This document shows positions 1 through 64,000 of a stretch of 64,000 bases of DNA, piece after piece; position 1 is the first letter of the stretch, and the number at the start of each line of letters is the position of its first letter. Origin of the DNA: Amphiura filiformis (taxonomy: Eukaryota; Echinodermata; Ophiuroidea; Amphilepidida; Amphiuridae); assembly GCF_039555335.1 (NCBI RefSeq), contig NC_092640.1:38337795-38401794 (forward strand). The letters run 5' to 3'. The notes under the pieces were generated by a model. The model searched no databases. It worked only from the letters and a program-made list of their open reading frames with translations, and was not told the origin of the DNA. The translations under genes were made by a program, and so were the position numbers.

Positions 1-403
1 GGGTTAAAAAACATCTAAATAACATTCAAAAAACATTTTTGAAAGCTTGATACAAAACATTCTAAACATAATGTTATTTTGGGGTTGAAAAAATATTTTG
101 CGAAAAATGTTTGCCAACAATATTTGCAATAACGTTTTAAAAATGTTTTCATTTTTAAGAACATTTCTGTGTTTGCTGGATGCAAATATTTTAACATAAT
201 GTTATTTAAGTGTTGACAAACTATTTGGCAAAAATGTTTGCAAAAATAGTTTACAATAACATTTTGAAAACATTTAAAAAATATTGTTGTCGTGTGTTTT
301 CATGAAAACGCGACATTTTAATGTTATTAATACTTTTTTACCTAAACCAAAAGCCAAAATATAACTTATTTATAGCGTTTGTAAAACGTTTTTGTGTTTG
401 CTG
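1..403. repeat. AT-rich interspersed inverted-repeat element, partial
   Basis: The sequence is full of short AAACATTTTT / AAAACGTTTT words and ends in gtgtttgctggg at about 392-403. The same family, with ccagcaaacac at one end and gtgtttgctgg at the other, recurs at 20697-21088 and 21482-22086. This copy is cut by the window start. It is non-coding; the 60-codon open frame over 15-197 is low-complexity. Confidence 0.7.
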
Positions 404-523
404 GGTAATCAGCTGATCCCACAGGATGATCTGAACGAGTCCTGACAAAAGAGCGTGACGAAACTATGTTTTTTTTCCTTCTTGGTTTCTACGCGCAATT
501 AGTACACATACATCAAGGGTATT
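404..523. other. TTLL intron 2 sequence of copy B, left side of a transposon insertion
   Basis: This stretch matches 28415-28555 closely, sharing the cagctgatccca start and the catcaagggtatt end. The homology resumes on the far side of the 524-6662 element at 6663. It is therefore part of the TTLL segmental duplication and not unique intergenic DNA. Confidence 0.65.
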
Positions 524-633
524 AGCGTTGTTGCGGCTCCCGTATGCTTATACACCGTAGATTTTGATGAATAGACTGACGGTTAAAAGTCAATCAGCTG
601 TATAATTTGAAGTACTCAACCTGCGTGAAGCTA

Positions 634-917
634 GCTTCAGACTCCGAGTATTGTACGTACAATATTGTATGCAACATATCTACGTTATTTTATCTATTGC
701 CATTCTATTTCCAGGAATGTTTAAGTTCTAACGAATGTTTGATGACGAAAAATCGATAATATGTTACATGTAATATCTAGTAGAAATATATTATCGATTT
801 GACGTCATCAAACAGTCGGGAGAACTTAAACATTACTGGAAATAGAATGGCAATAGATTAAACAACGTAGATATGTTGCATACAATATTGTACGTACAAT
901 AAAAAGTCTGAATACTG
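634..917. repeat. Fold-back (hairpin) element within the left terminal repeat
   Basis: Arms at about 650-750 and 797-900 are near-perfect inverted copies, bounded by attgtacgtacaat-type ends with weaker pairing out to ttcagact/agtctgaa. The matching right-hand repeat near 6490-6600 lacks it, so it is a nested insertion. Confidence 0.7.
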
Positions 918-1244
918 CTTGACACACCACGAAGAGCGTGCTGATATAAATCAATAAATCCCACTTCAAATCCAATCCAAAGTCTATACACATAACAATG
1001 AGAGGTTTGTGCATCGATGCATATATAATAGTAGGTCTAATATTTCAAAGCCTCTTCAATGAGGGCGGTGACTTGCGATTAACAAGCTCCATGGTCATCG
1101 CGGAGCAGAAGGCCTGGGAAGATTTTGAATATAGGGAGAGGTGGGGGGCAATTGTTTTGAGCCTGTTCCGAGACGCGACATGCTGAAGGGGTGGGTGCGG
1201 GAGGCGGGTTTTGAAATGTATACATGTTAACCTAAAATCAATTA

Positions 1245-1402
1245 CATTATAAATTATACTAAAATTATGAATTTGACCTTAAAATACAATACAATACAAC
1301 AAAAAATTGAATACCTTCAAATTATGAATTTTACCTTTAAATTGTGAATTTGGTCTTAAAATTATGAACTTTACCCTTAAATTATGAATTTTACCCTAGA
1401 TT
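1245..1402. repeat. Short tandem repeat of about 23 bp
   Basis: Diverged units of the form aaattatgaatttnacctt are repeated about six times. No coding potential is seen. Confidence 0.55.
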
Positions 1403-2100
1403 AATGGGAAGGGGCCCAGGGTACTTGGCCCCACCAAAATTATTGCCTCCCCCCCCCCGATTCCGGGGCCACTGCGGAGTTGATTTGATTATATATGTAG
1501 GTTCTTGTCCTGGCCTTGGAAAGCAAAATAAATTCTATACCTCTCTCCTCAAATATTTCCGGCAAAGGGTGGCTTTATCCTTATCTCACCCTCTCTCAGG
1601 CTCCTCTCAAGGAGAGGGGAGGTAGCAGCAGCGCCATAAATTTCTCTTTCGGGGATAGGGGCAAAGTGAATTTAAACAATGGCAGGCGAGTATTTTTTCA
1701 GGGGCATGGGGAGGGGGCTAAATCAACAAATTTTCTCCCATGTCACCCCCACCCCGCAGCGCCACCTGTATGTGTTTGTTTAAATGAGGTATTTTTAATC
1801 TCAATTTCTATTGTACTAAATAAAACCCGAAGGGGTGATATAGGGCTGATTATACTGGCCTTTGAAGTGGTCCGGCGCCCTCTCTATTTCTCTCATCATA
1901 ATGCTCTCTCTCCCTTTCTTCTCTCTCCCACATACCACCCCAATCAACCCACCCCGTCTCTCTCATTCCCTCTCACCTCAACTCTCTCCTCTCCTGGGAG
2001 CGAACTTACAAGTAGGCCTACGTCTCGTGTGGACACACTCGCAAGTTACTTTCGAAATTAAACGAACATGTAAACACACCCACTTCTATGGGATTAGGTG
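1403..2100. other. CT/G-rich repeat-derived stretch without a gene
   Basis: The region has long C, G and CT runs and parts recurring near 3890-4050. Open frames here are products of biased composition, and no domain or splice structure is seen. Confidence 0.5.
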
Positions 2101-2104
2101 AATG

Positions 2105-2510
2105 ACCGCTAAGGTCCCTCCTTTGTTGGTATGCTAATTCTCCTTTGTTAGTTACCGTACGTTTGACTGTTCTGGATAAAGGATATGACCGGAACCATGA
2201 CTACTCGGTACCTTCATTGTTATGTATCACGGGTACCATGGCTACTATGTACCTTCTTTGTTAATATGCTAATTCTCCTTTGTTAGTTACCGTACATTTG
2301 ATTATTCTGGATAAAGGATGACCGGAACCATGGCTACTTCGTGCCTTCATTGTTATGTATCACGGGTACCATGGCTACTAGGTACGTCCTTTGTTAATAT
2401 GCTAATTCTCCTTTGTTAGATACCGTACATTTGATTGTTCTGGATAAAGGATGACCGGAACCATGACTACTCCGTGCCTTCATTGTTAGTTTCCGTAAAG
2501 GATTAGAGAG
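2105..2510. repeat. Minisatellite, about 125-bp unit, first array
   Basis: About three copies occur of a unit containing tatgctaattctcctttgtt, then a ggataaaggat block and a ggaaccatg block. The same array recurs at 4075-4450. Confidence 0.75.
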
Positions 2511-2549
2511 CGCAAGCCGCTTGTTATGCTAATTCTCTTCATTGTTTGT

Positions 2550-2700
2550 TACGGAACAGGTTACTCACCTTGGGTAAAGGTTTAAAATCAGTCGCTACGC
2601 TATCGCGATACAATTGATTGACTTTATTGAATAAAATCGCTGTTCCAAAGGCGACTGGGTGTAAACCTTTACCTAAGGTGTCTAACCTGTAGGGTAAAAC
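2550..2700. repeat. Inverted repeat (hairpin), copy 1
   Basis: The ggtaaaggtttaaa...cagtcg arm pairs with cgactgggtgtaaaccttta. An equivalent hairpin lies at about 4505-4640. Confidence 0.65.
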
Positions 2701-3100
2701 AATGAAGAAATTAACATAACACTGAGCGAACTTGCGCAGCTGAACAATCTATCTAATCTCTTACGCAAATTAACCATATAAGTGGTTGGGGGGGAGGTGG
2801 GGAAATGTTCGGGGGGCAGTGGCGGCGACAGGCATTTTCAGGGTACACAAGGGTGGGGAGGGGGCAAAGTAAATTTCAGGGGTGGGTAGAATTAACCCAT
2901 TTTGCGCAAAATTGGAGCAAAAAGTTTCTCGTATCTCACTTTCTGGTTGTTTATTGTACCAAACGAAAACAAACGGGGTTATGTGAGTTGATTTATAATT
3001 TGGCTTCTTTAAACAAGATTGATTTGTACATCAATTTATCTTTTTAAATAGAATTCAGCATGCTGCCAAATACTGATATATAGGGCTTATTATACTGTCA

Positions 3101-3480
3101 TTGGAAGTGGTCAGGCGCCCTCTCTTTCCTCTCTCCATGCAGTATTTGGGGGCGGCTTTTGGGGGCGCCAGAAAAGAAGGGCGGCGGAAGAAGGGGCAGC
3201 AAAAAGAAGGGCGGCAAAAGAAGAAGGGGCGGCAAAAAAGAAGAAGGGCGGCAAAAAGAATTAGTAAAGAAAAAGGGCGAACAAATTTTAAATAGTATAA
3301 AAAACTTGGGAAAAATGGTACTATACATTTGTTTTAGGGCGCTAAAAGCTAACGCTTTTTTTTTTTTTTTTTTTTTTTTTGCTCTTCACTTTTTCAGACC
3401 TCCTTTTCGGGCTGTTTGAGGAAGGGACGCCAAAATTTAATTTTCTTCAGCCCCCGGGGTAGGGGTGGCCACGGTACGCC
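3101..3480. repeat. Purine-rich simple sequence and poly-T tract
   Basis: GAAGGGCGGCAAAA-like purine repeats (3165-3280) are followed by about 25 T residues (3356-3380). The Lys/Arg/Gly-rich open frames on both strands are artefacts of this composition. Confidence 0.7.
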
Positions 3481-3483
3481 ACT

Positions 3484-3485
<2 letters not shown>

Positions 3486-3537
<52 letters not shown>

Positions 3538-3541
3538 CTCT
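3486..3541. repeat. (CT)n microsatellite
   Basis: An uninterrupted CT dinucleotide run of more than 45 bases is present. Confidence 0.95.
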
Positions 3542-3869
3542 CTCATGATAATAATAATTATTATTACCGGGGTATCACTATTTGAACCAATTCGATATTA
3601 TGAGTTCTGTTAACAAAACTTCAAAGGTATTTTAGTGAAAGTGGTGCCGCAATTGGGAACTTAATCCAATTTTCCCTTCCCCTCTTCGTCTGTCACTCAT
3701 CTCCCGGTCCCTTTCTCACCCCACCCTCCCTTTCTTCTCAGTCTCTCCACACACAACTCCATGAAATACACACACACCCCTCTTTCACTCTAGGCGGGGG
3801 GCAGGGGGGGGGGGCTGACCGCCTTTGATTGAAGTTACCAACTACAATGGCAGAGACCGCTTCCCTCCT

Positions 3870-5480
3870 GTAACATTAATTCTTCCTCCTCTCCCAGTCC
3901 ATCCCCTTTCCTTATCTGCTCTCTCCCTTTCTTCTCTCTCCCACATATGGCCCCAATCCACCCACCCCGTCTCTCTCATTCCTCTCACCTCCACTCGCTC
4001 CTCTCTCCGGGAGTGAACTTACAAGTAGGCCTACGTAAACACACCCACTTCTCTGGGATTAGGTGAATGACCGCTAAGGTGCCTCCTTTGTTGGTATGCT
4101 AATTCTCCTACCGTACGTTTGATTGTTCTGGATAAAGGATATGACCGGAACCATGACTACTCCGTGCCTTCATTGTTATGTATCACGGGTACCATGGCTA
4201 CTATGTGCCTCCTTTGTTAGTATGCTAATTCTCCTTTGTTAGTTACCGTACGTTTGATTGTTCTGGATAAAGGATGTGACCGGAACCATGACTACTCGGT
4301 ACCTTCATTGTTATGCATCACGGGTACCATGGCTACTAGGTACATCCTTTGTTAATATGCTAATTCTCCTTTGTTAGATACCGTACATTTGATTGTTCTG
4401 GATAAAGGATATGACCGGAACCATGACTACTCCGTTCCTTCATTGTTAAGGGATTAGAGAGCGCAAAGCCGCTTGTTATGCTAATTATCTTCATTGTTTG
4501 TTACGGAAGAGGTTACTCACCTTAGGTAAAGGTTTAAACTCAGTCGCTACGTTATCGCGACGATTGATTGACTTTTATCGAATAAAACCGCTGTTCCAAA
4601 GGCGACTGGGTGTAAACCTTTACCTAAAGTGTCTAACTTGCGGGTAAAACAATGAAGAGAATTAGCATAACACTGAGCGGGCTTGCGCAGTTGAGCAATC
4701 TCTCTAATCCCTTACGCAAACTAACCATGGTGTGGTGGGGAGGTAGTGGATGGGGGGGCAGTGGCGGCGGCAGGCATTTTCGGGGGTACAAGGGTGGGGA
4801 GGGGCGAAGTGAATTTCAGGGTGGTGAATCAACCCATTTTGCGCAAAATTGGAGCAAACGGTCTTTTTTATCTCAATTTCTGGTTCTTTATTGTGGGTTT
4901 ATGTGAGTTGATTTATAACTTGGCTTCTTTAAACAAGATTTGTACATCAATTTATCTTTTAAATACAATTAAGCATGCTGCCAAATACCGATAGATATAC
5001 TATGTAGGGTTAGTTATCTTTTAAGTGGTCAAACGCTCATCATAATACATGTAATATTATAATCACTATTTTAACTCAATTTCTGTTTGTGTATTGTACC
5101 AAACGAAAACCGAAGAGATTATGTGAGTTGATTTATAACTTGGCTTCTTTAACAAAGATTTGCTCATTAATTTATCTTTTTAAATAGAATTCAGCAGAGG
5201 GCTTATTATACTGTCATTGGAAGTGGTCAGGCGCCCTCTCTCATAATAATAATAATTACTATTACTATTTGAACCAACTCGATATTATTAGCTCAGTTAA
5301 TAAAACTTCAAGGGTCTTTTGGTGAAAGTGGTGCCGCTATCCAATTTTTCCTTCCCCTCTTCGCCTGTCCCTCATCTCCCGGTCCCTTTCTCACCCCACC
5401 CTCCCTTTCTTCTCTCTCCACACACAACTCCATGAAACACACACATACACCCTCTTTCCTCTAGGCTGAGGGGGGAGGCT
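3870..5480. repeat. Second copy of a roughly 1.95-kb tandem duplication
   Basis: The block from the CT-rich stretch through minisatellite, hairpin and the G-rich gggcagtggcggcgg segment repeats that at about 1920-3470 with a shift near 1.95 kb. Parts recur a third time at 5080-5560, including gctgaccgcctttga and ggtgaaagtggtgccgc. No gene is seen. Confidence 0.7.
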
Positions 5481-5579
5481 GACCGCCTTTGACTGAAGTT
5501 ACCAACTACAATGGCAGAGTCCGCAGAGGGGCAAAGTGAATTTCAGGAGGGGGGATCAACCCATTTGGCGGGGGGCTGA

Positions 5580-5699
5580 CCAAACCACCGTCAGTCCGAA
5601 TTTTATGGTCCGGGTTAGAGTTAGGTTTAGGGTTAGGTTTAGCGTTAGTGTTAGGGTTAGGGTTAGAAACCCTAAAAATTCGGACTGACAGTGGTTTGG
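5580..5699. repeat. 120-bp inverted-repeat element enclosing telomere-like hexamers
   Basis: Ends are ccaaaccaccgtcagtccga and its near-perfect inverted copy (tcggactgacagtggtttgg). Between them is degenerate ttaggg/gttagg repeat (about 5610-5668). Confidence 0.75.
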
Positions 5700-6480
5700 A
5701 CTGACGGTGTGTAGGCCTACCCAAAAACTTAAGCTTTGAGGAACATTTGAGAAAATGCGGACATCTGTGGAGATGAGAGGAGAGAGAGGAAAGGCGAAGA
5801 AAAGAAATCGAGGACAGGATAGGAGCAGGGCGATTATTTTTCGTACATCATAATTAGGCCTATATATTTTGTAACGCATGTGGTAAAATCAGTTGATTTG
5901 TCAGAGTTTTGCTTTATTCCGTGTTTGATTATCAAAAACGGAAATAATTTTCAAATATGATGTACGAAAAAATCATCGCGAGCGGGGGAGGAAAGCCCCG
6001 GCCGGAGATGAGAGAAGGGGAAAAGGGTGGAATTAGATTTAGATGACCAATTTCATCAAAAGACCCTATTTTATATTTTAAAAAAACTTGCCCTGATTCC
6101 ATCAATAAAATAATTATTATGAGCAATGAGGACGCTTGACCAATTCAAACACCATGAGTGTCTATCAAACCTTGAAACCTGACAGATATAGTGGACAGCA
6201 CCTACCCAGCTCTATAATAGAGGCCTAGCATGTGACGTATCATCCCGTAAATATGGCGGACTACTCAAATGCATTCAACAAAAGCATGATTGCAATCTAC
6301 CGTGACAGTTCACTCACACACATAACCCTGCACTACCATGACTACGATCAAATAGGTTGATGACAACATTTGATTGAATGGACTGCACTCCGCCATAACT
6401 ACGGTGAAGGACACCGGCTCAAATCCTTTGTTTGGAGCCAATCGATAATTTCATGCAGGGCCTCTATTGATGTATGAGGC
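5700..6480. other. Interior of the 6.1-kb element, no gene seen
   Basis: Purine-rich sequence followed by AT-rich unique-looking DNA. No extended frame, splice-framed exon or RNA gene could be supported. Confidence 0.4.
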
Positions 6481-6743
6481 ACAACTTTCAGGGTCACATT
6501 TATAAAGACTTAACGGTGGGATTTATTGATTGATATCAGCCTGTATTCGTGGTGCGTCACGCACGTGAATCTACTTCAAATTTTACAGCTGATTGACATT
6601 TAACCGTAAGTCTATTCATCAATATCTACGGTACATATGCATGCAGGAGCCGCAACAACGCTATTGGCTTATTTTCCGACGAACTGAGACACAAAGACAT
6701 AAACAAAGAGAACGTAACAGTTGATTGCAGAAAGAATAACTAC

Positions 6744-6901
6744 CTTATGGTACGTCATGGGGTACGTCAAAAGCAATTGCTTTGGATATGTGTGTGTCCA
6801 AACCAAATCAAAAACGGTGCTACTTTTGTTAAAATTAGGTACATGTTCATGCCGATATCCGAGACGATTGAAAATCTTCATAAGAAAGGTGAAATGGTTG
6901 A
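6744..6901 (-). CDS. TTLL-like protein, exon 2 of gene copy B (intact)
   Basis: This 158-nt exon is read on the minus strand between an acceptor (ggtaccag at 6902-6909) and a donor (gtagtt at 6738-6743). It encodes HFTFLMKIFNRLGY followed by FDLVWTHTYP. That pattern matches the start of the catalytic region in TTLL-15-like tubulin-tyrosine-ligase-family proteins, which typically have a hydrophobic F-x-R-L-G-Y helix and then a D-x-x-W-x-H-x-Y-P strand. The second copy at 28601-30072 encodes nearly the same residues but is split by a transposon. Exon start is phase 1 and exon end is phase 0. Downstream exons of this copy would lie left of the window. The family call rests on remembered motifs and on the neighbouring exons of copy A. 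Confidence 0.6.
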
Positions 6902-6960
6902 CTGGTACCTTTGAACGAGAGTGACAAAAAGTAAAGAATATATTAGTATTCTAAAATTGA

Positions 6961-8494
6961 CGACCCAAGAAGACCGTAAGTCCACTTGGCCCCTCAACAT
7001 GTATACACTAAAGTTGCGTATAGTTTCCTATAGTTTGGTAATGTTTTATACATGTTCAGGGGCCAAAACAAATCTTTCACAACCTTTCATGATATTTTCA
7101 CCCTGGAACATGTACTTGCAATCCTCGCCATCCCCCCCCCCCACCCTGAAGCGGTGTTTCTCACTGATGCAGTACCCTATGGTTCAGGCCTATACGGTAT
7201 ACACTATCGCTAGGCGTAGTACCGATGTATAAGATCTTATACCTCCGAATCACAGTCCCATAGAGATAATGCTTAATTTGCCTGCTAGTAAAGTCTGAGC
7301 AAGAAAGCAGAATCATTGTGCTATCTACTGAGGATAGCCTTGCGATTAATATGTTAAAAGTTCACCAAGACTTAGGCACCAGAAGCAAATTTATTCTATC
7401 TTTGGATCAATCAACAAATAATCAAAATTAATGCTACATTTATATTGGTCAATACGGGCTAAGATCCATATGTTATCACAATTAACAATAGTCAAGTAAT
7501 TGATTTCATAAATAATAAGTTCGACCACGCATCGATGGTCGCTCGAAAGATCGAGCTAATATGTTTGTATTGCCATCAGTTTACAGTCAAGAGTTAAGCA
7601 CACAGAATCATGGAAAACATGACCACAATGCCATAATTATAAGTGTTGAATTACATGGGTTATTAGTGAAATCATAAGCGTTGCATACTGTCCCCGCTCC
7701 GCGATGCGCGAATGGTCATCGCGTCGCACTTGCGCGACGCAGGTGGGGGTGTCTGAGATGGCATGTGCCCCCTCAGAATATCATCAAAATCAATGGCCGA
7801 ATGAAAATATTTAGTGGGCCATTTTACACTATTTATAATGTGTACAATTTTAGTTTGAAAAAGTTGGAAATGTTTGAAAATGAAGGCCCAAATAAAAAGT
7901 CACTTTGTAGCCTATTTTTACACTATTATTAAAATAGTTAAAACAAAAGGTGTAAGTAAATTGACTGTAGTCATTGTAGTTTGTGCGTAGCGCAGATTTG
8001 TTTTGAAAGAAGATCCATGTCTAAAGGTCCGTTTCTTCAAAACATAGATTAAGGATAGGCGTGTCTATGGGGAATATGCCCCTCTGAGAGTTTTAAAAAA
8101 CGAGGGAAATGAAGGCTCAATAAAAGCCATTTTGTGGACTACTGTTAGACTATTGTTATGGCGCGGTTTTTCTCTCATTGATCCGTGCTCAATATTAATC
8201 CTTGTATTTGGCGATCAGCTACTGTAGGAGAAACACCGCACTGAGCGAACGCAATCAATGACCTATGTTGTGATGCTTTGTTGATATTTGAAATGCGGAA
8301 TTAAATAATATATTGTGAAGTCACATCTTGTCTTCTGTCTATTTCACTTCGTGTATGCAGCGAGTTATTCCCCGTGAAACTTTGAGATCCATTGACCATG
8401 TATCTGGTATGATTTCTAAAACCAAATAAATGGTTAGTGGATTTCGTATAAGAAGCCGGCTTTACTTTGAAGTAAAGAAACCGGCTTAACCTTG
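6961..8494. other. Non-coding AT-rich stretch with a short GC-rich island and a hairpin
   Basis: No supported gene. Around 7685-7750 there is a GC-rich patch (gcgatgcgcgaatggtcatcgcg). At about 8452-8487 agccggctttactttgaagtaaag folds back onto the following aaaccggctt. Confidence 0.4.
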
Positions 8495-9520
8495 TTGCAT
8501 CTGATCATGGGGTTTGAGTTGAGCGCAGATTTATACGCCCGCGTTATTGACTTACGTAATCGCGGCAACGGTGCCGCTTTAGGAATTACATAAGGTACAT
8601 TTTCTAAAATTTTGAAGAGACGTCGAGAGACCGGAACTACTACACTTAGACCAAGGTCAGGTCGGCCCCGAAAGACAACCGCCAGGGAAGACCGATCTCT
8701 CCTGAGACTTTACCACAATGGCCGCACGAAGCCTGCATCTCGGCTACGAACAGAATGGCTGAGGTCCATAAACGCGCCTGTTACCAGGAACTTGTGAATA
8801 ATAGACTGGCAAGTGCAGTTTTTAGCGCAAAATGACCAATGAGAAAGCCGATACTTTTGCAAAGACATCGGCATGCGCGCTTGCTTTGGTCACAGAGACA
8901 TAGGAATTTGACAGTAGGTCACTGGCGGAATGTGATCTTCAGTGACGAGGCCCGGTTCTTCCTCTACAGAGAAGATGGTCGATTTAAGGTCCAAAACAGG
9001 TTAGTCAAGCCCTGCTTGAGGATTGTATTCAGCCTAGAGTCCAGGGGGATGGTGGTGGAATTACAGTATGGGGATCATTTCACAGCAGGTCGAAATCACA
9101 CATCCACATGCTAGAAGGACATATGAACCAGATACCTGCATGTTCTTGATACAGTTATGCTTCCGTTTGCAAGAAGAGACTTCGGGAACAGTTTTGTGAT
9201 CCAAGATGACAACACCACGGTGCTCAGAGCCCTACGCGTAAGGAGATTCCTTGAAAATGAGAATATAAAACACCTGGACTGGTCGGCTTTGAGCCCGGAT
9301 ATGAACCATATAGAGAACTTATGGGCAGAAGTATCCCGCAGGATAGGTAACATGGACAACCAACCAATCAACCTGCAGGAAAATAGACACCTATATTCTA
9401 CAAGGAACCTTGGCAAAACTGGTCGAGGAATGTCACGTTGCGTACATGGCCTTGAACTGACAAGGGGTGGACACACCAAATATTGAGTTGTGTTTCTCAA
9501 GCAAGAGACTTATCTGAACT
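8495..9520 (+). pseudogene. Degraded Tc1/mariner-family transposase
   Basis: Three plus-strand frames in order (8612-8797, 8839-9114, 9157-9486) match successive parts of a Tc1-like transposase. The first has the N-terminal paired-like region with the GRPRKTT hinge. The second has HWRNVIFSDEARF with the first catalytic Asp. The third has VIQDDN with the second Asp and LSPDMNHIENLW with the final Glu, the DDE pattern of the family. Frameshifts and stops separate the pieces, so no intact enzyme is encoded. In active members the enzyme cuts and pastes its own element at TA sites. Terminal repeats could not be identified. Confidence 0.85.
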
Positions 9521-9724
9521 TGTCACAGTGAGAGTTTAACTTTTTGTTTAAACAATAAAGTTTGCTAGTGTCTTTAAACTCATTTTGTGATACAATGAGA
9601 CCACCAAAAAGTGTTGCGATTGTGTGATCATTCCATTATAATGCGCTTCCTCGGGTAATTCTTTGTTTAATTGACAAACGGTGTGATGTGAATATCAAAG
9701 GACATTTGTATCTTTCAATTAAAT

Positions 9725-10124
9725 TCAACTGAACACTACTCCAGAACAATATGATTGAAAACTGCATTTGATACAAAAAAAATATTCTAAACTTTTGTCC
9801 ATGACTGTAATAGCAGAGGTGGCTCCAATTATTAAAGTGTCCTTATAATTAGCTTCTACATAGAATATTTCCCGGTAGTATTTTGAGTTCCTCTTCTCCG
9901 TGTCGGTTATAGGGCTTAAATCAGGGGTGGGCAATCTAAACCTCGCGGGCCACATACGACCAGGCGAAGAATTGTGTACGGCCCGCAAGACTTTTGGAGA
10001 TACAGGAAAAGTAACAAACATGCTTTTTAGTGAAAGTGTAGTGTAACAGTAGCCCTGAACGATTTTATGTTGCGACTTAATCGCAAAAATTACTTGTATT
10101 TCAATGTCGAAAATAGTGCTGTAA
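9725..10124. other. TTLL intron 1 sequence of copy B, left side of the 8.2-kb insertion
   Basis: It matches 30525-30579 plus 33414-33660, the intron 1 of copy A. It includes a caggggtgggcaa...gcgggccacat stretch from 9921, which resembles the end of a hAT-type repeat. The match continues at 18371 after the inserted element. Confidence 0.65.
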
Positions 10125-10377
10125 TAGTCCGGTGGCAGAGCAAGGTTAGGTGGTTTTGCCAGTTAAAGTAGCTTCCATTACTGGTTATTACTCTTTGAGT
10201 GGTACAAAATAAGATTTTGGGATGTAAAATGGTAACCCTTGGGCAATTAGAAATATTCAAGATGGCCGCTATGGATAATAAACAAAAGCTCGGTTATTCA
10301 CTAGTGGTACCAAAAAGTATTTTGTGTAAATTATTTGCCTTTTGGATGCTTTAAATATAAACTATATTTAGTTTTAA

Positions 10378-11593
10378 ACAGTCAGCTACCTGCACAACAG
10401 ATTCTTTTTGTTCTGCAAGGCTCACTCAGTCATTTAATGAGGCAATACAAACGATCGAAATTGGTGTTGAAATGAGCAAAATTTTGAGTTACACCTTTTC
10501 AGTGTAAAAAATTTTTCTCAGCCAAATGAAAAGCAATAATTTTCATTTTTTCAGTAAATGGCTGGAAAAACTATAATGCTTGATACTGATTTTTTTAAAA
10601 TCCTGGTGTTAAACTTAGGCCTGAAATTCAGTCATTTAGTGTAAGATATTCGATTTTATAGGCTTCAGCTCGGGCCGCGAGCTTTTTCTTGATCAACCTT
10701 TTAGCTTTTCAAAGTAATATAGTTCGCTAATGAAGGATTTTCCCAACTTTCTAAAGCACATCACCGTGAGCTATATATCATAGTTTTGTCAGAATTTCCG
10801 TTTTGATTTCACCATCTTTCACTGTCGGCTGACAAAATTTCTAAATCAACACGTGAAATCTAAAGGCTAGTACTAGCATTGTGGATCGATATCCCTGGGT
10901 TTAATAGGAATACCGGCATGGCTATAGTGTTGCCAGAACTTCAATATAGCAAAGAAATTCCCAGACCTATAGCGCTCCTACTGATCATGTTTAACCAGAA
11001 CACCCAATTGGGGATTTAATCGCTGGTCGGGCAATTTGCTTTCAATGAAAAATTGACCTGGATAACAACAAAGGAAATATCGACTATTTATGCTGGTTGC
11101 TCTCGAGATAAAAGTACTCACCATTGCCTACTTTTACTTAGTTTGACATTTTCGGATCATGAATGGAAAAAGGGTAAAACAAAAACGGGAATTCTGACAA
11201 AACTATAACATATAGACCCACACGATGTGCTTTACAGAGGTGGGAAATATCTTTCTTTAGCAAACTATGTTAGTTTGAGACGCTAAAACATGAATTCCGT
11301 AAAAAGCTCGCAGGCGAATTCAAGGCCTATAAAAATCAAAAAAATATCACACTAAAAGACACAATTTGATGCTTAATTTTAACACCAAAAAAAAAAAAAA
11401 AAATGTATATCCAAGCACCAAGTTTTAACTGACATTACTGAAGAAAAAAAAATATTGCTTTATATTTGACCGAGAAAATTAATTACAAAGAAAAAAGGTG
11501 TATCTCTGAATTGTGCTGATTTTTACATGTATCGATCGACTTTTAGCGCGACTAAGCATTTCTAAAGAATTGGTTGTCCAGGCGGCAGACTGT
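10378..11593. repeat. Fold-back element, about 1.2 kb
   Basis: The two halves are inverted copies: acagtcagctacctg near 10378 against caggcggcagactgt ending at 11593, with internal pairing of the taatatagttcgct and gttttgtcagaatt blocks. A related element with different ends lies at 36098-36852. It is non-coding. Confidence 0.7.
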
Positions 11594-11699
11594 AAATGTG
11601 ACACTCTCACAATTCAAGAAATTGTGTAACGTCATAAGCCAGACTTTATTTATTAAAATAATTAATGTACACCCAAGAATTAAGCAGATCCAGTTTGAC

Positions 11700-13146
11700 A
11701 TTTTACTTCTGTACAATCGCATAAAAATTCCAAGATGGCCACCACCGAAATGAAAGGTAGAATATAACACATTTTGGAAGACTTTTGCAGGGGAGTGAGT
11801 TGAGTGACAGCTCAGGGTTAACACCTACCCATTTGGTGATATCTGAACTAATATCTGTATCAAAATTATCAGCCCAACTTGTACCAATCCTTCCAGAGCT
11901 GAGCGTCTTCAATTCCTTGACGACTAATATCAACAGCGCCTGCAACTGCAGCCAAAATTCTTGAAATGTAGGACCAATCATTATAAGAACATGTAACCCG
12001 GTAGTCGAACAGATGGTTTATAACCATCTTTGAATCTCTGAGTAAGACACCCAATGACATTTGAAGATCATTTGCTCGCTTTTGCACAAGACTTGTAACG
12101 ATGTTTCCAATCAGTAAAGCTGACAAGGATTTCTTCAACTTTGGCGAGGAAATTTTGTAGCGTGTCAGATTCTAATTATGCAACCAGATAGGGATATTGT
12201 AGTGTGACATATCAATGCGAATGTCTTTGCACTCTCGTACTACTTGTTTGGCTACTCTTCGGATATTACTGCCTATAACAGTTTCCCACTTTCTTTATAA
12301 CTTCACCTTTCACCTTTCACTTGCGTTAAAGTTGCAACGGAATACAATAATACTAGAATAACTTTTTGTTTGGAGTTCTTCATTGAGTCACCTACACTCA
12401 GCACGAGTTAATGTGATTTCCAAATGTGTGAAGCATTCCTGATACAATTCAGCAGGATTCCAAATGCAACTCTTAACACCAGATAGGACATCTACAGCAT
12501 GTTTTAGGACTTCATCAGTTGTATCTTCTTCAGATGCTGCAACATCACAGCGTGTATTGCTTTTGTCACTAGAAAACTAGTCATAGTTTGTTTGTTTGTT
12601 TTATTTGTTCTTTAACCTGGGACACTCAATCAATTGAAAACACAATTAATCATCTGTTCTTCCTTAAGGCACAGGGTCTCTGTAATGCCTAGTTCCCATC
12701 GCGTGAAGATCACTCACAGAGATTTCTAAACGTCCTCTGATTTCATTTGCCCAGCTATCACTACGATCCGCGCATTTTGCTATCAGATACTCTTTTTAAG
12801 TTTTGCCATCACGTCTTTTGAAGATCAAAACTTCCCCACATTAGTGTTCCTGGAAGTGAAAGTGTGGAGAAGATCAACGCAGTCGTTTGGCGGACTGGGT
12901 AGAATCATCTTCTGCATAATTGCCAATATTTGTTTTGCTTGTATACTTCACACAATTATAGTTATTCTTATAAAATGTATCACTAGCCAGGCTCCTTTCC
13001 AGGCTGACATACAAATCATCTTCATAATCTTGCTTGCATTGATGATTGTTTGTATACGTGCTGGACCATTTGTTCAGAGAGCAACGATGAGCATTATCAC
13101 ATTCTTTCCCGTATCGAAATTTGAAGATCAATTGAAATAAAAACAT
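11700..13146 (-). pseudogene. N-terminal half of an Academ-like transposon protein, broken
   Basis: Minus-strand fragments run in order. 13146-12874 includes YTSKTNIGNY and KRLR. About 12800-12680 has KCADRSD..W..EIRGRL with SDLHA and HY, a pattern I associate with the N-terminal Cys/His region of this repetitive family. 12138-11869 gives KKSLSALLIGNIVTSLV and VTCSYNDW. A frame near 11875-11840 gives ADNFDTDISS. Stops and frame changes separate them. The C-terminal half is missing here: the next sequence on this strand is a fold-back and the element's end. A related C-terminal half is present in the nested 3.6-kb element. Confidence 0.55.
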
Positions 13147-13149
13147 ACT

Positions 13150-14121
13150 GTTTCAATTTTTAAAATGACTGAAGAAAATATGCTGTCTTTTTTCTGCACA
13201 CGTTGTTGGAATGTTTTCTCGTTGTATAATATAGGCCAGTTTGTCATTTTCAAAACCCAACCGTAGTCCATGCATGCTTGTAACGTCGTTTGCAGATATC
13301 GTAGCATGATCCAAAAAGGTATTAAAATGTACAAAAAAGATATTGCATCTATCCATCTAAAAGAACTACTTAGATAAAAAATTATTGTTTTGTTTAAAAA
13401 GACATGGGCTCTTTTCTAATTGTAAAGATGCGTTTTGTGCGCAGTATGCGTAGAGACTACGAGGAAAATGGACTCAACGGGAGAACCTGTTTGCAATAGC
13501 CTGTTTTTGTCACGTCAAAAGATTTTTTCTAGCTATATCTTTGTGCTTATACCGATAACTTTGACAGATTCATGTGATGTTTAAACACTAGTGCATGTAA
13601 TTGGAAGAATTCACTCCATAAATCGTCCAAATGGTTGAAATGTCCCATTTAATCAATGTAGGCTATTACTCAAATGACTCCCTTGGCATATTTATATAGT
13701 AATTATTGAATCTTCATACTCCTTGAAAGTGTATTTTCAAAGAATATCATACAATTATACCTACAATTCTCAGGTATTCGTATTGAAGGACATAATACCA
13801 AGATGATAATATATACACATGTGATGATCTTTAATTCAATCGAATTGGTGAATTACCTTGCTAAAATGTTCTGAAAGACAGATAAAACGTTATGCAAATG
13901 TTTAAGAACTCACGGGACGACATCATGGCAATTTGGGATCATTGAAGCGTGTCAATTTATAATCCACGTGCATATGTTGCATATTGAGCCAAAACTACCA
14001 ATAATGCGCACTAAAACGTTATAATTATTTGTTTTGTCACTAAAAAAAACATTTGAATGCTATTTCAGTGTTACGTTTCAGCCATTTTGAATATCTTGGA
14101 TTTCCCAAGGGTGACAATTTA
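13150..14121. other. Interior of the 8.2-kb element, no gene seen
   Basis: AT-rich sequence. From about 14035 it becomes one unit of the subterminal repeat that continues at 17733. No open frame matches a known protein. Confidence 0.4.
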
Positions 14122-14257
14122 ACATAGACGGGGGAATAAACGGTTTGACCCCAAAAAAATTGCAACAAAAGGTTTTTTAACTGATTTGGGTACTATGGGA
14201 CCTCAGGAACAACAGAAAAAAAGTCCTAAAAAATCGGGCTACCGGAAAGTGGTTTTC

Positions 14258-14880
14258 CAAGATGGCGTCCAAAATGGCCGCCAAAAAATCTTAAAATTAA
14301 TAAAATTCATTTATTTTTCACCACAGATTTGAAATTTGATTTTATTATGATCAACAAAAATATTACAGAGTGATCAGATAGCCTAGAAATCCAAGATGGT
14401 GTCCAAAATGGCCGCCAAAAAATCTTAAAATTAATACAATTCATTTATTTTTCACCACAGAGTTGGAATTCTGGTGTCTAAACCCATGTTTTGGGGTCAA
14501 TGATTTTATTATGATCAACAAAAATATTGCAGAGTGATCACATAACCTAGAAATCCAAGATGGCGACCAAAATGGCCGCCAAAACTCTTAAAATACCTTA
14601 TAATTTACTTATTTTTTCACCCATGAGTTGAAATTTTGGTGTCTACACCCATATTTTTGGGGTCAAGGATTCCTCTTTGACTAACAAAAATATTTCAGAT
14701 TAATCAGATAAGCTATAAATCCAATATGGCTGCCTAAAATCTGGTATTCAGGTGATAGTTTTTAACGCAATAATGATCTTTTGAAAGTTGACATTTTAGT
14801 ATCTACACCCATGTTTGGAGGTCCAACCAAAAAATTAAATATAGCATCCAATATGGTCGCCAAAATTGTTTTATACTGTA
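14258..14880. repeat. Subterminal tandem repeats of the 3.6-kb element
   Basis: Units of about 130-160 bp each contain a variant of ccaagatggcgtccaaaatg followed by an AT-rich block (tttatttttcacc, atcaacaaaaatatt). Matching units in reverse orientation lie at 17205-17580. Confidence 0.75.
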
Positions 14881-15183
14881 TATATTACCTGTCGTTTGAG
14901 GTTGGTAGTGACGTGTCTCACTATGATTGGTTGGAAGTGAGAAAAACCTGAAAATGACTTGAACTGTATTATATTATGTACTTTCCAGTGGGAAAGTTAC
15001 CAGCATGGAGTCGAAAAAAATGCAGTGCGATGGTTGGTTGGTTGGTTGATATCCCTGCCATCCCTATGCAGTACTGAGACAAGTCTCCTAGTTAAGCTGA
15101 AATAGATTGCCCAATTTCAGCAATGATAATAATTATAAAAGTCAATATTGGTGAGACACAATAGGCATTTAACTATTTGATTG

Positions 15184-17147
15184 CTGTATGGGTTGTCACA
15201 TGAGTTAGTTTGGCAGGGTCCACATCCAGCATGACATGGTAGTCCGTATCTTCGGCAGTTGCAGCGAGGTGGACAGTTTTTGCATTTTGCAATTACAGTG
15301 GATCATTTTGAGTAGGTTATCAGGGGCGATCGGAACCATCTGATTGCTGTCTATTTTCCACCCCAGTCCAAGACATCCATACAATTATTAGTCCCCATAT
15401 TAGTCCTCTGAGTTTTATGGTAGTAAACTCTGAGGCAGTGAAATGTGGTGGAGGATGCAGTAGGAGGCAAACGTTCAGGAGTGACAAACGATTTTGCAGA
15501 TGTTATCTTCTTGACAAATATGTTGTAGCGCAGGGTTGCAAGTGAACTCTCCCTATTGCTGCCAAACATAACAGCCATAGCTTTGCTACCAAAATCCTCA
15601 ATGATTTGACTGGTTTCGGAGAATGAAGATATTTGCACATTGCTTGACTATGGGATCGCCTTTCACAAGCTTTTGGAAGGCTGATTTCTTCACAATACCA
15701 AAAACCCTGGAGGTTGAATCACACCCGGTAAATGCGTGGATGAAGAGGAGCTGGGAACACAAACCTAGGATTGCCTTTAGTCGGATGATGTCATACACTT
15801 TAATATCTTCAGTTTTGTCAGACCGGTAGTATGTTTTGTCAGACCGGTAGTATAGTTCTCTGGCATGTGTATCTGCATAGTAAAGAGCCAGGATTAATAG
15901 ATCAGTGTCTTCCCCAATCAAAGTTGTAGATTGTCGATGGGAGCTTTCTACCACCGCTTTAGCAATTTCTACATCTGCATCGTCTGATGCATTGATCACA
16001 TTGCATGCCCTATTCTTCAGTTCATCTGTAATGAGATCAATTAGTCCTTGCTTGTTGCTAGCTCTTGACAAGAAGTCATTTTTTTCCCTGAAAATTTCGT
16101 CTCTGCTGTGAAGTGAATAACTGGATGGACACGTCGTTGGTGTGTATTGTCTTTGATGGACGGACCTCCACCATACCCATCAAAGACCACAGTTGCCAAT
16201 CCATAATGGCGAACAGTGAAATCTGCATATGACTGTGCAATCAACCCATAACTGTCTCCAGTTTTCCATGGTACTCGATGCAACAAGGAACCGCCATCAA
16301 GGACGTAATGATCAGTTTTTGGATAAGACTCTTTGAAGACTTCGTAATCACCTGAAGTCTTGTTTGGTCTCACGCTCACTCATCTCTTGAATGTAGAGAT
16401 ATACCGATTTCAAGTAGTTGTAATGTCCAGCTGCAGCAAAAATTGGAAGGCAGTCAGCAACATCACTTAGGTGCATGGACCAACACCCGGTGCGATCTGT
16501 CATGATCAGAGCTCTGGCCACTATCAACATCTTCTTGTAATTAAGCCACAGTTTACTGGTCTTTGACCTAGCTTGTAGTTCAGACTTTCTTTTGTCAAGT
16601 TCTAGCTTGATCTTGCCCAATATATCAGATGTCTTAATACTCTCCAATGTTGTTTCCCCTACCATCAATGAAGAGTACACATCTTCAGATTCATCTATCA
16701 ATGTCTGAAATTGGGGATTATCATGCAGGACATCTGATACAATCATTTGGTTTAGACACTTGTCTACCAGCAGGTGGCCCCGGAATGCTCTTTGGACAGA
16801 CTTTCCAGTGAACATATGCACAACAGCATTTTCACATACACAGATTCTAGGATCTCTTTAAGTCCTGTCCCTTGCATTAGAGTACCTATTGCTCCAAGTA
16901 AATTCATGAATGTATGAAAACAACCCAGCATCAAGACGATCCTTTTCAATGGGCTGTTCTCCAGTGCATCATGGATGATCTCAGCAGCCTTCCAAAATAG
17001 GGGCTGGTCAAATGTGACTATTGGTGACAGGTTATATTTCATTGCCCAACTGCAAAGGAACTCCAATGTGGAAAGAATACAGGTCTTATCCCCTGAATAC
17101 AGGTCTATCATAGGCAAAAACACAACCGAAGACTGACCTATATTCTA
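15184..17147 (-). pseudogene. C-terminal half of Academ-like transposon protein with XPG/PIN-like nuclease and Cys-rich tail
   Basis: Five overlapping minus-strand frames alternate between two frames (17147-16764, 16821-16348, 16379-16041, 16071-15598, 15638-15351), which shows at least four frameshifts. In order they give VVFLPMIDLYSGDK with FDQPLFWKA, then FTGKSVQRAFRGHL, then DGGSLLHRVPW, then GEDTDLLILALYYA and FTGCDSTSRVFGI. The last pair resembles the acidic and G-C-D motifs of FEN/XPG-type PIN nucleases. After 15351 a further shift opens a Cys-rich tail down to about 15184, with CKNCPPRCNCRRYG, LPCHAGCGPC and a final SCDN, resembling a tesmin-like CXC or Cys8 finger. The family is common as unnamed repeated proteins in invertebrate genomes. 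This copy is dead. Confidence 0.7.
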
Positions 17148-17732
17148 CTATTAATTATGAAGCTGAAACATTTGTATCATATCAACTTTCCCGGTCAACT
17201 TTATGATATCCAAAATGGCTGCCTTGATGGAAATATATTGAATAAATCATTTATTAATAAAATTAATGATTCCATTTTATTTGTTTTGTATTATTTTTTT
17301 TAATTGTTTAATATAAATAAAACAGTTTTATAAAACATTACAAGTATAATGTATAGGCCTAGCTTCTGTTGTTTTCAAAAAATTGCAATTTTGGCCAAAT
17401 ATATCAGAAATGGCAACCATTTTGAAATTCATGATGGATGCTATCACTTGGTGAAAGTTTAACGGTCTCATTGGATGTGTTGACCTCACAAACATAGGGA
17501 TAGACACCAAAATTATAGCTCTATGACAAGAAATAAGTGATTTATAGCAATTTTAAGGGTATCGGCGGCCATTTTGGACGCCATCTTTAAAAAAACACTT
17601 TCCGGAAGCCCGATTTTTTAGGACTTTTTTTCTGTTGTTCTAGAGGTCCAGTAGGACTAAAATCCGTTGAAAAACCTTTTGTTGCAATTTTTTTGACGTA
17701 ACCCCTTATTTTCATATATTCCCCGTCTAACA

Positions 17733-18370
17733 CCCTTAGAATCTTATTCTGCACCACTCAAAGATTATTCATCAGCAAAAAAAAAAAAACTTTAACTGTC
17801 CAAAACACTAATTATTTTGGTATGATACCTTTTGTCACTAAAACACCATTTCAATGCTATTTCAGAGTTACGTGTTGGTCATTTTGAATATCTCGGATTG
17901 CCCAAGGGTGACAATTTTACACCTCCCAGAATCTTATTCTACACCACTCAAAGATCATTCATCGGCAAACAAACAAACTTTAACTGTCCAAAACACTAAT
18001 TATTTGGTATGATAAATTATGTCACTAAAACACCATTTCAATGCTATTTCAGAGGCCATTTTGCATATCTCGGATTGCCCAAGGGTGACAATTTTACACC
18101 TCCTAGAATCTTATCTACACCACTCAAAGATCATTGATCAGCAAAAAAAACAAAATTTAGCTACCAAAAACACTAAAGCTATTTGGTATTATACCCTTTG
18201 TCACTAAAACACCATCTTGAATATCTCGGATTGCCCAAGGGTGACGATTTTACATCCCACAGAATCTTTTTCTACACCACTCAAAGATCAATAATCAGCA
18301 AAAACAAAACAAAACCCTTTAACTGCCAAAACCATCTAACCCCAAAAATATGCTGTTTGCAGCCGGACTA
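17733..18370. repeat. Subterminal satellite and right terminal repeat of the 8.2-kb element
   Basis: Units of about 155-177 bp contain cccaagggtgacaatttta, agaatcttattct, caccactcaaagatcat and a poly-A-containing spacer. Unit starts are near 17901, 18078 and 18234. One more unit lies left of the nested element (14035-14121). Confidence 0.75.
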
Positions 18371-18671
18371 TAAATGAAAAGGAATATATGAATCATAATG
18401 CGCATACTCTGAATTTCACTGCAATGCATTGACAAATAATATATGTGCATTGTTGACGTACTGTAAAATCTGTGGTTAAACCTGTGTGACATGACACAGG
18501 GGATTATTTCTATGTATACATCAGTATTTTTTCAAAGGTTCCCATGGATACTGGGATCATGAGGCATAAAGCTAACTATTATCGTTAATAATGATGATTC
18601 AGTGACCCGTGTATGAATTATCTAGCTAAGAATTAACACGACTAAGGTCATTACAGATAGACACACAGGAT
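18371..18671. other. TTLL intron 1 sequence of copy B, right side of the 8.2-kb insertion
   Basis: Closely matches 33654-33950, sharing aaatgaaaaggaatatatga, atccatgggaac-type and cagtgacccgt blocks. Part of the segmental duplication. Confidence 0.65.
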
Positions 18672-18929
18672 ATATGTGATGCGATCAAGCAAAATCAGTC
18701 GGAACTCGGAGATATTGATTTTGAGATATAGCCAAAGAAAGGAAATATTTGCTTTTGTTTCCTATTGTTTTGGAAACTCTTTAATTGCTCATATCTTGGA
18801 ACTGGTTGTTCAATTTCAATGGAGTTTTCTGCAAAATACAGCTTTGTAAATGCTTTTTACTATCCTATAAGAAACTGAAAATTTTATATTTCCGAGTTCC
18901 GACTGATTTTGCTTGATCGCATCACATAT
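18672..18929. repeat. MITE with about 38-bp perfect terminal inverted repeats
   Basis: Starts atatgtgatgcgatcaagc and ends in the exact inverse gcttgatcgcatcacatat. The repeats continue inward through aaaatcagtcggaactcgga. It is non-coding. Confidence 0.85.
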
Positions 18930-19993
18930 GATTATTAAATTTTGTTACGATATGTACGGAATTGCTCATCAGTGCCATTGTTAATATTTTATTCTTAACC
19001 TTTGAATAGCACAGATAATACTCCGGCTTTAAATCACATGCATTTAGCCAAATGTTCGCGCCGCAGCGGCAATACACTCTTCTAGCAGCAGCCATTATGG
19101 ACAAAAACTGTGTCACGTTACACAACACTGTCACTTAGTTAAAAATCTGCTTTACATGGTAATTGTGTAATTACATAAAACTAAAGTAATTAAAGTTCAT
19201 ATATAAGTTTGTTCTATTTAGCAGAATCTGCTGTTTTAATTTTTGGAATTGTTAAAATTGCTACCACTAGTGTTATAACGATGAAGATTAATGCATTTAA
19301 AATTCCTGGAATCAGCCCTTTGTTACAAGTATAAATGTAGACCTAGGTAGCACACATTTTTCAATTCAGCTTTCAACATGAAAATTCTCGAGTATTTCCT
19401 AGTATGCCTTTTTTAAAGACAGTTCTTGCTTACATAAACATGTTACTGTGTCATCTTCTTTTTTTCCTGCCACTGGTACCATGTAATTTGACGCTAATTT
19501 ACCCCCCAATTTTTACCAGATAGTCGCACAATCAATAGTTGGTGTCTGTCATGTTTACTTTTCAACAACGGCTCCCCTAAACAAATGTTGCTATACCATT
19601 ATGCAGTTATGTCTACAGCAGAATTCACCACGACATTTCCAGCATCTTAAACCCCGTTAAATCAAGATAAAACTCACTGAAAACTGATTAACTATATGTT
19701 TCCAAACCATTTACTTGAGTGATACAATCACAATTATATTGACAAGTTTGACATTAGCAACAATGAGTTGTACCATCAACAAACCATTATTTACCACAAC
19801 AATGCTACATAACAATATGCAGATTATTGTTCTCATTTGGGAAACAAAGGCCTCACACAGTATTGTTACTGTGCATCCATCCATGGTTAACTAGCTTGAG
19901 TTAAACATTTTCAACTCCATTTTGGGCAGTCACAACACCATATTTGTGAGGGCTCGACAACAAGCTTCCCACAATCATATTTAGATAACCATA
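18930..19993. other. AT-rich intron sequence of TTLL copy B
   Basis: No exon found. At 19034-19062 gccaaatgttcgcgccgcag matches the sequence just downstream of exon 1 in copy A (35530-35549), so this marks an old intron junction. A stretch near 19605-19690 is a diverged copy of the repeat at 52935-53030. Confidence 0.4.
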
Positions 19994-20294
19994 CGCTGGC
20001 GAAGTTACGTAATTAATCGGATTAATTACCATAGCAATAGGTGAAAACAATTTTGAACATACCGCGCTGCACTACAAGCAGGTTACACTCATCACCTGTG
20101 TATGTCTGCAATCATATATTGAATACAATACTGGTCTTTTCAAAGATACTAATCTTACAGGTGCAAGTGATCAGCATGATATGGTTCAATGCAGAGGTGC
20201 CGCGTGAACGTATCAGTGCAGCGCGGTTTATTCAAAAATTGTTTTCACCTATTGCTATGGTAGTTAATCCGATTATTACGTAACTTCGCCAGCG
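19994..20294. repeat. MITE, 301 bp, TA target duplication
   Basis: cgctggcgaagttacgtaat at the left end is inverted at the right end (20294), and pairing continues for about 80 bp through caataggtgaaaacaatttt. TA flanks both sides. Confidence 0.8.
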
Positions 20295-20696
20295 TATAGA
20301 AAGCAAGAATTGAAGTTTATTTAGAGCTTCTATGACGGAAATCGATCACACGATGGCGCCCCTTCGAAGTTCGAGCTCTCACGAGTCGGCTGTTAAGCAC
20401 AATTTGCCATTGAAATTAAATTGGTCGACTGTCATGAAATTTTGGAAGACACTGTTCAGAAAAATAGTTCGACAACAGCTTTCCCGTGGCATTTTTTACT
20501 TCGACTATTAGTATGTTAAGGGTGAATATTATTTATATTTCTCATGTGAGTCTCTATGGCTAATATTGGGTGAAGGGTTTTCCTGCCAGCTCACAAATTG
20601 GTCTATTGCCTATACCTACAGTACAGTGAGTGATCGAGGGGTCAATCATCAATTACAGCGCTGTGTGTGCACTGTATAAGGAAAATGGACAGTACC

Positions 20697-21088
20697 CAGC
20701 AAACACAAAAACGTTTTTAAAATGTTTTAAACATGTTTTAATAATTGGATTTGGGTTTAGATAAAAACGTTTTAATAACATTAAAAGGTCGCGAAAACGT
20801 TTTAAAACGTTTGGTATGAAAACACACTGCAACAATATTTTTAAAATGTTTTCAAAATGTTATTGTAAAATATTTTTTACAAACATTTTTGCCAAATATT
20901 TTGTCAACACTTAAATAACATTATTTTAGAATATTTGCAGTAGGTTATCAACTAATGTTTTTGAATGCTATGAAAACGTTTTATAGCATTTATATGTCCT
21001 TAAAATAACCCGACATTTAAACGTATTCTGACAACCTTTCTAACCTTTCGCGAATGAGGTCGAAAACGTTTTGTGTTTGATGGGTAGT
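20697..21088. repeat. AT-rich inverted-repeat element (same family as 1-403)
   Basis: Begins cccagcaaacacaaaaacg and ends gtgtttgatggg. The interior consists of AAAACGTTTT/AAAACATTTT words. Confidence 0.75.
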
Positions 21089-21128
21089 TGCATAATGCAC
21101 CACCTTAATACACGTACGAAAAACCAAC

Positions 21129-21323
21129 CTTTTGTCCTGGGTCTATGACTAATACTGGCATTGTAGAAGGCTCTTTACACTGTACGTAAATTGACTCTCT
21201 AGTGGCGGCATAACAGCCAACTCGAACATCACTGATGTACGTCGAAGGCAACAGAAACACAATCGTAGTACATAGTAACAATTCAATAAAAATAAACATC
21301 TTCAAGACGCGAATGCACGTCAT
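21129..21323 (-). CDS. Putative exon 1 of TTLL-like gene copy B (signal anchor)
   Basis: From ATG at 21321-21323 the frame reads a basic start (MTCIRVLK), a strongly hydrophobic helix (FIELLLCTTIVFLL) and a luminal-looking stretch ending VLVIDPGQK at a gttggt donor (21123-21128). The paralogous exon at 35559-35762 differs by few residues and a short indel, so the frame is conserved between duplicates. A membrane anchor at the N-terminus fits TTLL-15-like proteins. The donor phase (0) does not match the phase 1 acceptor of the exon 2 identified here, so a different donor or a missed exon is needed. Confidence 0.45.
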
Positions 21324-21369
21324 TTTGACTATATAGCTACCCACAGCAGCGTCCGCTAAAATCCAAGTG

Positions 21370-22145
21370 TTTCTAGAACGGCTCTTTACACTCTATGTGA
21401 ACTGACTCTCTAGTGGCGGCGAACAATACTGATCATGCCGATGTACATGAAAGGCAACAGAAACACAATCGTAGCGCATAGCCAGCAAACACAAAACGTT
21501 TTCGACATCATTCGCAAAAGGTTATAAAAGTTTGTCAGAAAACGTTTAAAAATGTCGGGTTATATAAAGGGTATATTAAGAGTATAAAACGTTTTCGTAA
21601 CCTTAAAAAACATTTTTTGATAATCTACTGCTCAGCAAACAAAAATGTTTTACAGAAAACGTTACAATGTCGGGTTATATAAAGGGTATAAAAACTTTTT
21701 AATAACATTCCAAAAACATTCTTGAAAACTTGATACAAAACATTCTAAACAGAATGTTATTTTGGAGTTGAAAAAATATTTTGCGAAAAATGTTTGCCAA
21801 AAATATTTTCAATAATGTTTTTCTGGGTTCAAACATTTTAACATAATGTTATTTAAGTATTGGCACAATATTTGGCAAAAATGTTTGTAAAAATAGTTAA
21901 CAATAACATTTTTTGAAAACATTTAAAAATATTGTTGTAATGTGTTTTCATACAAACCGTTTTAAAACGTTATCGTGACCTTTATATAACCCGACATTTT
22001 AATGTTATTAAAACGTTTTTACCTAAACCAAAAGCCAAAATATAACTTATTTAAAACGTTTTTAAAACGGTTTTGTGTTTGCTGGGATAGTAACAATTCA
22101 ATAAAAAAAATAAACAACTTCAAGACGTGCATGCACTTTATTTTG
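21370..22145 (-). pseudogene. Extra partial copy of TTLL exon 1, broken by an insertion
   Basis: Sequence at 21370-21480 and 22087-22145 matches exon 1 and its 5' flank, including gactctctagtggcggc and gtagtaacaattcaataaa-like words. It lacks codons and is interrupted at its middle by the 605-bp repeat at 21482-22086. Confidence 0.6.
21482..22086. repeat. AT-rich inverted-repeat element inserted in an exon 1 copy
   Basis: Begins ccagcaaacacaaaacg and ends gtgtttgctggg. ATAG (or TA) is repeated on both sides, and the intact exon 1 copies show the empty site (acatagtaacaattc). Confidence 0.8.
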
Positions 22146-22594
22146 ACTATATAGCTACACAGCGTCCGCAAAAATCCAAAAGTGTTTCATGAACGGCTTT
22201 AGAATGACATAAATTTTAATGCTACTTTATTGCACGTGCTAAGGAACCTTTTTGAAATAGCTAGTAAAACTGAAGCATCCTATATGTATAAAAGAATATA
22301 TGAATATTAACTGCACATCATAATATATAACGATGTCTGATACCCAATCGTGGTATGGTTGATTTCGTTTAGGAGGCAGAGTATTGTATTTTAATTTTAT
22401 ATACGCCAATATATAAACACCAGAAGTGAATGCTTGGTGGAACTAGTCGGCGTAGTGCTAAAGCTACAGACAACTCTTAGCGTACGGCAAGCAGAGACAT
22501 TGTAATCAGTGGAACATGAATTGCGCGCGTACATGTATTAGCATTTTAGTGTTAAAACAGAACAACAGAGAAAACAAAACCAAAGGCGTGTTGT

Positions 22595-25500
22595 CTAGTT
22601 GCACCAATAAGGGTCAGAAGCACATTTTGCACGAAACCACGCCCTGGTGAGTCGGTTGTTTGGCGACAGTTGCGAATCCTGTTCGGCATTGTATGACGTA
22701 GCCTCCTCCGTTGCCTGTCAAGAAAAAGTATCCAACAGATTAAAACAGTATTTATCCGAATTTAGTTGCTCCTTTGCATCTATTTAAAATATTTTTACAG
22801 TTTAAGGTTGACTTATACAGACATCTTGAAAACGCCCACTGATCACAAGAATGTCACATCGTTTAACGTGCAGAGTGTGACTACAAATGTACAATTCATA
22901 CAAAAAGTGGCAAGCTTTTGGCAGAGTAAGTGATAGCTGATATGCCCTTTATTAAAAACGATGAACAGTATAAAGCCCCGAAAGCTGATCCAATCATTGT
23001 TAGCTACGTGTGTCCAGGTAGGATTGTCACTTAAGACTGAGCCTTGTGGAACTCCTGATAATAGTAGTGACCACTAGGAGTGAGTACCACTGACGATAAC
23101 ACATTGCGCACGTCCCTCTGTAAAATCTTGTATCTAATTGATTATTTCCCTCTTGGAACGACGGAGATGCAAGTGTAATTAAAGGCGGGAGATCAAGAAC
23201 CGAGGGCGCTGGCGCATCAGATCGTTGTGGACCATACATGGTCTGCAACACACACTTCCTTATAGTCATTACTGGTTTTTCGTCTGCTGATGCATGCAGA
23301 TGAAAAGTGGCAATAAAATACCCACCATTTCTTCTGGATACACCCGTCTCATACTTTGTCGATTGATGTGTTCAGCATATGATAGTTTTATCATATATAT
23401 TGCCTCATTCGACATACAATGTGTACAAATGGAACATTCATGTAAGAAAAAAAGAAAGAAAGAAAGAAAATAAACACTAGAGAAAACACACAAAACCAGA
23501 ATTTAAAAATGCTTTGCACAATTTATATTATTAAGCAATAAATAGATTTGAATGATTTGATGTTACTACTTTTGGTGGTGAAAATATTGTTACGTTGTAA
23601 TTGTTACGTGTTGTTGGGAACGTGTTCGTTTTAGCTTGTCCATTTTTATGTTTGTGTGCGAAAACACACTGGCAGGTGTGTGCGTAATATACATACGCGT
23701 CTTGACTTTAAAATTTAATCAGTAAAAGCACACAATAGAGTAAATTTACCTCTTCGTTACATCCGTTACACTTTGACGATACGCAAATGGGTATGTGGAT
23801 ATTTATGTCAGAATCTCTAATGCTTCTTAACAAACTGAAAAGACAATCAACCCGTTAATTAAAACAAACAAAATGAGATACAATTGCTTAATTGGAGCAG
23901 AATAACTTGGCTGCTACAATGTCTCAAACAAACAAATATATAACATGTTTTTCACCAAAGAAGATTGCTTAATTTTTTGCTCTAGGATAGGGTTTCAGAT
24001 GAAATAAATCGCAGCTTATCACTTTTTCTTAGAGTTTTATAAATCTGAGCATATATTTTGAATTACCTGCTATTAGTGCCGTGTTTCCTAACATCGGTTA
24101 ATAAAGCAACATTGAAACAATTGAATGCTGCATGCTGTGTAAATGCACAGCGTCCGTTCGGCGGTATTAAATTTGGAGACATATTCGCCTGTGAATAGAA
24201 AAGTATTATTAATATCATTAAAACGGGAAATAATCTATATTTGCTACAATAGTTTATAGATATTGTTATCATACATCATATTAATATTCAGCAGCTTTTG
24301 CCAATTCATTGGACAATCGCAAACAAGGATGACCTTTTTCGTTACAACCTTATCCCCATGGGCAAGGTAATAAAACTGATAGTAATGGTTTATATCGATA
24401 ACATAAGGTAACTATTTTACCCTTGGTTCTATCAGGTCAAATATGGGCATTATGGCCAATATTTATTAATATTGCAAGGCACCTATAGGAAAAAACAGCC
24501 GGATGGTGTCCAAATTTGGCTAGAATGTGCCTTACTCACTATCGAGTGAGTTTGATATATTTATGAATGAACTGTAGTATGAATGGCAGCACGCCGTCAT
24601 CCACATCCACATTCACTACGAAACAGCGAAATGCTTGGTTGAAATTACATCAGGTACCTTTGTCGGTTTTTTTTTTAATGTTTTCATTTTTGGCATTTAT
24701 TATGAAGATAACATAATTATTCAAATCAATATTAATTGTGATATTTTGGCCTAAATACATTTGTTTAGCAAGATACCTCTTTCGAAAGGAGTACATACGT
24801 GCAATTGGCCTATAACCTTGAGAGTGTGTTTACGTAATAATTTTTTGGTCAAAATCATGATTTTTAAAAATTATTTTCTCCAAACCTGAGCATATTTAAT
24901 TATATACATCGCAGTTGCACGCATTCGTCATTTTTATTCATTCTATATAATACCTCTAAGTCAGCAATGTGGCTGTAATGATGTTTAAAAGTTTCCCTAA
25001 TTCCAGTGTTGACACCGACCTTAATTTACCGTTAGAATACGAACATTTCCTGCTCTTAAGAAAAGTATATCTGCAAACAATTTTACGGAATGTTCTTTTT
25101 CCAACCAACTTACAACACATTATTGTGCAATGCTGGCAGATTGTATACGATAAACTAATTGTACAAATGGAATCAAACTAAACAAAAGTTTATTTTGCAA
25201 AATATTAAAGAAAATATTGAACTTACCTCAATGAGATGCACTCTTAGGTTTTCATCTATAAGGAAATCCCATCTCATGATTTCAAAATTCCTCCCACTGT
25301 GGATTAAAAGCACCAATACACATGACAATAAGTATCAAACTTGACGCCTGTTATCAGGAACAGTATGTGTAGCTCAGTGGTCGAGGTCTGAGGTTCACAG
25401 GTAGGTGCATGGTTCTTATCCCCCTGTATATCGGTTAATTTGATCTCATTCACTGGTTTGCTCTAGCTCATAGTAACAGTAGAATATCTGGCTAGAAACC

Positions 25501-27608
25501 TGGACAGTGGACTACAAACAGAGACACTCATACTCAACTTCCAAAAAGCATTCGATTCTATCCCTCATCAACGACTGATCCGGAAAGCCACTGGCAGTTT
25601 GGTAGAGATAAAGGTAAAGGACGTAAAAGATGAAACATCAAGGACTATTGGTCTTTTACACCTATCAAACATAAACTGCTCAAATAAAGAAAACCCGCAG
25701 TCATGTAACCCGTCCTACACCAAAACCTGATCGTGTTATGAACATTTGATTGATAAATTTGCCACCAAAAACTCTAAATTCAGAGAGATTGAGACCAGTA
25801 TATGAAATTTGGTGCATTTTCAAAAGTTGCAAATCAAAAATGGACAACGCGGAGCTGTAGAGGTGAATGGCACAGCGCGACCATTGACATAGCCCGAAAC
25901 AACCGCTAGGTCATATCGATCGCATCGTGCCCTAGTATTCATCAGTAAAGCACTGTAGCAATCCATGCGTTTTAAATTAACAATTGAATAAAGCGCGCAC
26001 TTGGGATAGTCGACATGGGTTCATCGTGGGCAAGCAAGCTTGACCACATTGCCACGCTAAGCAATTTCGACCGCGTTATCGTTTTGATTTGCAACTTTTG
26101 AAAATGCACCAAATGCCATAAACTGGTATCAGTCTTTGTCACTTTTGAGTGTTTGGTATTAAATTTGGTATCAAATTAGAGCTAACAAGATTCTGCACAC
26201 AACCGTATCAATCAAATGTTCATAACAAGATCAAGTTTTGGTGTAGGACGGGTTACATGACTGCGGACTTTCTTTATTTGAGCAGTTTATTTGATTTACT
26301 TAACATATTTTCTGACACTCGTATCACTTACTCGCGTTTAGCCACAGGTGTGGATCAGATCCACCATCCATGACCGCAAATGTATCAGGAAAATGTATTG
26401 TATATTGTCAAATTTGTCTGTGTATATCGTGTACACTTCATTAGGTGGACGATATTTAACGTTAGCTTCGGACATCAAACTATTTTTTTTTCACCCGGGT
26501 AAGTCGGTGGAAAATAAATAGAATATATAAATTAATATCCAAAGCTAACGATAAATAGGGCGCCTCCGCCTAATGCTACAGAATTATACTTACTGCAACA
26601 TGAAATTTATCCCATCTTTTCGCATATATGAAGCCAACATCTGATCTATAGGCCTCTCTCTTGTAACAAGGATGTCTCGAACAGCTTCGTATATTTGTTG
26701 TCTGACGTAAGGATTGGTCCCTGTAATACGTAATGTATAGGTAAATCAATTGCTTAGGGGATGGGACATTTTTAATGTAGGACATTAGAGCACATCAGAC
26801 ATACCGAATTGCATTCTGAATACGAAGAATGTGCTTCTGATATCAAATAATTTTGATTTTTTTGAAATTCGCAATTTAATACACATTTTATGGCAAATGA
26901 TTAAAAATTGATTTGTTTGATATTTAACAGTAATCGAAGTAAACTTTATAAATCTGATGATTTATACTTAAAGTGTATGTAGGTGGGATAAAAGCCGACG
27001 ATCATTTGAAAATGTTGACCTTTCGTATTGAGAGAATAATGTATGCTTTAATAATTACATTTTTGGAATACATTCAGCTAAATATTTCATCGCATTATGC
27101 ATGTAAAATTATTGTCAGTATGGTAAGTAAAAATGACAAAAGTTCGATTACGTCTTATAAATGGAAGTCATTTCGTTAAGGGGGAGGGGATAAAAATTTC
27201 GATTACGTTTGTGTTTGTGAAAAGTAGCTAAAACATCGATCAAGTTGATATTTCGGGATGGAAATTTCAACATTTCCACAGTTACGTTAGTTTTTGGTGT
27301 GGAGGGATTAGGTCAGCCTCCTAGCAAAGCACTTTCATTTACAGGACGGTATCGATCTTTGGGTTGCTCCATAATTGTAACATGTTAAGCTAAAGAACGT
27401 AATTAAATGTATAATTATAATCATTCAAATTTACAGTGTTTCCCTGCATGTATCCGGCTGCGTAAACAAATTCTTATAAGCATCTAGGTTTAAGTTATTT
27501 GTTCGCGATTATAATTATATTCTTACCTTTGATATCTACGACTTTGACTCCTCTGTGGTTCGTGTTTTTTCTAACCCACTTTCTGTTTTTATTCGTAGTG
27601 TTATGTAC
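22595..27608 (-). CDS. Tubulin-tyrosine-ligase-like (TTLL) family protein, exons 3-8 of gene copy A
   Basis: Six minus-strand exons with consistent phases: 27608-27527, 26720-26594, 25296-25227, 24188-24067, 23834-23750 and 22714-22595 (stop TAG). All have AG acceptors, and the first five end in GT donors. Together they encode 201 residues. Exon 3 gives NHRGVKVVDIK, exon 5 FEIMRWDFLIDENLRVHLIE and exon 6 ANMSPNL. The D-x-L-I-D-E and E-A-N sequence is the metal/ATP-binding end of the TTL ATP-grasp domain, which ligates amino acids to tubulin or related substrates. The A-N-M-S-P-N-L form is typical of TTLL-15-like members. The C-terminus is Cys-rich (CVSSKCNGC; AKCASDPYWCN). The central ATP-grasp strands expected between exons 3 and 4 are absent, and exon 2 is split by a transposon, so this copy may be inactive. 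Confidence 0.75.
22715..23749. other. Last intron of TTLL copy A, no other feature
   Basis: AT-rich intronic sequence with a short aaagaaagaaag tract near 23450. No repeat or RNA gene was recognised. Confidence 0.5.
25350..25615 (+). mobile_element. LINE reverse transcriptase fragment with tRNA-like head
   Basis: At 25498-25605 the plus strand reads LDSGLQTETLILNFQKAFDS then IPHQRL, the motif A region (F-x-x-A-F-D-S-I-P-H) of LINE reverse transcriptases. Upstream, tagctcagtggtcgaggtct and a ggttc word resemble a tRNA-type A/B box and may be an unrelated SINE remnant. Only a fragment remains, within the intron between TTLL exons 4 and 5. Confidence 0.6.
25674..26287. repeat. MITE, 614 bp, TA target duplication
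   Basis: Ends are aactgctcaaataaag and ctttatttgagcagtt, with inverted similarity for about 160 bp (gcagtcatgtaacccgtcct, ttttcaaaagttgcaaatc). TA lies on both sides. It sits inside a TTLL intron. Confidence 0.8.
26786..27020. repeat. Interspersed repeat, copy 1
   Basis: The block agagcacatcagacat through tcgaagtaaactttataaat to atttgaaaatgttgacctttc recurs at 43540-43720 and, in reverse, at 63400-63560. Confidence 0.65.
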
Positions 27609-27918
27609 CTGATGGAAACAACATTGTTACAATCATAATCTTTATACAAAATACATAACATATTAATATTATTGGTAGACATACTTTAGAGAAAATGCCT
27701 AGAAGAAAATAGAAAACTTACCATTAAAGCCTGAATCCTAAAATGTATAGTTTTAACAGGTTGTTAGATAACAAAGCATAGAAGTATTGTTTAAGTCCGA
27801 TAAAACAATATTTGCCTGTTGACCTTCATCAATTCCCTTTAAACACTGTCAAATTGGCGCAAATCTTTGCTTTTAATATTTCTGAGATGCAATTGTCACT
27901 AATATTTCATGGCTATAA

Positions 27919-28034
27919 TTGGCACTCTCCTGCCGTAGATGGGACAAACATCAAAGCCACTCCCTTCTTGTACTAGCTTTCGTTATTTCATAATACGTCA
28001 TTCCACCAACGGCAGGAAAGTGCCAATCATAGGA
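27919..28034. repeat. Short hairpin MITE
   Basis: attggcactctcctgccg near the left end pairs with cggcaggaaagtgccaat near the right end. Confidence 0.65.
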
Positions 28035-28694
28035 ATGGTCTATACATTGACAAATTATACTAAAAGTTCAAACATATAATTTTGTGGTACCAAACAGTTC
28101 TTGTGTCTCTTATTTTGTGTGAATGAGTCACAAGAATTACAAAGGTATAAAGGGCAACGATGTCATCTGTCTATGTCTATGTATGGATTTGTAATTATCA
28201 AGATTGCGTCGCGGTCGCCACCAAAGTAATATGTGAGAGTCGATTAGTATTGATATATTTTCCCTAAAGGTGAATGGAAGGATATGGCTTTATTATTACT
28301 CGTGTTTTCCGACATTTTTGTAACAAATACGTATATAGGCCTACATCATATTCTTCAAAATTACGCCGATATAGTTAGGCTAAAACTGCGCAAATCAGCG
28401 TTGAATTGCACTCGCCCTGATCAGCTGATCCCACGGGATTATCTGATCGCGCCCTGACAAAAGAGCGTGACGCTGACGAACCTGGTTTAAAATGCTTAGT
28501 TTTGTTTTTCTTCCTGGTTTCAACACGCAATTAGTACACAGACATCAAGGGTATTTCCGACGAACTGAGACATACAGTTGATTGTGGAAAGAATACTTAC
28601 CTTATGGTACGTCACGGGGTACGTCAAAAGCAATTGCCTTGGATATTCGTGTGTCCAAACCAAATCAAAAACGGTGCTACTTATGTTAAAATTA

Positions 28695-29155
28695 CTGTCT
28701 GTTCAATTAGCTTAGATTCTTGAATTTTTTAGATATTTGAAAAAATAAAAAATTGTGGTCAAAGTCATCAAAGAAAAGTGTTAGCACAGCCTTAGACCTA
28801 ACGTGATTTATACTTTTCAAATTCTAAAGTTCAATTTAAAACCCCATTTCTTTTCAATTTTGGTCTTTTCCCGCGATATTTTTATAAAAAGCCGTAGAAC
28901 GTCGGGTACCATAAACTTTTTTGAATCAATCCATTTAGAGCAATGGGGACGAATGTTAACTCATAATGCGATGAGATAGTATTTATTCGACCATCCGCAT
29001 CAGGAAGTATTGTCCAACAAAATAGCTATTTGCCAGTAGGCCTACGTGAGTATGCCTAAATTGTGTTGAAACCCTACTGTTGAAACATTACGTTATTATT
29101 TATGAACTAAGGTTTTCTAATATAGGCCCAGCTAATGTAAATACATTCCTTGTGT

Positions 29156-29251
<96 letters not shown>

Positions 29252-30006
29252 TTGTGCGAATGGGTCTGAGAAGGTGTAGACCTATAGGCCTATTATAAAA
29301 CTACACATTTATTTTCAATTTGTTATTTTGTTTTGTTTGTTGAATACAAACTATGAGAAAGACATTTGGAAACAAAAGAACTTTTGTACAAGAAAATATT
29401 ATTTAAAACAATCAGGTTACAGAAAACAATTCTTGTAAAGTCACTGTATCTGAAAATGTCAAGCGAATGCTGATATTCTTGGGAATGAATGATGGTATTA
29501 AACAAAACTCAATTTACATTGTAAACCAGTTGAAATAAGAACGAAATCCATGATTTTAATGTCATTGTTTAGGAAATAAATAATGCTCAGAATAATGTTA
29601 TTCATAAAACGTAATCGCGAATTTCGTGTAACAAAAACCGGTGGACCATCATCAACTATAGAACCTATCCAATAACCGGAACGGTATAACAATTGAAATG
29701 GCAAGACAGATTGGTGGACAGATTGCTTTGCTAAATTGGATAGGGTCTATGCCCTAAGGTGAGAATAGACCGTCCCACTCGATTGGTAAAAAGGTCGCGA
29801 ACCCTTTTGGTGGACCCAAGTAACTGCCTAAAATGAGGCAAAATTGAAAAGAAATGGGGTTTTTACTTGAACTTTGGAATTTGAAAAGTATAAATCACGC
29901 TAGGTCTAAGGCTGTGCTAACACTTTTCTTTGATAACTTTGGCCACAATTTTTTATTTTTTCAAATATCTTAAAAATTCAAGAATCTAAGCTAATTGAAC
30001 AGACAG
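28695..30006. mobile_element. 1.3-kb TA-inserting transposon in TTLL exon 2
   Basis: Terminal inverted repeats of about 190 bp start ctgtctgttcaattagctta and end in the inverse taagctaattgaacagacag. TA flanks both sides (28693-28694, 30007-30008). The empty site is present in copy B (aaaattaggtacatgttc near 6832). The interior carries a TTTA microsatellite and no transposase frame. Confidence 0.85.
29157..29253. repeat. (TTTA)n microsatellite
   Basis: About 24 uninterrupted tetranucleotide units. Confidence 0.95.
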
Positions 30007-30120
30007 TAGGTACATGTTCATCCCGATATCCAAGACGATCGAAAATGTTTATAAGATAGGTGAAATGCTTTACTGATACCTTAGAACGAGAGTGACAAAA
30101 TGTAAAGAATATTAGTACTT

Positions 30121-30524
30121 TTAAATTATTGTATTTAAATCACTTTCTGGCAATTAAATTACGATTCATTATGCTACGTTGCTTTTGGAAACTGCATGCA
30201 TCTGCCTGGTGGTAACGTGATTGACGACAGACAGGGGATACATTTTACCGCAGAAAAGGCATACACGATGCACGGTGCACTAGGTCCTTTTCTTTGGTGT
30301 CCAGCAATCCAGTGCGTGTGTGCATATTGCGAGCAAAAAAATTGCACATGGTATTTTAAAGGGCAAGAATTTGTTTAAGTGATGAAAAAGTGAGGAATTT
30401 GCAAAATCATTGTTGAAATTTTGTTAAAATCGAATTCTTTTGTTTTCTTTTATTTTAAATCGAATTCTTATGTATTATATTGTTAAAGTGATGAAAAAGT
30501 GAGGATTTGAAAATTATAATAAAG
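30121..30524. other. Intron 1 sequence of TTLL copy A, nothing identified
   Basis: A 60-codon plus-strand frame (30196-30378) has no recognisable domain and no splice context. A tgatgaaaaagtgagga word is repeated at about 30380 and 30490. Confidence 0.35.
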
Positions 30525-30579
30525 TGTCCATATATTTAATAGCTTCTACATAGAATATTTCCCGGTAATATATTGAGTT

Positions 30580-33413
30580 TATTTATATATTTACATAACT
30601 GGCTAAAATACTTCAAAAATACACATACAAAGCATGTCATAAAACAAAAATTATAAAAGATTGTCCCGGTAGGCTAGCCAGGAGGAGCCAGGATCGCGAA
30701 CACTATCACCCGCGGGGTGTGACTCCTCCAACCCACCGAGACAAGTGAACTCAAAACATAAATATTAAATATTGCACGTTTAAAATAATTAACATATTAC
30801 ACATTACACATATTTCATCAACAATAACATAAAATTTAGGAGTCCAAAAGAAAAAACAAAAGAAAGATAAAGTGTGAGCAGGATGTTTTGATTTTTTTAC
30901 CAACAATAGTCCTGAGAAAGCCTATGAGTCTATTGCACTTGACATTTCAGAGGATTTAACTGAAGACTACCAATCGAGTGTATTCAAATCATTCTGGAGA
31001 ATAGCAACATCTGAATCATTGTTAATTGTGCGTGAAATCTAACTTTGGAATTTAAATGCAGATGAAGAAAAACATTGGTGTAAATGTTAAAAAGAAGTGG
31101 CCCAAGACTGATCCCAATGGCACACCAGATAAAACCGGAACAAAATCAGACATATAGCCACGAAAAACAATTCTTTACTAGCGGTTTAAAATAAAAGAAG
31201 AGATCCAGTTCATCAAAAGTGGACCTCTAAAGCCATACGTGCGGTGGAGTTTTTCTAAAAGAACTGCATGAGAGATGGAATCAAAAGCACGACTGTAGTC
31301 AACATAAATGAAATCAACTCGCGGAGTCGGGCTTGTGCGATGGACTAGGATCTTATTCCATTCGCAGACAGCTTCGCTCAGGGCAGTGGTGCACGATTTA
31401 CAGGAGAGAAACCATGCTGGTCTGAATACAAAAGGCAATTATTCAAATGGTGACTGCGAATATGGTCGCAAACAATGCTCTCCAACAACACCGGACGTGT
31501 GAGCAATCGGGCGATAGTTTTTAAGATCACACCGATTACCTGTTTTATAAACAGGGACAACATTTGCTGTCTTCCAACAAGAAGGAAGAGTACCACTGGC
31601 AATAGACATGTTACAAATACGAGTAAGAACAGGGCTGATGGAATTAGCACACAATTTTAACATACGACAAGATATAGCATCAGGACCAACTGCTTTATCA
31701 GGGGACATAGACTTGATTTTTTAAGCACCATGCCATTAGATATAATAATGTGACTTATGGTAGGAACATCATGTACATGTGAAATAACTGGCAAACAGTT
31801 GGTTAAAGCCATTAGCTATAACAGAGGGATTTGATGACTGGGCACAAAAAGGCCAAAAGCTCTTCAAATTATCATTGTTTGCAAATTTAGCTTCCAAGTG
31901 GGAACTATAAGCCTGTTTTTTGGCATAAGAGAATTGATTATTTAAAGTACAGTACACATCCCAGTCGGTTTGGTTCCCAGTGCGCTTAGCTCTGTGGTAC
32001 GCTTTTTGTTTTTTGGTACGTACGCATGCGCTTTAGATCTCTTGAGAACAAAGGTTTAAAAAAAAATTTACTTTGGGAATACTTTTATTTACATAATTAT
32101 GAGAAAAAGGTTTCTGTGAAAGAGTTCATGGCCACATCAATAGGCCAGTCATCATGAAAAACATTGTCCCATTCTGTATTTAAAATAAGATTATTTAATT
32201 GATTAAGATCAGTACGGTCATATTGATTCTGAAAAGTTCTGCGGAGATTGGGCAAACTTCGAAGTTTGCCTCTAAAACTAAAAGTTAGCATACACTCTCA
32301 GAACATTGGTTAAAATTTTTAACCAACTTGGTTAAAATTTTAACCAACCATGTATTTACAGGTGAACAGCCCAACAGTTGGTTATATTGTTAACCAACCT
32401 GGGTTGGTTAACAATATAACCACAGGTTAGTTAAAAACATTGACCAACTACTGGTTAACATTACGGTAACCAACCAGTTGGGCAAAGCATGTTGGGCAAA
32501 ATGGGCAAAATATAACCAATAATTGGTTAAACACTATGAATGGGAAGTTCATTTCATTGTTCATATTTTTAATCAATTGGAGACATTTGAAGGTAGGAGA
32601 TTATATTATAAGCATTTTATCGGGTATAACACTTAGTTTAAGTGTGTGCGAGGCCAGACTGTGAAGCAAGACTTACGATGCTTTATCGTCGACAAAGCTA
32701 CCACCACAGTCCGGTAAGCAACACTTAAACTTAAGTGTTATACCCGATGAAATGATATACTTTATAATATAATTTCCTACCTTCAAATGTCTCCAACAGA
32801 TCTTGAAGACCCCGATCCACAGCTTTGCAGCAAGCCACTCATATCGGCCATCTTGTTTTCTGAAATGCATTTTTGCCCAACACAATGACCAATCACAGTT
32901 CGCAAAGGAACACCATGTGACCATAGTTGGGCAAAACCATACTTTGCCCAACTTTATTGGCGGGAAAAGGATGTTTTTTTTACCAAGGTTGGTTAACTTT
33001 TAACCAACATTGTGTAAATACCATATTGACAGGTTTGACCAACCATATGTATTAAACTGTATTTTGCCCAACTTCAAGAATCTTAACCATTGTTGGGCAT
33101 TTTTTAACCAACTGCTTTCTGCCCATTCATTTTTATCCAATGTTCTGAGAGTGTAGAATGGTCTGCCGACGGAGTAAGCTTCTCAGTCACTTGAACGTCG
33201 TAAACTTGAACGGGGCTTGAAGAAAACACAAGGTCAATCATGGAGGGTGACTCATTTTCAGGGATGCGGATGTACTCGGTAACAAGCTGATGTAAACCAG
33301 AGACATCGGAGATGGCATTGAGCTGAAGTATGTACTACTGCGAATGTCGCGAGTGGGTACAAAATCAACATTAAAATCACCAAGGAGCAGAATACCAGCA
33401 TAACGCTGGTAAA
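30580..33413 (-). mobile_element. 5'-truncated APE-type LINE (CR1/Jockey-like)
   Basis: On the minus strand, in order: GDFNVDF and a following IDLVFSSSPVQV...ADHS (33413-33156) from the endonuclease domain. Then NVVPVYKTGNRCDLKNYRPI (31708-31439), then FIYVDYSRAFDSISHA (motif A), then SGVPLGSVLGPLLFNIYTN (motif B, near 31110). A decayed ADDSDVA-like catalytic region and a non-coding 3' end follow. GAGTT is repeated at both ends (30575-30579, 33414-33418), and copy B's intron shows the empty site (ttttgagttcctctt near 9885). It is frameshifted and 5'-truncated, so inactive. It is interrupted by the MITE at 32293-33153. Confidence 0.8.
32293..33153. repeat. 861-bp MITE inserted in the LINE
   Basis: Ends are cactctcagaacattgg and ccaatgttctgagagtg, with TA on both sides. 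Inner arms (about 32560-32660 and 32705-32800) form a long hairpin, and the element is rich in ttggttaa/ttaaccaa and ttgggca words. Deleting it with one TA joins the LINE frame as ADHS then MLTFSF without a shift. Confidence 0.9.
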
Positions 33414-33960
33414 GAGTTCCTCTTCTACGCGTTGGTTATAGGCCCTAAATCAGGGGTGGGCAATTTAAACCCCGCGGGTCACATACGGCGCGCCACGGCG
33501 ACGAATTTTGTGCGGCCCGCAAGTCTTTTGAAGAGAACGGGAAAGTCCTAAACATGCTGTAGTGTAAGGTGTAGGGTAAAGCAGCCTTGTACGATTTTAT
33601 GTTGTAACTTAATCGCAAAATTTACTTGTATTTCAATGTCAAAAATAGTACTACTGTAAATGAAAAGGAATATATGAATAGGGACCAATTTCACTGCAAA
33701 CCATTGACAAATGATAGGTGTATTGTGGACATGGTTGACGTACTATAGAATCTGTGGTCTAATCTGTCTGACAAGACACAGGTTGTGTTTTCTATTTATA
33801 CATCAGTATTTTTTTCAAAGGTTTCCATGGATACTGGGTTCATTAGGAAAAACTAATAATTATCTTTGTAGTTTTTAATAATGGTGATCTAGTGACCCGT
33901 ATATGAATCATCTACCTAAAAATTGTGATTTAGTTCATTACTGGTGGACAAATTCGTGAT
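33414..33960. other. Intron 1 sequence of TTLL copy A (right of LINE)
   Basis: Matches 9889-10124 followed directly by 18371-18660. It is the undisturbed version of the site of the 8.2-kb insertion. Contains the caggggtgggcaa hAT-like end at 33455. Confidence 0.65.
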
Positions 33961-34669
33961 CATAAAGTTGGGGCCAGGGTTATAATAATATCTACGCAAC
34001 AATGCAAAAATAGCAATTGCATTACAAATTTTACAAAATTAATGTAGACAAATGGGTATCAAAAATTCGATCTTAGATTAGCGTAGTACGCTTCTTTTTC
34101 ATTGGTCATCATGGTTATTTCTGACCGGCGTTAATGGGTTTTTCTAAAAATTGAAATTAAGGGCGCATAACCATATAATATACTATTTGGTGGTGTGAAA
34201 TCTGAATACAGTAATTCAACGTCATGCATAATCACACATACAATACTATACACTGAAAACAGCCTAACTAACGCAAAGTTTGTCTAGATAGTGCCCATCT
34301 TGACTAACGTAAGGCTAGCCAGGCCTGCTTGACTAACGTGCTAGACAAGTTTGACTATATCGAATACTTAGTGAGAGTAAGAACAGTACACAACAAAAAT
34401 GCCTGCAAAACTTTTTTTCAATAACCTCATGCTGAATGGTAGTAATTTTACACATTTTGGAAATAGACTTTTTTATCAAAAATTCAGCATTTTTACTAAC
34501 AAATCTGTAACTTCTATTAGAACGTCCACTTTTTCCTAAGAATTCTACATACATGTAAAACTTAGAATTCTCATACCTATTGCCTGGTGGAATTTATTCT
34601 TATAGTTTCGTGTTTTGAAACTAATATATCACCTGGTAAAAGATAAGAGATGTAAAAGATGGCAAAAGA

Positions 34670-34755
34670 TATATAACCACTTACCTTCTTTGGGAGTTGA
34701 ACTCGGACCTGGAGATTTTTAATCTTCCACCCTCACCATTAGACCATGAAAGGCA
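34670..34755 (-). repeat. tRNA-like SINE or tRNA pseudogene remnant
   Basis: Reverse strand reads tggtctaatggtgaggg (A-box-like) and, about 40 bases later, gagttcaactcc (B-box-like). A clean cloverleaf could not be drawn. Confidence 0.4.
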
Positions 34756-35103
34756 CTTTAGTAATTAATCTTATCATCAGTACTTATCATGTTTAGTATG
34801 CTTATCTTAGATCTTAAACTCTGCAATCGCATGTGAATATCCAAAATATAAAAATATAAAAACCACCGAAGAGCTCTTACACATTTAAACAGTAATGCTG
34901 TTAAGAATGATATGCAAGTGTCAGGTTGTCCATCCTTTCCATTCCGATTATTATCCAACTATTAAACAATACGTATAAGGCCTATAAAACACCGTCAGTG
35001 CAAAGCATATTTAAAGCGGTTGCACAATTTAGTGAGAAATAAAAGTAACGAAACGTAACAAAGCTAGTCAAGCCAGCTTGACTAACATGAAGCTAATCAA
35101 GCA

Positions 35104-35360
35104 GTAGTCTGTGTTACAGACTGGGAAACTGATTACTACCCACGAGCTACCAACATGTGTAGGAGTACAGCATGGTAAAAATTGAGTTGGTTTCCCACCG
35201 GTCGCCGGAGTCGCGGCGACAGGCTCGCTCTCGCCGCTTCGCGGCGAGCTGATCGCCGCTCCCGCGGCGACCTGATACTCGCCGCTTCGCGGCGAGCTGT
35301 CGCGGCTTCGCCGCTCCCACCCCCTCGGCAAGGATCGTGAGTCGTCTTTGACAAAGACTA
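35104..35360. repeat. Short element with GC-rich hairpin cluster
   Basis: Flanked by direct repeats ctaatcaagcag (35092-35103 and 35361-35372), as after a target duplication. The core (35195-35325) is extremely GC-rich and contains ctcgccgcttcgcggcgag twice plus gatcgccgctcccgcggcga, each able to form a tight stem-loop. Surroundings are AT-rich. Open frames over it on the minus strand are Arg/Ala/Ser-rich artefacts. Confidence 0.55.
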
Positions 35361-35558
35361 ATCAAGCAGCTGCCTGACTATGTTTATGTTTTCAGTAATA
35401 TAATATAACAGCACACGATATTATTCACAAACACTATTTTGTCACCATAATTCTTTTTTTTTCATCTCTGATTTCTTGACTCATGAGCTCATTGGTTATC
35501 GGTGCCATTCCTAAATCCCATGTATTAAGCCAAATGTTCGCGCCGCAGAAAAACCCAC

Positions 35559-35762
35559 CTTTAGTCCTGGGTCTATGACTAACACTGGCATTGTAGAAGG
35601 TTCTTTACACTCTACGTAAACTGACTCTCTAGTGGCGGCATAACAGCCAACTCGAACAGCACTGATCATGCCGATATACGTCGAAGGCAACAGAAACAAA
35701 ATTGTAGTACATAGTAACAATTCAATAAAAACGAACAGCTTCAAGACTTGTATGCACTTCAT
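35559..35762 (-). CDS. Putative exon 1 of TTLL-like gene copy A (signal anchor)
   Basis: ATG at 35760-35762 opens a frame with MKCIQVLKLF, a hydrophobic helix (FIELLLCTTILFLL), then VGCYAATRESVYVECK and PVLVIDPGLK at a gtgggt donor (35553-35558). The paralogous exon at 21129-21323 preserves frame and sequence. Its position upstream of exons 2-8 on the same strand, in the same order in both duplicated loci, is the main reason to place it in the TTLL gene. A second truncated copy of its 5' flank lies at about 35815-35890. Donor phase does not fit exon 2 directly. Confidence 0.45.
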
Positions 35763-36097
35763 TTTGACTATCTAGCCACAGCAGCGTCCGCCAAAATCCA
35801 AGTGTTTCTAGAACGCCTCTTTACACTCTACGTGAACTGACTTTCAAGTGGCGGCATACTAGCCAATTCGATCAATACTGATCGATATAAAGTGCGCTAT
35901 TATCTTAGAAGGTCCCCATATCCTTTGCTCACGACAGTAAAACGGCCTGTAAATTACAGTGACTTTCCCCTGCTGAAGACTATATGTTCCGCAACAATTT
36001 TGTCTGTCAAAATAGGTATACCTGATGAATGAGAACCTACAAAGTTTAATACATGCGAATATATATCATCTGATATGGATATCGTTGAATTGCTATA

Positions 36098-36852
36098 CAC
36101 TCAGAACCCTAGTCACCAGCTTCTATTGTTATGCATAGTCGCGCTAAAAGTCGGAGTTAATTTTTTTGCATTTCAAACTAATATAGTTCGCTAAAGAAAG
36201 ATATTTCCCACCTCTGTGGGTCTATATATTATAGTTTTGTCACAATATCCGTTTTGATTTCACCTTTTTCTTTCACTTGCGACTGCAACCAGTACTTAAT
36301 TTCTAAAATAACCAGCAGAAATAATCGATATTTCTATTGTGGCTTGAAAAATCATCCATCCATGGGTACATTCGCGAGTTAATTTTGACAAAATTGGTAG
36401 TCGGAATTGAAAAATGATGCAATCAAAACCAAAATTCTGACAAAACTAAGACATAGCCATATCTGATGTGGTTTAGAAAGTTGGGCGATATCTTTCATTG
36501 GCGAACTATATTACTTTGAAAAGCTAAAAGGTTGATCAACAAAAAGCTCGCGGTCCAAGTTGAAGCCTATCAAAATCGAAAATCTTACACTAAATGACTT
36601 TATTTCACCAGTTTAACACCAGGATTTAAAAAAATACAGTATCAAGCATTATAGTGTGTTCCTGACATTTTTTTGGAAAAAATGAAATATATTGCTTTTC
36701 ATTTGGCCGAGAAAAATATTTTTACGTTGAAAAAAGTGTAACTCAAAATTTTTGTTCATTTTGACACCAAAGTCGATCGTTTGTATTGCCCCATTAAATG
36801 ACTGAGTTAGCCTTGTACAACAATGGCCATCGATTGACTAGGGTTCTGAGTG
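36098..36852. repeat. Fold-back element, 755 bp, TA target duplication
   Basis: Ends cactcagaaccctagtca and tgactagggttctgagtg with TA outside each. Inner arms share tatagttttgtca, cgctaaag/aatg and gaaaaatat blocks with the element at 10378-11593, so the two are relatives with different termini. Confidence 0.8.
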
Positions 36853-37500
36853 TATACACAAGCAGTCAATATCTCTTTACTATTGTCAGATTATTGAATT
36901 GGCAAAGACATAGTGGCAATGAACTCCATGGTTCCCGATTATAATCTACACGGGTCAATGGAGTATTATGGTGAAACATAGTAATGTTTGTATCATTATT
37001 AGTCATCAAGCAGTATCCGAGGAAACTATTTTTGTAAACATAGTATTCGTCGGTCGCATGCAACACATAGTGGTGTAGGGTATTTTTTGTCATTTTTATG
37101 AAATTTTGCCCAACGATTTTAAATATCAAGTTCTTCAATCATTATTTTTGGCGTAAAACAACTCGGCTTCGCCTCGTTGTTTTGCTTAAAATAATGATGT
37201 CGCCTGTGCTATATGAGACGATAGATGCGTGGCACCCCAGCGGCTAAAAACAATACCTTTATTATCTAATTATTCCGTGATAATCCAATATCTTCCGTTT
37301 CACAAACAGACGTATTTGATCAGCATGATCCGTTAATAATATGTGGTATGCTTCAGATACGAGCAGAAACCCCATATCTTCCGTTTCACATAATGACGGA
37401 TTATCTAGCGTAAGGTACACAAAGACACTAAAAGTCCTATATGCTCCGTTCACATGATACTTCAATATGAAATGGAGCATGATTTTGGCATCCGGTGAGG
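36853..37500. other. AT-rich intergenic sequence
   Basis: No gene. A small hairpin, acaactcggcttcgcctcgttgt, lies near 37158-37182. An atatcttccgtttcaca word occurs twice (37288, 37375). Confidence 0.4.
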
Positions 37501-37517
37501 GCAAAATGTACAAAATA

Positions 37518-37850
37518 TGGGGTCATTGGGTGAGAGACGAACCGTTTGGATCTACATAAGGGGTCATTGGGTGAGAATGTGACCCTTTTTAAATGGGGTC
37601 TTTGGGTGAGAGCCAAAAGAAGCCTCGAATATTGAATTTCTAGTTCTATATACATGGCTTTGTTACTTTCAAAAGAAGTAACAAAAGCAGTGATAGATGA
37701 CCAAGATGATTCGTTGCTGTTCAAATGGAAATATAAGAGTCTTTTGGTGATAGATTGAAACGGAAAATAAGGTGTCATTGGGTGGCAGAGCATGTGATTA
37801 TATAAAATATAGAGTCTTTGGGTGACAGTGGTCCTGAAAAATGGGATCTT
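37518..37850. repeat. Spaced degenerate repeat of a ggggtcattgggtgagag motif
   Basis: The motif or variants (ggggtctttgggtgagag, ggtgtcattgggtggcag, gagtctttgggtgacag) occur about six times at uneven spacing. The long minus-strand frame here is a consequence of the repeat. Confidence 0.6.
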
Positions 37851-38166
37851 AACAGCACTACATACGCGTCACCTACTAAGTGGGAGTGCCCCCACCCCGG
37901 GAATGATGATGATAAAATTTACATAATAGCAATGAGAGCATTTTCTCTGTATGATCATGATGATTAAGTTCAGTATAGATAGTGCCTCCGCAACCAGATT
38001 ATCATAATAAACTTACATAATGCTTTTGGAACAGAAACATCAAGACTAATGCCAACATACGACATGCTTTCTATTCATTATTACATAGTGTGATGACTAT
38101 CATATAGTTGCAGTTATATTGTTGCTTTACAACATCGAGAAGTTGGCGTTATTCTTATTGAAAGCA

Positions 38167-38248
38167 ATGTTGGATGCAAATCACTTGAAAATGTTTTTAA
38201 TTGCTGCATTTGGGGCATTTATGGTTCTGGTCCGTACTACTGTGTCAG
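38167..38248 (+). CDS. Receptor exon 1: signal peptide
   Basis: Encodes MLDANHLK then MFLIAAFGAFMVLV, a basic residue followed by a hydrophobic core, and ends TTVS with one base of a split codon before gtaggc. The ATG at 38167 is the first in frame; the ATG at 38191 would also give a normal signal peptide. Confidence 0.75.
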
Positions 38249-41200
38249 GTAGGCTTCACTATTTTGTTGAAAATGTCAATAATTGATATTACCGATACCG
38301 TGTAAGCTTCAGTACAGTCCAACGTATTTGTGTGTGTTTTCCTTTGCGATCAACATGGACAATACTGCCTCGTTAGTGCTCCGCTGCAAATTTCTGTATT
38401 CCATCCAATGAGGGGCTCAATATAAAAACGGCATATCTCACATTTTGGTAAAAATAGAGGGCGCTGCTGAAAAATGTCAAGGTCACCAAAGGTCATTTTT
38501 ACAAACATGAGACATCATGAATATAACTTAGTAAAGTATTGTATTGTATTGAATTGTATTGAAAATTCTAACACAAAACTCGTGGTTTTTTTTAAAACAA
38601 CCCAAATGTGGGATAGGTCGTTTTAGTTTACGCTAAAATTAATAACTTATGTCTTAGCTCTAAGTTAATCTCCAAGACTTTGTGTGTTTAATTCCTAAAC
38701 ACAAGCCATCAAATGTATAAACATATAGCATTTAAAACATGTGTAATTTGGTGTTTACAAAACAGTTGTTTGGCGTACGCAAAAATTTTCAGAGTGAGGT
38801 AAAAGGTGATGTTGGGTGTGTGTGTGGGGGTGACGAAAATCAACAACACTCTGGGACGCCTAAAATCAAGGCGCCCCAGCATCTCACAAATGAAGCGAAT
38901 CATTGTTGATGCTTGCATTCTATTTTTTCAGCTATTGATATTACTGATATATATTTGAAGTCAGTCACGACAAACTCTAGTAACGAAGGAGTAGTTCTCA
39001 TAGAATCTGGCGCAGAAAGGTATGCGGTGTGTCGTGATGGGGAAATTAAGTGGAGTAAACGGGAAGCCATGGTAGCATGTATACAGCTTGGATTTATAGG
39101 AGGATGGACGATTGATGTTGAGAATATAGCAGCGTCAGCATTTGGAAATCGTTACATCAGCGATTTTGATTGTAGTTGGCGTAAGTATGTTTTTATAAAT
39201 ACATTGTATATACATTGTATATACACCAGGCACAAAAAGAAACTCGTCATTTATATTCATCCTTGCTGTTCAATAACTTGATAATTTTGGATTAATCTGA
39301 AATATACATTTTATTAATTGGACTTTTCTTTCTCATTTGACACCCTGTTCGTGAACATTGAGCAACAATTGACCAAGATATGCGCCTCCAAACTCTCAAA
39401 CCCCAAAATGAAAAGTTGCAATTTTACACTGTGTGCTTTATTGATTGGCCCGTGGTGCTTGTGTGCAATACAACGATGCGTTCCTATTGAAAATCGTTGA
39501 AAATGCAACTTTTGATTTTTGGGTTTGAGGCTTTGGAGGCGCATATCTTAGTCAAATCTTGTTCGTTTTTCACAAACATGGTGTCAAATGAGAAAGCAAA
39601 GTTCAATTAACAAAATGTATATTTCAGAATAATCCTATATTATCAAGTTATTGAACAGCAAGGATGAATATAACTGACGAGTTTCTTTTTGTGCCTGGTG
39701 TACATGCATACATATATTCATTATAGGGCTTATGACACGAGCTTTTGAAAATGATCTTAAGTGCTATTTGTATTATATTGAATTCATGAATGTATGTAAT
39801 TAGTCCATTACATGTAATTTTGTAATAAGTAGTCATTGATTATATGAAAACTATAGTTATATATCAGTTATATCAGTAGCACAGTCTGGCGGTATAGGAC
39901 ACAAGTCACGTGACGTACGAGTCTGGTGAAGCAACAAGGTTGAAAACTCGTTCAACGGTTTTAGAATAACATAATTTTGTTTTGATAATACATAACACAT
40001 TTAGAACATTTTCATGATTAATCCAATGACGGCGTAAAAAAGGGCGATAGATGGTCCGACCTCCCCCTTCCCCCACTGTTGTGTTCCTTCTGAAATTCCT
40101 TAGCTGCAAGAAACATGGTACCATTATGATACACACAATAATGCAAAGGTATGCTTTGCTTTGGCAAAAAGCACCCCAACTGTAAACGGATGACATATAA
40201 TTTATGATGTTTAACGTTTCTGTCTCATAATTCAACAATAAAGTTGGCTATATTGAGTATCAAGACGTTTGAAAAGGTAAATGTTAAAAAAAATCTAAGC
40301 AATTTGGTTAAAATTATTATCGTAATTCTATTTTATTTCTTCACATATAAAGCTGAAACAAGACTTGAAAACTGTTATGGCAAAACCGTCATCGACTGCC
40401 CAAACTCGTCACTTGCAGGCGTACGTTGCTATAGTAAGTACTAGAGATGCTAATGATGTATGATATGCTGCCCTGCGATGTGCAGCTTACTAAGATTTTC
40501 TCATTGTAAGGGTAATTAGACCGAAAATACATTAGCGTGTTAGCGTTTGTTTTGGATATTTAATCATTTTCTTTATTTTTCAACCGGGCAACATGGGCAA
40601 GGCGGGCAAGGCGGGTGGAAAATAAAGAAAATAATTATTCGGAAATAAGCATCCATATCTAAGGATAGATATGTTTGATGTTTGCCGCGCGTAGCGAGGA
40701 AAAGGGATATCCATGTTTAACCTATCTTATGTCGTTTCCTTGAAAGAATTAACACCATTTTTCCAACTACCAACATATTGGGTATTTCGTTAAGCTTATT
40801 TGCAGCTTACGTCCTTTTTCTTAATAAACCGAGGATATCAAATTTAAGTCCGCCAAAGTCCATTTGCAAATAAAACGTGATTTCAACCTAATTTCAACGT
40901 CGAAATTGATTTCGATGTCGAAATTTGAACGTGATTTTAACTTCAGGCGTGCCCACTGGGAAGAATAGTATAAGCATACTCTCATCAGCTTTTTCTGCTA
41001 CATTGTGAACCGTTTTCTGACCCATCTATATTAATTTCTTCATCTTATATTTCCCACATTGGAGGCAATTTTAGTGTACAATTAATTGGAGGTGCTGCAC
41101 CGAATACTGGAAGAGTGGAAGTCCAATACGACGACATGTGGGCGAGTGTCTGTTATGAGTCGTTAGACACTGCCTCAAGACAATGGAGTTTTGATAATAC

Positions 41201-42346
41201 ACAAGTGGTCTGTAGGGAGCTTGGGTTTCCAGGAACTATGCTTGCCAGGCAAGGTGGACAGGGACAAGGAACTCATAAAGCTACTTTGTATGATTATTAT
41301 TGTAAACATGGTAAGTTTGTCGGACATTGTTCACATTTGTTTCAACGTGCCCCCTGCTTTCCATGCATTATTTTCAATTGTTTCGTTTTATTTCATTCCA
41401 CTTCCTATTACTTCTGTACGTGAAACTGGTATCATGCTATTGTCTCTACTCGTTTTCCTGGGAAAAAGTTATTTTAAGCTGTTTCCTCTACGTTTGAATA
41501 ACCTTTGAGTATGCCTTCTTCTTTCTTGTTATCATTATCCTGTCCTTCTCATTCGTCTCCTCCCTCTCCCTCTCACCATGATCATCATCATCATCATTAT
41601 CGTCACCATGGTTATGATCATCATGATGATTATCATGATCATCAAATCATCACCATGATCATTTATCATGATCATCATGATCATCATGGGACGCATGTTG
41701 GGGCTGCCAGCTCGTGGGTAGTGTTTTGGGGCCATGTGGGTGCTCCGGTGGGTGGAGTGGGTGGTGGTGGGGGTCAGGTTTTCATCAAAGCAGGTTATGA
41801 CAAACATATTATTTCCTCTTGATATCTAGTTTCATCTTAATTGGTGCATTTTTTTTATATCTTTAATCTATTTTGAACTATTTAAATGTTTGCGTGCAAT
41901 TGTTTGGACTGGGTTAACCCCTGACTTTTGCACTTCTAGCTTTGCCTCCTGGGCATGGTCATGGGCCTAATCCCGACTGCCCGTGGGTTGGTAGTGGCGG
42001 TATGTGGACCTGGCAGTCGACTGTGTGCTCGTTTTTGCCTTGGGATATTGGCTCCTGGGACGCATGTTGGGGCTGCTAGCTCGCGGGTAGTGGTTTGGGG
42101 CCCATGGAGGTGCTCTGGTGGATAGAGTGGGCGGTGGTGGTGGTCAGGGTTTCATCCAGGTCTTTACATTGGTTTAGTTAGCTGGGTGCTGTTCGAGTGT
42201 TTTTCGGGCTGACCCCGGTGTCTGCCTGCTGATAGCATGTCTTGGGCGCAGGGATGTTCTTTTTCATTCAGTTATGTCACTTGTGCCACCTGGGAACCAA
42301 GGGAGAACAGTACCAGTGCATTGATTGGTCACCCCAGGTTAAATAA

Positions 42347-42401
<55 letters not shown>

Positions 42402-45400
42402 ATCATAATCATGATATTCATCATCATATTCTTCTTCAATATATTGCAAATTCTAGAATATAGTCAATGGTCATGCTAAAACAGAATCATTTTCTTTTAA
42501 GAATATCCGAGTTTACACGAATGCCTTCCGCGGGCACCAAAAATTCTATCATCTCAATACAAGGGACCATCTTGTGGAGTGGGAAGCAACGGAATAGGCA
42601 ACGAAGCGGTAGCTATCTGTTCAGGTATCTAGTATTAGAGTCATTACGTTATCCCTGTCTTTAAAAAAATTACTTCGTAACCTATGTTTCTAGTTCCCTA
42701 TAGGTTTTCTATCAGGCACTGAGGTCATCTCGTAAACAGCTAGATTAAAACACTAATCCGATTTTAATTTTTCACATTCATACACATCTATGCCATACCT
42801 AGGGCACCACTTGTATCCCTGATATAGTATGCAACCCTCACCATTTTCATGAACAATTCACCCCTGACAAAGTAATTTAATATTTTATGAAAATATAAAA
42901 CTACACACATATTGTTAACATATTGTTATATTATACGAGGGTATTCAATTTCCTTTCATTTTCATTTTAGATCTTTTACCCACTAACCTTACCCAGGAAC
43001 GTTACAAAACCGTTCGATTAAAGTTCTAGTGTCAGCCAACTATTTTTTTTCTGTCAAATAATATGTAGCCCAATAACATTATTAACTTGTAACGTAATTT
43101 TATAGTTCCTGGTTACATTGGATGTTTGAAAACTGAAATCAATACCATGAAAACGTCAGATGAATTGTATCTAGAAAATCAGAATATGACGATTCGAATT
43201 TGTCGTAATCACTGCAGAGGACTCGGTGCACAATTGGCCTGTCTGTATAACGGTGACACGTGTTACTGTCGAGACACAGTTGCAGATCATGAGACATTTG
43301 GTGATGAAAATTGTAACTCTGTATGTACTGGCCAAGAACTTGAAACATGTGGAAGTTCTAAGACAATATCTGTATACAATGGTAAATATGTTTCCTGTTC
43401 TTTTTTCGTGAAAAATATTAATGACTCGTTGGTTAACGAATATTATTTGAAACGCTACAAATAACGCAGAGCCGTGCCCATCGCTACAATTGAACGATCT
43501 ACAACATTTACGATAATTAGGCCTTTAAAAAGGTTTGTGGGACATGAGAGAACATCAGACATATCGAATTGCATTCTGACATTTTACAGTCCTCGAAGTA
43601 AAGTAGGTAGACTTTATAAATCTAATGATATGTAGTTAAAGTGTATATAATAATAGGATGAAAACCCGACCATCATATGAAAATGTTGACATTTCATATT
43701 GAAGATCGAGGGCGTAAAATGTTCACAATTACACGTGACTTTGGGCTATAATGCATGGTCAATAAACAGTTAGTGCGTGACCATACATATACCTCAAAGT
43801 CACTTACATTTATGATGGATGGCAGAATTAACCGTCTATTTGTTGCCGAAATGAGAAACATGTAATTGTTGACATAGATCGTTCTGTTTTAAGTTTAAAT
43901 TTCCCAAAAGACCTAAAAATTTTAGCGAATTTCAAAAAAGTCTAAATTTAATTGATATCAGAAAGACATTCCTCGTATGCAGAATGCAATTTGGTGTGGC
44001 TGTTGTGCTCTCAGGTCACACAAAAAATGAAGTGCAAGGGTCATGAGGGTGGGTTACAGAGTCCGTAGGTATTATACAAAGAGTTTTTTACATACTGCAG
44101 TTACTGTCCGTTTTCCTATACACAATACACAGTGCTCTTTCCCATTGACGCGTGACCTCTAAAAATAGCCCTACGTTAAAAGTATGGGGATATGACTAGT
44201 TAACGTCGCTGTGTGAAAAATAACCGGCCAATATTAAAAGTACTCTTCTAAAGTTCTAGAAAATATAGTTTTTAACATGTCCTAAATTTTTAGCTAATTT
44301 AGATGTTTGGAAATATTCGTACTTTGGTGTTTTAGTTAATGTTATTTAATGTTATAGGTAATAGTACATTGCCTAGTTAACGTCGCTGTGTGAAAAATAA
44401 CCGGCCAATATTAAAAGTACTCTTCTAAAATTCTAGACAATATAGTTTTGTAACATGTCCTAAATTTTTAGCTAATTTAGGTGTTTGGAGAGGGTCGTAC
44501 TTTTGTGTTTTAGGAAGGATATGTAAACGACAGATAACACCAAAAATATGAAGAAATTATTTCCAAACCGTGTTAAGTCAACAATCATTATGTTGCTCAT
44601 TTTCAAGAATGCTGGTTTACAAAAAGCAGGCCATTGTCTCATTTCGTGAACAAAGGTACACATACCATTGTTTCCTTTCGTTTCCTTTATAATCGGTTAC
44701 CCAACTGAAGCTATAATACCAGCTTTATTGCGATATCGCACATGAAAACAGACACATGTGCACAACCAGAGAAGATCCGATTTAATCAGTTGAGCTGTTT
44801 CAATGAGTGTTATCTTGGTTTAATAGCTTTTAATGGGGTTTAAGTCCTGCAAAGGTCGAGATGAATTGTACTGTAGACATGACTGCATCATATCTATATT
44901 TGTTATGAAAAAGAAGCTAGTATGAAATTAAATGGATCAAAACAATTGAAGAAGTAAACCGTACCCACCTCACTGTAAACAAATAGTTAGCTAAGAACTC
45001 AAACATAAAGTTTTAAATTTTAGAGGGATATATTTTGTAGTACACACATTGAAAACAATTACCATTTTATATAATCATAAAGCTTACCTTTTTCTCAAAT
45101 TTAATTATGTTCAGTAAGTGCTGGGATATGTGATGATCCACTGAATGGCAGTGATATCTACTATTATGGCGATATATTTGATATTTTTACCTGTCCCCTT
45201 GGTTTTAAACTGAACGGAGCTCAATCAATCCAATGTGTAATGGGACAATCTGAACGGGATATGAAATGGAGTGACGACTTCCCAGAATGCAAAGGTTTTT
45301 ATTTATATTTTTACTTAATAATGGGTATGAATGAATAATATTTGTACAAAACAATGTCAATCAATTGTTTATGATAGTGAACGGATGACATTTTGAAAAT

Positions 45401-47810
45401 TAATTAATAAACTCTTTAACATAATTTCAACTTTTAATCAACAACTAGAGCGAAGGTATAGTTTCAATATTTTGTTAACAACTTTAATGCTTCAACAATA
45501 TAATCGTAAATATAAGTTTGATAGTTAGAGAAAATGTTATCAATTACAAGTAAAAATACAATATGTTAATATACCTTGAGCTAAGAATAAAATAATCACC
45601 ATGATTTGACATTTAAAGCTACGTATATGTGACGTGTCATGTCAAAAGGAGACACTTTTGGGCAGGATCGTAAATGGAGAAATAGCCAAAAATCTGCCCG
45701 GTGATTTTTTCATAATTTTGGTTTGTTGCGAATTTGTGATGTTATTAATGTTTAAAATATTGTCTGATAGTTTCAGAAATATACCTGGCATCTTGTATTT
45801 TTTGAGACATTTTCCAAGGTAATTCCTACTCTCAAGATTGTCAATATAATTTTTAAAGGTTGATATCTCAATTTCCAATTTTATCATACCATAACTTACG
45901 AACTCAATATCTTCGCTTAGGAATGTCCGATTTCATTGGGGAAAACAGCGTTGTGGAGCAAAATATATCTATATTTCAGATATGTAAAAACCTCAAATTG
46001 ATAACCTGCCCAAAGGTGTCTCCTTTTGACATGACACGTCACATATTATGTTTATAGGGTTAAGGTATGTTTGGGTTATTTTGAAGAGCTTTTTTCACAT
46101 CTTATTGTAGCCCGTGATGCATATAGTTTTGAGCACCATAACCACATATTGCTACCACCTCCCATATTTTATGTCCATAACACCCGGTGTCCCAGCCCTC
46201 TTGAAATGGGGTTACTTTAAAAAAAACCGCCTAAAACCCTACTTTTGTTTAATTTAACGTTTCAGAAGAAACAGGTGAAATTGTGTTCATATAATTATAT
46301 ACAATATATTAAAACTTGCATTCTTGATTATATCATGATCATTAAATTTTGTTATTTGGTATTTTGTTTCCGTTAGTAATGTAAGAAATCCGAAAGCTGT
46401 CAAAATGAGAGTTGGAATTTTGTTCTCTTCAATTACAGATCAAAGTGATGGTAAAGTGTTGGATCATTACAAAATAGGTATGTTTTCTTAAAAGTTTTAA
46501 CTGACTTTCATCACAACAATTTCAACTAACATTGAATATTCAATGTCTGACACAAATTTCAAAAAGTCCTGTTGTGTTGAAGTGGCCCTGTTGTTGATCA
46601 TTGGCGACCTTTAAAGTTGTATTGTATAAGGTTGGCAACTCGTGGCAACAGCAGTCCTTGATCGTGATGTTTTCTTGATTTGGATGGCCTCCCTCACTGA
46701 CCGGAGGTTTCGGGGTGATATACGTACAGCACATATTTAATCGTAGGTGGTTCAGATACCATGCGATTTTTCTTGCCGTCCTCAAAAATTTCTGACAGAA
46801 CTAAAGCAATGTTTACACCAAATCGTAGATTCATTCTTTGCGCTCATTTCAGTGATAATAATTAAACTTGCAACGAAAATATCAATATTTTGAAATTATA
46901 CTCAAATCTCTTGCAATCATTTGCTTGACAACATTTCAGTTATTGCGGTATGTTCGTCAGCAGGAGGCTTGATTATTCTCACTACAGTTACAGTATTGAT
47001 ACTCCGTAAGAGGTTCGTTTTACATTAAATTAGGCCAAATAATATAAGTTATTCCTTACATTTCATGATAGAAAGGATTTTGAAAAATTCTCTGCTATTT
47101 GCTACTCTTTTTCTGGTGTTTTAATGCCATTTTACCAGTGTTTAAACCTTGTAAAGATGAAAACACGATTTAAGATAAATAGCGCCATCAGTGTTCACTT
47201 TTTCTTAAAAATAACGTAGTTTTACATGCCGTCAAACAACCGTGTACAGCAAGGTGCAATATTATATGGTCTAATTTTAGTCTAGCTTTCCAGAAGGTGA
47301 ACTTTGCCTGAGGCAATTTGATCACGTTGCCAGCTGGTAAGGTGTCATGTTGAAGCCATCACTTTTTTCGGCTAGAAGGTTGGTAATAAATATGATTGTA
47401 CAAGGAGTCTGCAGCATATTTGTTCTATGTTTAGCTGTTTTTATTATGAAATGCTAAAGATATGTTTTAATTTGATAATTTTCAGGAAACCACAACAAGA
47501 TGAACGAACAAATGCGGATAACCCTTCCTCGGATAATTCTCCCTTATATGACGTAATTCAGGACACCAGCTGTAGTCCAAGACCTGCAGAAGTTGAACGA
47601 GGAGAGAGAGTGAGCGGAAGTAATAGAGAAGAGAGGGCGGCATGTGAGACCAGCAGAGAGATATGCCAAGTCTGTCGCAATTCATACACAGACTTTATAC
47701 TTGCAGGCAACTCTGCCTGTTCATCAACTGGCAACTGTGATCAGAAAGAAGACGAAGGATGGATGAAGAATTGCGCGTATGAGGCCATGGAGACAAAGCT
47801 AGAGGATTAA
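38167..47810 (+). CDS. SRCR-WSC-CCP type I transmembrane receptor, complete 10-exon gene
   Basis: Exons: 38167-38248, 38932-39180, 40353-40433, 41065-41310, 42502-42624, 43106-43381, 45115-45294, 46439-46477, 46940-47012, 47486-47810. All junctions are GT-AG. The first eight introns are phase 1 and the last is phase 2, and the joined frame is 1674 nt, 557 residues, with no internal stop. The order is signal peptide, SRCR, SRCR, WSC, CCP, short stalk, transmembrane helix, cytoplasmic tail. Uniform phase 1 introns around extracellular modules are usual for shuffled receptor genes. SRCR receptors are expanded in echinoderms and often act as pattern-recognition receptors; that role is inferred here. 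A related gene lies tail to tail at 55620 onward. Polyadenylation signals were not assigned. Confidence 0.85.
38932..40433 (+). CDS. Receptor exons 2-3: first SRCR domain
   Basis: Exon 2 (38932-39180) encodes VVLIESGAERYAVCRDG, a W-S-K-R-E-A-M-V-A-C-I-Q-L-G-F segment and FDCSW. Exon 3 (40353-40433) supplies ETRLENCY, DCPNS and AGVRCY. Cys, Trp and the L-G-F / A-G-V-x-C pattern fit a divergent SRCR fold, shortened between the L-G-F and D-C parts. SRCR domains normally bind proteins or polyanionic ligands. Confidence 0.8.
39224..39700. repeat. MITE/fold-back, 477 bp, in receptor intron 2
   Basis: Ends caccaggcacaaaaagaaac and the inverse gtttctttttgtgcctggtg, TA on both sides, with arms pairing for about 190 bp. 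Small open frames over it are incidental. Confidence 0.85.
41065..42624 (+). CDS. Receptor exons 4-5: second SRCR domain
   Basis: Exon 4 (41065-41310) encodes VQLIGGAAPNTGRVEVQYDD, MWASVC and VVCRELGFPG, the classic SRCR start. Exon 5 (42502-42624) ends in C-G-V-G-S-N-G-I-G-N-E-A-V-A-I-C, the terminal strand with its Cys. The acceptor chosen for exon 4 is ttggag at 41059-41064; the alternative ttttag at 41068-41073 brings a stop. Confidence 0.8.
41570..41700. repeat. CAT/ATG-rich simple sequence
   Basis: Imperfect catcatcat and atgatcatc runs in receptor intron 4. His-rich frames on the plus strand and Met-rich frames on the minus strand are artefacts. Confidence 0.8.
41690..42403 (+). mobile_element. 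Probable LINE 3' end with tandem block and (AAAT)n tail
   Basis: A block of about 105 bp starting gggacgcatgttggggctg occurs at 41688 and 42058. The sequence ends ccaggttaaataataaata running into a tetranucleotide tail (42341-42402), the pattern left by non-LTR elements that prime on short repeats. No reverse transcriptase sequence is present. Confidence 0.5.
42341..42402. repeat. (AAAT)n microsatellite
   Basis: About 15 units, in receptor intron 4. Confidence 0.95.
43106..43381 (+). CDS. Receptor exon 6: WSC domain
   Basis: Encodes GYIGCLKTE, MTIRICRNHC, GDTCYCRDTVA, ENCNSVCTG and ELETCGSSKTISVYN. The eight-Cys pattern with Y-x-G-C at the start, C-Y-C in the middle and C-G-x-S...S-V-Y at the end is that of WSC domains, putative carbohydrate binders. 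The whole domain is on one phase 1-1 exon. Confidence 0.9.
43530..43990. repeat. Interspersed repeat, copy 2
   Basis: Shares acatcagacatatcgaattgc, tcgaagtaaa and gaaaatgttgacatttcata blocks with 26786-27020. The second half is the inverse of the first, so this is probably a complete fold-back copy. Confidence 0.6.
44088..44893 (-). repeat. Interspersed repeat, inverted partner of 52925-53724
   Basis: About 800 bp nearly identical in reverse to 52925-53724. Internally, ttaacgtcgctgtgtgaaaa and the following 90 bp are tandemly duplicated. It contains a 63-codon frame also open in the partner copy. Confidence 0.8.
45115..45294 (+). CDS. Receptor exon 7: CCP/sushi domain
   Basis: Encodes ICDDPLNGSDIYYYGDIF, FTCPLGFKLNG, SIQCVMG and KWSDDFPECK. 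Four Cys, P-x-N-G, G-F-x-L and the W before the last Cys are diagnostic of a CCP module. The partial exon at 63868-64000 encodes a related CCP. Confidence 0.9.
45628..46043. repeat. MITE, 416 bp, TA target duplication, receptor intron 7
   Basis: Ends tgtgacgtgtcatgtcaaaa and the inverse ttttgacatgacacgtcaca. Inverted similarity is about 38 bp, and TA lies at 45626-45627 and 46044-46045. Confidence 0.85.
46439..47810 (+). CDS. Receptor exons 8-10: stalk, transmembrane helix and cytoplasmic tail
   Basis: Exon 8 (46439-46477, 39 nt) encodes the stalk DQSDGKVLDHYKI. Exon 9 (46940-47012) encodes VIAVCSSAGGLIILTTVTVL ending ILRKR, a single membrane helix with a basic stop-transfer end. Exon 10 (47486-47810) is a polar tail with tyrosines in PLYDVI, SYTDFI and AYEAM. 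The last is a Y-x-x-M motif of the kind bound by PI3K p85 SH2 domains when phosphorylated, and the first two resemble Y-x-x-hydrophobic sorting or SH2 motifs. Signalling is inferred. Confidence 0.8.
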
Positions 47811-50564
47811 TAATTTATTTATAAAGACCATAGTCAAAACTCTAAAAGTCTTCCAATAGCGATGCCCAATCACGTGCCCATTTTTCTCACAAGCGCCCAT
47901 TTTTGACAAATTTGGAAGATTTATGTGATACGTTCTGATACAGGTTAGTCCTAACATTTACTTTTGTACACATATGATTTAGGTAACCAACGTTATATGC
48001 CTAACAAAAAAAACCACTTAGTTTGCATTAAAGTTAAACTTGAACAAAGACAACTCTAATAACAACAACGCCTTATCATTGGCGTATATAATAATTATGA
48101 ATACGACACAATATAACAATATAGAATAGTAGCAAGCACTAAACAAGAACGTATAACCTCAAACTCAATACGTTTTATTACGCATAACTATAGTTTATAG
48201 GGAAACAAAAACATACTCTTGGCTTGATTAAAGTTTAACTGGAACAACTTTTATCATTATAATGTAGAGAGCTGAGTAAATGGAATCGAATTCCTCCCGA
48301 TATTGATGTTTCTCTACCTATACACACTTAAAAACAAATGTAATATCTGAACTGTTATTGTTGTCTTAAGTTCAGTTTTCATGTAATTTTTTCTTATCGG
48401 ACTAAAATTGACCTTAACACGTTTTCTGCTTTCTCCCCTACTTATCATATTCCATGGCGTAAATTCTATTGTAAGTGTAATTTGGATGTTGTAATGTATT
48501 TTTCAGGCATGAAAATACATTTCAATGAAAAAGAAGGAAAATTCTGAAAAAAAGGGAAAAGCGCATAAAATATGTCAAAAATGCTCAAAACGGGCTAAAA
48601 AGAAAAGAAAAAAAACGCGAACATTTTGGCAAAAAAAAATAAATAAATAAAATAAATACAAGATATTCTCATGCCTTATATGATTTTTAAGTTTAAAGGG
48701 TTATTTCGTGATTTTGATTTTGTATATGAGCTACATAAGTGGAAATAATCTACATGATATGAACTTCTGTTTGTAATTTGTATGAATGTGTACATGTTTG
48801 ATATAGCTATTTGATAAAAAAAATTGTATTAATTAGTGATGTGCTAGAAACCCTATTTTCTATTTTAACCCCCACCAACTGCAGCCATCGTCAATCATGC
48901 CGCATGCAATTACATTTTTTTCTATTCTGCGCCCAAAAAGTATCCTAACACTTAAAACTAAAGCAAGTACTTATAAAGACATTACCAAATAAAGTAGTCG
49001 GTAGATAGAGAATGTTATTCTGCCTATTTTGTTGCCTCATTCGGTACGATACGACTTTATTTTCCTAACTTTCATCAATTTAAATAAAAAAGAGAGCGTT
49101 TCTAAAGTTACACAAATTTGCATTGCCTTCTCCCTCAAAGCACCCAGATATTGATCACAGCGGAGTGAGCATTTATTCGTTAGGCTTTACTGAACCCGTA
49201 ACAAAGGTAGCAGAAATCGCCTCTAAGAGGAAAAATCTAAATGTGTCACTTTTGAAACTCTACCTGTCATTCAAACGAGTATAGCTTAGTGGAATAAAAT
49301 CGCACCGTACCGAATAAGGTATCAAAGTACGTGGTACAAAAATTCTATCGACGATTTTATTTTGCAATTTAAATTTAGTGCCGTTAAGGTGTTGCTTTTG
49401 ATTTAAGTGTTCGGATACTTTTTGGGCGTAGTATATTTGAAATATGTGGATGAAAATCGCTCGTGCAAAGATAGCAATTGCAGCCTGATCTTGATGACTA
49501 TGTTTTCTACTATGAAGGTGTCCTAGAGATCTGTGACCTTGATATTTTGTCTGCTCGGAGAGATGCAAATAGTGTTTATTCATTGTATCAATGATCATTT
49601 ATGTATGTATAATTTAATATATTCTACTTTCAACTCTTAACAATCCATTACTATGTATGTTGTATTAATATATTTTATTTTGTATTATTGCTATATTCTA
49701 CTTAAAATTATTCGCCATGCATTACTATGTTGTATTAATATAATGTATTTGTTGCTTTATTATATATTCATTATATCAATGGCAATTTAAAATGTATCTA
49801 CTAATAAGTGTTAAACATGCACTGCATTGCTATGTTACTATCTTATTTTATGTATTCATTCTATCAATGACAGTTTATAGATGAATATTGTTCTCGGATT
49901 ATAATTATTTTATTTTATTGTACTACTTGAATCCATTGATATTCCATTATACCGATGATTCTTTATTGTATTTACTTTTATCCTATTATGTTGTCGAACT
50001 GTACATATCACATGTCACTGGATGATTGATAAAATAAAATTTGAATGGATGAATGAATGTATAATCTCTTGCTCATGCACTTCCTATAAAATCTGAGCCT
50101 TCTACTCCCTATTCCAGAAAAATACAGAACTATTGTTTTTACATTTAAGAATATTATTCTGATTAACTGGCAATAAAAGTCAAGTTGAGGGAAAATGGGC
50201 CTAACAATGAAATTTTGCAAGATTTTTTATTGCACTCAAAAAATTCAGAGACGTGGCACAAGTCTTATGCATTCAAAATTTGGAGTACATGCTGTAGGTT
50301 TTTCATTAATTTAGTTTTTTATGTTTATTTTGATAATTGGTTGTAAAAGATATTAGGAAATGTGTTTCCAAAAATTAGAATACATAATCTGAAAGTAGTC
50401 TTAATAATATTCTTGATAATAGTCTTAAAACGCGTGTTTATAGCTCTTATTTCCAAAATTGGCCAAATAATCACATTAGACATTTGTTGCTAATTAGAAC
50501 TAACTAAAGGATAAGGATTCAGCTGTTTCATTTGGCAAAACAGGATAAAAATGCGTAACCTTAA
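47811..50564. other. Intergenic, AT-rich; 3' flank of receptor gene
   Basis: No gene. It contains an A-rich aaataaataaataaaataaat tract (48638-48658) that could serve as polyadenylation signals for the receptor gene. Near 49980-50060 there is a tail-like aataaaatttgaatggatgaa sequence suggestive of a LINE 3' end. Confidence 0.4.
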
Positions 50565-50856
50565 GGCCTAAAAAATGTTTGATTGGCGTAACCCGACCGA
50601 CCCTAAAAATATGCCTGACCCTGATTTGTTATGTATATAAAAAAAAAAATTTAATTAAAAAAAAAAGAAGAAAAAAGCTCCATGTCCTTCATCAAACGCA
50701 CAAATTACGCAATTTAAGAACACTATGCAGTAAAAATCAGATATTTTCAATATTGTTGGCAGACTTCAAAAAATGATTTTTCTTAATACTTTGTGTGTGG
50801 ATGCACCTTAGGTCAGAGTCTACAGGAGTGACAGTCATATCGCCTCTAAACCCTTG

Positions 50857-50870
50857 GTTGCCATGGCAAC
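50857..50870. promoter_or_regulatory. Perfect palindromic X-box (RFX-type site)
   Basis: gttgccatggcaac is an exact inverted repeat matching the RFX consensus. It lies inside the 4.6-kb element, with no gene start next to it, so activity is unproven. Confidence 0.35.
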
Positions 50871-51205
50871 AGCGAAAATGTCAATTTGCCCAATTTTCAG
50901 CATTTTCCCATGTAGCAAAATGTAGAAATATCAGGTCAGATTTCAGGATGAAGGAAATAATGTTCAGTACCCTTCTTTTATACAGTGAATTAGACATCCT
51001 TCCTCTCTATAAAAATCATGTAAACACAAACAAATCATTTTCAGAAATGGGTGAAACTATTATATAAAATATTTTCGGCAATGCCAAAACTTGTGTTGGG
51101 AAAATTGATGTAACCCCCAAAGTAACACTTTTCTCACAAGTATCTGTTCAGGGTAGGTAGATAAGATGTTGGTCTAGTAATATCATGAAAAAAAAGTTTT
51201 GGTAA

Positions 51206-52725
51206 ATTTCATACGTGGGAGCAGTGTTGCCAGGAAAATTGCACAATTTTCAGGTTTTTAATTTAATATATTATGAAAAATAAGGGCTTTTATCCACCTA
51301 GGGATGATGATGCATTTTATGATATAAGTATGAAGACATTACCAACTGTAGTGCATGAGTATCAAGTATTTCTGCCTAAGTGTTGCCAGAAACCTCACTT
51401 TTTTGACGTTTGAGATTGTATTTACAATGGAAAATGCTGATTTTAACAGACAACTCTCTTGTTAATTTTATGCAACACTCTAGTATTGTTATTTGGATTA
51501 AGTGCATGGTGTGACATGATTTGCATTGGTTTCTACACCAGTGTTGCCAGTAGCGTTGCCTTTTCAGGTGCTGTTATAAAGTAATTTTCATACGTGGGAG
51601 CAGTGTTGCCAGGAAAATTGCACAATTTTCAGGTTTTTAATTTAATATATTATGAAAAATAAGGCTTTTATCCACCTAGGGGATGATGATGCATTTTTAT
51701 GATATTAGTATGAAGACATTACCAACTGTAGTGCATGAGTATCAAGTATTTCTGCCTAAGTGTTGCCAGAAACCTCACTTTTTTGATGTTTGAGATTTTA
51801 TTTACAATCGAAAATGCTGATTTTAACAGACAACTCTCTTGTTAATTTTATGCAACACTCTAGTATTGTTATTTGGATTAAGTGCATGGTGTGACATGAT
51901 TTGCATTGGTTTCTACACCAGTGTTGCCAGTAGCGTTGCCTTTTCAGGTGCTGTTATAAAGTAATTTTCATACGTGGGAGCAGTGTTGCCAAGAAAATTG
52001 CACAATTTTCAGGTTTTTAATTTAATATATTATGAAAAATAAGGCTTTTATCCACCTAGGGATGATGATGCATTTTATGATATTAGTATGAAGACATTAC
52101 CAACTGTAGTGCATGAGTATCAAGTATTTCTGCCTAAGTGTTGCCAGAAACCTCACTTTTTTGATGTTTGAGATTTTATTTACAATCGAAAATGCTGATT
52201 TTAACAGACAACTCTCTTGTTAATTTTATGCAACACTCTAGTATTGTGATTTGGATTAAGTGCACGGTGTGACATGATTTGCATTGGTTTCAACACCAGT
52301 GTTGCCAGTAGCTTTGCCTTTTCAGGTGCTGTTATAAAGTAATTTTCATACGTGGGAGCAGTGTTGCTAGGAAAATTGCATAATTTTCAGTTTTTTAATT
52401 TAAAATATTATGAAAAATAAGGCTTTTATCCACCTAGGGGATGATGATGCATTTGTATGATATTAGTATGAAGACATTACCAACTGTAGTGCATGAGTAT
52501 TAAGTATTTCTGCCTAAATATTGCCAGAAACCTCACTTTTTTGACGTTTGAGATTTTATTTACAATGGAAAATTCTGATTTAACAGACAACTAACTATCT
52601 TGTTAATTTTATGCAACACTCTAGTATTGTGATTTGGATTAAGTGCATGGTGTGACATGATTTGCATTGGTTTCAACACCAGTGTTTCCAGTAGCTTTGC
52701 CTTTTCAGGTGCTGATATAAAGAAA
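51206..52725. repeat. Tandem array, four units of about 380 bp
   Basis: The tacgtgggagcagtgttgcc word occurs at 51212, 51591, 51971 and 52349. Each unit contains several gtgttgcca words and tgatgatgcat. Units are nearly identical, with the fourth more diverged. Confidence 0.9.
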
Positions 52726-52924
52726 CAGCGAAACCAGTTTTGCTAGTAACATTGTCTATTCAATGAAGTATAGCGTGAAGTATAGCGGGTCCTGGTCTGC
52801 TATTATTCACATGTCAATAACTGTATTGCTAGAAAACTCACTTTTGTATTATTGAGGTTAAATTTACTGTTTAAATTAAGTGTAGTATACTTTACTTTGC
52901 TCACTGTGATTTCAACACCAGTGT

Positions 52925-53724
52925 TGCTAGTAACATGATGCAGTCATGTCTGCAGTAGAATTCATCTCGACCTTTGCAGGACTTAACCCCATTAAAAGCT
53001 ATTAAACCAAGATAACACTCATTGAAACAGCTCAACTGATTAAATCGGATCTTCTCTGGTTGTGCACAAGTGACTGTTTTCATGTGCGATATCGCAATAA
53101 AGCTGGTATTCATAGCTTCAGTTGGGTAACCGATTATAAAGGAAACGAAAGGAAACAATGTTATGTGTGGCTTTGTTCACGAAATCAGACAATGGCGTGC
53201 TTTTTGTAAACCAGCATTCTTGAAAATGAGCAACATAATGATTTTTGACTTAACACGGTTTGGAAATAATTTCTTCATATTTTTGGTGTTATCTGTCGTT
53301 TACATGTCCTTCCTAAAACACAAAAGTACGACCCTCTCCAAACACCTAAATTAGCTAAAAATTTAGGACATGTTACAAAACTATATTGTCTAGAATTTTA
53401 GAAGAGTACTTTTAATATTGGCCGGTTATTTTTCACACAGCGACGTTAACTAGGCAATGTACTATTACCTATAACATTAACTAAAACACCAAAGTACGAA
53501 TATTTCCAAACATCTAAATTAGCTAAAAATTTAGGACATGTTAAAAACTATATTTTCTAGAACTTTAGAAGAGTACTTTTAATATTGGCCGGTTATTTTT
53601 CACACAGCGACGTTAACTAGTCATATCCCCATACTGTTAACGTAGGGCTATTTGTAAAGGTCACGCGTCAATGGGAAAGAGCACTGTGTATTGTGTATAG
53701 GAAAACGGACAGTAACTGCAGTAT
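52925..53724 (+). repeat. Interspersed repeat, inverted partner of 44088-44893
   Basis: Reverse copy of the repeat in the receptor intron. A diverged third trace is at 19605-19690. Confidence 0.8.
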
Positions 53725-53791
53725 GACCTTTTCAGTTTATTTGCGACGGCGAACCTGATGAGTTCGAATTTCAACCAGCCTAATCATGAAG

Positions 53792-53863
53792 CTCCCGTGG
53801 CCAAGCGGTTAAGGCGTAGGTCTCGTAACCCTGAGGTCCTGGGTTCAATTCCCAGGCGGGATC
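53792..53863 (+). tRNA. tRNA-Thr (CGU anticodon), possibly a pseudogene
   Basis: Can be folded: acceptor ctcccgt/gcgggat, D arm from gcc to ggc, anticodon loop ctcgtaa with CGT at 53824-53826, T arm ctggg-ttcaatt-cccag. A T6 run follows at 53865-53870, as for Pol III termination. A mismatch at the top of the acceptor stem, one at 31-39 and only one base between acceptor and D stem suggest decay. Confidence 0.6.
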
Positions 53864-54339
53864 ATTTTTTCTTCTTGTCTCCTTTATTATTTGCGAAGGC
53901 GAATCTGATGAATAACAATGTTTATTTATATAATTCCCGTCGATCCTGCCACTGTTTTTCCGTGTAATATTTGTGAACTTGTAAAAACAAAGAGTCTGAT
54001 CAAGCAAACTGTTTCAAAACTTAAGGACATATGCATATACCTCAACATCGACACCTAAACGTCCGTATATAAAGAAAATTGAAAGCTTTGTGGAAGGTTG
54101 TTCCTGTTTAGTTACAAACAATGTTTTGAACAATTTCAAAACATGTAATGTTTTTAAGCACTATGTCTGTAAATGTCGGTTGGCAATCTTGTATCTTCCG
54201 TAATGTGAATCATCAAATGAGATGAAAAAGGATACTCTGCTGCATCAGATCTAGTGTATGAACTGCAACAGACATAGCTAACCATGTCACCTCTTTAGAT
54301 TCTTCTCTAGCTTTCTCAATTGTTTCAAAATAACTGAAA

Positions 54340-55085
54340 ATGTTACTAGCAACACAGGTGTTGAAATCACAGTGAGCAAAGTAAGGTATACTACACTTAA
54401 TTTAAACAGTAAATTTAACCTCAATAATACAAAAGTGAGTTTTCTGGCAATACTGTTGTTGACATGTTAATAATAGCAGACCAGGACCCGCTATACTTCA
54501 CGATTTGAAAAATTGTGTATACTATGTATACCAGTGCTGTTAACCTCCTTTTCTGTAAGTTTGTCAGTAAGAGTGTCATTATCCTGTAAACTGACTTGAA
54601 TAGACAATGTTACTAGCAACACTGGTTTCGCTGTTTCTTTATAACAGCACCTGAAAAGGCAAAGCTACTGGCAACACTGGTGTTGAAACCAATGCAAATC
54701 TTGTCACACTGTGCACTTAATCCAAATCACAATACTGAAGTGTTGCATAAAATTAACAAGAGAGTTGCCTGTTAAAATCAGTATTTTCCATCATCAATAT
54801 AATCTCAAACGTCAAAAAAGTGAGGTTTCTGGCAACACTTAGGCAGAAATACTTGATACTCATGCACTACAGTTTTTAATGTCTTCATACTACCGGTAAT
54901 ATCATAAAAATGCATCATCATCCCCTAGGTGGATAAAAGCCTTATTTTTCATAATATATTAAATTAAAAACCTGAAAATTGTGCAATTTTCCTGGCAACA
55001 CTGCTCCCACGTATGAAAATTACTTTATAACAGCACCTGAAAAGGCAACGCTACCGGCAACACTGGTGTTGAAACCAATGCAAAT
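54340..55085. repeat. Inverted copy of the 380-bp unit and its flank
   Basis: Reverse complement of 52349-52935, including tgttgccag words and the ctcactgtgatttcaacacc flank. It makes the 4.6-kb element a large fold-back with a loop from about 52940 to 54340. Confidence 0.8.
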
Positions 55086-55129
55086 CCTATTTTTTATGTA
55101 CCGCCAATCAAACAATTTTTTAGGCCTAA

Positions 55130-55619
55130 GTATGCGTAACCTTAACCTTAACTATGCGCAACCTTAACAATGTATATAATCTTAACCTTATTATTTACAA
55201 ACTATCACTGGTGTCTTTTTTTAAATTTACATAACCTCAAAATCTCGTAATCTAATATAATCGACAACCTTACTTATCAAATTACATGTTTATTATTCTA
55301 TACGGCCTAATCTTAATAACCACAGATGACGCTATCCCTGCACGAAAATGATTGATATTATCATTTTAATACCAGTCGTAGAATAACTCATATGATCATT
55401 TTATTGAGTTGACTTGGTTGATTCTTCCTAGTATTTTATTGGCTGTTTGCCTCTTCAGCTCTGAAACTAGAAATTGAACATGTCCGACTTCAGACTAATT
55501 TTGCATGATCACACCACACATGGTATAATAAAAAACAACAACATGGAATCGAACCAGCATGCTTTGCTTAGGACGTTGATCTCGGATCCCTTGCTAGGAC
55601 GTCGATCTTTTTCATTTAG
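55130..55619. other. 3' flank of the minus-strand receptor gene
   Basis: No gene. tttatt at 55398-55403 and 55435-55440 would read as AATAAA polyadenylation signals for the gene ending at 55620. Confidence 0.4.
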
Positions 55620-56484
55620 TCAGACTTGCGACCATCCCGGCAAAAAAGACAACACAAATTCGGTCCAAGATTCCTGTTCCTCTTTTGAATTCGTTTCATC
55701 AATATCGTTTTCTTTCAAGTCATCGGGTTGATTGACATCAGAAGTAGGTGTTGACGTGCCGTTGTTTTTATCATCGCCCGCTGCTGAATCTTCAGGCGGG
55801 ACCTCTTTATTTCCATCATGTCCAAGTGTTGCAATATTTTCTATATCTTTAGCTAGTTTTGACGGGTTGTCAATCCTATTAGCATGCTCAGAGTCATTTG
55901 TTTCTTTTTTCCTTCGGTCATAATTTGTTGATCCGGGTGATTCCGATCGTTCCGACAAAGATTCCATTTCCGTGATGGAGTTATTAGAATTATTTAATGC
56001 GTTTCTCTTTTCAATTTTCATTTCGTCAGTTTTTATTGCATTAGAAGTAGACGCTACGGGACTATTCTCAACGCTCCCTGTTTTAATTGTAGTTGGAACA
56101 GTTTTATTTCCTTTTATTCCATTAATTTCACCTTTACTTTGATTTGACGTTTCATCAGGGTTCTTAGATTTCCTGCTAGGCTCATCTGGTATTTTCTGAG
56201 ACGTGTTTTCCAATAAATGTTCATTTTCAATTGCCAGTGAAGACATTTCTTCCGTATTCGTTCCTTTGTTCTCAACACTACAAATAGTTTCAGGTGTTAG
56301 GCATGTTAGATTCTGATCCTCAGTATCTTCATTTATTTGCACGTCATCAGCATTCGGTTCATTTTGAAACCTTTTTACAAGAAATTGTCCAAATCTATTG
56401 AGCATGTTGAGGATATCTCTTCCAATACAACAAGTGTTTTGCCTTTCTAGAATAATCGTACCTTGATATGCTGGACTATGTTTT
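55620..56484 (-). CDS. Receptor 2 last exon: acidic cytoplasmic tail
   Basis: The acceptor ttttgcag precedes aaaacatag, and the exon completes the split codon left by the transmembrane exon. It encodes about 288 residues beginning KHSPAYQGTIILERQ, rich in Glu, Asp, Ser, Asn and Lys, with a conserved-looking end ESWTEFVLSFLPGWSQV. No enzyme domain is seen. It is probably disordered, with a hydrophobic C-terminal motif. Although the open frame begins earlier at 56504, splicing from 56994 is favoured by phase. Confidence 0.8.
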
Positions 56485-59400
56485 CTGCAAAATATAGCAA
56501 ACATGTAAAGAAAGGAGATTAGTCATTACAAATAAATAATAAATATATTTTAGATTTTTATAGCGCCTTTAAGAGGACTTTTTTTAGAGGACTCAAAGCG
56601 CTAAAACTTCGCTGCCATGGTGAACCATCACAATCAGATCGCATCAACGAGGCCGCTTTTCTGTGCAGCTCCCCAAATTCCATAGGGTAAAGGAAGTTTT
56701 TGATAACCAAACAACTAATCACCGATTTTTGAAAGCAGGAAGAAACCGGAGATCCCGGAGAAAACCTGCGAGAGCGAGCACGGAATCAGGATAAACCAAG
56801 TGTGCATACAGTCCTTGGGGACGGCCGGGCTTGAACCCGGGACCTCGGTGGTGCAAGGCGAGGGAGCTATCGCTGCGCAAACTTGCTCTCTCTAAAACGA
56901 GCACTTCAAATAAAAGAAATGCATGGTGTACATGTATAGCCAGATGTTTTTAAAAGCTTTCTACTTTTAATTTTAAGGAATTTGGGTACTCACATGTACT
57001 TCTTCCATTGCCATATAAATATAGCAAGCACTATGAGTACTAGGTTTAAACAAAGAAATACCCCAATTATGATACCTGCAAAAAATACAGAACATTATTA
57101 GCATAATAACAAAATCTTGTTTGGACGGATAAAATAACGTAAATATAAAGGAACAGCCCGCCTTAAAACTTATACAATTTAAGTAATACATCTATAAGCT
57201 TATAATAATTTCCATGCAAGTTATATTCGTAAATTGTGAATGGGTGAAACCTTCATAATCAAAAATAACGCAACGGTTAATGTATTGGGCGAAACAGCCA
57301 TGAACATGCCAAAACGTCGTTTTCGGTACCTCAAACTCAAAGATGTTGTTGGTCAATTTAATAATACCCTTAACATTTCTATAATTATTTTATGTTTTTA
57401 GTACGTACATGGCTTTGTTTTTTAAAACAAGCAAAAAGCAAGTTTACTATCATAAACTGACATTAAAAATAGGAAACAATTATGGCAACAAAAGGCACAT
57501 TGCTTAGAAAGGAGTTGAGGTCATATACGAGGGTCGGTCAGTATATGTAATGACAGCAGACAGGTGACCTTTGACTCCATATATTGCAATATTTGGATGG
57601 AATTTCTTTCTGATCACAAAAAGACTACCATTGTCTTTGAAACATTATGTGTAAATGATAGCATAATATGATTACATAACAGCATTAGCATAAAATCAAC
57701 AGACTAGGGACACTGCCAAATCACGCGAAAAGGCGGGCCTTTTAAATTACAAGATAACAGCAAAGGTACATGGTGTATATGGTTAGTTTTGGACATGAAG
57801 GGAAGCAATGTCTATTCTGCCAAAATGAAACAGAATAAAATATAATGACTGGTCACATGTAAGAGGTATATTACTCAGTACGAGGTTATCTGATTAGGCA
57901 AATCAAACAACAATCTGCGCATGTGTAGTTGGGATGACCGATACACCATGCTGGAAATGAATGAAAATTGCATAATCACATGTAAATAGGGCTAAAAATA
58001 TTACAAAATGATATCTTAATTCATACGATTTTTATGGATGAACTTAACCTCGGTCAAATGAACAGAAATTTAAGAAAATAAATTTCTCATTCCAACGATG
58101 ATCTTTCTCTCATCTCTCATATCATAATTTATTTTAATCACGATTTCATATATTTTCTAGGGAGATTTCGGTTTAATTATTTGTGGATTAGTCAACAGAA
58201 CTGCCAGATAATAACGTTTGTTATTGTTGGCAATATCAAAATGTTTATAGATATAAAAACCTTGTTTTTGTCAAAAATAACACATATAATTTTGACCACA
58301 CATAATTAATAGACTAAAACCTATCCAGCCCAACAAAGATGGTTTTGTGAGCTGAAAGTTTATGTTGTACTACTATTCCAAAAGCCAGCACTCTCCATAT
58401 TGTAATTCCTGAGAAAATCTAATATACAACACTATCTCATTTTAGCTCTTGTTTTACTTAACCAAAAAAGACTCATTTTCAGTCAGTGACAACAGACTAT
58501 TGATCTTATGCTAATACTTTTATGTAATCTAGTGTTTACATGTCTTTTTGAAAGACAAAGGTGATCCTGTGTAATATACTGGGGTACCCAAAAAGGTGGT
58601 TTTGTTACATTTTGATGTGCAGCTTGGATTTCAAAACACTGTCTCTTGAGTATTCCTTCACTTAGAAGATTCAATTAGGTCTTAACTTGAGGCTAATTTA
58701 TTCTATATTACTCTTGTTTTTAACCTGTTTTAAAATAATTTTTTTTAATATTTTCTTATGACGTTTGGCATGAAATGTGCCAAGGGTGGTTGGAGATTAA
58801 GAGGAGGAGGATTAGGAGGAGGGATTCGTATCGTAAATTTGATCTAAAACCCCCATTAAAAATTTGAATCTAGTAAAAAAAATGTCTAAATGAAGTCCCA
58901 GACATCTAAACCAAGTAAATAAATACAGAAGGTCATTTAAAAGACTAATACTTGCTCATAATGATTGTAAATGTGGAAAAAAGAGGTGGGGTTAAATCCC
59001 ACCAACTTTGTGATCGGTTTGCCCACACTGTCGCATTTTTTAACCGATTTCCATAAAAAGAAGTGTCAAAATGCTAAGGAGGATGAACCACTTCAAATGA
59101 GACGTGTAGGTAAAATGTTTGAAACATTTCATTTTTTACTATGTAACACAAAGGTACCCCAGGTTGTGACACAGGACCAGGTACATTGTTTATTTTTAAC
59201 TTCCAGATTTTTTTCTACACTTATTGTGTACAAAAGTATGTATGGTTTAAATAATTTCAAATTTTTCTAGCTGTTCCAGACTCTCCGTTCGCCAAAAAAA
59301 GACACATTCTTAGGCCTGAATTGAGATCATAGAGAAATGCCATGAACATAATCCATATATGGGGTTACAAGTCAACAATCATTACATACTGACCGACCCT

Positions 59401-62400
59401 TACACATTACCCTGATCATAACGATTCAGAAAAAAATATGGTTTGTTCAATCTGAGATATTATATGGTTCTTGATTTATAAGCAAAAGGGTCAAGGGTCG
59501 CATATTGGACTCCACAGATGTTAAAACCTAAAAGATGATCAGATTGTAATAAAAATGGTCTCCAATTGTACGATTTTTGATACCAATTCAGGTAAAGAAT
59601 AGTTTACATCATCTAGGATCTCTCGTTACATATGTAACCAGGTAAAAGAATATGACCGATGATATTTTAGCTTATAATTCGAGAACTATTACGCCTGTCG
59701 ATAGGCAAAACTATACTTTTTCTGAATCGTTATCAGAATTAGCAGAGTCTCTCTCACTTAATACAGTCTGCCTCCCCCTCGTTTTCTTTTTATTAACATT
59801 TATTTTATTCATATTAACATGATAAACCTACCAAGTCTTTTGCTACTGTCATGACTGTCGCATTCACCAACGTTAACTGTTTCTGTGTATAAACAGGAAT
59901 CAATAAATATTTGAATTTTATTATAAAGGTTATAACAAAAAAATTATACAATTTAAAAAATAGTATTAGGCAAATCCATGGAGCTAATTTCTCTACTTAA
60001 GTAGAGAAATTACATTTCATGTAAAATGTCATATTTTGTCTTTAATACACGGCTTTCGGCTCAGCCATTTACAGGCTATGTTAGCACGGCTATGCTATAC
60101 TAACAGAGGTGCAAACAACTGAATTTTGACGATTTTGATGATTTCCGATCATCGCATATATTAATTTGTGTCTCGCATTGTCTTACGCCCTGCTAGGGAG
60201 AGGCATATAGGCCGCCTCCTTCTTCATTATTTAATAATATAATTGGCCGCTGAGACACAATGAGAGAGTTATCTTGGGGACTTAAGTTGAGATTGCCCGA
60301 GTACCGACTTTGAACTCAGGTAGTACAGTGGTAAAACTCTTGACCGGTAATCCAGCGACCGGGGTTCAATCCCCGCTGAGTCCGGTTTTTTCTCTCTCAA
60401 TATTTTCATATGTCAGTTTGCTCGAGCCCCAAACTAGTCATTAAACTTATAATTTCTCGGGCTTGCATCGCTTATTTCCGATCCTCGCATATATTTGTGT
60501 TTCGCATTGTCTTATGCCCTGCTAGGTTGAAGCATATAGGACGCCTCCTTCTTCATTATTTTTATGATTTGTATGAATGGTCTGTCTGAAGAGGAAACTA
60601 GAAAGTAACAGAATGAAGAAAAAAAAGCAAGGAAAAGAAAGACTTCTCCCAACAAATCAATTGTACAATTTTGCTCTTATCGAGAAATAACGAACAGGAT
60701 AAATTGGTAATTCTTATTCCGTGCCCCGATATAAAGGCTGCAGTTCTTTCACTCATTTTTTTTTGGATAAAATGACACATAGCCTATTCATATAACCTAC
60801 CGATTATTTCGGGACTGTAGCCATCGTCAACTTCTTCTGTATGTAACGGAAAAAATAATATTTAAATTGTATTAGAGGCTGTGCAATAATTATGAGCCCC
60901 CCCCGGGGTAAAATTTCCAAAAAACGCTCCCCTCTCGGCCTGCCAAAAAAGCTTGCCCCTCCCACCCCGCCACAAAATTTCTCCCCCCTTTACACATGCC
61001 AAATTTTTGGGATCCCAATTTGCAAACCTTGAATGGTCTAGATATATGTTGCGCGCGCAGCGAGCAGAAAAATTTGCATATTAAAGCTTTTCCGTACTGT
61101 TTTCCTAAGCTTTTTAGAGCGTCTTATTTAAAAGGCGCCCCATGTATGTGTGCCAAAAATCGCTTGCCTCCCCCTCTCGGCTGGCCAAAAAATGTTTGTC
61201 CCTCCCCTTTCAGCCCACCAAACATTTATTGTCCCCCCCAATTTTACCCCCCCCCGGCTCATAATTATTGCACAGCAATGGGTCAAAGAAACAAACTTAA
61301 CCGTTTCATAGTTTAGAATTTAATGCAATATAATATGTTAATTTATAACAAAATGTTCGCCATTTATTTCTCCTGATTGTGTCACAGCTTTAAAAATGTA
61401 ATGTTCGATTTTCAATAAAGATATATTTTCCCACAAAATGTTAGTTTTCATATGGTGGCCAATTAGAAGGAGCCAAAATGAGCATTTCGACAAACCGTCA
61501 AGCAAGTGAATATTTTATAATGCACACGAGACAAGTTGATAAACAAAGAACAATAACACGTACCCAACGAACACTAACAAACTTATAAATTATGTACAAT
61601 GTTTGTTCATCACATGTCTACAGTTAAAGGCCCATTCAGTGATTTGCTCATCCGGACGATGGTAAAAATCATCAGAATTCAGATTTGGTACCTTTGTCAT
61701 TGTCATAGATGTACTAACATAGCCTGCGAGTGGTTCAGCCGAAAGCCGTGTTTTTAAGACAAAATAAGACATTTTACATAAATCTGTAATTTAGATACTG
61801 ACAGTATGGGGCTTCAACTTCGTCAGTACTGCTGTTTTCTTCGTTTTTTGCCAAATTTGTCGTTTCAAAAATACCAAATGACAATTTGAATGACTATCCT
61901 TCACCTTTAAGCAATTTGTAAACAATTTTAATTTTGTCACACTTTCGCTGGGATCACTGAATGGTTCTTTAATGTGGTCTTGAATTCTGACAAAGGTCTA
62001 GATTCTGAATTAACCTACCGATTATTTCGGGACTTTCGGCTTCGTCATCTTTTTCTGTATGTAACGGAAAATAGTATATTTAAATTGTATTATACGTTAT
62101 GACTGCGTTAGCAATGGGTCAAAGAAACAAACTTAACCATTAGCAATTTCATATTATTTTTATTAATTTAAATTATTTAATGCAATAAAATATGTTAATT
62201 TACAGTGGCGACACCATGAATTTGGGGGGGGGGGGGGAGGGGGAAAAGTAAATTTCAGGGAGGCAAATTGAAGTTAATTGCCTCAAAAAGTGGAAATTTG
62301 CGTAATTTTGAGCTATTTATCTCAAAAGTGGAGTGGGCGGGCAAGAAAAATATTGGGGTGGGGGAATGCCCCCGTAGCGCCGCCACTGTTAATTTATAAC

Positions 62401-64000
62401 AAAATGTTCACCATTTATTCCTCTTGATTGTGTCACATACAGCTTTAAAAAGTAATGTTCAAGTTGCAATAAATATACATTTTCCCACAAAATGTTAGTT
62501 TTCATATGGTGGCCAGTTAAAAGGAGCCAAATTCAGCATTACGTAAATGGACAAACCGTCAAGCATAATACACACGAGATAAGTTGACAAACAAAGAATA
62601 ATAACACGTACCCAAAGAACACTAACAAATTTATAAATGTACAGTGTTTATTTTATCACATTTCTACAGTTAATATGGTCTAGAACTCTGACAAAGGTTT
62701 AGATTCTGAAATAACCTACCGATTATTTCGGGACTGTCGCCATCGTCATCTTTTTCTGTATGTAATGGAAAATAGTATATTTAAATTGCATTCTCCGTTA
62801 TGACTGCCTTAGCAATGGGTCAAAGAAACAAACTTAACAGTTAGCAATTTCATAATTTAAAATTATTTAATGCAATAAAATATGTTAATTTACAGTGGCG
62901 ACACCAGGATTTGGGGGGTGGGGGAATGGGAAAAAAGTAAATTTCAGGGAGGCAAATTTTGCGCAAAGTTAATTGCCTCAAAAAGTGGAAATTTGCGTAA
63001 TTTTGGGATATTTAACTCAAAAGTAAAGGGGGGGGGCAAGAAAAATATTGGGGGTACCCCGTAGCGCCGCCACTGTTAATTTATAACAAAATGTTCGACA
63101 TTTATTTCTCTTGATTCGGTGTCACATACCTAACAGAGGTCTAGCAGTCTGGCAAAGGTTTAGAATTCTAACATTTTCTTGGCATTGAAACAGGTTAAAT
63201 GTTGACAACGTAGAATTCTAACATTTTCTTGGCATTGAAACAGGTTAAATGTTGACAACGGTCTAGCTTTCTAAAATTTCTGACGATAGTCTAAAATTCT
63301 GACAAAGGGCAAAAACAGGGAAGAACAACCCAATATCGAACAAAAGAAGGCGTGCTTTAAAACTTTTAGATCTTTTTGGGCAAAATGTATTTCTTCAATA
63401 TGAAATAAAGGGTAAAAATTTTAAATGACGAACCGCTTTTCCTCCCTGCTACATACACTTTAAGTACACATCATTAGATATCAATATTGTTTATTATTTA
63501 ATATCAGAAGGACGTTCCTCGTATTCAGAATCAATGTAATTTGATGTATTGATGTGCATTCATCCAGGTCCCACACCGGGGTCCCACAAAACATACTGTT
63601 CAAACGTTGCTATCCGATCCCTTAATATTAAACATAATTTACTGTATGACCCTTTATCACTTTCATCTTATCTGACCCGACTTACAACACGTCCATTTTT
63701 GTTCTTTGTCAGCATTTGAGACGTTCATCAGAATTTGTCAGCAAAAAGTATGACGTTTCTGATCCAAAGCTTTTATTTACAACTATGGCGGCGTCTTCAA
63801 AAAAACTATTGTTTTTAACACTTGGGTACTCCCAATGCAGTTTTCTAAAGCAATTTACCTTTATGACCTTTGCATTCTCGAATTGTAGCACCATTCCAAA
63901 TAAACTCATTAGTAGATGTTCCCATAACACATTGGATAGCCGTGGCGTTCACTGGTTTCATTCCTTGGTCGCATTCAAATGCGCTGAACATGTCTCCAAA
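55620..64000 (-). CDS. CCP-containing type I transmembrane receptor, 3' part of gene
   Basis: Minus-strand exons: CCP 64000-63868 (cut by the window end), stalk 62755-62720, 62054-62019, 60836-60801 and 59882-59832, transmembrane 57075-56994, tail 56484-55620. All splice sites are GT-AG. Stalk exons are phase 1-1 and the transmembrane exon is phase 1-2, the same scheme as the plus-strand receptor. The CCP shares the I-Q-C-V-M-G core with that gene. Upstream SRCR or WSC exons would lie to the right of the window. Using one or several stalk exons keeps the frame, so splice forms of different stalk length are possible. The tail is long, acidic and Ser/Asn/Glu-rich, unlike the tyrosine-bearing tail of its neighbour. 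Confidence 0.8.
56525..56905 (-). mobile_element. tRNA-derived SINE in receptor 2 intron
   Basis: On the reverse strand, a tRNA-like head has tttgcgcagcgatagctc (A box) and gaggtcccgggttcaagccc (B box). A body with a ccggagatcccggag-like word on the plus strand follows, then a 3' tail containing ggcgctataaaaatc, similar to the tails of SINEs mobilised by L2/CR1-type LINEs. Confidence 0.7.
56994..57075 (-). CDS. Receptor 2 transmembrane exon
   Basis: Encodes IIIGVFLCLNLVLIVLAIFI followed by WQWKKY, a membrane helix with a basic cytosolic end. The acceptor is at ctgca (57076-57080) and the donor gtgagt is at 56988-56993. Confidence 0.85.
57531..59399. repeat. Fold-back element, 1.9 kb, in receptor 2 intron
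   Basis: Ends gggtcggtcagtat and atactgaccgaccc, then atgtaatga/tcattacat. Inner arms pair around ggggtaccc (58581 with 59150). No transposase frame is seen. Confidence 0.65.
59832..59882 (-). CDS. Receptor 2 stalk exon d (51 nt)
   Basis: Encodes ETVNVGECDSHDSSKRL with phase 1 ends between acacag and gtaggt. It is the stalk exon nearest the membrane and differs from the three duplicated ones, with a Cys that might allow dimerisation. Confidence 0.65.
60312..60383 (+). tRNA. tRNA-Thr-like (GGU) sequence, likely pseudogene
   Basis: Acceptor gaactca/tgagtcc, D arm agt/act, anticodon stem cttga/tccag and loop ccggtaa with GGT, T arm cggggttcaatccccg, then a T6 run. Position 33 is C in place of the invariant T, the T loop is one base short and stems have mismatches. 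Similar gcatatttgtgtctcgcattgtcttac sequences flank it on both sides, so it may sit in a duplicated repeat. Confidence 0.45.
60801..60836 (-). CDS. Receptor 2 stalk exon c (36 nt)
   Basis: Encodes EEVDDGYSPEII between tacag and gtaggt, phase 1 at both ends. Same length and ending as exons a and b. Confidence 0.7.
60880..61274. repeat. MITE in stalk exon c unit
   Basis: Ends tgtgcaataattatgagcc and ggctcataattattgcaca, with C-rich stretches inside. Absent at the equivalent position of units a and b, so it inserted after duplication. Confidence 0.8.
62019..62054 (-). CDS. Receptor 2 stalk exon b (36 nt)
   Basis: Encodes EKDDEAESPEII between tacag and gtaggt, phase 1 at both ends. Its flanks are near-identical to those of exon a. 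Confidence 0.7.
62203..62388. repeat. hAT-like MITE, unit b
   Basis: Ends cagtggcg and cgccactg. The 8-bp target duplication ttaattta flanks it (62195-62202, 62389-62396). Unit c shows the empty site (61338-61345). Confidence 0.85.
62720..62755 (-). CDS. Receptor 2 stalk exon a (36 nt)
   Basis: Encodes EKDDDGDSPEII between tacag and gtaggt, phase 1 at both ends. It is the first stalk exon in transcription order. Confidence 0.7.
62893..63075. repeat. hAT-like MITE, unit a
   Basis: Same element and same ttaattta duplication (62885-62892, 63076-63083) as in unit b, so it was copied with the exon unit. Confidence 0.85.
63165..63262. repeat. 47-bp tandem duplication
   Basis: tagaattctaacattttctt through gttaaatgttgacaacg occurs twice without mismatch, indicating a recent event. 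Confidence 0.85.
63868..64000 (-). CDS. Receptor 2 CCP/sushi exon, partial
   Basis: The visible part encodes GDMFSAFECDQGMKPVN, AIQCVMG, W-N-G and IRECK, ending at a gtcata donor in phase 1. C-x(n)-C, W and the final C fit the second half of a CCP domain. The first Cys lies beyond the window. Confidence 0.8.

Follow-up and report, generated by a model that had tools for sequence, protein, structure and literature searches.

Inverted repeats are a feature of the Academ superfamily of DNA transposons, and the nuclease of its AcademX lineage is of the XPG type. AcademX, a lineage credited to Kojima 2020, is described as producing target duplications of 3 or 4 bp and AcademH ones of 9 or 10 bp, a difference that seems to be connected with their nuclease and helicase (PMC10045372). 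For curated bivalve Academ elements the mean length is 5565 bp (PMC10294476). A literature search combining Academ, XPG and transposase found no paper. Here we describe a locus within a 64,000-nucleotide stretch of Amphiura filiformis DNA, the whole of which is referred to as the window. We read this locus as two inactive DNA transposons of the cut-and-paste type, one nested in the other and most likely of the AcademX lineage, a reading to which we assign a probability of roughly two in three.

Ends, duplications and pre-insertion sites of the nested elements

The outer element measures 8246 bp with the inner element in place and 4638 bp once the inner element and one ACA copy are subtracted. 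It is delimited by the following features.

10125..18370, no strand assigned: outer DNA transposon, with inverted repeats TAGTCCGG...CCGGACTA, flanking TAA and an empty-site homologue at 33414-33950
10122..10124, no strand assigned: TAA target duplication of the outer element, left
18371..18373, no strand assigned: TAA target duplication of the outer element, right
10125..10274, plus strand: left terminal inverted repeat of the outer element, about 150 bp, by comparison with the reverse complement of the right end
18212..18370, minus strand: right terminal inverted repeat of the outer element, running on into its subterminal repeat array
17733..18332, plus strand: subterminal tandem repeat of the outer element, period about 177 bp, with a left array remnant at 14032-14124
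33414..33950, plus strand: homologous empty site of the outer element, within the duplicated block

The inverted repeats are imperfect, with 121 of 148 aligned bases identical (gap columns excluded), and by blastn positions 10144-10265 at the left end match 18341-18212 at the right. When the element was excised in silico and its flanks were joined with a single TAA, the product aligned to 33414-33950 with 435 of 556 columns identical and 45 being gap columns. A run of 26 identical bases crosses the junction, and the nearest gap, three columns wide, lies five bases to the left of the TAA. This empty-site argument would stand even if the flank were a dispersed repeat. The end pattern TAGTCCGGNGGC, with up to two mismatches allowed, occurs nine times in the window compared with a mean of 3.4 in shuffled sequence (none of 100 shuffles reached nine), and with zero or one mismatch it occurs just at the two element ends.

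The inner element lies inside the subterminal repeat of the outer one.

14125..17729, no strand assigned: inner DNA transposon, 3605 bp, with inverted repeats TAGACGGGG...CCCCGTCTA and flanking ACA, inside the subterminal repeat of the outer element
14122..14124, no strand assigned: ACA target duplication of the inner element, left
17730..17732, no strand assigned: ACA target duplication of the inner element, right
14125..14345, plus strand: left terminal inverted repeat of the inner element, continuing into 164-bp subterminal repeats at 14337-14730
17500..17729, minus strand: right terminal inverted repeat of the inner element

Its inverted repeats are identical at 182 of 218 aligned bases (gap columns excluded). 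Joining the flanks with one ACA yields a normal unit of the outer repeat array; the resulting junction resembles the units at 17905-17945 and 18085-18120, and the adjacent array agrees with the joined sequence in 340 of 397 columns. The end pattern TAGACGGGGNAA was found seven times in the window against a shuffle mean of 9.7, and with zero or one mismatch just at the two ends. The first-pass annotation had proposed that one DNA transposon is nested in another and that both have base-exact ends and 3-bp duplications, namely an outer one with exact ends, a TAA duplication and an empty site near 33654, and an inner one at 14125-17729 with an ACA duplication in the outer satellite, whose removal restores a repeat unit. 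The inverted repeats and both pre-insertion sites agree with these claims.

The 3-bp duplication of PIF/Harbinger elements is typically TWA, a pattern that the outer TAA fits and the inner ACA does not. The outer element could on this count be a PIF/Harbinger element unrelated to the inner one, and its protein remains are too degraded for classification. However, Pfam scans of three outer pieces showed no Harbinger-type domain, and no Harbinger-type DDE domain appeared among eight short, decayed pieces (five inner, three outer); neither the subterminal array nor the end TAGTCCGG is typical of Harbinger elements. We regard a Harbinger origin as highly improbable and retain AcademX for the outer element.

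The outer element also holds a foldback of about 1.1 kb (10408-11559) related to a short element at 36094-36856. The latter has perfect 22-bp inverted repeats (36094-36115 and 36835-36856), and the match to the outer copy stops short of them; within the window, only this foldback part recurs, at 36 kb. On the plus strand at about 8749-8907, a weak match to the helix-turn-helix of Tc3-type transposases (HTH_Tnp_Tc3_2, E 6.1e-5, short of the curated threshold) is probably a Tc1/mariner remnant; a still weaker HTH_32 match precedes it immediately upstream in a different frame. A repeat of about 780 bp occurs as two inverted copies at 44059-44843 and 52982-53757, with translated segments 80-98% identical, and adjoins a predicted tRNA-Thr at 53791. 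Direct repeats of about 1.1 kb at 1906-3082 and 3919-4997 are 84% identical and contain shorter repeats.

A probable duplicated block and the inferred order of insertion

The empty site belongs to a set of five colinear matches that relate 6.7-18.7 kb to 28.6-34.0 kb: 6717-6837 with 28574-28694, 6836-6958 with 30007-30127, 9827-9889 with 30512-30579, 9885-10120 with 33414-33652, and 18374-18663 with 33660-33950. A sixth match in line with these, 21118-21420 with 35548-35855, falls in a repeat-rich stretch that holds other matches. The simplest reading of this colinearity would be a duplicated block, with copy 1 carrying the outer element and copy 2 lacking it. Copy 2 has an insertion of its own, a 1312-bp element (28695-30006) with base-exact limits, TA on both sides and inverted repeats of about 170 bp including the TA that are 95.9% identical; this insertion is absent from copy 1 near 6836, which adds support for a duplicated block. 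Both empty-site flank copies (9922-9955 and about 33451-33484) contain CAGGGGTGGGCAA followed by GCGGGCC or GCGGGTC, an arrangement that we take to be reminiscent of hAT-type element ends.

The insertion site had been annotated as a duplicated TTLL intron, a label that did not find confirmation. Pfam scans of part of the window's frames, covering 6001-10001, 18501-21502, 20001-30001 and 29001-39001 on the plus strand and 1-10001 and 24001-34001 on the minus strand, revealed no TTL domain (threshold E<=0.01, or <=0.1 for one scan). A peptide common to 6700-6836 and 28558-28693 had no match in the PDB, and the similarity between these two segments is much the same in all six frames, so that the shared peptide need not be coding. 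"Duplicated block" is a safer term for the site.

Together, the empty site and the restored repeat unit point to an order of events in which a stretch of host DNA would first have been duplicated, the outer element would then have inserted into copy 1 with duplication of TAA, leaving the empty copy 2 to display the site, and the inner element would last have inserted into the outer subterminal repeat with duplication of ACA. Precise excision of the outer element from copy 2 could also account for the empty site, though less simply than insertion into copy 1. Judging from the ends, the inverted and subterminal repeats would serve as binding sites for a transposase, which would then cut both ends; joining to the target would proceed through 3-base staggered cuts, whose repair would leave the 3-bp duplications.

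Protein remains and the nuclease-like region

Neither element contains a long open frame, the longest stop-to-stop frame in either being 193 aa. Coding remains are present in both.

16348..17144, minus strand: inner element, remains of the transposase middle (IVTFDQPLFWKA; RTGCWSMHL; GHYNYLKS), in two frames, 16764-17144 and 16348-16857
15598..16350, minus strand: inner element, candidate XPG/FEN-like nuclease region, with one frameshift near 16087
15150..15600, minus strand: inner element, C-terminal remains with a cysteine-rich stretch (CNCRRYGLPCHAGCGPCQTNSC)
11830..13150, minus strand: outer element, putative N-terminal transposase remains, from three-frame reading and open frames, with many frame changes and stops

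The minus-strand frames of the inner element follow one another as 17144-16764, 16857-16348, 16379-16041, 16179-15598 and 15647-15351, after which comes the cysteine-rich stretch at about 15263-15197, and they may be read as one decayed, frameshifted gene. A 50-aa piece with the cysteine-rich stretch had no Pfam match. Judged by similar animal proteins, the inner protein seemingly lacks its N-terminal and a central part. The pieces scattered over 13150-11830 in the outer element are putatively assigned to an N-terminal portion of a protein of this kind; judged by related proteins, the outer element presumably retains the N-terminal half at most. Given the 193-aa limit, the several frame changes in the inner element and this half at most in the outer, a functional protein is unlikely to be encoded by either copy today.

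The first-pass annotation had placed both proteins in one family, a claim that could not be demonstrated within the window. The inner protein pieces had no match to the outer element at E<=0.01, and tblastx between the two returned short pieces only, none above 25 bits; a shared family is plausible. The two sets of remains do not overlap, and the family assignment of the outer protein is therefore tentative. The AcademX filing is weaker for the outer element than for the inner. The sole match of the inner protein pieces, a weak one, at E<=0.01 lies outside both elements on the minus strand at 19417-19509, where 32 aa are 47% identical (E 0.005) to the inner minus-strand frame 15208-15384.

Non-overlapping parts and the lack of an intact frame (193 aa at the longest) would also be expected if both elements were non-autonomous, carrying captured pieces of anonymous repeated genes and moved by an unrelated transposase encoded elsewhere. 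However, the inner coding remains lie between the subterminal repeats, in order and on one strand, with frame changes such as a transposase gene decaying in place would show. Capture is distinctly unlikely on this evidence, and we continue with the reading of the remains as the elements' own transposases.

The annotated XPG/PIN-like nuclease was recovered in one respect. From VLDGGSLL through VVFDGYGGGPS, DDADVEIA and IGEDTDLLI to FTGCDSTS, the inner region holds seven acids whose order and approximate spacing follow those of a FEN/XPG active site, with spacings of 39, 68, 24 and 63 residues compared with 53, 72, 21 and 51 in Methanocaldococcus jannaschii FEN-1. Such an acid set arose in 12 of 20,000 shuffles of the region and not at all in the reversed region, figures to be read with the motif classes having been picked post hoc, after the sequence had been seen, and with the FEN/XPG acid positions mapped onto M. 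jannaschii FEN-1. The ordered acids support, short of proof, a FEN/XPG-like nuclease region among the inner remains.

The archaeal FEN profile, Pfam, PDB sequences and AlphaFold yielded nothing usable in favour of this part of the claim. A local hhalign comparison with the archaeal FEN profile was not significant, its score being equalled or exceeded by 13 of 300 shuffles, and it aligned a segment other than the catalytic one; the global comparison scored 1.9. This profile comprised M. jannaschii FEN-1 and 22 proteins from 34 loci, the other 12 having been excluded by a length and motif filter; it is narrow (Neff 1.85), and the result is thus a weak negative. Pfam gave no XPG or PIN family match to the region, with sub-threshold matches to unrelated families only, PDB sequences gave one chance-level match, and AlphaFold, run on a 160-aa piece with no alignment, gave no usable model (mean pLDDT 37.9). 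PHROGs gave the region one weak match, to an HTH protein family (E 0.019). Matches to Pfam WsaF_N, Glyco_hydro_8, DUF7624 and LANA1_DNA-bd, all below cut-offs, and weak ones to PHROGs 27355 (E 0.069) and 6463 (E 0.019) were rejected as chance.

No inner piece scanned had an acceptable match in Pfam, NCBIfam or PHROGs, and the outer protein remains had none in these libraries or in viral contigs. Viral contigs queried with five pieces, four from the inner element and one from the outer, gave no confirmed relative (19, 22 and 1 stretches fitted the pattern in three of these searches, with none confirmed), nor did two protein-motif patterns and one inverted-repeat pattern in viral contigs, one motif pattern in genome contigs, or the nuclease-like region in phages and plasmids. 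As described, the collections searched comprise viral, bacterial and archaeal sequences, and the misses accordingly say little.

With no acceptable family-library match for any piece scanned (Pfam, NCBIfam, PHROGs), the elements might be assigned to a separate, undescribed superfamily whose transposase has an XPG/FEN-like nuclease and makes 3-bp duplications, merely resembling AcademX. We consider this unlikely; it is also unneeded, as the published description of AcademX accommodates both the length of the duplications and the type of nuclease (PMC10045372). That a FEN/XPG-like flap nuclease of some unrecognised non-Academ superfamily helps to cut the ends and sets the 3-bp stagger strikes us as more doubtful still. 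AcademX remains the preferred filing.

Comparison with Academ elements and FEN/XPG nucleases

If this filing is right, the locus would add two families of AcademX type whose ends are known to the base, and for one of the two a homologous empty site as well. As the first-pass annotation held, such genes probably tend to be catalogued as anonymous repeated genes, and exact ends would allow copies to be collected and the proteins to be named correctly. The nested pair is ordinary in kind with unusually clean ends, and the picture of DNA transposition would stay unchanged; the point of interest is the role of an XPG-type nuclease within a transposase.

Placed beside the mean of the bivalve Academ elements, the elements here are 4638 bp (outer alone) and 3605 bp (inner) long. 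AcademH, the other lineage of the same superfamily, is described as helicase-encoding with 9-10 bp duplications (PMC10045372), whereas the duplications here are 3 bp in both elements and Pfam found no helicase domain in the eight pieces scanned. FEN/XPG nucleases, represented by M. jannaschii FEN-1 (1a76), differ from the inner protein in that the latter lies in a transposon and has no significant sequence or profile similarity to them, and resemble it in seven acidic positions that share their order and are similarly spaced. Pfam, NCBIfam and PHROGs yielded no Academ reference sequence or profile. Both copies here are decayed and are likened to AcademX by description rather than by Academ sequence, so that the annotated AcademX claim stands as the best fit, short of proof, in duplication length and, at the motif level, in nuclease type. 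It is on these two grounds that we infer both elements to be, most likely, new members of this known group: they have inverted repeats, 3-bp duplications, seen in one copy of each, within the 3-4 bp given for AcademX and, in the inner element, the nuclease-type acid set.
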